Shown here: positions 1 to 36,358 of the stretch, piece by piece
Position numbering within the stretch: the stretch's first letter is position 1
Layout of the letters: each line of letters opens with the position of its first letter
From: Polyangiaceae bacterium
GTDB lineage: Bacteria; Myxococcota_A; Polyangia; Polyangiales; Polyangiaceae
DNA length: 36,358 nucleotides
Assembly: GCA_025353725.1 (NCBI GenBank)
Contig: JANXOF010000091.1
Span: 1-36,358 of the forward strand
Direction of reading: 5' to 3'
The notes under the pieces: model-generated
Seen by the model: the letters and a program-made list of their open reading frames with translations, nothing else
Databases searched by the model: none
What the model was told of the DNA's origin: nothing
Program-made: the position numbers and the translations under genes

Positions 1-127
1 TAGCCTCATGCAGTGTGAGACCTCGAGACTTCGCCTTCTTGGTCATGCGCTTCCAAAACGCGTCGGTGTGTTTCACCGTCTTCGCGACGGTAACGACGCG
101 CTTCGTACCCGCTTTGGGCCGACCCAT
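1..127 (-). CDS. Small basic protein, likely ribbon-helix-helix-type, partial at window edge
   Basis: Reading from an ATG at 127 the frame stays open to the window edge and gives 42 residues beginning MGRPKAGTKRVVTVAKTVKH and continuing with WKRMTKKAKSRGLTLHEA. The basic N-terminus, the short beta-like stretch (RVVTVAK) and the following amphipathic helix resemble small ribbon-helix-helix DNA-binding proteins or antitoxins, but this is an impression of pattern only. The frame is also open upstream of the ATG, into an antitoxin-like remnant (128-349), so the true start is uncertain. The C-terminus lies outside the window. A purine-rich stretch just upstream (GAGCTCCCGAAG) could serve as a weak ribosome site. 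Confidence 0.4.
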   Translation of the reverse strand, partial: MGRPKAGTKRVVTVAKTVKHTDAFWKRMTKKAKSRGLTLHEA

Positions 128-349
128 CTTCGGGAGCTCGAATCGTGAACGTGTACCGGTGCGCCTCGCGGGACCTTTCGTTGCCTCTGTCACCGCGCAC
201 AAGTCACGGAGAACGACGCGCCTGCCGTCCTTGCTAAGCACGACGAGTTCGAGTTCGCCCCCGAGCGCGTGCACGTACCGGCGAAGGGTGTCGAGCGCGA
301 CGTCGCCCAACGCGTCGCGATGTTCAAGTCGCCGTGCGGTTCGACACGC
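128..349 (-). pseudogene. Remnant of a HigA/XRE-type antitoxin (C-terminal part)
   Basis: The minus frame encodes ARRLEHRDALGDVALDTLRR followed by YVHALGGELELVV and KDGRRVVLRDL. This is the typical end of single-domain XRE antitoxins, where helix 4 (xRLExRxD) is followed by a STLRRYVEALGGELELV-like segment. The preceding helix-turn-helix is missing: an in-frame TGA lies at 350-352 and no ATG occurs before the remnant. Beyond its C-terminus the frame runs without a stop into the small basic protein at 1-127, so either the original stop was lost or the two form an unusual fusion. I read it as a decayed antitoxin; a divergent intact gene with a non-standard start is less likely. Confidence 0.5.
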
Positions 350-647
350 TCAGCCACGCGGACAGCGGAGCGGGTCTACGGAACGGCGTTGGGGGTCGAG
401 CTTGCGCACATCGTTGAGGCGCCGATTGCGGTTGCGATTGGCGGCCAGCTCACGCGTCTACTTGAGGACCCCGTCCCGGCGAGCGCTCCGTCTGCCCCGA
501 GCTTGGCTCCGAACCCACCCTTCCGCGCGAAGGATGCACTCTGCACTGGGCTGCTCATGGGCGGTGACTTCGGTAACGAGAGGGTTTATCCGGTGCCCAG
601 TCGGGATGTCGATTTCAGTATCGCTGGGGAAAAGCAGCTCTCTGAGG
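350..647. other. No recognisable gene (decayed region next to tRNA-Phe)
   Basis: All six frames contain stops or translate to low-complexity, arginine/serine/proline-rich peptides with no family resemblance. On the minus strand a short stretch near 350-450 (ELAANRNRNRRLNDVRKLD) could be the decayed beginning of the antitoxin remnant. The plus-strand open frame crossing this region also runs through the antisense of the tRNA, which argues against it being coding. I see no promoter, terminator or repeat here. Confidence 0.5.
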
Positions 648-720
648 TGCCCAGAGACGGAATTGAACCGCCGACACGGGGATTTTCAATCCCCTGCTCT
701 ACCAACTGAGCTATCTGGGC
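648..720 (-). tRNA. tRNA-Phe (GAA)
   Basis: The minus strand gives a complete 73-nt cloverleaf. The acceptor stem pairs GCCCAGA with TCTGGGC and the discriminator is A. The D-arm reads GCTCAGTTGGTAGAGC. The anticodon stem pairs GGGGA with TCCCC around the loop TTGAAAA, giving anticodon GAA. The T-arm contains GGTTCAATTCC. The 3' CCA is not encoded (genomic ACC follows the acceptor stem), so it would be added after transcription. Its 3' side faces the decayed antitoxin-like region, a common arrangement where elements once integrated at a tRNA gene. Confidence 0.97.
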
Positions 721-735
721 GCTGAAGCGGGACGG

Positions 736-764
736 AACATCTAAAATCTCGGCGCTCTTGTCAA
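736..764 (-). promoter_or_regulatory. Sigma-70-type promoter of tRNA-Phe
   Basis: On the minus strand a perfect -35 hexamer TTGACA (759-764) is separated by 17 nt from GATGTT (736-741), a -10 element with three of six consensus positions. Transcription would start about 8-10 nt before the mature 5' end of the tRNA at 720. The perfect -35, ideal spacing and position fit a housekeeping promoter for a stable RNA gene. Confidence 0.65.
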
Positions 765-910
765 GAACAACTGCCCGTCGGTCCACTTCAATGGGGTTTT
801 TAGCGATGCGTTGGCTCCGTCGAACTTGGCTTCACTCAGAAAAGGGCGCCCCAGACGCCCCGCGTGTCGAGACGAGTTTCGAAAGCTGACTCCTGGTAGC
901 TTAGGAGGCT

Positions 911-3028
911 GTGACGACTGCCCTCGATTCGCTTGGTCTTCTCGGCACGACGATTGCGGGCAAGTACGCGCTCGAGTCCGTCGTCGGTCAGGGCGGGTTT
1001 GCGATCGTTTATAGGGCGCAGCACCTCTTGTGGAAGCGACCCGTAGCCGTGAAGGTTTTCACCGCGCTCGGCGAAGTCGCCGAGGGGCAGCGCGAAAAGC
1101 TTCTCGAGGACTTTATTCAAGAGGGAGCACTTCTCGCAGATTTGTCGGAGCGGTCGACGGCGATCGTGCAGGCGCGCGACATCGGTATGCTCGTTACGGC
1201 GAAGGGCGACAGCGTCCCCTACATGGTTCTCGAGTGGCTTGAGGGCGCGCCGCTCGAGGACGTGTTGGCGAAGGAGCACGCGGCGAACGCTCCGCTCCGC
1301 AGTCTCGAGGACGTTGTCCGATGGCTCGACCCGATAGGCGAAGCGCTCGCACTTGCCCATAAGAAAGGCATTGCCCATCGCGACGTGAAGCCCGCGAACA
1401 TCTTTATCCTTAGCGAGGGGTCCCTCGGGGGAGTTAAGCTCCTCGACTTCGGAATTGCCAAAGTCGTGCAAGATGCACAGAAGTTAGGCTTTGGTAGAAC
1501 CGCGGGTCACATTACGTCCTTTACGCCTCTCTATGGGGCGCCCGAGCAATTCAATCGGTCGTACGGTTCCACGGGCCCTTGGACGGATGTGTTCGCGCTT
1601 GCTCTCGTCGTGGCCGAGGTTGCCTCGGGTAAAGAACCCATGAGCGGCGATACAATTATGCAGCTCGCCGTTGCGTCGGCGGACGAACGGGTGCGGCCGA
1701 CGCCTCGCACGCTTGGCGTTTCTATATCCGACGACGTCGAAGCCATTTTCGCAAAAGCGGTGGCCGTGAAGCCCGAGGCGCGGTTCCAAAACGCGGCCGA
1801 CTTTTGGAATGCGCTTCGCTCGGCCGTCATTGGTGACAGGTTGACGTCCATGGCGAGCTCGCGGATGCCAAGCGTCTCTCGCTACGACATTGCGTCTGAC
1901 GCTGCCGTGGCGACGACGGCGCTGGCCGTCGCTCCGCCGTTGACATCGGGCGCGTCGACGGTGTCGGGCGCCTCGGGCCAATTGACAAGTCCGGATACCC
2001 GCGGCGCTTGGAAGAGCCGCGCAAAGGTGCTCGTTGTCGTCGCGGTGGCGGTAGGGGCTCTTGCCGTGGGCGGTGCCGTGGGTGTTCGCGCGCTACAAGC
2101 ACGCGATGGAAGTCAGGTAACACCCGCGGGAACGGCGCCCCTACCAAGCTCGGCGCTAGCCGTCCCGTTCGCCTCGGCTCCTGTCTCTGCCATATCCCCA
2201 CCAAAAGATTGCGCGGATGGCATGGTGATGATTCCAGGAGGCGAGTTCTTTATGGGATCCGAAGAGACGGATGTGCTCGACCGCGAGGCCCCCGCGCACA
2301 AGGTCAAGCTCTCGCCCTATTGTCTCGACCCTTACGAAACCACGGTTGCGGAATACAGAAAATGCAGCGATCGCGGGGCCTGCCGACGAGCGGGGAAGGA
2401 GAACGTGTGGCCCGGCATTACTAACGTTCAGCGCAAAATTTACGACCCTCTTTGTACGATTACCGACCCGGTCGCGAAGGCTACGCATCCAGTCAATTGT
2501 GTCGATTGGGACCAGGCGCGTGAAGCTTGCGAGGCGCGCGGCGCGAGGCTGCCCACTGAGGCGGAGTGGGAATTTGCGGCCCGAGGGCCTGATGGCCGAA
2601 CGTATCCCTGGGGCGATGACCCGCCGAGCGCCAAGCTCCTCAATGCCTGCGGGAAGGAATGCGTCGCTTGGCAGCGTGCCCACCCCGAACCCGACACCAC
2701 ACCGGCGCTCATGTACGCGGCAGACGATGGCTATCCGAACACGGCACCGGTCGGCAGCTTTCCAGAGGGAAAGTCTCGTTACGGTATCTATGACGTCGTT
2801 GGGAACGTGTGGGAATGGGTGGCCGACTTTCACGCCGACTACGAACAGGGGGCCGCGAGCGCGACCATGGCTGACCCGAAAGGGCCGCTTTCAGGCACCG
2901 CGCGCGTGATCCGCGGCGGCGCTTGGAACGGCTCAAAAACAGCCTGGTTGCGTCCCTCCGTCCGCTTTCACGTCGCGCAGTCTGCGCGCAGCTACGGGTT
3001 CGGGTTTCGGTGCGCAAAGTCGCTCTGA
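911..3028 (+). CDS. Membrane Ser/Thr protein kinase with extracytoplasmic FGE/sulfatase-modifying-factor-like domain
   Basis: A 705-residue receptor-like kinase. The N-terminal Hanks-type kinase has the glycine loop GQGGFAIVY (26-34), catalytic lysine K48 in RPVAVKVF, HRDVKPAN at 156-163, DFG at 179-181 and an APEQF activation-segment end, so it should be active in the cytoplasm. A single membrane helix (about 373-395) follows, then an FGE-sulfatase domain from residue 438 to the end (IPGGEFFMGS, LPTEAEWEFAARG, GNVWEWVAD, RVIRGGAWNG, GFGFRCA). The two copper-binding cysteines of true formylglycine-generating enzymes (the RGGSxxC....C region) are replaced, so the domain probably binds a ligand or protein rather than oxidising cysteine. 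Several other cysteines, shared with the next gene, suggest disulfides outside the membrane. The GTG start lies only 2 nt after AGGAGG, which is close. Confidence 0.9.
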   Translation: MTTALDSLGLLGTTIAGKYALESVVGQGGFAIVYRAQHLLWKRPVAVKVFTALGEVAEGQREKLLEDFIQEGALLADLSERSTAIVQARDIGMLVTAKGDSVPYMVLEWLEGAPLEDVLAKEHAANAPLRSLEDVVRWLDPIGEALALAHKKGIAHRDVKPANIFILSEGSLGGVKLLDFGIAKVVQDAQKLGFGRTAGHITSFTPLYGAPEQFNRSYGSTGPWTDVFALALVVAEVASGKEPMSGDTIMQLAVASADERVRPTPRTLGVSISDDVEAIFAKAVAVKPEARFQNAADFWNALRSAVIGDRLTSMASSRMPSVSRYDIASDAAVATTALAVAPPLTSGASTVSGASGQLTSPDTRGAWKSRAKVLVVVAVAVGALAVGGAVGVRALQARDGSQVTPAGTAPLPSSALAVPFASAPVSAISPPKDCADGMVMIPGGEFFMGSEETDVLDREAPAHKVKLSPYCLDPYETTVAEYRKCSDRGACRRAGKENVWPGITNVQRKIYDPLCTITDPVAKATHPVNCVDWDQAREACEARGARLPTEAEWEFAARGPDGRTYPWGDDPPSAKLLNACGKECVAWQRAHPEPDTTPALMYAADDGYPNTAPVGSFPEGKSRYGIYDVVGNVWEWVADFHADYEQGAASATMADPKGPLSGTARVIRGGAWNGSKTAWLRPSVRFHVAQSARSYGFGFRCAKSL

Positions 3029-3100
3029 CACTCTAAGTCGCGGCACCATGCAGGCAGTGCGGGTGCGCGGGCGCGGCCTTTGATAGGCTCGCAAGCGCCG

Positions 3101-5245
3101 ATGGATTTTCCCGACCCTCTCGCGCTCGTCGGAACGACGGTCGCGCAAAAGTATGACGTCGAGCGCGTGGTCGGCGAGGGCGGTTTCGCGCTGGTTTATC
3201 GCGCGATGCACAAGGTTTGGCAGCGACCCGTAGCGATAAAAGTGTTTCGCGCGATGGGAGGCCTTGCCCCCGAACCTCGAGCGCTGCTCATCAAAAGCTT
3301 TATCCAGGAAGGCGCGCTGCTCGCCGATCTCTCGGAGCGATCCGCCGCAATCTGCCAAGCGCGCGACGTCGGCGTTCTCCGAACGAAAGACGGCCAGGCG
3401 TACCCTTACATGGTGCTCGAGTGGCTCGAGGGCCGTTCGCTCGAGCAAGTGATTACAGACGAGACGGCGGCTCGAATGCCTCCCCGCAGCGCACTCGAGA
3501 CCTTGCTCATTCTCGAGCCTGCCGCGCAGGCGCTCGCGCTCGCACACCGGAAGGGGATTGCGCATCGTGACGTGAAGCCCGCGAACCTCTTCGTGATTGG
3601 AAATGCTCGGGACGCAAGTGCAGAATACACGATTAAGATCTTGGACTTTGGCATCGCAAAAGTGGTTCAAGACGTTCAGCGCGAGGCCGGGTCATTTCAG
3701 CAGACCCAAGGCGTCGTTTCGTCGTTCACGCCGTCCTACGGCGCGCCGGAGCAGTTTTCTCGCACCTACGGCGCGACCGGGCCGTGGACGGACGTGTTCG
3801 CACTCGCGCTCATTTTTACCGAGCTCATGACCCACCAGTCGCCGCTCGGTGGCGACGACCTTACGCAGCTTGCGTTCTGTTCGATGGACCCTTTGAGGCG
3901 TCCCACGCCGCGCAGATTCGGCGTCGAGACCTCCGACGCACTCGATGCCGTTCTCCGGCGCGCGCTTGCCGTTTCCCCTGACGAGCGCTTTCGCTCGATG
4001 GGCGAGTTTTGGGACGCGCTCCGCCAAGCCCTTGCGATGGACCCCATTCGCTCGGTTCATGGCGTTCCCAGCCGACTCTCGGGCGTAGGCTTCGTTGTCC
4101 CGGGGTCTGCGCCGTCGTTGCCTGGCGTGCCTGATGTTTCGACCTACACGCCGAGCTTCGCGAGTCAGCCAGGCGACAACCGGGGTGCTGTACCGATTCA
4201 ATCGACGATGATCACGGCTGACCCTCGTTATCTTCTTGCCGCGCCCTCCGTGGTAGCTCCGCGCTCGGCAAGCGCGTTGCCGCTGGCTGCGGCCGTTGCA
4301 GGCGGCCTTGCTCTCGTCGCGGCGCTCGGTTTTGGCGCCAATTTTGCCCTGCGTGGAGTCCGCTCTCGCGCACCTTCTCCCGAGGCGAGTTCGACGCCGG
4401 CTGCGGTGGTTGCCGTCGTCCCGAACCCTCCCGCGCCTACCTGTCCGCAGGGGATGGTCTCCATTCCGGGCGGTAAGTTTTTCATGGGCTCGGACGACCC
4501 GAGCGACGAGGAGTCGGAGCGCCCCGCGCATCAAGTTTCGCTTTCCCCCTATTGCATCGATACGACCGAGGTAACGGTCAATCAGTACAAGGCGTGTAGT
4601 GATAAAGGCGAATGCAAGCGCGCGCCGCGGGACAACGAATGGCCTGGAATCACGGCACGCGAGAAGAAAATCTACGATCCGCTTTGCACGATCCGCGACG
4701 CTGAAGCGCACGGCACGTATCCGGTCAATTGCGTCGATTGGGACCTCGCGAATACGTTTTGCAAAGCCTCGGGTAAGCGTCTTCCGAGCGAAGCCGAATG
4801 GGAGTTTGCGACCCGCGGTTCAGACGGTCGCAAGTACCCGTGGGGCGACGAGCCTCCGACCGATGGTTCGCGCTTGAACGCTTGCGGCAAAGAATGTCTT
4901 GCGTGGGGGAAAAAGCACAACGAAGACGTCTCTGCGATGTACGCGGCTAGCGACGGCTTCGAAACCACGGCGCCGGTAGGCTCTTTCCCGAAGGGTGCTT
5001 CGCCGTTCGGGCTGCAAGATGTCGTCGGGAATGTTTGGGAGTGGGCGTCGGATTGGTATGCCGACTATGCGCCCGGAGCAGCGACCGACCCTCCTGGCGG
5101 TTCGGCAGGCACGGAGCGCGTCCTCCGCGGCGGCGCTTGGAACGGCAGCGATCCGGCGTGGGTGCGTCCGACGTACCGCTTCAAGAGCCAACCTGCGCTG
5201 CGCAGTCACGGCGTCGGATTTCGCTGCGCCAAACGGCTCGAGTAG
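3101..5245 (+). CDS. Membrane Ser/Thr protein kinase with FGE-like domain, tandem paralogue
   Basis: A 714-residue paralogue of the preceding gene with the same order of domains: kinase (K47 in RPVAIKVF, HRDVKPAN from 155, DFG from 182, GAPEQF), a Pro/Ser-rich linker, a membrane helix (PLAAAVAGGLALVAALGFGA) and an FGE-like domain from about residue 452 (IPGGKFFMGS, LPSEAEWEFATRG, GNVWEWASD, RVLRGGAWNG, GVGFRCA). It also lacks the copper cysteines. I chose the ATG at 3101 over an in-frame TTG at 3080 because the N-terminus then aligns with the paralogue (both run into LVGTTV/LLGTTI then KY). The two genes are separated by 72 bp and are probably co-transcribed. The intracellular linker and extracellular cysteine-rich insert differ most, so the pair may sense different signals. 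Confidence 0.9.
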   Translation: MDFPDPLALVGTTVAQKYDVERVVGEGGFALVYRAMHKVWQRPVAIKVFRAMGGLAPEPRALLIKSFIQEGALLADLSERSAAICQARDVGVLRTKDGQAYPYMVLEWLEGRSLEQVITDETAARMPPRSALETLLILEPAAQALALAHRKGIAHRDVKPANLFVIGNARDASAEYTIKILDFGIAKVVQDVQREAGSFQQTQGVVSSFTPSYGAPEQFSRTYGATGPWTDVFALALIFTELMTHQSPLGGDDLTQLAFCSMDPLRRPTPRRFGVETSDALDAVLRRALAVSPDERFRSMGEFWDALRQALAMDPIRSVHGVPSRLSGVGFVVPGSAPSLPGVPDVSTYTPSFASQPGDNRGAVPIQSTMITADPRYLLAAPSVVAPRSASALPLAAAVAGGLALVAALGFGANFALRGVRSRAPSPEASSTPAAVVAVVPNPPAPTCPQGMVSIPGGKFFMGSDDPSDEESERPAHQVSLSPYCIDTTEVTVNQYKACSDKGECKRAPRDNEWPGITAREKKIYDPLCTIRDAEAHGTYPVNCVDWDLANTFCKASGKRLPSEAEWEFATRGSDGRKYPWGDEPPTDGSRLNACGKECLAWGKKHNEDVSAMYAASDGFETTAPVGSFPKGASPFGLQDVVGNVWEWASDWYADYAPGAATDPPGGSAGTERVLRGGAWNGSDPAWVRPTYRFKSQPALRSHGVGFRCAKRLE

Positions 5246-5246
5246 C

Positions 5247-7148
5247 TCAGGGTTCGACGGTCAGCTCACGCACGGCGCGCAGCTTCGGCCCCTCGATCGA
5301 GGCTTCGAAAACGACGTCGTAGTTGCCGGCTTTGGTGGGCGAAAACGTCCCGCGGTAGAGGCCTTGGCCTTGGGACACAACGGGGATCGACACGCCATCC
5401 ACCGTGGCGCTGTGGTCGAAAAGTGTCATGCGCGGCTCCGTGATTTTCGTGCGGGGCCCCGCGGTCCCCGGCGTGACGTGAGCCGTGAGTTCGACCCGGC
5501 GACCCACGTGGGTAAGTGGGAGAGGGTCAAAGAGCACACGCGCGCGCCCTGTGGTCACCGCCGCGTCACCGCCGAACTGCTTCACGTCGTCGTCGTATTC
5601 GCTGAGGAGTAGCGCGGCGGAGTGGTCGGTCGGGTCGAGCTGAGTCGCGTCCCTAGCGAGATCGCGCGCGCCGCCCACGTCGCCGCCGTTTTGCGCGACC
5701 ATCGCACGCGTCACGAGCTCCATCGAGGCTGTCGAGCGAAGCTGCAAGAGATCCACGTCGTTAGGCCATCGTTTGAGTCCGGTCACCACAAGGTCGCGCA
5801 CGCAGTCGCCAGGTGGCGTGACGTAGCGGCTATCGGCGAGCGCGGCGCGCGTTCTGTTGATGTAGGCGTCGTGGTCGGCGTCGCCCCTTCGTGCCGCGTA
5901 TTGCATGGCGAGCCCCGCAACGGCGGCGCAGAGGAGCAGCGCGAGCAAAATCACGGCGAACGGCTTGTTTCGTGGTTCGCGTACGCCGCTCTCGGCCGCG
6001 GGCGACGTTCCGAGCTGGCCATTGTGGGACGGCGTGAGCGCAGGCGGGGAAGGAGCGCGAGCTACGCTTGCGGCGTCGTCGAGCGTCGGGTCGAGCGCTC
6101 GAACGCGTTTCTCGGCGGCGCTACTTAGTCGCGCGAGGACGTCGACTTCGGAAATCGTCAGGTGGGCTTCTTTGGCCACCGCGGCGAGTTGCGCGCCGAA
6201 TACGCGCGCGTTCGCGGCTCGGTCGGCGGGATCTTTCGCGAGGTTGTCCATCACGAGCTTTGCGAGCGCGGGAGGAACGTCCGCGGCGCGCGGCCACGAC
6301 AAGAGCGGCGGCGGCGCCTCGTGAATGTGCTTGATCAGCAGGCCCACAGGCTCGGCGTCGAACGGCGTGCGCCCGGCGAGCATCTGGTAGACGATGGTCG
6401 CGATGGAATAGACGTCGCCGGGGGGGCCGACGGTCGTGCCTTGCGCGCCTTCGGGCGAGATGTAGCGAGCTGTGCCGAAAACGTGGCCTGCGATCGTTTG
6501 CATCGACGGGTCGCCGAGATGAAACTTTGCGATGCCGAAGTCGAGGACTTTGACCCAATCGCCGAGCTCCGCGCGCCGCACGAGCATCACGTTCTCGGGT
6601 TTGAGATCCCGATGCACGATTCCACGCGCGTGGCCCTCACCCACGGCGTCGCAAATCTGAAGCGCAATCGAGAGCGCGCGAGCAGTGTGCAGGACGCCTC
6701 CCGCGGCCTCGATCCCTGCGGCCAGTGACATGCCATCGAGGTACTCCATGACGATGTAGAGTGCATGGTCCGGAAGCTGCCCCGCGAGATAGACCTCGAC
6801 GACGTGAGGGTGCTGGAGGCGACTCGCGATTTTGGCTTCGCGGTTGAACCGCGCGACGAGCTGCGCATTGCCCGATAGCTCGCGGTGCAAAATCTTCACC
6901 GCGACGTTGCGATCGACGCCGCGCTGGTGTGCACGGTACACGCGTCCCATCGCCCCGACACCAGCGACGTCCAAAATCTGGATGTCCCCGGAGATGACCA
7001 TGCCGATGTAAGGGTCCGTTTCCGCGGCGACTTCACCGGGCGTAGTTTCGAGCCGCGTGCCGTCTTTGGCGCAGAACGCTGCGGTCGGCTCGTAGTCCGC
7101 GCCGCATTGGGGACACCGTTTCTGCGCTTTCGACGAGGCACTCAACAC
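5247..7148 (-). CDS. Ser/Thr protein kinase with N-terminal zinc ribbon and one membrane helix
   Basis: A 633-residue protein. It opens with a short zinc-ribbon-like knuckle (RCPQCGADYE, FCAKDG; C12, C15, C26), which is common ahead of myxobacterial kinases. The kinase domain follows: GVGAMGRVY, K85 in VAVKIL, HRDLKPEN, LDFGIAK, GTARYISPE and YSIATIVYQMLAGRTPF. A Pro/Ala linker and a membrane helix (AVILLALLLCAAVAGLAMQY) lead to an extracytoplasmic tail of about 200 residues with no family I recognise, ending in a beta-rich stretch (GNYDVVFEASIEGPKLRAV). All catalytic motifs are intact. The start is GTG at 7148, with TTG one codon later as an alternative. Its stop lies 1 bp from the end of the convergent kinase gene. 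Confidence 0.9.
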   Translation of the reverse strand: MLSASSKAQKRCPQCGADYEPTAAFCAKDGTRLETTPGEVAAETDPYIGMVISGDIQILDVAGVGAMGRVYRAHQRGVDRNVAVKILHRELSGNAQLVARFNREAKIASRLQHPHVVEVYLAGQLPDHALYIVMEYLDGMSLAAGIEAAGGVLHTARALSIALQICDAVGEGHARGIVHRDLKPENVMLVRRAELGDWVKVLDFGIAKFHLGDPSMQTIAGHVFGTARYISPEGAQGTTVGPPGDVYSIATIVYQMLAGRTPFDAEPVGLLIKHIHEAPPPLLSWPRAADVPPALAKLVMDNLAKDPADRAANARVFGAQLAAVAKEAHLTISEVDVLARLSSAAEKRVRALDPTLDDAASVARAPSPPALTPSHNGQLGTSPAAESGVREPRNKPFAVILLALLLCAAVAGLAMQYAARRGDADHDAYINRTRAALADSRYVTPPGDCVRDLVVTGLKRWPNDVDLLQLRSTASMELVTRAMVAQNGGDVGGARDLARDATQLDPTDHSAALLLSEYDDDVKQFGGDAAVTTGRARVLFDPLPLTHVGRRVELTAHVTPGTAGPRTKITEPRMTLFDHSATVDGVSIPVVSQGQGLYRGTFSPTKAGNYDVVFEASIEGPKLRAVRELTVEP

Positions 7149-7355
7149 GAAAGGCAGCGTAGCGCCGGATCCCGGTCCACCGGATCGTCTGTTTCACCCG
7201 CTTGGATCAAGCGATGCGCCGTCCGGCGGGCCGAGAGGCTGACATGGCCTACATTTGTCGAAAATAAAGCCTAAATCCGACGTCAGTGCGCAAGGCATGG
7301 TGTGTGCTGTGAGAGACGCACGCCTACCCGGGCAATCTCTCGAAGGAGAAGAACG
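7149..7355. promoter_or_regulatory. Divergent intergenic region with a candidate operator
   Basis: This 207-bp gap separates the zinc-ribbon kinase (minus) from the MYXO-CTERM protein (plus), so it must hold both promoters. At 7199-7213 there is a perfect inverted repeat, CGCTTG-GAT-CAAGCG, with 6-bp arms and a 3-bp spacer, the size expected for a dimeric repressor. It is followed by an AT-richer stretch around 7250-7275 (TTGTCGAAAATAAAGCC) that could hold a plus-strand promoter, though no clear -35/-10 pair can be drawn. A ribosome site (AAGGAGAAG) lies just before the ATG at 7356. Confidence 0.3.
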
Positions 7356-8756
7356 ATGCGCAATCTTCGTAGTTTCAGCCGCTTTGCGATGGTGACCCTA
7401 GCCGGCCTCGCGAGCGCGACCTTGGTGACGACGGAAGTCCACGCGGACAGCGCATACGCGTCGACGGGCTCTTCGGTGCTGAAGTTTGACTCCATGAGGA
7501 GCCTCGACACGACGATCGACACCGGCTTTCTGGGCGCGGGGTTCGCGTCAGTTCGAGCGTTGATCAAGATCGACCCGGTGAAAGATGGCGGACCGCTCTA
7601 CAGCGTGGACATGCCGAAAGGCGCGGTGGTCGAGGCGAGCTGGGCGGGGGATAAAAAGATTGTCCTCAAGACCGCGAACGGTTCGCAGACGGACGGGACG
7701 GTGACCGTGCGACACACGTTGACGCCGTCGCTCGAGGTTCGGCTCGGCGTCCTCGGCCTTAACGTGGAGTATGCGTTCAGCGCAAACGATCTGCTGAATC
7801 AGCTTCCAGGCGCCTCGTTCGACTACGATTCGAAGGGCCGCCAGACGTTTGCGCCGTGGGGTTTCGCGGCGGTCGATACGAAGCTGAACGCGCCTTCCCT
7901 TGCGGGGTCGACGCTGTTTGAACAGCCGCTCGAGGGTCTCGTCGACCGGAACACGTTGGAGGGGACCCTCGGGGTGCGCGCGACGACCAGGCCTACGTTT
8001 CAGTACAGAACGACCAGGGTTACGCTCAGCGGGGCAAAGTCTCCGATTACGACGTTGGCGGGTGAAGCCGTGATCGACGCGGTCGACGGTGATTTCATCG
8101 AGACCACGGCGCAGGTCGAGGGCGAAATGAGTGTCTCGGGATCCATGGAGATTCAGCCGTTCCTTACCCTCACGAAAGTGTTTCAAACCGGCCTGACCTC
8201 GGATGTCCCGTTTGACGTCGTCTCGAAGCCCTACGCGACACCGAACGCAAGTGTCACGTACCCGTCGACGGTGGTGCATATCCCTCTTCCGAACGTTCAT
8301 GCACCCACGAAAGGCCTTGATCTCGGGGATGTGACGGCAGGGGGTAGCTCGAAGGTGTCGTCGGTATTCGTCGAGAACTCGGGCGAAATGGCGGCGACGA
8401 TGACCTTTGCGTCGTCAGACCCGCAGTTCAAGGTCCCTGCGGGAAGCGTTACGGTCCCGCCGAAAGGCAAATACGAACTCAAAATATCGTTTGCGCCGAA
8501 CAGCGATACCGCCGCGCGAGCCGACATCAAGGTGATCTCGAACGACCCCGATTCGCCTGAGCAAACGTTTCAAATCGGCGCCAACGGAGCACTGGTAGAG
8601 AAGAGCGACGGCCCCGCGCCAGTCGCCGCCGAGAGCGGTTGTGGCTGCAAGACGGCCGGCACCACAACCTCGAAGGGCACCGCCTCGACCGCGTTCCTTT
8701 TCGCGCTCGGCCTCGCCTTCGTGGGGGCCGCGCGTCGCCGGCGCCCCACCTCCTAA
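7356..8756 (+). CDS. Secreted ASPM-SPD-2-Hydin/choice-of-anchor-D-like protein with MYXO-CTERM-type tail
   Basis: The ATG at 7356 is preceded by AAGGAG and gives 466 residues. A Sec signal peptide ends at about VTTEVHA. The central part (about 40-300) is a beta-rich region with no family I can name. Residues from about 318 to 420 form an immunoglobulin-like domain of the ASH/choice-of-anchor-D type (GLDLGDVTAGGSSKVSSVFV, ISFAPNSDTAARADIKVISN). The C-terminus is a sorting tail: GCGC, a small-residue linker, a hydrophobic helix (FLFALGLAFVGA) and ARRRR. This matches the MYXO-CTERM signal, which in myxobacteria is thought to be cut and anchored at the cell surface. The stop overlaps that of the convergent MATE gene by 4 bp. 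Confidence 0.8.
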   Translation: MRNLRSFSRFAMVTLAGLASATLVTTEVHADSAYASTGSSVLKFDSMRSLDTTIDTGFLGAGFASVRALIKIDPVKDGGPLYSVDMPKGAVVEASWAGDKKIVLKTANGSQTDGTVTVRHTLTPSLEVRLGVLGLNVEYAFSANDLLNQLPGASFDYDSKGRQTFAPWGFAAVDTKLNAPSLAGSTLFEQPLEGLVDRNTLEGTLGVRATTRPTFQYRTTRVTLSGAKSPITTLAGEAVIDAVDGDFIETTAQVEGEMSVSGSMEIQPFLTLTKVFQTGLTSDVPFDVVSKPYATPNASVTYPSTVVHIPLPNVHAPTKGLDLGDVTAGGSSKVSSVFVENSGEMAATMTFASSDPQFKVPAGSVTVPPKGKYELKISFAPNSDTAARADIKVISNDPDSPEQTFQIGANGALVEKSDGPAPVAAESGCGCKTAGTTTSKGTASTAFLFALGLAFVGAARRRRPTS

Positions 8757-10153
8757 ACGCTACTTCTTAGGTATTCGTTGCGCCATGATCCGCGTGTCCA
8801 ACGGATCCAGAGCAGAATCGAGGAGAGGGTGGTTTCGCCCACGAATCCGAGCCAGCCGCCGAGTGCGCCTAAACCCGCGCGTTCGCCTAAAAAGTACGCA
8901 GCGGTCGGAATGCATGTCCAGATGACGCCGATAGCGATGAGGGCCGCGACGCGCACGTCTTTCGCGCCGCGCAGTGAGCCTCGGAGGACGATGTTCACGG
9001 CGTCGAGAACTTGAAACAGGGCGGCGATCAGCAGTAACCGACGCGCGACGTTGATGACGGCTGGGTCCTCGGAGAAAAACGACGCGAGGCCTCCGCCGAA
9101 TCCGGCGAAAAGCAACCCGCAGAGCGCCATGAACGCGACGGCGACCTTGATGGCACTGCGTGCCACGGCGTCGGCTTCGGCGAGGTTTCGCCGACCGAGC
9201 GCCTGCCCGACCATCACGCTTGCCGATTCGCCCACAGCGACACCGGGTAAAAACGAGACGCGGATGACGCTAAAGGCGATTTGATGCGCGGCGATCTCGG
9301 CTTGCCCAATGCTGCCGAGAATCGCCGTAAAGGCCGTGAAAGCGACCATTTCGGCGCCAAATTGAAGGCCTGTAGGGACGCCAAGGTCGGCCACTTCGCG
9401 TGCGGCCTGGCGGAAGGTGAGCGGCCGGTGCGGAGGGACATCGCGCGATGTAATGTGGGCGACGCGCTCGGCTCGTGCGAGCAGCGTGAGCATCGCGAGG
9501 ACTTCGATCGTCTCGGTCGCCGCCGTGGCCCAGCCGGCGCCGCGGACGCCGACCGCCGAAAAGCCGAAGTGTCCATAGATAAGTCCCCACGCGAGTGCGG
9601 CGTTGAAGAGATTACCCGTGATTCCCACGACCATCGGCGTGCGACTGTCGCCTATCGCCTGCCTGTGTTGAATGAGACCCGCGAGCGCGCACGTTTGCGG
9701 CGCACCGAGCGTGACCGCTGCCAGAAAATCGCGTGCGAAGGGCACGATGGCGGGGTCTGTGCCGAGCGCGCGAAGGACATGGCTGACGTCGCGGCACGCC
9801 AGCATGATCACGACGCCAAGTGCGGCCCCGATGACGACACCGGCCCGCGCGTAGACAAACCCGTCGCGCGGGCGACCCTGCCCGATGGCGTGAGCTGTCC
9901 GCACTTTGACGCCGCGCTGGATGCCGAACACGACGGAGTAGCCAAGAAACATAAGCGTCGTCGCGATACCGACGCCGCCGAGCGCCCCCGGCCCGAGGCC
10001 GCCCACGAGCTTGGTATCGACAAGACCCATGGCCGTCTCGCCGAGCATCGCGGCCGCGATCGGCCACGCGAGTTGGATAAGCTCTCGCGTGGTCGAACTC
10101 TCGGGTCGGTCTTTTTGGCCCAACGTGACAAGCCCGCGTAGGGTACGCGGCAT
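8753..10153 (-). CDS. MATE family multidrug/toxin efflux transporter
   Basis: A roughly 466-residue inner-membrane protein with about 12 membrane helices and the two-bundle layout of MATE transporters: ELIQLAWPIAAAMLGETAMG and VDTKLVGGLGPGALGGVGIA at the start, and a second half opening with QAAREVADLGVPTGLQFGAE and GEIAAHQ-like (GQAEIAAHQIAFSVIRVSF) motifs. MATE proteins export cationic drugs or metabolites in exchange for Na+ or H+. The start is uncertain because the frame is open further upstream to 10336, across the lipoprotein gene on the other strand. The ATG at 10153 has TGAGG upstream and gives a normal family length. It shares bases with the ATG of the divergent lipoprotein. Confidence 0.88.
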   Translation of the reverse strand: MPRTLRGLVTLGQKDRPESSTTRELIQLAWPIAAAMLGETAMGLVDTKLVGGLGPGALGGVGIATTLMFLGYSVVFGIQRGVKVRTAHAIGQGRPRDGFVYARAGVVIGAALGVVIMLACRDVSHVLRALGTDPAIVPFARDFLAAVTLGAPQTCALAGLIQHRQAIGDSRTPMVVGITGNLFNAALAWGLIYGHFGFSAVGVRGAGWATAATETIEVLAMLTLLARAERVAHITSRDVPPHRPLTFRQAAREVADLGVPTGLQFGAEMVAFTAFTAILGSIGQAEIAAHQIAFSVIRVSFLPGVAVGESASVMVGQALGRRNLAEADAVARSAIKVAVAFMALCGLLFAGFGGGLASFFSEDPAVINVARRLLLIAALFQVLDAVNIVLRGSLRGAKDVRVAALIAIGVIWTCIPTAAYFLGERAGLGALGGWLGFVGETTLSSILLWIRWTRGSWRNEYLRSSV

Positions 10154-10349
10154 GCGTAACCTCATGCTTTCTACTGTTCTTGCCGTTTCGTCCGTTGCGA
10201 CTCTGTCACTCGTGGCGTGTGGTGGCGAGGCGACCGGCACGCCGACCGTTCCCACCGTTGAAATCCCCGAGGCTGGCCTTCCCGCGATGCCCTCGGCCCC
10301 AAGCGTGCCCGCCGTCGTCGACGCCGGCGCGGCCATGATGAAGAAGTAA
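10152..10349 (+). CDS. Small putative lipoprotein
   Basis: This 65-residue protein begins MRNLMLSTVLAVSSVATLSL and has the lipobox LVAC, so it should be lipidated on Cys23. The mature part is short, Pro/Ala/Val-rich and without a known domain, ending MMKK. A ribosome site (TAGGG, 10139-10143) lies 8 nt before the ATG. An alternative ATG at 10164 would give a shorter signal peptide. The start codon overlaps the probable start codon of the divergent MATE gene in the palindrome GCATGC. Function unknown. Confidence 0.65.
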   Translation: MRNLMLSTVLAVSSVATLSLVACGGEATGTPTVPTVEIPEAGLPAMPSAPSVPAVVDAGAAMMKK

Positions 10350-10366
10350 GTGTCTTCGCCGGGCGG

Positions 10367-10672
10367 TTACCCGTGAGGGTCGCCGCTCGGGCCTACCGTC
10401 GTGCCTGCGCTTCGGAAGACGAGGCCTGAGGGGGTGGTCCCGAACCACGGCGATGCGAGACCGCATTCAGTGCACACGAGCCGATACGTTTTCGCAGCGC
10501 CGTCGACAGCGAGCGCCATACCGAAGCCGTCGCGAGGGCAATAAGTTACATTCCCCGACCGGAAAGTCGCCCAAAGGCGAACGATTTGGGAGTGACTTAA
10601 ATGGGAGTGGGAGTGCGACTGTGAATGCTCGCTATCGGCGTGATCGGAGTCGGCAACGCCCTTCTCGCTCAT
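10367..10672 (-). CDS. Small His-rich protein with zinc-ribbon-like knuckles
   Basis: A 101-residue protein. The N-terminus is rich in His, Ser and Asp (DHADSEHSQSHSHSHLSHSQ), typical of metal-binding tails. The core has two cysteine knuckles, CPRDG and CTECG, about 25 residues apart, which fit a single zinc ribbon of the CxxD/CxxC kind. No enzyme motif is visible. It stands alone on the minus strand, between a lipoprotein and an SDR gene on the plus strand. A metal-binding or adaptor role is plausible but unproven. Confidence 0.6.
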   Translation of the reverse strand: MSEKGVADSDHADSEHSQSHSHSHLSHSQIVRLWATFRSGNVTYCPRDGFGMALAVDGAAKTYRLVCTECGLASPWFGTTPSGLVFRSAGTTVGPSGDPHG

Positions 10673-10785
10673 GGCTTCTCTATTCTACACGTGTTCTCGA
10701 GGCTTGCCACGCGCCATCGGACGTCGTCGAAGAAACGGATCGGTTGTGGCCCCGTCCGCGCGCGGTTTCGACTATACCCTGCGGC

Positions 10786-11535
10786 ATGAGCGCGACAGCT
10801 CGGAAGAGCCGCAGAGTCCTCGTGGTGGGTGCAACGGGTCGCCTGGGCGTAGCTATCGCTGAGGCCCTCGCAGACCGCGGTGACGAAGTCGTCCTGACGG
10901 CCCGCGACCCTAACAAACTCGAGGCGATCTCGGCCTCCCTCGCGCGGCCGAGCACGGGCTCGAAGCCCGCGGTTTTCGTGTGTGCAGACCTAACGCACCG
11001 CGATGCTGTCGAGCGCATCGTCGAGGGCCTTCGCGCGGCCGTTCCGCCGACCGCCGAGCGCGGGTCGATCGACGACATTGTGCTCGCGTGTGGTCCGTTC
11101 CCGCGGACGCCGTTTCAGGAGCTCCGCCGCGAAGATCTCGAGCGCACGTTCACGGTCCACGCCGTGGCGCCGCTGCTCTTGGTCCACGCGCTTGCAGGAG
11201 ACCTAGCGAAGGCGCAAGGCGCTATCGTCGGCCTCGGGGACGCGGGCACGACTCGGCCGTACGAGCACCATGTGGCTTATTTAACAGCGAAAGGTGCGGT
11301 TCGGACGGGGCTACGCGCGCTCGCAGTGGAGCTCGCGCCGGACGTCCGCGTGAACATTGTGGAGCTGGGAATTGTCGCCGACCCCGAGGCCGACGCAGAT
11401 CCGCTTCGCCAGCATCGCTTGGCCACGCGCTCGCAGCTCGGGCGCTTTGGCACGCCGCAAGAGGTGGTGCATGTTGTGCTTTCACTGCTCGACGCGACGT
11501 GGGCCACGGGCGAGACATGGGGCATCGGCAGCTAA
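10786..11535 (+). CDS. Short-chain dehydrogenase/reductase, pteridine-reductase-like
   Basis: The ATG at 10786 gives 249 residues of Rossmann-type SDR. The cofactor loop is VVGATGRLGVAIAEAL (G15, T17, G18, G21), followed by LTARDP, which suggests NADPH. The active-site pair is Y165 and K169 (YLTAKGA). The usual catalytic serine position appears to hold Asp152 (GLGDAGTTRP), which is the arrangement of pteridine reductases (PTR1/FolM), and the segment LRALAVELAPDVRVNIVELG also resembles that group. Reduction of biopterin or dihydrofolate by NADPH is the best guess, but SDRs are hard to assign by eye. The frame is open upstream to 10453, without coding character. The stop overlaps that of the convergent gene by 4 bp. 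Confidence 0.75.
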   Translation: MSATARKSRRVLVVGATGRLGVAIAEALADRGDEVVLTARDPNKLEAISASLARPSTGSKPAVFVCADLTHRDAVERIVEGLRAAVPPTAERGSIDDIVLACGPFPRTPFQELRREDLERTFTVHAVAPLLLVHALAGDLAKAQGAIVGLGDAGTTRPYEHHVAYLTAKGAVRTGLRALAVELAPDVRVNIVELGIVADPEADADPLRQHRLATRSQLGRFGTPQEVVHVVLSLLDATWATGETWGIGS

Positions 11536-13250
11536 CGCCGAAGCAGACGGACGCGGATGGTTCCGAGGCGCTCCGTAGCGGCGTAGCGGTCGTCTACCCA
11601 GCGATAAAGCGTTGGGCAATGGTCCGCGAAGTCTTTCTCGCCGTCCGCAGGGTGCCCGAACGGGGCATTGTCGAAGAACACGAACGCGGCAGGGGGCGTG
11701 ACCTCTGAAAGGGCGAGGATCGTCGCCTCGGCAGCGTCGCGATGGGCTTGAAGGGCGAGACGTTGTGCGGCATCGAGCCGAGCGCCAGGGCCTCCCTCGA
11801 GCGCTTGGTCGATGTTCAACTCAAAGTTGTAAATGAAGGGTGTGGCCGTGTGGCGCCGCGCGAGGAAGAGAAAGTAAGGGTCGAGACCGTACGTCTGGAT
11901 TCGGTCGCTCGGCTTCGTGTTCTCGGCGACGAATGCGGCCGCGCGGTGGAGATCCGCGATGCTGAAATCGCCCCATGGGAAACGAGCGAGGTACTCGGCG
12001 GAACTGCGTTTTTCCGCAGTACTGCCGACGGACGCCCAGTCGGAGCGGCCAGCCGCGCTCATGCGCGCGTCTTGTCGGCACTTTAGGCCCAACGCCGTGG
12101 CCGCTGCGGCAGTGAGGAGGGTGACGACGTCGGCTCGCGCGCGTCCGCGCCGAGCGAGCCCTGCGAGGATGACGAGCTGTGCGACGGACGTGCCGAGCGT
12201 CACCATGTGGAGGTGATACGGGAACGCTTTGCCTTGACCGACGAAGACGAGCATACCGCCTATCGGCAGCACCAGTGCGAGGAGCGAACGGCGTGGGAGG
12301 TCGAGAACAAAGTAAGCCGCGATAAATCCGCCGCTTGTCGCAAATGCCCAATCAATTTGTGGTGCGTTACCGTAGGCCCGATAGCAGCCCATAAACGAGC
12401 GATGCCAAATCGTATGGTGAAGAAGAGGGACTTTCGATAGGACTTGAATGGCGGACGAGGCATCTTCGTAAATGACAACGAAACTGAGCATGGCGACGAG
12501 CGACACGAGAGCTCCGACCGTGCTCGCGAGGAGAACGCGCGTCGTCGAGACGGCAAGGCTTGCGCGGTCAAAAAGAAGAACGAAAAGCTGAAGAACCGCG
12601 AAAACGACGCACGGAGGCTTGCCGAACCACGTCAAAGACGAGAGCGTGGCCGCGACTCCAAAAAGCCACGTCGCACGCGTGGGCGAGCGTGTGTCGTGAG
12701 CCGCGGCTTGAAGAGCGAGCGAGCCAAGAAGAAGCGCGGCGTAAAAACCCTCGCGCTGGTTCGCGTGCCACCAGCCGTAGCGTGCGAATTGGGACCCCAA
12801 GATAGCGACTCCGGCCATGGCCCACGCCACGCGCGCGACTTGGTGCTCGCGGAACGCGGCGCGCGCGCCGACCCAGCGCGGAAGCGTCGACGCCGCCGCC
12901 GCGTAGATGAGCACCACAAAGGAGGTGTCGACCACACGAAACGCGTGCCCGTCTTCGCCCGCGAGCGCCTGAATGAGAACGTTCCACGCGTGCGGGAGCG
13001 GCCCATTGATTTCGCGGAAGTCACGGTACGCTTTTTCTCCGTTGCGAAGCGCCCACGCCACGTAGTGGAAGATCCCCTGGTCGCGCCCAAGCACTGCGTA
13101 GGTGAGCGAAAATAGCGCGGAAAGTGTCGCCGCCACGCAACCCAGCGTGGCAAGTGCGGGCGCCACCGACATAAGGTGCCGCGCGAGCGTTCGAAGAAAG
13201 GCGCCTTTGCTTAGCGACGACACGGGTCTACGGACCAAGCGCGGGATCAC
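11532..13250 (-). CDS. GT-C-type membrane glycosyltransferase
   Basis: A 572-residue polytopic membrane protein. The first membrane helix is followed by an outer loop with GRDQGIFHYVAWALRNGEKA, then YRDFREINGPL. This is the acidic-motif loop of GT-C enzymes of the GT39/GT83 style, which take sugars from polyprenyl phosphates. About ten more helices follow, then a C-terminal extracytoplasmic domain (DRIQTYGLDPYFLFLARRHT onward). It is the last gene of a three-gene minus operon and its GTG start lies 23 bp inside the preceding lipoprotein gene, so translation is probably coupled. The acceptor glycan cannot be read from sequence; the neighbouring genes suggest surface polysaccharide or LPS. Confidence 0.75.
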   Translation of the reverse strand: MIPRLVRRPVSSLSKGAFLRTLARHLMSVAPALATLGCVAATLSALFSLTYAVLGRDQGIFHYVAWALRNGEKAYRDFREINGPLPHAWNVLIQALAGEDGHAFRVVDTSFVVLIYAAAASTLPRWVGARAAFREHQVARVAWAMAGVAILGSQFARYGWWHANQREGFYAALLLGSLALQAAAHDTRSPTRATWLFGVAATLSSLTWFGKPPCVVFAVLQLFVLLFDRASLAVSTTRVLLASTVGALVSLVAMLSFVVIYEDASSAIQVLSKVPLLHHTIWHRSFMGCYRAYGNAPQIDWAFATSGGFIAAYFVLDLPRRSLLALVLPIGGMLVFVGQGKAFPYHLHMVTLGTSVAQLVILAGLARRGRARADVVTLLTAAAATALGLKCRQDARMSAAGRSDWASVGSTAEKRSSAEYLARFPWGDFSIADLHRAAAFVAENTKPSDRIQTYGLDPYFLFLARRHTATPFIYNFELNIDQALEGGPGARLDAAQRLALQAHRDAAEATILALSEVTPPAAFVFFDNAPFGHPADGEKDFADHCPTLYRWVDDRYAATERLGTIRVRLLRR

Positions 13251-13815
13251 GCCATTCTAGACCCGTCACCACGACTACCCGGAGCGTTGGTGCGTCGGAC
13301 CAGTGAAAGGCCACGGCGGATACGGTAACGACAAGGTCTAGCCATCCGTCAGTGCGCTGCGAGCTGCTTGGCACGACCGTTTCGAGGCTCCAGTGGCCGT
13401 CCTCGACGGCGCCGCTTGAACCAAGGCGCCGCCCGTTGATGTAGAGCGTAACGACAGCCTTTGCGCGAATCACTTTCTCGTTGAGCCATCCCTTTACGCT
13501 AAGGCGCATTGGGCGCCGTTCATGACTCTTGAGGCGGACGTGACCGCGCTGGCCCATCCACCGGAACGCGTGGTGTCGAAAATCGTCGGGTGGGTCGTAT
13601 TCGACGTTCGAAAACCCTTCCTCGAAAAGCACATCCGCGCGAGACGCGACAGCTAGCGCGCGCGAAGCCCCAGCGTCGACGGCGACGGCTCGACCGAGCT
13701 GCTCGCGAGCATCGACCTCGCGTTGCATGTCTGCGCTCACGTTAGCCTTCGCGCAGCTCGGCAGGGGCAAGAGGAGGACGGCAACAAGATGCCAGCGGAG
13801 GCGAAAGCGCGTCAT
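13228..13815 (-). CDS. Lipoprotein with a jelly-roll-like domain, partner of GT-C enzymes
   Basis: This 195-residue protein has a lipoprotein signal (HLVAVLLLPLPSC, lipidation at Cys21). The mature part is beta-rich, with RWMGQRGHVRLKS, a conserved-looking LYINGRRLG turn and a final strand (LRVVVVTGLEW). The pattern RW...L...G...V.LxING...DG is also visible at the C-terminus of the large membrane protein at 30130-32457, so this looks like the same sugar-binding-like domain as a free lipoprotein. Its ATG overlaps the stop of the upstream GT-C gene by 4 bp, and the next gene starts inside it. This arrangement implies joint function with the two membrane enzymes. Function is inferred from context only. 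Confidence 0.6.
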   Translation of the reverse strand: MTRFRLRWHLVAVLLLPLPSCAKANVSADMQREVDAREQLGRAVAVDAGASRALAVASRADVLFEEGFSNVEYDPPDDFRHHAFRWMGQRGHVRLKSHERRPMRLSVKGWLNEKVIRAKAVVTLYINGRRLGSSGAVEDGHWSLETVVPSSSQRTDGWLDLVVTVSAVAFHWSDAPTLRVVVVTGLEWRDPALGP

Positions 13816-15878
13816 CGTCTCGGCTCCTCCAGGTCGACGACGACGAGCCCGCGGCTCGCGAATGCACGCCGGTGCCGGCTGTCCAGCGAGGTGAGATTAT
13901 CGAGAAAGTCGATGACGTACGGAGCGTGCGCTCGCCAAACTTCTTGCTCATCCGCGACCTCCTGCACCCAATAATCTCGACGGTAGTGATAACGAGAATA
14001 TCCGATGCTGACGTAAGCGAGGTAACGAATACCGAGCGACCGGAAGTACGTCTCCACCGCTTCGCTTCCCTGAAAGTACGGAATTCCTGGCTTTGTGCTC
14101 GAGTAGCCAGGCATGTCGAGATTCGAAATTTGATTTCGCGAAAAATCGAAGTGGTACGGCTCATCCAGCAAAACTCCAAGCTTTGCGCCGACGGGTACAG
14201 AGGCTTGCAGCTGCTGATAAAGCGACACTTCGGGCGGATCCGTATCGGGACCTCGCGGGAAGCTTGCGTTGAGCTGCTCGATGTTGCGTAGCGCGCGGGA
14301 GTAGAAGGTGAGAAGCTGGGGGCGAGACTCTGCCCACGTCGCCACCACGCCAACAAACGCCGTCGCAGCGACGAATGCGCAACGCGTGAAGCGCGTATCC
14401 CCGTTCCATTGCGTTGACGTAACGAGGATAACGGCCAGCGGTATCACGACGAGGAAACCGGCTGCGTAGCGACCTAGCGTCGACGAATCGCCCTGCGTAA
14501 GACCGTGTACCAGAGCGACGAAACCTGCCGCCGAGCCGATTAGAAAAGAGTGTGTTGGACGCCTAGAACTCGTGTCCTTTAGAAGGAGTGCGGCAAAGAG
14601 GAATACGCCAAGCAGTTTCACGGGAAGCCCGTCGAGCAGCGTGCCAAGCTCAAGGCCGAGTTCGCGCAGTATCGTCGACGACCCGCTTTGAAATTGCATC
14701 GCGGGATTGGCGGTGCCAGCCATGAGCGGATAGAAAAAAGTTCGATTGGATTGCCATGCCATCACGAACCACGGGCCGAGTGCCGCGAGTGTGAAAAGCG
14801 CAGCGAAGGCGGGTTCGACCCCTTGCGTTCGTGCGCGTGACTTGAGTGAGTCGCGAGAGGTTAGGAACTTCGATACGTACAAGGCGACCACCGTGACTGC
14901 CGAGACCACGATGTAGTTTTGGCGAAGTGTGCATGTTGCAGCCGCGACGCTGGCGAGGGGCAATGCGTTCTGCCACGGCCGTCGCTCGCGTTGGTCGAGC
15001 CAAACTGCCGTTCGAAAGAGTCCGAGAAAGAAAGCGACGCCGGAGTAGTAGCTCGCAGTGTTGATCGACAAATTCGGTAAGGAAAGCAGGAAAAACAGGG
15101 TGCCGAGGGCTACGAACCACGGAACTTTTCGGGCTTTTGAACGATATCCGACGATGAGCAGAGAGATCATGAGCAGGCATATGCTGCGATCAAACGTGTT
15201 TGCCTGGCTTGGTACAGCTCTTAGAGCAACGATCTCGAGGAAGAGTGTTTGACCTCCGAGAGCGGACAATCGGCGTAGGCTGAATGGCTCGATGACAGCA
15301 CCGGTGTCGAGCATTCGCCTCACAAACGACAAATAGGCAATGTCGTCGTCGTAAGGGTTTGTGTGGCTGTCTGCGATTCCCCCGAGGTAGTGGATGGCAA
15401 AGATACATCCGACAATCGCGCTCGCCACGGCGAGCCCGGGTTCGCTAAGGGCCGCGTGAGCGAGCTTTCGTACGCGTAGACTTACCGCTCTTCGCTCCAA
15501 AATAACGGCGCCGATGGCAAGTGCCAAGCCTGCTTCGACGACGACGAATGCAGCCGACCGATTCATCAAGGAAAATGAAGCGAGTAAGCCGCCGCACGCG
15601 CACACGGCAGACGCGCCCCACACCGTCCGCAAACCGAGGTCCACCCGATCCCTCCGGGCCACTGCGAAGCGCATGAGCGAGCCCCAACCCGCGAACGAGA
15701 CGACGACGAGCAGCGACCAAACCGCTGTCTCCCTAAGCGGGTTTCGACTCATCTTCGGAGCGACGTAAACGAACGAGCCTACGATCGCCGCAACCATCGC
15801 TCCAACCGTCGCGTGCCGCGCGACGTCGCGCTTCGGACCGCCGATACGCGTCGAACGGTCCACTCCGGTCAGTTGCAT
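13812..15878 (-). CDS. GT-C-type membrane glycosyltransferase
   Basis: A 688-residue polytopic membrane protein with about twelve helices. After the fourth or fifth helix comes a large outer loop with NPYDDDIAYLSFVRRMLDTG, whose acidic run is the likely catalytic or metal-binding motif of a GT-C fold enzyme. The C-terminal part of about 170 residues lies outside the membrane (ASVPVGAKLGVLLDEPYHFD, GSEAVETYFRSLGIRYLAYV) and is Tyr/Arg-rich near the end. It is the first gene of the three-gene minus operon and overlaps the following lipoprotein by ATGA. The 121 bp before the ADP-heptose operon on the other strand must hold both promoters. Sugar and acceptor are unknown. Confidence 0.72.
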   Translation of the reverse strand: MQLTGVDRSTRIGGPKRDVARHATVGAMVAAIVGSFVYVAPKMSRNPLRETAVWSLLVVVSFAGWGSLMRFAVARRDRVDLGLRTVWGASAVCACGGLLASFSLMNRSAAFVVVEAGLALAIGAVILERRAVSLRVRKLAHAALSEPGLAVASAIVGCIFAIHYLGGIADSHTNPYDDDIAYLSFVRRMLDTGAVIEPFSLRRLSALGGQTLFLEIVALRAVPSQANTFDRSICLLMISLLIVGYRSKARKVPWFVALGTLFFLLSLPNLSINTASYYSGVAFFLGLFRTAVWLDQRERRPWQNALPLASVAAATCTLRQNYIVVSAVTVVALYVSKFLTSRDSLKSRARTQGVEPAFAALFTLAALGPWFVMAWQSNRTFFYPLMAGTANPAMQFQSGSSTILRELGLELGTLLDGLPVKLLGVFLFAALLLKDTSSRRPTHSFLIGSAAGFVALVHGLTQGDSSTLGRYAAGFLVVIPLAVILVTSTQWNGDTRFTRCAFVAATAFVGVVATWAESRPQLLTFYSRALRNIEQLNASFPRGPDTDPPEVSLYQQLQASVPVGAKLGVLLDEPYHFDFSRNQISNLDMPGYSSTKPGIPYFQGSEAVETYFRSLGIRYLAYVSIGYSRYHYRRDYWVQEVADEQEVWRAHAPYVIDFLDNLTSLDSRHRRAFASRGLVVVDLEEPRR

Positions 15879-15999
15879 GGGCGCCTAGCTATCATGCGAT
15901 CGTTTGGGTGTCGACGTTCGCTCCGCCGTCCAGGAGCGCGCGCAGAGCGTTTTGCTCGTTCTTCGTCCTTGCGTCGACGTGCTAGCGTGGGGCTCGTCA

Positions 16000-17094
16000 A
16001 TGATTAGCCTCGATGCAGCATCTTGGATTGCCAGTGGGCTCCGCGACGGCGCCAGACTTCGAGCCACGATGGCGACGGACGAAACGACCGTCGCTGCCAT
16101 CGGGGCGGTCGCCGGCGCGCTGACCGAATGCCTCGGCGCTGGGGGAAAAGTTCTTCTCTTTGGGAACGGCGGGAGCGCCGCGGATGCCCAGCACATATCC
16201 GCCGAGCTCGTGGGTCGATTTACCGTCAACCGCAAGCCGCTGGCGGCTATCGCACTCACGGTCGACACCTCGGCCATTACTGCGATTGCAAACGACTTCG
16301 GATACGATCACGTGTTCGATCGACAGCTCCGCGCGCTTGGTCGGCCGGGCGACGTCGCGTTCGCGATCAGCACCAGCGGGAAATCAGAGAGCATCCTTCG
16401 CGCGGTTCGATCGGCGAGGGAATTGGGCATGAAGGTTGTCGGATTGACCGGCGCGGCGGGTGTCGATTTTGCAACTCTTTGTGACGCAGCAGTCGTCGTT
16501 CCGACCCGCGAGACCGCTCGGATTCAGGAGCTTCACATCGCGGTCGGCCATCTCGTCTGCATGATCGTCGAAGCCGACTTGTGTGGGCTCGCCCCACCCG
16601 TTCGCGCATGCCGACCGGGCTCGAAGGAGTCCACGCTCAACGACCTTTTGCCGCTACGAGAGCTCTATCGTACGCAAGGGCGCACGGTCGTCTGGACGAA
16701 TGGATGTTTCGATATCCTCCATGCTGGGCATGTCGAGAGCCTTACCGCCGCTCGACGGCTTGGTGACATTTTGGTCGTAGGAGTCAACGACGACGCCCAT
16801 GTTCGCCGCGTGAGGGGCCCGAGTCGACCGATTCACAGTCTTTCGCAGCGGGTGGCTGTTCTGAGCGCGCTGGAAGCTGTTGACCACGTGGTGGTGTTTG
16901 CGGAGGCGACTCCGGCAGCCGCGTTGGGCCTACTTAGGCCCGACGTTCACTGCAAAGGAGCGGACTATGCACCACCCCATGGCGCGCCTATTCCCGAGGC
17001 GGAGGTAGTGACTGCTTATGGCGGGCGTATCGAATTCTTGCCGATGGTCGAGGGACTCTCGACGTCTTCGATTGCGTCGCGACTCCGAGGCTAG
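16000..17094 (+). CDS. Fused sedoheptulose-7-phosphate isomerase (GmhA) and heptose-1-phosphate adenylyltransferase (HldC)
   Basis: A 364-residue two-domain enzyme. The N-terminal SIS domain is GmhA: FGNGGSAADAQHISAELVGR carries the zinc ligands and catalytic acid (H65, E69), STSGKSESI is the phosphate site, and IQELHI holds Q176 and H179. It converts sedoheptulose 7-phosphate to D-glycero-D-manno-heptose 7-phosphate. From about residue 220 comes a cytidylyltransferase-fold domain of the HldC/HldE-C type: TNGCFDILHAGH (HxGH at 241-244), CKGADY and GLSTSSI. It adenylates heptose 1-phosphate to ADP-heptose. These activities are the first and last of the four-step route and are normally separate proteins. 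The ATG at 16000 matches the usual GmhA N-terminus; the open frame to 15904 looks non-coding. gmhB starts 3 bp downstream. Confidence 0.92.
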   Translation: MISLDAASWIASGLRDGARLRATMATDETTVAAIGAVAGALTECLGAGGKVLLFGNGGSAADAQHISAELVGRFTVNRKPLAAIALTVDTSAITAIANDFGYDHVFDRQLRALGRPGDVAFAISTSGKSESILRAVRSARELGMKVVGLTGAAGVDFATLCDAAVVVPTRETARIQELHIAVGHLVCMIVEADLCGLAPPVRACRPGSKESTLNDLLPLRELYRTQGRTVVWTNGCFDILHAGHVESLTAARRLGDILVVGVNDDAHVRRVRGPSRPIHSLSQRVAVLSALEAVDHVVVFAEATPAAALGLLRPDVHCKGADYAPPHGAPIPEAEVVTAYGGRIEFLPMVEGLSTSSIASRLRG

Positions 17095-17097
17095 TTC

Positions 17098-17628
17098 ATG
17101 CCTTCCGCTGCAGTCTTTCTCGACCGCGACGGCACCCTCATCGAGGACCCCGGTTACCTCTCCGATGCGAGCCGAGTGCGCCTGATGCCCGGCGCGTTGC
17201 GTGCCCTTCTTGCGTTTCGCAATCGAGGATTATTGCTGGTCGTGGTGAGTAACCAGTCCGGAGTTCCGCGCGGCCTCGTTACGAAGGAGGAGCACGTCGC
17301 CATCGATGCTCGCATGAAGTCGATGTTCGCTGGCGAAGGCGTTCCGCTCGACGGCGCGTATTATTGCTTTCACCTTCCGGACGAGGGGTGCCTATGCCGC
17401 AAGCCGCGCACGGGGATGATCGATAGAGCGGTGCGCGAGTTAGGCATCGAACGTTCAAGCTCTTACATGATTGGCGATAAGCCAAGTGATGTCGAAGCGG
17501 GGCGAGCCGCGGGGTGTCGAACGGGCGGGCTGGGCAGTGCATTCTCTGCGCCCCTCGCTAGGCCTCAGCCGGATTACAGTGGCGAGAGCTGGCTGGATCT
17601 TCTTAAATGCATGGAGTCCGAGTGGTAG
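17098..17628 (+). CDS. gmhB: D-glycero-D-manno-heptose 1,7-bisphosphate 7-phosphatase
   Basis: A 176-residue HAD-family phosphatase. It has motif I FLDRDGTL (nucleophile D9, general acid D11), motif II VSNQSG, the CRKP lysine and motif IV GDKPSDVEAG. The zinc loop typical of GmhB is present (CFHLPDEGCLCRKP). It removes the 7-phosphate of heptose 1,7-bisphosphate, between the kinase and adenylyltransferase steps encoded next to it. Length is normal for the family. It starts 3 bp after the GmhA-HldC gene and its end overlaps the open frame of the kinase gene, as expected of one operon. Confidence 0.92.
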   Translation: MPSAAVFLDRDGTLIEDPGYLSDASRVRLMPGALRALLAFRNRGLLLVVVSNQSGVPRGLVTKEEHVAIDARMKSMFAGEGVPLDGAYYCFHLPDEGCLCRKPRTGMIDRAVRELGIERSSSYMIGDKPSDVEAGRAAGCRTGGLGSAFSAPLARPQPDYSGESWLDLLKCMESEW

Positions 17629-17654
17629 CGCTGAGCTCACGGAAAGTTGAATCG

Positions 17655-18611
17655 ATGGTTGCTTCCTTCCGCGACAAGCATGTCGTGGTGGTTGGCGACG
17701 TGATGCTCGACGAATACATGCGCGGCGAGGTTTCGCGCGTGTCGCCTGAAGCGCCCGTTCCGATTGTTGACCTCACAGAGCGGCGTTTCATGCCCGGGGG
17801 GGCCGCGAACGCGGTGGCGAACGTCGTAAGTCTCGGTGGCAAGGCCACGCTCGTCGGTGTTGTCGGCGGCGACGCGCAGGCGGACCAGCTTCGGGCCGCT
17901 ATGATAGCGGGAGGAGTCGGCGTTGACGGTCTCGTAGCTTCTCTGCAAAGGCCTACCACACACAAGCTTCGGATCGTGGCGCGCACCCAACAGATCGTTC
18001 GCGTCGACGTCGAGTCGCGTCATCCGCTCGAGAGGGAGTGCGAGGCACTCGTGATTGCACGCGTCGAAGCTTTGGCGTCCAGCGCGCACGCCCTCGTCAT
18101 AAGCGATTACGCGAAAGGCGTAGTCACCCTGGCGGTGATACGAGAATGCCTCGAGGCGTCGCGAAGACACGGTATCCCGCTGATCGTTGACCCGAAAAGT
18201 CGTGACTTTACCCGGTACGCAGGCGCCACGATTCTGACACCGAACGTGCTCGAATTCGAAGTCGCGACCGGCAAATCTACGCGCAATGAAAGCGTGGCGA
18301 TCGTTGCGGCGGGGAATGACTTACTTTCGAGCCTGAACGGAGCGTCAGTTCTTGTGACGCGAGGCGCCGCAGGCATGACGTTGCTCTCGAGCGGCCGCGC
18401 TCCATTGCACCTTCCGACGGTCGCACGATCGGTCTTTGATGTGACCGGCGCGGGCGACACGGTCGTGGGGGCGTTGAGCCTCGCGCTTGCCGCGAAAACG
18501 GAGATGTACGAGGCGCTCGTTGTAGCCACTCATGCGGCGAGTATCGCCGTCAGTCGCGCGGGAACCGTCGCCGTCACTAGTGAAGAGTTGTGCGCGTCTC
18601 TAAGATCCTGA
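17655..18611 (+). CDS. hldA: D-glycero-beta-D-manno-heptose-7-phosphate kinase
   Basis: A 318-residue PfkB/ribokinase-type kinase matching the N-terminal half of HldE: VVVVGDVMLDEYMRG at the start, PEAPVPIVDL, RFMPGGAANAVANVVSLGG, SDYAKGVV, VDPKSRDF and the catalytic FDVTGAGDTVVGA (D268). It phosphorylates heptose 7-phosphate at C1, supplying GmhB. The frame is open from 17607 within gmhB, but the ATG at 17655 has GGAAAG 8 nt upstream and gives the usual family N-terminus, so I chose it. With the fused adenylyltransferase upstream, the operon covers all steps to ADP-D-glycero-D-manno-heptose. No HldD epimerase is present here. Confidence 0.9.
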   Translation: MVASFRDKHVVVVGDVMLDEYMRGEVSRVSPEAPVPIVDLTERRFMPGGAANAVANVVSLGGKATLVGVVGGDAQADQLRAAMIAGGVGVDGLVASLQRPTTHKLRIVARTQQIVRVDVESRHPLERECEALVIARVEALASSAHALVISDYAKGVVTLAVIRECLEASRRHGIPLIVDPKSRDFTRYAGATILTPNVLEFEVATGKSTRNESVAIVAAGNDLLSSLNGASVLVTRGAAGMTLLSSGRAPLHLPTVARSVFDVTGAGDTVVGALSLALAAKTEMYEALVVATHAASIAVSRAGTVAVTSEELCASLRS

Positions 18612-18653
18612 AGGCTCTTGACGGTGAGTGGCCGGTCCGCCTCGAAAGCTCGA

Positions 18654-19478
18654 TCACGCGCGGTCGAAGATAGCCACCCCGCAGTGCGGGTCCTCGCTGA
18701 TGATCGTAGTTCGCCGGAAGCCACGAACATTCAAGAGGCTCTCGACCTCACTGAGTGAGGTCACCCACTTGTGCCACTCGAGCACGAGTCGATCGGTGAG
18801 CTCCAGGAGCTCAACCGAGTTGCGGATGAGGTCACACTCGAAACCCTCGACGTCGACTTTGAGTAGGTCGATTCGGCGACCTCCGGAAATCTTGACCCAT
18901 TCTGCCGCGACGTCGATGGCCGGAACGGTCACAGCCTTGCTGTCGCCTTTGGCCGGTACGTCCGGATTCAGCGCAGGCTGAGCCGACGAAGCAACGTTGG
19001 AGGGATTTACGAAGAATGTCGCAGTCGCGACGCCAGGTGGATACCCAGCGACGCCGGTGAGCACTCTTGTACCGCTCAGGCCATTTTGGGAGACATGCCA
19101 CGATACTTCTGACGTACAGGCGGCGTTCGCGTCCACGGCGAGTCCGACGAGGTCTCGACGACCCGTACAGTCGGCAGCGTACAACGTGAAATACCCGACA
19201 TTCGCTCCCAAATCGACGAACGTCCGAACAGTCTTGTTCTCGAAAGCCTCTCGGTAGATTTCACGCGAGAAGATTTCGTCCGCCATCAACAGGCTCTCGA
19301 GGTGGCGCACCCGGTATTCGCACCCAGAGCGCTTTAGCTTGCGTCGCAGCGGCACGAGTCCAAGCGCACCCTTCGCCACTTCCTGCAATCGCAGTGTGCG
19401 GATGGCCCGGTGCACAACGGGCATCCCGGCGAGCTTCGTGATGATGGTGGGTTTCGCAGACTTCGGTACGCCGAGCAT
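18654..19478 (-). CDS. FkbM family methyltransferase
   Basis: A 274-residue SAM-dependent methyltransferase. It has motif I FVDLGANVGYFTLYAAD, an acidic residue at the end of the second strand (AVDANAAC) and the FkbM signature IDLLKVDVEGFECDLI, followed by LVLEWHKW. FkbM proteins O-methylate sugars or polyketides, and in a locus like this the target is probably a sugar of the surface glycan. It converges with hldA, 42 bp from that gene's stop. The N-terminal 60 residues are basic and not typical of the catalytic core. No signal peptide is seen, so it acts in the cytoplasm. Confidence 0.85.
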   Translation of the reverse strand: MLGVPKSAKPTIITKLAGMPVVHRAIRTLRLQEVAKGALGLVPLRRKLKRSGCEYRVRHLESLLMADEIFSREIYREAFENKTVRTFVDLGANVGYFTLYAADCTGRRDLVGLAVDANAACTSEVSWHVSQNGLSGTRVLTGVAGYPPGVATATFFVNPSNVASSAQPALNPDVPAKGDSKAVTVPAIDVAAEWVKISGGRRIDLLKVDVEGFECDLIRNSVELLELTDRLVLEWHKWVTSLSEVESLLNVRGFRRTTIISEDPHCGVAIFDRA

Positions 19479-19698
19479 GTCTCTTTCTTAGGCTTAGTCG
19501 AAACGGGTCCATAAGTCGCGCGTTGCATGAGCGCTGGGTTAGGCGTGCCCAAAAAGGTTTCGGGCGGCCGCGGGGCGGTTGCTTCGGCTCCACGCAGGCC
19601 AGTCCAATCTGCACCGCCTGCCCGTAGTGGATGTGAAGCGCGTCGACAGACGTTTTGCGCTTCGGGAGTCCCACTCGGAGTTCCGGCTGACTGAGCGC
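19479..19698. other. Intergenic region without recognisable gene
   Basis: These 220 bp separate the FkbM gene from the end of the truncated membrane-protein gene, both on the minus strand. One minus-strand frame reads LPKRKTSVDALHIHYGQAVQ and PPRGRPKPFWARL, which could be debris of an unidentified gene or insertion sequence, but it runs on into the FkbM gene in the wrong frame. I see no clear hairpin with a T-run. Confidence 0.3.
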
Positions 19699-20440
19699 TC
19701 ACGGGACGAAATTCGCGTCTGGAGGACGTGTCTTTATTCGATATGCAAGACAATAAGGGCCATCATGGAGTTGGCACTCTCGGTTGCATGCCTTCGTAAA
19801 CTCGAAGTCGTCAACGACGAGCACATCGCGCTCTTCCGTCCCCATCTCTATGAGCTTCGCGCAGTATTTGTCGACTTTCGCGCCCGGAATGGTTTCGAGC
19901 ACGGTGTTGCTTAGGTGAGTGCCGTAAACGGGCAGCACAACTCCTTTCTCTTGCACGATAATCAGAAGAGCCCTCAAATCCGGCCATGCGTCGATCGCTC
20001 CAGGTCCGTGGATAAAAAACGGGCTTGCCATAACGTTCAGCCGCGGTCCGATGCCTGTTGCGCTTAGCATGCTCAGCTCGAGTTCCGGCCTCAAACGGTG
20101 CGCGAAGAGAACGAGCAGCAAGGGCAGAAACGCGAACCGGCCGAGCCTCGAAACAGACAGCTCCGCCATCCCAACGCCGACGATGAGAATCACCGCAACG
20201 AGGAGCGTCGACGCCCACCGAGGGTGGCAAAAGTCGCGCGAGAGCAGTGAGAGTCGTGCGAGCATCCCAATCAGTGGCCAGGAGCGACGCTGCAGGCTGC
20301 GAAGGCACGGCACTGCCACGAGAATGGCAACCCAGAATACGAAACCGACACCGAGATTTCGCGAGTCGTAAAAACCGACCGGCGGCCACATCGGCGACCA
20401 GAGCCATCCGCGCACGAACGCAGCGAGTACTACTGCAGGC
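19699..20440 (-). pseudogene. C-terminal fragment of a membrane glycosyltransferase-like protein
   Basis: The last roughly 245 codons of this frame look like real coding sequence: a Trp/Pro-rich outer loop (WSPMWPPVGFYDSRNLGVGF), three or four membrane helices (VFWVAILVAVPCL, TLLVAVILIVGVGM, FAFLPLLLVLFAHRL), then a cytoplasmic or periplasmic tail with VLPVYGTHLSNTVLETIPGA and ERDVLVVDDFEFTKACN. Such tails are seen in large GT-C-type polysaccharide enzymes. No N-terminal half is present: beyond about 20440 the frame turns into Arg/Thr-rich noise and meets the IS701-like remnant. It is probably a truncated gene. A possible partner is the N-terminal fragment at 28137-28520. Confidence 0.6.
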
Positions 20441-20577
20441 TCTACGGCCGCGGTCGTTGCTCGGCCGGAATCCAATGTCGTTTGTTTCCCACTTTGTGGG
20501 GTCCATCGACGAGGCTCCGCGAATCGGCTCTTTCCATCGAGGTCGGCCGCGTGCAGTGTGCACGCGTGGAGTTCACG

Positions 20578-21238
20578 ATGGACGCCGGGGGAGTCGGCAG
20601 GCTTACGGCTTACTTCGAGGCTATCGGTCACCATCTCCCGCGAAGCGAGTCGCGCGAGTCTTTGGCGGCCTATGGTTCCGGGCTCTTGAGCGACGGAGAA
20701 CGGAAGAGCGTTGAACCTGTCGCTTCCCGCTCGTGGGGCGACCCCCGTGAAGCGCAACGTGCCCACGATCGCCTGCCTCACTTCGTGGCGCAGAGCCGTT
20801 GGTCCGACCGTGCCGTGCGTACCGTCGCGGCTCGGCATGCGATCGCCGCAATGGAGCGCCGCGAGTTCGTCACGACTTGGCTCATCGACGACACCGGCTT
20901 CCTCGAGCACAGCTCGCATTCGGTCTGTGTGCAGCGGCAGTACAACGGCTACGCGGGCAAGGTTGCGAACTGCCAGACTTCGGTGAGCTTGTGCGTCGCG
21001 AACCGAGTACGTGCCGATCGACTTCGAGCTCTATCTACTTGAATCCTGGCACGGCTCGCCGGCCCGGCGAAAGGAGGTGCGCATTCCAACGGCGACGACG
21101 TTTAAGACTAAGCCAGAGCTGACGCTCGACTTCATCGCGCGGGCAAACGCCATCGCACTCGCAGGCCTTCACGAGTCGGTCTACCTCGCGCTATGCAAAC
21201 GAAGGCGCCGAACGCTGCCGAAGTCATCGAGGACGTGA
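20578..21238 (+). pseudogene. IS701-family transposase, frameshifted and truncated
   Basis: From the ATG at 20578 the frame matches the N-terminal half of IS701-type DDE transposases: LTAYFEAIGHHLPRSESRES, GLLSDGERKSVEPVASR, AHDRLPHFVAQSRWSDRAVR, TTWLIDDTGFLEHSSHSVCV (first catalytic Asp region) and QRQYNGYAGKVANCQTSVSL. Near 21003 one extra base shifts the frame; the match continues at once in another frame as EYVPIDFELYLLESWHGSPA and FKTKPELTLDFI. The C-terminal half, with the remaining catalytic residues, is absent after about 21180. It is therefore a dead remnant. It lies between the truncated membrane-protein gene and the ACP gene. No terminal inverted repeats could be made out. Confidence 0.85.
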
Positions 21239-21458
21239 AGCAGCCTGAACTCGTGCACCGGGCTCGCGCGCAGCGGGAATGTGCGCCGCAGCCGAAGACC
21301 AGAAGAGGTCTGTCGCCAGAACTTTTACCAACTGCTTAAAAGAATTCGCGAAATTTCGTAACTCGCCAGCACACGCGAGCTCGGTGCGGACCACTGAGAC
21401 GCTCTTCACTCATCCCACGCAGGCGCGCGCCAGTACGTTCGTTTGCCCGCGCGACGCG

Positions 21459-21698
21459 TCAGCCTCCGCGTTTCTTCATGACGAGAGCGATGAGCTCGCC
21501 CACGTTTTTCAAAGCGACTACGTCGCGCGTGGTGAGCTTGATTTTGAAGTGCTTCTCTACCGCGACGACGAGATCGATGTTGGTGAGCGAATCCCACCCT
21601 TCGACGTCTTTCGCCGTCATCTCGTCCCGAAGCGAAAGGGCCGTGTCATCGAAGACGTCACGAAACACGGTGGTAAGCTCTTCGCGAACGTTGCTCAT
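21459..21698 (-). CDS. Acyl carrier protein of the FkbH cassette
   Basis: A 79-residue four-helix acyl carrier protein with the phosphopantetheine site GWDSLTNIDLVVAVE (Ser37), acidic early helices and LKNVGELIALV near the end. The ATG at 21698 is preceded by GGAG, 8 nt away, and overlaps the stop of the FkbH gene by 4 bp (ATGA), so the two are translated together in a fixed ratio. By precedent (FkbH with its carrier protein in ansamitocin and FK520 pathways) it should carry a glyceryl or related three-carbon unit made from a glycolytic intermediate. In this setting it would play the part DltC plays in D-alanylation. Confidence 0.9.
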   Translation of the reverse strand: MSNVREELTTVFRDVFDDTALSLRDEMTAKDVEGWDSLTNIDLVVAVEKHFKIKLTTRDVVALKNVGELIALVMKKRGG

Positions 21699-23518
21699 GA
21701 GGGTGTCTCCGTAATCAAAGTCTTTTTCGGCTCGTAGCTCGCCACGTCCATGGCCCACCAAGTGCTGTCGTGAGTAAGGCTTTTTTCGCCGCCTTCGATC
21801 TGGGTAAAGCGGTACTTCGAATAGAAGTCTTTCACCATCGCGTTCTTCGCGCTCGGCACATATTCGCCGACGACACGGCTCGCTCCTAGCGCCTTCGCAT
21901 TCGCGAGGACGTGATTCATGACGTGCTGTTCCACACCCCGGGAGAGGACCCTACAGCTCATGAGCCACATGGGTAGCATCGCGTCCGAGCCTTCCACCTG
22001 CATCACGACGACGGAGATCAGGCCATAATCACCGAACCGGTCTATAAGCTTTACGTAGAGCGGGACGGTGCCCGGCCCCGCATTCATCAGCCGCTCGCAT
22101 TCCTCCAGGCCCCATCGGCGGGTAGTTAGATTGAACTGGTTGCTTCGCTGGATCAGCTGGGCGATGCGCGGCAGGTGGAACGAGTCGAACGTGCCCATGG
22201 TGATCTGCATCTCGAGCGAGCGAAGATACTCGTCGACGTTCGCAAACGATCGCTCGAGGAGCTTTCGCTTCGCCTCCTCTTGATAGAGAGCTGTACGCTT
22301 TCCGTCCTCCGCGGTGAGGGTGGTGGTCTCGAACAAGTTGAGCTCCGAAATCGCGCGCACGTAGTCGGAGGCGTCTTCCGGGAGCTCGGGGACGACGACC
22401 TCCGGCAGGTACTGCCGAACCATGTTCCGCTCAAACGGATTGTCGTCAAGGAACGCGATGGAGTCGAAGCCAATATTCAAGACCTCCTTGATCGCCTTGA
22501 TGCCCTCGACCTTCGGCTCCCAATTTACCATGAACACCGCAATGTCTTCCTCACGCAACACCATCTCCGGATGCTCGCGGAAAGCGCGAATGGCGACTTC
22601 GTGCGTATTTTTGCTGGCCACGCAGAGAATCACGCCACGGCGCTTCATCTCGCGAAGAAACAGCTGCAACCGGTAGAACGGCTCGCCGTCGCCGAATGGC
22701 CCGATCTGGATGCCATCAAGGCCGTCATCGCCGATGATGCCGCCCCAGAGGGTGTTATCGAGGTCGAGAATGAGGCACTTAATGCCGCGACCGCGCGTCG
22801 AGAGCACGACATCGACCGCATTCTGGACCACACGGGGAAGGTGTTGTGGTGTGCAAAGCGCTTTCGCGAGTGTCCAGAGCCGCTCTTCGCACCAGGTAGC
22901 GCGGCCAACGTGCGAAGCGATGCTATCGATGTCATCAATCAGCACGTTCGTGCCGCGCGCGAGCTCGGCGAGCTTTCCGTTGAGGTGGTGAACCTGCGCG
23001 TAAAAGGAACTCGGCACCTTCCAATCGAAATTGCCAAACTGCCGCTCGTACGGCATCGCGTAGTTGCCCTGAACGACCTGCGCCTTGGTACGCGCCGCGA
23101 TAGCCCTCCAAGCGCTCTCGAAGCGCGCGGCAATGAAATCTCCGAAGTCGATGCGCCCTTCCGCTTCTTGAAAGTACTTATACCGCAGTGAGTTTGTCGA
23201 CGGAACGATCAGCACGACGTCGGCCTCGAACGCGTAGAGGCCCGACGTCGGGTTCAGAGTCTCGAGCTCCACGGTGTCGTACTCGGCCTCGTAGATCTTC
23301 GCGTCAAAGCCGCTCCGCGCGAACAGCACTCGGAGAATCTCGCAATACTTTTGCGACGCGAACTCAGCGAGCACGGCGACCTTGATTGTCTCCCTACGCG
23401 TTGCAACACCCGCCGAATCAGGGGAAAGCGCGAGAGGGACAGCGAGGGAGAGAGCGAGACGGCGGTGCTCCTTGACGAGAGCGAGGTAGTCCAAGTGCGA
23501 AGAGTCAGCCGTAAACAC
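21695..23518 (-). CDS. FkbH-like HAD-IIIC glyceryl transferase/phosphatase with GNAT domain
   Basis: A 607-residue protein. Residues about 1-240 form the usual N-terminal region of long FkbH proteins, probably a degenerate SGNH-type fold. The HAD-IIIC core holds CLILDLDNTLWGGIIGDDG (D252, D254), LCVASKNTHEVA and FLDDNPFERNMVRQYLPEV. The C-terminal part from about 450 is a GNAT-like domain (QLIQRSNQFNLTTRRW, DRFGDYGLISVVV, MSCRVLSRGVEQHVMNHVLA). Characterised FkbH enzymes take 1,3-bisphosphoglycerate, remove the phosphate and load D-glyceryl onto a carrier protein. The ACP gene overlaps its stop. The GTG at 23518 is the furthest start; it lies 56 bp from the divergent MBOAT gene. Confidence 0.9.
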   Translation of the reverse strand: MFTADSSHLDYLALVKEHRRLALSLAVPLALSPDSAGVATRRETIKVAVLAEFASQKYCEILRVLFARSGFDAKIYEAEYDTVELETLNPTSGLYAFEADVVLIVPSTNSLRYKYFQEAEGRIDFGDFIAARFESAWRAIAARTKAQVVQGNYAMPYERQFGNFDWKVPSSFYAQVHHLNGKLAELARGTNVLIDDIDSIASHVGRATWCEERLWTLAKALCTPQHLPRVVQNAVDVVLSTRGRGIKCLILDLDNTLWGGIIGDDGLDGIQIGPFGDGEPFYRLQLFLREMKRRGVILCVASKNTHEVAIRAFREHPEMVLREEDIAVFMVNWEPKVEGIKAIKEVLNIGFDSIAFLDDNPFERNMVRQYLPEVVVPELPEDASDYVRAISELNLFETTTLTAEDGKRTALYQEEAKRKLLERSFANVDEYLRSLEMQITMGTFDSFHLPRIAQLIQRSNQFNLTTRRWGLEECERLMNAGPGTVPLYVKLIDRFGDYGLISVVVMQVEGSDAMLPMWLMSCRVLSRGVEQHVMNHVLANAKALGASRVVGEYVPSAKNAMVKDFYSKYRFTQIEGGEKSLTHDSTWWAMDVASYEPKKTLITETPS

Positions 23519-23574
23519 GGGCCTTGGTAGCGCGGGTCGACCAGTTCCGCAAGGCGTGATAGCACCCGCTCGGC

Positions 23575-24966
23575 GTGTCGTTTACATCGGTCTCCTTTTA
23601 CGGCTGGCTACTTGCGGCCGTCGTCTTTTACCGTGTCCTTCCGCCGCGGCTGCGCCCACTTACGCTCGTCGTGCTGTCGGCGACCTACTGCGTAGCGGCC
23701 TCGCCTGCCGCGCTCGCCTGGCTCGCTGTCGTGACCGGAATCGCGTGGGGGGCGGGGCTGCGGCTCGCCGGTGAAGCTGCGGACGATTCCAAGCGCACAC
23801 GGCTCCTCGGCATCACCCTCGTGTTTCTAGTAGGGCCGCTCGTCGCGTTCAAGGCGGCCGGGGCGCTCTCGGGTTTCGTCATCCCGTTCGGACTCTCGTA
23901 CTACACGTTCAAGCTCGCGAGCTACGTGCTCGAGACGTATTGGGACCCGTCGTACGTCCAGCAAAGTCCCATTGCACTGGCGGCGTACTCGGCTTTTGGC
24001 GCGCAACTCCTCAGCGGTCCGATTCATCGACCCGCGTCGTTCTTCAAGCAGCTCGAGGCGGTGCGTTTGGAGCCCCTCCCGAACGAGCAGTTTGAAAAGG
24101 CGTTTCGTCTCGTCATCTACGGGCTTCTCCTCAAGCTCGTCATCGGCGACCGTCTCGGCTCGTTCACGGCCATCGTCACGAAAAACCCCGAGGTGTATTC
24201 GCGGCCCGTACTCGCCGCGTGTGCCTTCACTTACCTGCCCCAACTCTACGCCGACTTCGCGGGCTACACGAATATCGCTCTCGGAATCGGGCTCTTTTTC
24301 GGCATCGAAGGCCCTCCGAACTTCGACGCGCCGTTCTCCGCCACGAACGTGCAAGACTATTGGCGTCGTTGGCACATGAGCCTGACGAGCTGGCTCGGCG
24401 ACTACGTCTTCACCCCTCTGCGGATGGCGACCCGCGGTTGGGGCAAGATCGGCCTCGTCGTCAGCGTAATCGTCAACATGACGCTCGTGGGTGTCTGGCA
24501 CGGGTTCACACTCTGTTACCTCGTGTTCGGCGTCTTGCAGGGAATCTTCCTTGCGGTGTCGACCCTCTCTCTCAAGCGTCGCGACAAGCTGTTTGGGCGC
24601 CCGAAGTGGCTGCGGCCCGCGCGCGTGGTGATTGGCATTGTCGTCGTGCAGATCCTGCAGGCACTGGGGCAAATCTTCTTTCAGGCGAACACGATTGAGG
24701 GTGCCTGGACGTTTCTCGCAAACCTCATCGGACTCCGTTCCGCCGGCGCCGCGACGTTCAAAGACATTCGCGTCGACGTCGTCGACCCACTCCAGGTTTG
24801 CGCTGCCATCGCGTTTTACGCGGGCCTCGGCATGCCAGGAACGAAGCGCCTACGCGAGCTCGTCGAGCGGCTCATTCCGAACTGGGTTCGCTACGGCATT
24901 GGTCTTTTCATTCTTGCGGCCCTCACCCTCGAAGAAGGCGGAAAGTTCATTTATGGTCAGTTCTGA
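23575..24966 (+). CDS. MBOAT family membrane O-acyltransferase (DltB/AlgI-like)
   Basis: A 463-residue inner-membrane protein with about eleven helices. MBOAT signatures are clear: FGLSYYTFKLASYVLETYW, LSGPIHRP, YADFAGYTNIALGIGLFFGI, YWRRWHMSLTSWLGDYVFTP (His267) and GVWHGFTLCY with the catalytic His309. MBOATs of the DltB/AlgI/PatA group take an acyl group from a carrier inside the cell and pass it across the membrane to a hydroxyl of an extracytoplasmic glycan. With a carrier protein and FkbH just across a 56-bp divergent gap, the donor is probably the acylated ACP rather than acetyl-CoA. The GTG start is the most upstream reasonable one. The next gene overlaps by 14 bp. Confidence 0.93.
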   Translation: MSFTSVSFYGWLLAAVVFYRVLPPRLRPLTLVVLSATYCVAASPAALAWLAVVTGIAWGAGLRLAGEAADDSKRTRLLGITLVFLVGPLVAFKAAGALSGFVIPFGLSYYTFKLASYVLETYWDPSYVQQSPIALAAYSAFGAQLLSGPIHRPASFFKQLEAVRLEPLPNEQFEKAFRLVIYGLLLKLVIGDRLGSFTAIVTKNPEVYSRPVLAACAFTYLPQLYADFAGYTNIALGIGLFFGIEGPPNFDAPFSATNVQDYWRRWHMSLTSWLGDYVFTPLRMATRGWGKIGLVVSVIVNMTLVGVWHGFTLCYLVFGVLQGIFLAVSTLSLKRRDKLFGRPKWLRPARVVIGIVVVQILQALGQIFFQANTIEGAWTFLANLIGLRSAGAATFKDIRVDVVDPLQVCAAIAFYAGLGMPGTKRLRELVERLIPNWVRYGIGLFILAALTLEEGGKFIYGQF

Positions 24967-26077
24967 GCTCGTGCATACGCGCCGGCCGTGGCTGCTTGTG
25001 CTCCTCTCTGGCCTCGTATGCCTCGCTCTCGACGCAAGCATCTTTCGCTCCGGCGCTTATTCAAGAATCCTCTCCACGAAGAGCGTGGCAGGACACTTCG
25101 CGGCCGTGGCACGGTGGCGGCTCGAGACCCCGCTACCGGGAAAGAACGAGGTATTGATTCTCGGTCATTCAAAGATCGAGGCTGCGTTTTCTGAAAAGAT
25201 GTTCGAAGAGCAGAGCGGCGACTCGAACGTAAAAATCCAACTCGCGTCGTCCGGCGGTACGACGGAAAAAATGTGGTTTTACCTTTTGAATCACATTGAT
25301 CCGAACCACAATCGTTATGCCGCTATCGTCCTTCCGATCGACACGTATAAGTCACCGCCCCTCGAAACCGACGCGGAGAACCTGATAGACGTTGCGCAGT
25401 GCCTCGCGCCAATGCTGAGCACTCGCGATTGGATCGATCTCATCGGCTCGTACACCGCGCCTAACGTGCGAGGGCGGGTCATCGTCGGGGCGGTCATGAG
25501 CTCGCACCTGTATGCGTTGGACCTCCAAGATCTCATCCTACACCCCAAAGATCGGCGAGAAGAGCTCGAATGGGCCGACAAGGCCGGTCCCACGTTCCTT
25601 CACGACTGGGACGGCTATGAAGGAGACCTCACCACTCTGGAGCTCGATCGCGAACACGCGAAAATCGTCTACGCGCCCCCTCACCTCGATGCCTTTCGCC
25701 GTGCAGAAGCGGAAGCGCGTCTGCACGCGTTGCCGCGCGAGCACGTCGGCACCTGGACGCAGCGCTACCATGACTTTCGTAAGCACTGGTTCACGCGCAT
25801 TGTGGACCTATATGCGAACCGGAAGACAAAGCTAATCTTCGTGCAGGTGCCGCGCTGGCCGTTCGATATGCCTTTGCTGTTACCCATAGCGGGTGCGCCC
25901 GATATTCGCGACTTTCTTAGGCCGTCGTCGAGCGTTGTGATCGTCGACGCTGACGCATTCACGGACCTGGAGAAGCCCGAATACTTCTTCGATGTCCTCC
26001 ACGTGAACAAGGCTGCGCGGCGCGCGTTCACTACGCGCTTTGGCCAGACTCTTCGTGACGAAGTCGGCTCGCGCTAA
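24953..26077 (+). CDS. Membrane-anchored SGNH/DHHW-like protein, DltD/AlgX-type partner of MBOAT
   Basis: A 374-residue protein with an N-terminal signal anchor (PWLLVLLSGLVCLALDASIF) and a periplasmic domain. EVLILGHSKIEAAFS places a nucleophile-like Ser73 in a GxS motif and FFDVLHVNKAAR provides D347 and H350, together the catalytic set of the SGNH/DHHW group found in DltD, AlgJ/AlgX and PatB. These proteins accept the acyl group from, or work with, their MBOAT partner to complete transfer onto the polymer. The ATG at 24953 lies inside the end of the MBOAT gene (14-bp overlap) after a GGCGGAAAG sequence, implying translational coupling. The frame is open further upstream, but there it is a shadow of the MBOAT gene. 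Confidence 0.85.
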   Translation: MVSSELVHTRRPWLLVLLSGLVCLALDASIFRSGAYSRILSTKSVAGHFAAVARWRLETPLPGKNEVLILGHSKIEAAFSEKMFEEQSGDSNVKIQLASSGGTTEKMWFYLLNHIDPNHNRYAAIVLPIDTYKSPPLETDAENLIDVAQCLAPMLSTRDWIDLIGSYTAPNVRGRVIVGAVMSSHLYALDLQDLILHPKDRREELEWADKAGPTFLHDWDGYEGDLTTLELDREHAKIVYAPPHLDAFRRAEAEARLHALPREHVGTWTQRYHDFRKHWFTRIVDLYANRKTKLIFVQVPRWPFDMPLLLPIAGAPDIRDFLRPSSSVVIVDADAFTDLEKPEYFFDVLHVNKAARRAFTTRFGQTLRDEVGSR

Positions 26078-26201
26078 AACACCGAGCGTGAACCTCGGTC
26101 ACGATTGTTGAGATAAATGGAAATGTGCGGGGCAGGTGTCTGGTTCGGGAATCGCTAAACCACCGAATCGAGGGACTCCGCGCTTGAACATCATACCGCG
26201 A

Positions 26202-27287
26202 ATGAACCGGCTGATGCGACGCGAGTTGATGCGGCATCGTTGGCGGACGGGCGACCCCGCAAGGGCGATGCGATTCCTTGCCGTTGCGCGACTTGGGCTC
26301 GGGCACAGCAGCGTGCGGGTGGCGAACGGTCTGGACGTCGCCAGGTCCACCGTCGTGCGGACCGCGACGCGGTTTGCGACGGACGGGCGCATTGGGCTGT
26401 TCGGCCCGCGTCGACATAATGAAGAGGCGAAGGTCGACGAACGGTTTCGTCGCCGCGTCGTGCAGATGCTCCGGCGAACGCCGCAGGACTTCGGCTGGAT
26501 GCGGCCGACCTGGACGCGTGAGCTGCTCGGCCTGCAGATGCATCACGACCGATACGTCGCGGTCGCGGCGTGCACGATCGGACGCGTCCTCGCGAAGATC
26601 GGCGCACGTCTCGGAATGGCGAAGGCGGTCGTGCTCAGCCCATGGCCGCGCTACGAACGCTCGCGCGTTTTGGCTCAGGTCCGGCGCCTCGAAGGTCGAG
26701 CTGACGCCGCGGAGCCCGTGCTGTACGGCGACGAGGTCGACATCCACCTGAACCCGAAGATCGGCCGGGACTGGATGTTGCGCGGCCAGCAGCGGCGCGT
26801 CGTGACGCCGGGCAAGAACAAGAAGTTCTACCTCGCGGGTGCGCCCAACGTACGCTCCGGCCGTCTCCACACGACCGGCGCGGACCGCAAGAATGCCTCC
26901 TTGTTTTGCTACTTTCTCCGGCTGATCGCCTCGAAGTATCGCGCGGTCCGGCGCGTACACGTCGTGCTCGACAACTACGGCGTCCATCGCGCCAAGCTCA
27001 CGAAGCGGACGCTCGCCGTGCTCGGCGACCGCATCCGGCTGCACTTCCTGACGCCGTATTGCCCCGACGCGAACCGCATCGAGCGTGTTTGGCAGGAACT
27101 ACACGCGAACATAACGCGAAACCATCGCTGCAAAATACTCCAGCAACTACTGACGAACTTCCGTCACTTCGTCGTATCCCCTGCACGGAGACACGTTCTC
27201 GACGTGGGGCCAGTGACGGCCGAGACTCGCGAGCGTGGAAGTTGGCTTAGCCCGGCGCAGGCTGTTCTTCCGTGGGCGGCACCGTGA
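26202..27287 (+). CDS. IS630-family transposase
   Basis: About 361 residues. The N-terminal helix-turn-helix (LAVARLGLGHSSVRVANGLD, VARSTVVRTATRFATDG) is followed by a DDE domain with all three acidic positions: VLYGDEVDIHLNP, HVVLDNYGVHRAK and YCPDANRIERVWQELH. The catalytic core looks intact, so the protein may be active. The C-terminal 45 residues after NHRCKILQQLLTNF have no family resemblance and read into the IS66 remnant on the other strand, suggesting the natural end was replaced. The ATG at 26202 was chosen; a GTG at 26136 is possible. I could not find convincing terminal inverted repeats or a TA target duplication. Confidence 0.88.
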   Translation: MNRLMRRELMRHRWRTGDPARAMRFLAVARLGLGHSSVRVANGLDVARSTVVRTATRFATDGRIGLFGPRRHNEEAKVDERFRRRVVQMLRRTPQDFGWMRPTWTRELLGLQMHHDRYVAVAACTIGRVLAKIGARLGMAKAVVLSPWPRYERSRVLAQVRRLEGRADAAEPVLYGDEVDIHLNPKIGRDWMLRGQQRRVVTPGKNKKFYLAGAPNVRSGRLHTTGADRKNASLFCYFLRLIASKYRAVRRVHVVLDNYGVHRAKLTKRTLAVLGDRIRLHFLTPYCPDANRIERVWQELHANITRNHRCKILQQLLTNFRHFVVSPARRHVLDVGPVTAETRERGSWLSPAQAVLPWAAP

Positions 27288-27757
27288 TGGGGCCGAGCGG
27301 CATCGCGCTGCTTTGCGTCGAGACGAGCACGCGTTCGCAACCAGTACTTCAGCGCGAGCTCGAGATACCGAGCGCACGGCCAATACGTCTCGATACGAAT
27401 CATTGCATCGAGGTGAGACTCGGGGTCGGGATCGTGCAGCATGCACGAAGCGATGAGGGAAAAGAGGTTGGCCGCCGCTTGCGCGTGGACGTTCGAACCG
27501 CAAAACATCCACGCTTTGCGCCCGACAGCAATGACTGGCGGAGCGCGCTCACTGGCGTTGTTCTTCAGGCGAAACCTACCATCGTCGAGAAAGCGAAAGA
27601 GCGCGGCGCGCTGGCAGAGGGCGTACCCAAACGCGTTTGCAACGGGACCGCGCATCTGACGAACGCGCTCGAAAACACGCTCTGCCCAACCGAAAAACTC
27701 GTCAAGGAGTGGGCGGGAGGCAAGCTGAAGTGGGGGAAGGCACTTGCGGCGCGCCAA
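27247..27757 (-). pseudogene. C-terminal remnant of an IS66-family transposase
   Basis: The minus frame matches the final third of IS66 TnpC transposases: SRPLLDEFFGWAERVFERVR, GYALCQRAALFRFLDDGRFR, LKNNASERAPPVIAVGRKAW, FCGSNVHAQAAANLFSLIAS and HWP-type YWPCARYLELALKYW. A frameshift near 27305 moves the expected ending, PLGPITVPPTEEQPAPG, to a neighbouring frame that stops at 27247-27249. The N-terminal two thirds, including the first catalytic residues, are missing beyond 27757. Its end overlaps the 3' end of the IS630 transposase gene, so IS630 probably sits next to or inside an older IS66 copy. Confidence 0.9.
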
Positions 27758-28136
27758 GCGGGGGATCGGATGCCTCTGCCGACGGCGCAGCGGACGGAGT
27801 CGCCGACGCGAATCTCTCGGACAGCTCTGACAGCGGAGCCGATGGAGGTTGACGAGTCATTGCTAAGCGGTCCCCTGGTTTGTCTATTGCATGATGCATA
27901 TAGGTTTTTCCATGGGTGAGGCTACGCAAGTAGAGCCCGCATATGGCTCTTTCCTGCGCGCATCCGAACACGGTGAAAACTTGTACGATGTCGCTCTTCA
28001 ACCAAGGTTTTTTTCGTATTCCGCGAGTCGCAACATGCGCGAAGACCGTCTCCTCATGCTGATGACCGAGTTCGGAAAGAGCCTCTCCGGTCATGCCGCG
28101 CTCAGGCAGATCTTCAGTGTACGCTGAGGGGATGAC
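27758..28136. other. Region with no recognisable gene between IS66 remnant and membrane-protein fragment
   Basis: About 380 bp. A 78-codon plus-strand frame (27891-28127, containing MGEATQVEPAYGSFLRASEH) and an overlapping minus-strand frame (27702-28094, containing KKPWLKSDIVQVFTVFGCAQ) are both open, but neither resembles a family and neither has a convincing ribosome site. I read the stretch as debris left between the insertion sequences and the truncated gene. No inverted repeat that could be an IS end was recognised. Confidence 0.4.
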
Positions 28137-28520
28137 TCAGGTGTAGCTACTTGCGGCGAAAAACGCTCTCTTGCGGCTTCTTGTCAGTTCAAAGGTAAAT
28201 AAGTAAAGGGCAAAGATGCAGAGTGGGAGGATGAAAAGCGGAAACGCGACAAGAACACCCGGTAGCTTACAAAAGTAAACGAGTGGCGCGTGCGCGAGTT
28301 TTATGAATGGCACATACGAGGCAAAGGCCCATTGGTTGTACTTTTCGAGACCGAATCGCCCGTGCTGGGCGAGTTCGACGATGGGAGGAATCCGGTAGGT
28401 GAGTCCATCCCATGACGGCATTCCTATGAAGACGGCGTGAATAATGAACTGGTGAAGAATGACGACTGCGCCCAACATCCTTCGATGTGCGTCCAGCCAG
28501 CTAAATATTCGGTCGTTCAT
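28137..28520 (-). pseudogene. N-terminal fragment of a GT-C-type membrane glycosyltransferase
   Basis: A 127-residue frame that looks like the beginning of a much longer membrane enzyme: a first helix (LGAVVILHQFIIHAVFIGM), the outer loop PSWDGLTYRIPPIVELAQHG with an acidic residue directly after the first helix as in GT-C enzymes, WAFASYVPFIKLAHAPLVYF, two further helices (VLVAFPLFILPLCIFALYLF) and then ELTRSRKRAFFAASSYT before a stop. GT-C proteins normally continue for another 400 residues, so the gene is truncated at the border of IS-derived sequence. It lies downstream of the GT9 gene in the same direction. It may be the missing front of the fragment at 19699-20440. Confidence 0.65.
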
Positions 28521-28762
28521 AGGCCCTGGCGCAGGGTGCTTACACCACCTTGGAAACTGTAGCTATGAATCGCCGATAATTGCGCATCGACCCTGTAGTC
28601 GTGTTGCATGTCGCAGCCGGCGGAATAGCTGCCGACCCGGAGGCGGCGGATTTGGCTTGTCGTGGCTGACGCCCCCATCTTCCCTTTCGCTGAGGCTGAA
28701 TCGTTTGAACCCCTGAACGTTGCCGTCTGAGAAGGGGTACGAACCCCGCTAAACATCTTCAC
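28517..28762 (-). CDS. Hypothetical 81-residue ORF coupled to its neighbours
   Basis: An open frame from GTG at 28762 whose start overlaps the GT9 stop by 4 bp and whose stop overlaps the next ATG by 4 bp, the pattern of a translationally coupled operon member. The product is Ser/Gly/Arg-rich (KMFSGVRTPSQTATFRGSND, IRRLRVGSYSAGC) with no signal peptide, membrane helix or known motif, and its composition is not typical of a folded protein. It may be intergenic sequence that happens to be open. Without it, 238 bp between the two neighbours would be non-coding. Confidence 0.25.
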   Translation of the reverse strand: MKMFSGVRTPSQTATFRGSNDSASAKGKMGASATTSQIRRLRVGSYSAGCDMQHDYRVDAQLSAIHSYSFQGGVSTLRQGL

Positions 28763-30018
28763 GGCGTTTCTACCGTCTTGCCCAGGTGCGCGCTCGCGCT
28801 CCTGCGTTCGGAGAGCATCGCACGCACCTCGGCGAGTACCTGTTCTACAGGTACAGACTGCGCGATGCGATTCTCGACCGCCTCGACGTTCTTCCCCTGC
28901 ACCACGTCTTTGCCGTTGTAGACCGAGAAAATAGGCATGGAGTACAATGGCGGCGCGATTACGCGTGCGCGTGCGGTGAGCGGCGCGAAAAGGGTTGGCG
29001 TGTCCGCGAAGAAAAGTCCCAAGACGGAGGCGTCAACCAAGCACGCAAGGTGCATCGGGCCGCTGTCGTTCGTGACAACAAGGTCCGCCTGTTCGAAGAG
29101 CGCGAGAAGCTGGCGAAGCGAAAGGTCACCGGCAAGCGAGGTTGCGCGCGTGCTCCCGATGCAGTCGACGATGCGCTCGACATAAGCCTTTTCTGCTTTT
29201 GCACCAATGACCGCAATGAAAGCCGTTGGATTTTCGGCGAGGATTGCCACCGCGAGTTCCGCGTAGCGTGCCTCGGGCCACTTTCGAACTTCGGGCGCGA
29301 GGTCCGGTGATGTATTCGGGTTAAGAACCACAAGCGTGCTTTCGCCTCCACCACGCTTCGCCAGAAGGGCGCGTACAAAATCTCGCGCGCCAGCGTCGAC
29401 CACGACGCGAGGGTACTGGTACCGCTGGCGAAACTCCTCGAATTCGAGATAGTAAATGTCTCGCGTTTTCATCAGGTAGACGAGGGAAAGGAAAATGTCC
29501 TTCGTGTGAAAGTAATGATTATAAGTGCCCGGGATGTCGAGGAGGCTTCGGCGCCACGGCTCGGGTGTTAGGCAGAAACCTGCGAAGCGCGGAATTTTCG
29601 CCAGACTACCAAGTACGAGCGGAAATTTAGCGAAGAACTCAAGGTCAATGAGGAGATCGATCCCCGTGGCGTGTAGCCCTCGTGCCGTCTGCAGAGTAGA
29701 CTTTACGAAGGCGGCCGGGGATGAGTTATCGATGTACCAGCCGTGGTCGGAGACCCCGAGAATCTCGAGAATCTCTTTGTTCGATTTGAACGTGATGAAG
29801 TTGATCTCGGCTTCTGGGTAGGCCTCACGGAGCGCCGCCACCGCGGGCGAGGCGACGACCAGCGAGCCTATGCCGAAGAATTTCGCGACGGCGATCTTCC
29901 GGATCGGAGCGTCTGCGTCGGCACGCGGAAGTCCGAACCGCTTCGCCACGGCGAGGATTGAGCAAGCCAGGTTGCCGACCTGGCTATCGAGACGGCGCAT
30001 CAGCTTTACGTCGAACAT
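28759..30018 (-). CDS. Glycosyltransferase family 9 (ADP-heptose:LPS heptosyltransferase-like)
   Basis: A 419-residue GT-B enzyme of the WaaC/WaaF/WaaQ type. The N-terminal domain contains IRKIAVAKFFGIGSLVVASP and AVAALREAYPEAEINFITFK. The C-terminal donor-binding domain contains LVVLNPNTSPDLAPEVRKWP, AVIGAKAEKAYV, SLAGDLSLRQLLALFEQADL and VVTNDSGPMHLACL, a canonical GT9 signature. It should transfer a heptose, or a similar sugar, from ADP-heptose in the cytoplasm, which fits the ADP-heptose operon about 10 kb away. An N-terminal stretch of about 40 residues precedes the first family motif. It lies 111 bp after the large GT-C gene on the same strand and may share its transcript. Confidence 0.9.
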   Translation of the reverse strand: MFDVKLMRRLDSQVGNLACSILAVAKRFGLPRADADAPIRKIAVAKFFGIGSLVVASPAVAALREAYPEAEINFITFKSNKEILEILGVSDHGWYIDNSSPAAFVKSTLQTARGLHATGIDLLIDLEFFAKFPLVLGSLAKIPRFAGFCLTPEPWRRSLLDIPGTYNHYFHTKDIFLSLVYLMKTRDIYYLEFEEFRQRYQYPRVVVDAGARDFVRALLAKRGGGESTLVVLNPNTSPDLAPEVRKWPEARYAELAVAILAENPTAFIAVIGAKAEKAYVERIVDCIGSTRATSLAGDLSLRQLLALFEQADLVVTNDSGPMHLACLVDASVLGLFFADTPTLFAPLTARARVIAPPLYSMPIFSVYNGKDVVQGKNVEAVENRIAQSVPVEQVLAEVRAMLSERRSASAHLGKTVETP

Positions 30019-30129
30019 CGTACTCCGAAGGTGAAAACGCGGTCAGCGAGAAGACGAACCGCTCCTTGGTGCCATTCGCGGACGGCGAGGTCAACCATTC
30101 AGACGGTTCGCGTCAGCGCATGGAATGAA

Positions 30130-32457
30130 TCAGTCGACGATGGACAGATAAGTCATGACCGCGCCCAGCTCTCGCGTGTCGCTGCCCGGCGGCCCGACCG
30201 ATGCCGGCGACCGAAAGTCCGACGGCCGGAGCTCGATTTCGACGACGGGTTCGCCGATTGCGCGTGCTGGGAGTTTGATACTCACGTCATGGACGTCCCC
30301 GTCGGTGACGGTGACCGTCGAAGCGGGAAGACCGTTGATCAGGACGTTCACCGTCATCGTTGGTCGCGTGGGCAGCAGCGCACCACCCAGCCCTAGATGG
30401 AGGCGAGCGCCGGGCCGTAAAGCGCGGTTTGGGCGAAGGTAGATGAACCCTGCTTGGCCGACTTGCCACCGATGCGTGTTCTCACCGAAGGACCAGCCCA
30501 GGCCGAGCCGCGCGTTGGCCTCTCCTAAGCCGATGTCTACGCGCGTTCCCGGCACGTAGTCGATGGGTGCGTGATAGAGCGTAAATCCTGTCGGCCACGG
30601 GAGGGATTGCTTCGAGCACACGATGCCAAACTGGAAGCGATAGCAGGCGAGCCCGAGGCGCTCAAAATGGGCGCTCTGTGAATCTGGAATGGCCTTCGCA
30701 AGGAGCACAATTAACCTGTCCTCTGGAATGTCTGTTTGCCGTCCTTGAGCGAGCGCGGACATTCCGCAGTCAGGAATCGCACGCGAGCTTCGCACGCTCG
30801 TAAGTCCTAATCCAGCCGACGCGCCCATGAACTCTAACTCGAGGTGGACTTTTGACGCTAACACGAGCGGCCACTTGAGACATTCAAACGCGGGAGTCAC
30901 GTCTACCGTCCGGTGCGCGTCGACGATAGGAGCCCAACGGTCCCATTCTAGGTAACGCATTTCCCCTCGCTCCGTGTGAGCGCGTACGAAGACGAAATTG
31001 CCGAGGCCGTCGAGCCACTGCACGAACGCGAGGAGCGGCACCGCGGCGATGGCGCCCGTGTGACGAAGTACACGAAAGCCGACTACGACAAGCCAGAGCG
31101 AGCCCGCGTAAAGCGGTGGCCAAATGAAACGCCCCGAGGCTCTAAACTGCCTCGTGAAAAAGCCAATTCCGGGTGGTAGCTCGAATTCGTGAGGTGCGAA
31201 ATGGGCGACTGTAATACGATTGCTGAGTGCGAAAAGGGTCATGCATGCGAGGACGAGCGCTATCGCAGGATGACGTCGGAGTGAGCGGACGAATTCGGCT
31301 CGCCCGCGCTGGACAGCTGCCACGAGGATACTCAGGCCGATGACCCCTGCGCCGACATAAGCCCAGCCTTCAGACAGCTCATCACTGGCCATTTCGAGCA
31401 CTAAGCCGTGCCGCCGTGTCGGATAAAACGGACTCCACTGAGGCACGAAAAACGATGCCAGATCTGTCGCTTTGTATCCAAATCCCCACTCGCCGCCTCT
31501 GAGTGTCCTGTCGCCGAGAAAGCCTGACAGCGTCATCGCTACGGCGACCGTTGCCGTAGCCCCTAGGACAAGTAAGCCGCCTCGGACGAAGCGACGCGCG
31601 CCGATCCACGTGCATGCGGTGGCGGCAAAAAAGGCGCTCGCCATGGCGAAGAGATAGGGATGAATGAGCAGCGATGCGACAAGGAGGGCGCTCCACTGCG
31701 CCAAAGCTCGTATCGGTGATGGGTGCTCCGCCGTCCGCAAGTAGAGCCAGATGGCCGCAAGAATCAAGAAGTGCGAATTAAGCGCCGGGTGAATGAAGCG
31801 CAGGATGAAAAACGACATTGAAAGCGCCACAACGGACCCGCAGATTTGAGCGCTTATTTTCTGTTCGTTGGCTTGTCGGACGATGAGTGCGCCGAAGGCT
31901 CCTTGCAGCCCGTACGAGAGCACGAGCCAAAGCCCAAATGGATTGGCCCGAACCGTGTGCAAAAAACTCGGTACGACCGGTCGCAAAATCTTTGCAAAGA
32001 GAGCAACCAACGGTAGCCCGTCCATGTAAAGCAGATTCAGGCCGACTGGCACATTGAGCGTCGAGGTTTCGAACAGTGGCCAATGCCAGGCGTCGTTTAC
32101 GTAGGCGCGATACCCGATCAGATGAGAGCTGAAGTCGGTAGGGGGATAGGCCCAGAAAGCCCCGCGGCCGAGTACGAAATCTACCCCAAACCCCGCGGTC
32201 GCCATCGTCACGCCGAAGACAAAACCAAAGAGCGGACCGCTGGTCTGCTTAAATTGCGTCAAAGCTGCGTTGAAACCTCGCTCCACTTGAGCCCGGGTGT
32301 CTAGCACGGGGAAGCTTTCAGGTTTGGAAAGGGAACGGGCAAAGCCGCCCGTAATCGCGACAACCTCCTCCGCAAAGTGCGTGAGCGCACGCTGGAGCGC
32401 CGGGGCCACACGTGAGCCGTGCGGCGCTCTCGCGAGTGGACTCCGGAGGCCGTACAA
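30130..32457 (-). CDS. Large GT-C-type (DUF6311-like) membrane protein with C-terminal sugar-binding-like domain
   Basis: A 775-residue protein. After a hydrophilic start of about 75 residues and a first helix come the features of DUF6311 membrane proteins: YPPTDFSSHLIGYRAYVNDA, WHWPLFETSTLNVPVGLNLL, YMDGLPLVALFAKILRP and LRFIHPALNSHFLILAAIWL. About eleven helices follow. The last 220 residues are outside the membrane and end in a beta-rich domain (RWQVGQAGFIYLRPNRALRP, VNVLINGLPASTVTVTDGDV, IELRPSDFRSP) like that in the lipoprotein at 13228-13815. The family is thought to be GT-C glycosyltransferases using polyprenyl-phosphate sugars. The start at 32457 is uncertain because the first residues are not family-like. 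A 100-bp divergent gap separates it from the GT-C-ankyrin gene. Confidence 0.75.
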   Translation of the reverse strand: MYGLRSPLARAPHGSRVAPALQRALTHFAEEVVAITGGFARSLSKPESFPVLDTRAQVERGFNAALTQFKQTSGPLFGFVFGVTMATAGFGVDFVLGRGAFWAYPPTDFSSHLIGYRAYVNDAWHWPLFETSTLNVPVGLNLLYMDGLPLVALFAKILRPVVPSFLHTVRANPFGLWLVLSYGLQGAFGALIVRQANEQKISAQICGSVVALSMSFFILRFIHPALNSHFLILAAIWLYLRTAEHPSPIRALAQWSALLVASLLIHPYLFAMASAFFAATACTWIGARRFVRGGLLVLGATATVAVAMTLSGFLGDRTLRGGEWGFGYKATDLASFFVPQWSPFYPTRRHGLVLEMASDELSEGWAYVGAGVIGLSILVAAVQRGRAEFVRSLRRHPAIALVLACMTLFALSNRITVAHFAPHEFELPPGIGFFTRQFRASGRFIWPPLYAGSLWLVVVGFRVLRHTGAIAAVPLLAFVQWLDGLGNFVFVRAHTERGEMRYLEWDRWAPIVDAHRTVDVTPAFECLKWPLVLASKVHLELEFMGASAGLGLTSVRSSRAIPDCGMSALAQGRQTDIPEDRLIVLLAKAIPDSQSAHFERLGLACYRFQFGIVCSKQSLPWPTGFTLYHAPIDYVPGTRVDIGLGEANARLGLGWSFGENTHRWQVGQAGFIYLRPNRALRPGARLHLGLGGALLPTRPTMTVNVLINGLPASTVTVTDGDVHDVSIKLPARAIGEPVVEIELRPSDFRSPASVGPPGSDTRELGAVMTYLSIVD

Positions 32458-32557
32458 GGCGTCGCGGTGTACACCGACGATAGCGTAAGTGAGTCAGAAT
32501 GGCTCAGGTGGGTGTAGAGAGCGCGGTCGAACTCTGGCAAGCTAGCCGCCTGGATTC

Positions 32558-35500
32558 ATGGCACAGCGCGGAGCCCCTAAGTTTTTCGTTAGGCCCATGT
32601 CGGTCGTCCGGTGCTTGCTTCTCGGAGCGTTGCAGCTTGCGGCCATCGCGTGGTTTTGCCCCGGGCGCGGATTGCCGCTTGATGACGCGTGGATTCATCA
32701 GGTGGTCGCGAGGACCTTCGCGGAGACGGGTACGCTTGGCTACACGCCAGGCCAGCACGGCGCTGCGGCCACCAGTTATCTGTGGGCGGCGCTTCTCGCG
32801 GTCAACTTCAAGGTGGTTCACTTGGAGCCCGCTCTTTGGGCCCTGATTTTCAACAGTGCTTGCGCCGTGGGAGCCGGGCAGTGGCTCTATGCTTTGTTGG
32901 AGCGCGCCCGTCCTGGCGATTTTGCGGAGGCCCCGTGGCGTCTCCTCTCGTTCACGAGCGCTCTCGTTGCGAGCGCCTCGCCAAACGTTCTCTGGTTCGC
33001 GTGTTCGGGCATGGAGGCGATGCCTTTTATCGCGCTCTCTCTGGCGGCCGTCTGGGCGGCAACTCCCGAAAGGTCGACGCTGCGCGGCTCCTGCCTCGCG
33101 GGCTTCTTCGCGGGTGGCCTCGCACTTTTGCGACCGGATGCCGTTCCGCTCGGCGCGCTGCTTACACTTTATGTGCTGATTCGAAGAGGCCGTCGGCAGG
33201 CGATGGTGCTCGCTTTTCCATGGGTTTTGGCGGTTCTCCTCTACGTGGGCTCGAATCTCGCGAAGACTGGACACATGCTGCCCAGCACGCTCGCGGGGCG
33301 GCGCTGGCTTTGGCTTGAAATGTCTGGGGGCCTCTCGAAAAGCGAGCAAGCGCTCGACTTTTTGGATCTTTGGGTGACGCGACTCGGGAGCTACACGATC
33401 GAATCGAGCTCCGGCGTCGTTTGGCTATCGCTCGGAATTTGTGCATTCGGAGCCTTCGTGCTCGTTCGACCTCGAAGGCCAGCGAGCCGACCGGGTGTGT
33501 CCGCCGACGGAGTTAGACTTGTCTTCGCTTGGGCGGCCTCTCACGCCGCGCTCTACGCTTTGTTGTTACCGACTCCTGGCCATGGTGGGCGTTATCAGCC
33601 TCTCGTTCCGCTCCTTTTCACGGCGACGTTGCCGCTCGGCTCTCTTTTCGTTCTCCGCGTTTTCGGCGCGATCGTTGGCCTCCAACGCAGCGGGCGCCCG
33701 CTCGCCTTCGCATTTTTGGCGTGCTTCGCGTTTTTCCCGTGGATAGCGCTTGGTGCACCCGCGATGTCTGCCTTCCGAGAGGCAAACGCGCTCGCGGTGG
33801 CGCACATTCAGGCGACGGAACTGGCGGTCGGAGCTTTTTTGAACGACCTCCCGGATGGCAACGTGGCGAGCTTTGACATCGGCGGTTCGGGCTTTGTCGC
33901 CCGCCGTCGCGTCCTCGACCTCGGTGGCCTTTCCGACCCGCGCACGGCGTCGCTGCTCGAGACGGGCCGGCTCGCTTCGTGGCTTCAGGCGCAGGACGTT
34001 CGATGGGTCGTCTTGCCTCAAGGCTACGACACGACACTGCCCGTCTTCGAAGACTATCGAACGCGCCTTCATCTGGCCGACGCGCCCAACCTCGAACTTC
34101 GCGCGGTTCGAACCTTCGAGACGCCGTTCGACCGGTGGCTTCCGGCGATCCGGGCCACCTGGAACGCCGCGCCCAAGCAAGTGGTCTACGAAGTGCGCTT
34201 CCGAAGCGGTATTCCGCCCGCTCGCGAGGTCGCTCTTGTCTCGCGGGATGCGCTTCGAAGTATTGGAGACCCCGCTCATCTGGCGACGCGGCGCGAGCGA
34301 CATGTCGCCGAGCACATGCTCGCGACCCTTGCCGCTTGGGATGTACCCGTCGAAGTGCGGCTCAGTCCGTTTCCTCAGTCGCCAGATGCGCGCGCGAGTT
34401 CCAGCGGGTGTCTTATCCAACTTGGCGTTTGGGGCATAAGCCTTGATGGGTGCGCGGTCGCCGGTGATCCGGCGGTATTCCGCGCGATGACCTATGAGCA
34501 AACGGGTCGCTATCTCGACGTGGGTGACTTCGGCGGAGCTCTGCGCTCGCTCGTTCACGTGGTCGCGCAAGTAAAGCGCCGTGGCGATCCGTCCTTTCAA
34601 CCGCCGCTTGCCCCGCTGATGCCACCCGTGCCCGGTGGCGTTCGTGAGTCGTCCATGGCCGCGGGCAGGCTCGGACTGGCGCTCGCTCTTGGTGTTCTGT
34701 TCCTCGCGCTCGCGTCTGACGCCGTCGCGCGTCGCAGAGATCGCATTCGTGAACGTTTGTCGATTCTCATCAAGCGGGTGCGAGGCGCCGTACTCACCAT
34801 GCTTGGCGTCACGATCGTTTTTTTCGTGGGCTGCGCGGGGCGAGACGTCGACGTTGCGCGAACTTTGGTCGAGGGCCGCGCCGCGGTGGATAGCGCGATT
34901 GCAAAGGGCGGAAGTGTCGACGAAGACAAGGCTACGCATCGCGTTCCGATCCTCGAAGCCGCAAACCTTGGCGACGCCGACGTTCTTTCTATTCTCCTAT
35001 CGCATGGCGCACAGATCGCGGTGCGTGCCGTCGACGGCGCGACCCCGCTCCACGCCGCGGCTCGACGAGGCCACGCCGGCGCTCTTGCCGTGTTGCTCGC
35101 CGCCGCCCCGGAATCCGCGCGCGGCTCTTCGATTCTCGAGCTTCGAGCCGGCGCACGCCAACGCACCGCGCTCCAGGATGCGGTCCTCAGCGGATCTCTC
35201 GACTCCGTTCGTGAGCTTTTGGCGGCTGGGGGTGAGGCCACCGCGGCGGACGCGTTTGGACAGACGCCGCTGCACGCGCTTAGCGCCGTCGACCCGGCAC
35301 GGGTCGCCTCACTCGCAAGGCTGCTTCTCGACGCGCGAGGCGACCCGACGGCGGTCGACGCGCGTGGGTTCACGGCGCTTCACGCCGCTGCAGCGGCCGA
35401 CAACGGGCCGTTGACCGAAATGCTTGTAAAGAGAACGGAGTCGTTACGGGACGCGCGAACACCGCTCGGCGAAACAGCCTTAGACGTCGCCCTAAGGTAT

Positions 35501-35731
35501 GGGCGCGACCGGCCTGCGGAGCTTCTCTTCCAGGCCGGGATGGTGCCGTCGTTCGGGCAGTTACCGCCGCTCCACGAAGCGGCACGCTCGGACGCGCTCG
35601 GGCGAGCCGTCGACCTCGTTGTCGCCGGAGCCGACCTACGCCGCAAAGTCGCGGGAGAGACGGCGCTCGAGGTGGCGGTCGCCTCCGGGAGTGAGCGCGT
35701 CGCATCCTTCCTGAGAGCCCGCTTACGCTAA
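32558..35731 (+). CDS. GT-C-type membrane protein fused to ankyrin repeats
   Basis: A 1057-residue protein without internal stops. Residues 1-450 are a GT-C-like membrane module: first helix, then GLPLDDAWIHQVVARTFAET with the catalytic-type acidic pair, GYTPGQHGAAATSYLWAALL, and about ten helices. Residues 450-690 are an outer domain (NVASFDIGGSGFVARRRVLD). Two helices at about 700 and 745 enclose a very basic loop (RRRDRIRERLSILIKRVRG). The final 290 residues contain ankyrin repeats (DGATPLHAAARRGHAGALAV, FGQTPLHALSAVD, RGFTALHAAAAADNGPLTEM, PLGETALDVALRYG). The second helix reads MLGVTIVFFVGC, a perfect lipoprotein signal (M748, C759), so the ankyrin part looks like a formerly separate lipoprotein joined in frame. 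Positive-inside reasoning puts the repeats outside the cytoplasm. Confidence 0.82.
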   Translation: MAQRGAPKFFVRPMSVVRCLLLGALQLAAIAWFCPGRGLPLDDAWIHQVVARTFAETGTLGYTPGQHGAAATSYLWAALLAVNFKVVHLEPALWALIFNSACAVGAGQWLYALLERARPGDFAEAPWRLLSFTSALVASASPNVLWFACSGMEAMPFIALSLAAVWAATPERSTLRGSCLAGFFAGGLALLRPDAVPLGALLTLYVLIRRGRRQAMVLAFPWVLAVLLYVGSNLAKTGHMLPSTLAGRRWLWLEMSGGLSKSEQALDFLDLWVTRLGSYTIESSSGVVWLSLGICAFGAFVLVRPRRPASRPGVSADGVRLVFAWAASHAALYALLLPTPGHGGRYQPLVPLLFTATLPLGSLFVLRVFGAIVGLQRSGRPLAFAFLACFAFFPWIALGAPAMSAFREANALAVAHIQATELAVGAFLNDLPDGNVASFDIGGSGFVARRRVLDLGGLSDPRTASLLETGRLASWLQAQDVRWVVLPQGYDTTLPVFEDYRTRLHLADAPNLELRAVRTFETPFDRWLPAIRATWNAAPKQVVYEVRFRSGIPPAREVALVSRDALRSIGDPAHLATRRERHVAEHMLATLAAWDVPVEVRLSPFPQSPDARASSSGCLIQLGVWGISLDGCAVAGDPAVFRAMTYEQTGRYLDVGDFGGALRSLVHVVAQVKRRGDPSFQPPLAPLMPPVPGGVRESSMAAGRLGLALALGVLFLALASDAVARRRDRIRERLSILIKRVRGAVLTMLGVTIVFFVGCAGRDVDVARTLVEGRAAVDSAIAKGGSVDEDKATHRVPILEAANLGDADVLSILLSHGAQIAVRAVDGATPLHAAARRGHAGALAVLLAAAPESARGSSILELRAGARQRTALQDAVLSGSLDSVRELLAAGGEATAADAFGQTPLHALSAVDPARVASLARLLLDARGDPTAVDARGFTALHAAAAADNGPLTEMLVKRTESLRDARTPLGETALDVALRYGRDRPAELLFQAGMVPSFGQLPPLHEAARSDALGRAVDLVVAGADLRRKVAGETALEVAVASGSERVASFLRARLR

Positions 35732-35755
35732 ACCGTCGCTCCCGAATTCGTTGCG

Positions 35756-36022
35756 CTAACGAGGGCCCGCGTCCGTGCGAGCGGCATCGGCTCTACCCGC
35801 ATCCGCACGGGCGCAGCCACCGGCATCGGCGTAGCCATATCCTCCGTACCCGCCATATCCCCCGTATCCACCGTATCCACTCTGTCCGTTCGAACAGATT
35901 TCATCGTCCGACGCGCCGTTGTTGTCTTCCATCTGCCCGCAGGCGACGAGGAAGCATACGACGATGCCGAGCATCGCGAGCAGAACGATGGGTGCCATAC
36001 GCACGAGAGATGTCGTTTTCAT
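35756..36022 (-). CDS. Small putative lipoprotein with YGG repeats
   Basis: From ATG at 36022 this is an 88-residue protein: a signal peptide MKTTSLVRMAPIVLLAMLGI ending in the lipobox LVAC, a short acidic stretch (QMEDNNGASDDEICSNGQ), four YGG units, then an Ala/Asp-rich tail (ADAGGCARADAGRADAARTD). The mature part is low in complexity, with two cysteines that may pair. Similar Gly/Tyr-rich mini-lipoproteins are seen in myxobacteria, but I cannot name a family. The frame is open upstream to 36061, but the lipoprotein signal fixes the start. It converges with the ankyrin gene, 24 bp away. Confidence 0.6.
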   Translation of the reverse strand: MKTTSLVRMAPIVLLAMLGIVVCFLVACGQMEDNNGASDDEICSNGQSGYGGYGGYGGYGGYGYADAGGCARADAGRADAARTDAGPR

Positions 36023-36136
36023 AAACGACGTGCTTGCAGGCGCTATGCCGCACCGCGGCACTGGAGCGTTCCCTCGAAACCGTCGGCCAAACCGAAGTGA
36101 ATCTCTATCCAGGGGGCGGGTCGCACACGTGGGTGG

Positions 36137-36358
36137 CTATCGGCGGATCCACCAGACGCGTGCTCCCACGCGTTTTCCGTCGGTTAGGGGGAGGACCCGC
36201 GCGTCATGAGGAGTGTAAACTTTCGTCGTTCGCGTCGTTCGCGTCGTTCGCGTCGTTCGCGTCGTTCGCGTCGTTCGCGTCGTTCGCGTCGTTCGCGTCG
36301 TTCGCGTCGTTCGCGTCGTTCGCGTCGTTCGCGTCGTTCGCGTCGTTCGCGTCGTTCG
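36137..36358 (-). CDS. Candidate C-terminal end of a protein containing RTT tripeptide repeats, partial
   Basis: One minus-strand frame is open from the window edge through the 9-bp repeat (Arg-Thr-Thr units) and goes on as KVYTPHDARVLPLTDGKRVG, then ARVWWIRR, before a TAG at 36137-36139. The unique tail has the look of real protein: mixed polar and hydrophobic residues and Trp-Trp. The other two minus frames through the repeat (Asn-Asp-Ala, ending in SLHSS, and Glu-Arg-Arg) are also open, so the frame cannot be chosen with confidence. The N-terminus lies outside the window. Confidence 0.3.
   Translation of the reverse strand, partial: RTTRTTRTTRTTRTTRTTRTTRTTRTTRTTRTTRTTRTTRTTRTTKVYTPHDARVLPLTDGKRVGARVWWIRR
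36224..36358. repeat. Perfect 9-bp tandem repeat, at least 15 copies
   Basis: The unit CGTCGTTCG is repeated 15 times without a single mismatch and runs off the window edge, so the true length is unknown. Since 9 is a multiple of 3, every reading frame stays open: plus frames give Arg-Arg-Ser, Val-Val-Arg or Ser-Phe-Ala units, minus frames give Arg-Thr-Thr, Asn-Asp-Ala or Glu-Arg-Arg. A plus-strand ATG at 36206 would start an Arg-Arg-Ser repeat protein. Identical copies point to recent slippage or to an assembly artefact at a contig end. Confidence 0.95.

Follow-up and report, generated by a model that had tools for sequence, protein, structure and literature searches.

A divergent FkbH, acyl carrier protein, MBOAT and SGNH-type gene cassette in a Polyangiaceae genome, a likely carrier-fed envelope acylation system

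The window analysed here is a stretch of 36,358 nucleotides (positions 1 to 36,358 of the forward strand of contig JANXOF010000091.1, assembly GCA_025353725.1) from a Polyangiaceae bacterium. A four-gene cassette occupies positions 21459-26077 as two divergent pairs, with an acyl carrier protein (ACP) and FkbH on the minus strand and an MBOAT and an SGNH-type protein on the plus strand:

21459..21698, minus strand: ACP, 79 aa, PF00550; FkbH-type ACP with its phosphopantetheine Ser37 at 21588-21590
21695..23518, minus strand: FkbH, 607 aa, TIGR01686 and PF21211; FkbH_N and HAD-IIIC domains and a C-terminal part with an SCR motif (Cys522)
23519..23574, no strand: 56-bp gap separating the divergent FkbH and MBOAT genes, read from the sequence
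23575..24966, plus strand: MBOAT, 463 aa, PF03062; His267 (WRRWH) and His309 (GVWHG)
24946..24963, plus strand: FIYGQF, an FxYxxF acyl-shuttle hexapeptide (Tyr460) forming the final six MBOAT residues
24953..26077, plus strand: SGNH-type acyltransferase/esterase-like protein, 374 aa, assigned by motifs; N-terminal hydrophobic stretch, Ser73 at 25169-25171, Asp347 at 25991-25993 and His350 at 26000-26002

The ACP and FkbH genes share an ATGA overlap and the MBOAT and SGNH genes overlap by 14 bp; all four frames are open, with catalytic residues intact and the tight overlaps kept. Predicted starts (ATG for ACP and SGNH, GTG for FkbH and MBOAT) were program-called or assigned by us and are unproven. 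No sigma-70-type promoter-like match was found in 21300-26300, a scan that included the 56-bp divergent gap. A preliminary description, made from the sequence alone, had reported the gene order, positions, both overlaps, the 56-bp gap and the named catalytic residues, all of which held when checked against sequence and profiles; it omitted the C-terminal FIYGQF of the MBOAT.

The window FkbH scores 284 bits against TIGR01686 (curated cut-off 146.65) and 93.7 bits against PF21211 FkbH_N (cut-off 27), and is the sole TIGR01686 match in its genome. D252 and D254 sit in DLDNTLWGG and, together with S302, K336, D358 and D359, are identical in 42/42 aligned FkbHs, while S521-C522-R523 is identical in the 41/41 with letters at those columns. 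Members of the FkbH family load glyceryl from 1,3-bisphosphoglycerate onto an ACP, and known FkbH-ACP pairs serve polyketides (PMC7489565). The window FkbH is thus proposed as a glyceryl loader drawing on 1,3-bisphosphoglycerate, an inference that carries the substrate over from the family; loading activity is untested. All 18 MBOAT-linked FkbHs fall in a 25-member clade of the FkbH tree (support 100/99), apart from polyketide-type FkbHs; the other 7 members lack an MBOAT in the stretch examined, one having WcbI instead. This tree used 41/46 matches; left out were the four that make up the two-piece FkbHs of L068 and L084, and a further row of <200 residues. The ACP matches PF00550 with 29.5 bits (cut-off 20.8) and carries Ser37 within GWDSL. 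Its nearest solved structure is PDB 2LML (E 7e-17), which we take to be GmACP3 of Geobacter metallireducens; the title of the GmACP3 structure paper reportedly assigns it a putative role in lipopolysaccharide biosynthesis. The organism and gene neighbourhood of the 2LML protein were not part of our comparison.

The MBOAT matches PF03062 with 83.3 bits (cut-off 27). Its only NCBIfam match is the DltB model TIGR04091 (177.5 bits, below the cut-off of 375), and its best solved relative is DltB (6BUG, E 3.5e-30). The protein terminates exactly in FIYGQF, an instance of FxYxxF, the acyl-shuttle motif in PatA and DltX (PMC12148441). Across the FkbH-MBOAT cassettes, this motif is fused to the MBOAT in 10/18 and lies in a separate DltX-like small ORF in 6 (6/16 of those assessable), the remaining 2 being cut by contig ends. 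The six cassettes with a separate ORF have a short, DltB-like MBOAT; V was permitted in place of the first F for 3/6 of these small ORFs. The motif is specific: a search of both strands over 907 kb gave just 3 matching ORF ends besides the MBOAT ends and the six small ORFs. It likewise ends 16/20 control MBOATs and is therefore no mark of FkbH feeding.

The fourth protein has no Pfam match (E up to 5, DltD and DHHW included), no NCBIfam match (E up to 0.1) and no match to its gene in 57 other related genomes searched. Alignment with hhalign to 13 MBOAT-partner proteins of other cassettes gave 86.8% (E 4.2e-6, 76 columns) versus 0.1% for one control protein, and a profile of the 14 partner proteins ranks SGNH-type structures first. 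All 14 partners align at S73, and no fewer than 90% of them at H350. Single-sequence structure prediction reached a mean pLDDT of only 33.9. We infer an SGNH type for this protein from motifs and weak but consistent profile matches; the DltD/DHHW-like label of the preliminary description held for the mechanism class and failed for the family, there being no Pfam match. An adjacent SGNH partner is present in 14/17 assessable cassettes, and 3/17 have no adjacent SGNH gene. Partners were chosen by adjacency and by-eye GxS and [DN]xxH motifs, a judgement that the 14/17 count carries.

Linkage of FkbH to MBOAT recurs well beyond the window. Among 377 genomes of the phylum searched, 22 bear FkbH_N, and 13/22 have an MBOAT within ~9 kb of FkbH. 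With the window's own genome excluded, this holds for 12/21 FkbH_N loci, where ~0.005 would be expected per locus (binomial p ~1e-23). The expectation rests on 105 MBOAT matches in 447 Mb from 58 genomes, own genome included, and the p value is rough: density came from a single-protein query, loci from an iterated profile, and the genomes, 21 in all, are related to one another. A several-fold higher MBOAT density would leave the linkage conclusion unchanged. Three of the 22 FkbH_N matches lie below the curated cut-off, two of them with an MBOAT, and 9/22 loci have no MBOAT in the stretch examined, some at contig ends. An FkbH-type ACP, detected with our own ACP profile, is present in 18/18 FkbH-MBOAT cassettes; neither ACP nor FkbH was found beside any of 20 control MBOATs, which were not a random draw (best matches to the window MBOAT and further ones from its own genome). 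The set recurs in other families and on plasmids of Alphaproteobacteria, where 3/10 plasmid FkbH loci examined (of 120 records) have an MBOAT; one cassette lies on pSymB of the laboratory symbiont Sinorhizobium meliloti. MBOAT, FkbH and ACP form a same-strand row in L060, L069, L070, L082, L085 and L086, among others. A single FkbH sequence searched against genome contigs gave one locus only, and breadth comes from the wider genome searches and plasmid records. Within the genus, an FkbH match of any kind turns up in only 4/11 further genomes, with identities no higher than 37%. The preliminary description would have been refuted had the four genes not co-occurred elsewhere; co-occurrence was found and its claim stands.

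The closest relative cassette, L069, lies in genome G311 from another family of the phylum and encodes ACP, MBOAT, SGNH and FkbH on one strand. Identity to the window is 48% for FkbH, 52% for ACP and 38% for MBOAT. The two FkbHs are sisters in the FkbH tree (support 100/100) and the two MBOATs in the MBOAT tree (support 100/97); the cassette genes are co-inherited with this nearest relative. Cassette MBOATs also cluster apart from controls, with 2 label changes against a shuffled mean of ~13 (0/500 as low). The MBOAT tree was built without L068, which is the L062 locus in another S. meliloti strain, and has long branches for several short cassette MBOATs. A closest relationship of the window MBOAT to the ordinary MBOATs of related genomes was considered and rejected: non-cassette MBOATs led in a search that did not include G311, and L069 scores higher.

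The surroundings of the cassette include sugar, transposase and possible tailoring genes:

10453-11535: nearest SDR to the cassette
15904..18611, plus strand: heptose genes, comprising a GmhA and HldE-C fusion, a GmhB-like gene and HldE-N (TIGR02198, 356 bits, cut-off 345)
18654-19478: FkbM-family methyltransferase, 2 kb from the window ACP
20482..21042, plus strand: IS701 transposase remnant beside the cassette (NF033540, 118.9 bits, below the cut-off of 150)
26136..27287, plus strand: IS630 transposase directly beyond the cassette (NF033545, 175 bits, cut-off 100)
28759..30018, minus strand: GT9 heptosyltransferase-like glycosyltransferase (PF01075, 81 bits, above cut-off; heptosyltransferase equivalog models below cut-off)

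Three of the heptose assignments (GmhA, HldE-C, GmhB) rest on top equivalog matches that fall short of the model cut-offs; together these genes suggest that a glycan bearing heptose is encoded nearby. The co-occurrence with polysaccharide loci, which the preliminary description proposed to check, proved uneven, being present in the window (heptose genes), S. meliloti and strain SC52. Across the 100 cassette neighbours covered (from 160 neighbour ORFs), the 25 most frequent families include no glycosyltransferases, and the notion that cassettes generally sit in polysaccharide loci was rejected as not borne out by these families.

Tailoring genes vary among cassettes. MaoC and/or SDR genes occur in L019, L069, L070 and L080, methyltransferase genes in L022, L063, L082, L083, L085 and L086, and VOC genes in L022, L060 and L062. 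Judging from this gene content, the three-carbon acyl group delivered by such cassettes has probably been modified. No dehydrogenase lies beside the window cassette, and an unmodified glyceryl ester would be its simplest product because no acyl-tailoring enzyme is directly adjacent. A MaoC-SDR fusion adjoins FkbH in L069. MaoC-SDR tailoring from within the window's own genome was considered and rejected, as this fusion matches there only in its SDR half, with no match to the MaoC half at E ≤0.001.

The cassette was compared with the closest known systems. With the Dlt system (DltABCDX, teichoic acid D-alanylation) it has in common a carrier protein, an MBOAT, an acyl-tyrosine motif and an SGNH-type partner, and six other cassettes also pair a short MBOAT with a distinct DltX-like small ORF. 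However, the window has FkbH where Dlt has the ligase DltA, and a scan of 24 window proteins gave no AMP-binding match; its ACP does not meet the DltC model PRK05087 (14.9 bits, cut-off 68), its MBOAT does not reach the DltB model TIGR04091, and a DltD family match is absent. DltX is a separate microprotein in Dlt, whereas in the window the shuttle motif is part of the MBOAT. By family tests the cassette is not Dlt, but it likely operates in the Dlt manner with FkbH doing the loading, the function being inferred. The sequence features of bacterial MBOAT-SGNH acyltransferases are present (an MBOAT with the conserved histidines, a C-terminal FxYxxF and an adjacent SGNH protein with Ser and Asp-x-x-His, the last by motif), while acyl-tyrosine and acyl-serine intermediates are presumed by analogy. 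PatA-PatB, the peptidoglycan O-acetyltransferase, has the same MBOAT ending in FxYxxF and adjacent SGNH protein, and AlgI-AlgX is another MBOAT-SGNH pair with a C-terminal FxYxxF. The donor of PatA-PatB is acetyl-CoA, whereas the proposed donor in the window is an acyl-ACP, with carrier and loader genes adjacent. Polyketide FkbH-ACP pairs (methoxymalonyl-ACP, the tetronate glycerate operon) likewise combine FkbH with a stand-alone ACP, but the window lacks a polyketide synthase or dehydrogenase set and its FkbH groups with the MBOAT-linked clade. Nor does the cassette form the methoxymalonyl-ACP set (FkbG-FkbK), in which FkbH and ACP are accompanied by an O-methyltransferase and two dehydrogenases. 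Locus L111 on a Sulfitobacter pontiacus plasmid has an AMP-binding-ACP fusion, an SGNH-like protein (by-eye motif) and an MBOAT in a row near glycosyltransferases; its ACP domain is related (35% identity), but its loader is an AMP-binding enzyme rather than FkbH.

The gene order, motifs, families, recurrence and co-inheritance of the cassette are shown by these data. We consider it likely that the four genes form one MBOAT-SGNH envelope-acylation machine, fed by ACP rather than acyl-CoA and with FkbH as loader. In this scheme, FkbH would transfer the glyceryl of 1,3-bisphosphoglycerate to a thioester on the ACP phosphopantetheine at Ser37; the membrane MBOAT would move the acyl group from ACP to its own Tyr460 (FIYGQF) via a conserved histidine, for which analogy with DltB points to His309 as the probable catalytic residue; and, at the outer face of the inner membrane, the acyl-tyrosine would hand its group over to Ser73 of the SGNH protein. 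The chemistry of these three steps is taken by analogy from characterised families. Finally, the SGNH protein would form an ester on a glycan of the surface or periplasm, the best candidate being a heptose-containing LPS-like glycan encoded beside the cassette. The Dlt-like machine with an FkbH loader advanced in the preliminary description is supported by recurrence, the common ACP type, co-inheritance, the shuttle motif and the DltX-like ORFs. Glyceryl as the acyl group and a glycan as the acceptor remain inferences, and the direction of transfer is likewise untested, as that description itself said.

An ordinary acetyl-CoA acetyltransferase like PatA-PatB, beside an FkbH-ACP pair serving another, unlinked pathway, is an unlikely alternative. 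In its favour, PatA uses acetyl-CoA (PMC12148441), most MBOATs of related genomes stand apart from FkbH, the 20 control MBOATs share the shuttle ending (16/20) without FkbH or ACP, and the window pairs are divergent rather than one operon. Against it stand the recurrent FkbH-MBOAT linkage, the ACP in every cassette, the same-strand rows elsewhere and the separate clustering of cassette MBOATs. It is also unlikely that the machine operates as described with an ester other than glycerate, either through an FkbH clade that loads a different acid or through conversion of glyceryl-ACP by an enzyme encoded elsewhere. The separate clade of MBOAT-linked FkbHs, the tailoring genes of other cassettes (including the fusion beside FkbH in L069) and the FkbM-family methyltransferase near the window ACP favour this reading, but both FkbH kinds share, without exception, the HAD-motif residues and the C-terminal SCR motif, and the window's genome matches the L069 fusion in its SDR half only.

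Production of a small secondary metabolite, in which the MBOAT would acylate a product built with glyceryl or methoxymalonyl units from FkbH-ACP, is considered very unlikely. Polyketides are the known destination of FkbH-ACP pairs, and the suomilide cluster has an FkbH domain and an MBOAT deduced to acylate a glycosylated peptide (PMC10143770); however, the 24 window proteins scanned contain neither a polyketide synthase domain nor one of a peptide synthetase, and the SGNH partner and acyl-shuttle tyrosine point to transfer across a membrane. We give equally little weight to a decaying passenger without present function, suggested by the insertion sequences on both sides (IS701 remnant, IS630) and the sparse, divergent FkbH matches in the genus, and opposed by the open frames, intact catalytic residues and tight overlaps.

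Beyond the preferred reading of an ACP-fed machine, a bolder one, which we regard as slightly more doubtful than probable, is that envelope acylation fed by glycolysis forms a modular class: FkbH, a dedicated ACP, optional on-carrier remodelling and an MBOAT with a fused or separate DltX-like acyl-tyrosine passing the group to an SGNH transferase, an AMP-binding loader also being accepted. Remodelling could involve a methyltransferase giving O-methylglyceryl, MaoC and SDR enzymes dehydrating to pyruvyl and then reducing to lactyl, or a VOC protein acting as an epimerase to give the L form. Such a class would be a candidate route to glycerate and lactate esters of bacterial polysaccharides, for example the L-glycerate of gellan. 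Glyceryl and lactyl groups are known on bacterial exopolysaccharides (PMC4432689), and O-methylglycerate also occurs there; no donor of the glyceryl or lactyl groups was named in the open-access literature searched. In the Dlt pathway a carrier protein supplies D-Ala, whereas other MBOAT-SGNH pathways are acyl-CoA-fed without a carrier (PMC12148441), and supply of such a machine with a glycolytic three-carbon acid was not described in the open-access literature searched. If the proposal is true, a loader drawing on 1,3-bisphosphoglycerate would be a new donor type, coupling surface chemistry to flux through glycolysis. The presence of both fused and separate acyl-shuttle tyrosines in a single set of cassettes connects the mechanism as seen in PatA with that seen in Dlt, and the cassettes, including that on S. 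meliloti pSymB, make the origin of glyceryl and lactyl esters testable.

The window is one entire contig (G000:C22) of a 6.6-Mb genome in 98 contigs, and its cassette consists of four open genes within 21459-26077, in two divergent pairs:

20482-21238, forward strand, IS701 remnant on one side of the cassette
21459-21698, reverse strand, ACP, sharing an ATGA overlap with FkbH
21695-23518, reverse strand, FkbH
23575-24966, forward strand, MBOAT, 56 bp from the FkbH/ACP pair
24953-26077, forward strand, SGNH-type protein, overlapping the MBOAT gene by 14 bp
26136-27287, forward strand, IS630 transposase on the other side of the cassette
Window flank, heptose genes: HldE-N scores above its cut-off; for GmhA, HldE-C and GmhB the best equivalog matches stay below theirs
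Window flank, heptosyltransferase-like GT9

The two overlaps and the 56-bp divergent gap, all claimed in the preliminary description, were confirmed in the sequence, and every residue it named was found in place, including His267 and His309 of the MBOAT; it did not mention the C-terminal FIYGQF of the MBOAT. FkbH contains an FkbH_N domain, scores 284 bits against TIGR01686 (cut-off 146.65) and is the sole match to this model in its genome. Elsewhere in the window, an ORF without a family match (19699-20919, reverse strand), possibly a truncated gene, overlaps with the IS701 remnant, and two adjacent proteins (911-5245, forward strand) are both fusions of a protein kinase domain with an FGE-sulfatase domain.

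FkbH-MBOAT linkage recurs across the phylum Myxococcota_A. FkbH_N was matched in 22 of 377 genomes (19 over cut-off), 13 of which encode an MBOAT (called by its own profile, E ≤ 1e-8) within ~9 kb of FkbH, or 12/21 without the window's genome. No MBOAT was seen near FkbH_N in the stretches examined from G005, G366, G272, G068, G220, G181, G393, G232 and G211, some of which lie at contig ends. Because 105 MBOAT matches occur in 447 Mb (58 genomes, including the window's own), only ~0.005 MBOATs are expected per stretch with ~9-kb flanks, and the binomial probability of 12/21 is near 1e-23; this figure is rough, as the density was estimated from other genomes using one query protein, and the loci come from related genomes. 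When 58 genomes (own included) were searched with the window FkbH, six further FkbHs proved full-length and stand-alone, and an MBOAT lies within 4 kb of four of them. FkbH relatives are present in 120 of 72,556 plasmid records, and three of ten plasmid loci examined (S. meliloti pSymB, Rhodobacteraceae SC52 and Tistrella pTM1) encode ACP, FkbH, MBOAT and a further protein. All 18 cassettes studied (15 from genomes, window's included, and 3 from plasmids) encode the same type of ACP, and 20 control MBOATs located away from FkbH (3 from the window's genome) have neither FkbH nor this ACP in the surrounding ~5 kb, or as far as the contig reaches. The co-occurrence check set by the preliminary description was passed, with FkbH, MBOAT and this ACP type recurring together in 18 cassettes.

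Two further records bear on FkbH distribution. The pSymB loci of S. meliloti 1021 and 2011 differ by one gap in 12 kb (L068 13206-15268 versus L115); the 2011 record has an open FkbH frame and that of 1021 a split one, which is either real or a sequencing error. An FkbH relative (92% of query covered, 37% identity) lies at 71476-73140 of MT835480.1, a ‘Bacteriophage sp.’ record that lacks annotation and originates from human faeces.

Phylogenies indicate that FkbH and MBOAT were inherited together. The closest relative of the window cassette is L069, the cassette of genome G311 from a different family of the same phylum, which is ordered ACP, MBOAT, SGNH and FkbH on a single strand, followed by a MaoC-SDR fusion. 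Identities are 48% for FkbH, 52% for ACP and 38% for MBOAT, and the SGNH proteins have no significant BLAST match to each other. The two cassettes are sisters in both the FkbH (support 100/100) and MBOAT (100/97) trees. Cassette and control MBOATs are separated by two label changes, compared with ~13 in shuffles (0/500 as low). A single clade of 25 FkbHs (100/99), separate from polyketide-type FkbHs, holds every one of the 18 that are MBOAT-linked; its other seven members have no MBOAT in the stretch examined, and one of them has WcbI. D252, D254, S302, K336, D358 and D359 are invariant in 42/42 aligned FkbHs, and S521-C522-R523 in all 41 with letters at those positions.

In the Dlt pathway, the carrier DltC supplies the D-Ala that DltB transfers to the FxYxxF tyrosine of the microprotein DltX; DltX hands it on to a DltD serine, and PatA-type MBOATs have the motif built into their own C-terminus (PMC12148441). 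Since the window MBOAT ends exactly in FIYGQF, a form of this shuttle motif, it has the tyrosine that the mechanism requires. The motif marks the MBOAT-SGNH class and is not diagnostic of FkbH feeding, because 16/20 control MBOATs also end in it (the remaining 4 have a near form). All long cassette MBOATs (10/18, ≥463 aa) have the FxYxxF end, and the short ones (8/18, 388-416 aa) lack it. Two short-MBOAT cassettes could not be assessed downstream (L019, with its MBOAT truncated by the contig end, and L018, at a contig end); the other 6/6 encode, beside the MBOAT or SGNH gene, a one-helix ORF of ~36-64 aa whose last residues are [FV]xYxxF (some lengths are stop to stop), with F first in L075, L076 and L082 and V first in L017, L071 and L083. 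By sequence, these are DltX-like small proteins. Across 907 kb of cassette and control loci, on both strands, only three further matches were found beyond MBOAT ends and these six ORFs: one is where an H+-pyrophosphatase ORF ends, and the other two belong to small ORFs that we take to be DUF5989-like. The latter two are one-helix ORFs on the reverse strand (L081 9373, 55 codons, ending FIYALF; L086 18957, 68 codons, ending FFYAVF). In L081 no MBOAT was seen; in L086 the MBOAT is 11 kb away and an ORF with a GDS motif adjoins the small ORF. Both may be unrecognized acyl-shuttle microproteins.

The fourth protein of the window has no Pfam family match, leaving its earlier DltD/DHHW label unsupported by Pfam; motif and weak profile matches place it as SGNH-type. 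An adjacent protein of 340-416 aa with GxS and a C-terminal Asp/Asn-x-x-His, chosen by adjacency and by eye, is present in 14/17 assessable cassettes (truncated L019 excluded; none adjacent in L080, L085 and L086). Ser73 is aligned in 14/14 partners and His350 in at least 90%. The 14-partner profile ranks SGNH-type hydrolases top among solved structures (7C23, 9.5e-5; acyl-CoA thioesterase I, 0.007; AlgX 4KNC, 0.046). Aligned with the 13 other partners, the window protein scores 86.8% by hhalign (E 4.2e-6, 76 columns, GxS block aligned), and one control protein 0.1%. It had zero matches in 57 other genomes searched.

An LPS-like glycan is the favoured, although inferred, acceptor, because heptose genes and a heptosyltransferase-like GT9 flank the window cassette. 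The closest solved relative of the ACP is PDB 2LML, which we take to be GmACP3 of Geobacter metallireducens; the title of the GmACP3 paper reportedly proposes a role in LPS biosynthesis. Linkage to polysaccharide genes is uneven across cassettes: SDRs (9) and methyltransferases (7) lead among 100 neighbour proteins, whose 25 commonest families include no glycosyltransferases. Glyceryl and lactyl groups are known on EPS (PMC4432689, which also cites a title on L-glycerate in gellan).

The acyl group is likewise inferred, from the FkbH family, whose characterised members load glyceryl from 1,3-bisphosphoglycerate onto an ACP (PMC7489565). Unmodified glyceryl is the simplest reading, because no tailoring gene directly adjoins the window cassette and its genome matches only the SDR half of the L069 fusion; the window does encode an FkbM-family methyltransferase, at a distance of 2 kb. 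Other cassettes encode candidate tailoring enzymes, whose products can only be suggested from chemistry: with MaoC and/or SDR (L019, L069, L070 and L080), glyceryl might be dehydrated to pyruvyl and reduced to lactyl; with a SAM methyltransferase (L022, L063, L082, L083, L085 and L086, by clustering, annotation or Pfam), methylation could give O-methylglyceryl; and a Glyoxalase_4-type VOC protein (L022, L060 and L062) may act as an epimerase yielding L-glyceryl. In L017, a B12-binding radical SAM-like ORF, recognized by eye (4963-6627, forward strand), immediately follows the ACP and is possibly another such enzyme. A Sulfitobacter pontiacus plasmid (L111 5426-9092) shares the chassis of ACP, SGNH-like protein and short MBOAT, consecutive and with glycosyltransferases near, but its related ACP is fused to an AMP-binding enzyme, the loader in place of FkbH.

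No paper in the open-access literature searched ties FkbH to an MBOAT-SGNH envelope pathway; subscription papers were largely outside the search, so novelty is unproven. One paper describes peptide clusters that contain both an FkbH domain and an MBOAT, and there the two act on a natural product (PMC10143770). The preliminary description had proposed a Dlt-like machine with FkbH in place of DltA. Dlt membership by family is rejected, as DltA is absent from the 24 window proteins scanned, the SGNH-type protein has no DltD match, and the MBOAT and ACP do not reach the DltB and DltC models: TIGR04091, the DltB model, is the only NCBIfam match of the MBOAT and falls under the model's cut-off, and DltB is its closest solved structure (6BUG, E 3.5e-30). 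The Dlt-like machine itself is upheld by recurrence, ACP type, co-inheritance and the shuttle motif. The cassette has the sequence features expected of the MBOAT-SGNH class and is likely a system of that class that would operate in Dlt fashion with FkbH as its loader, its direction of transfer being inferred, as are the acyl group and acceptor.
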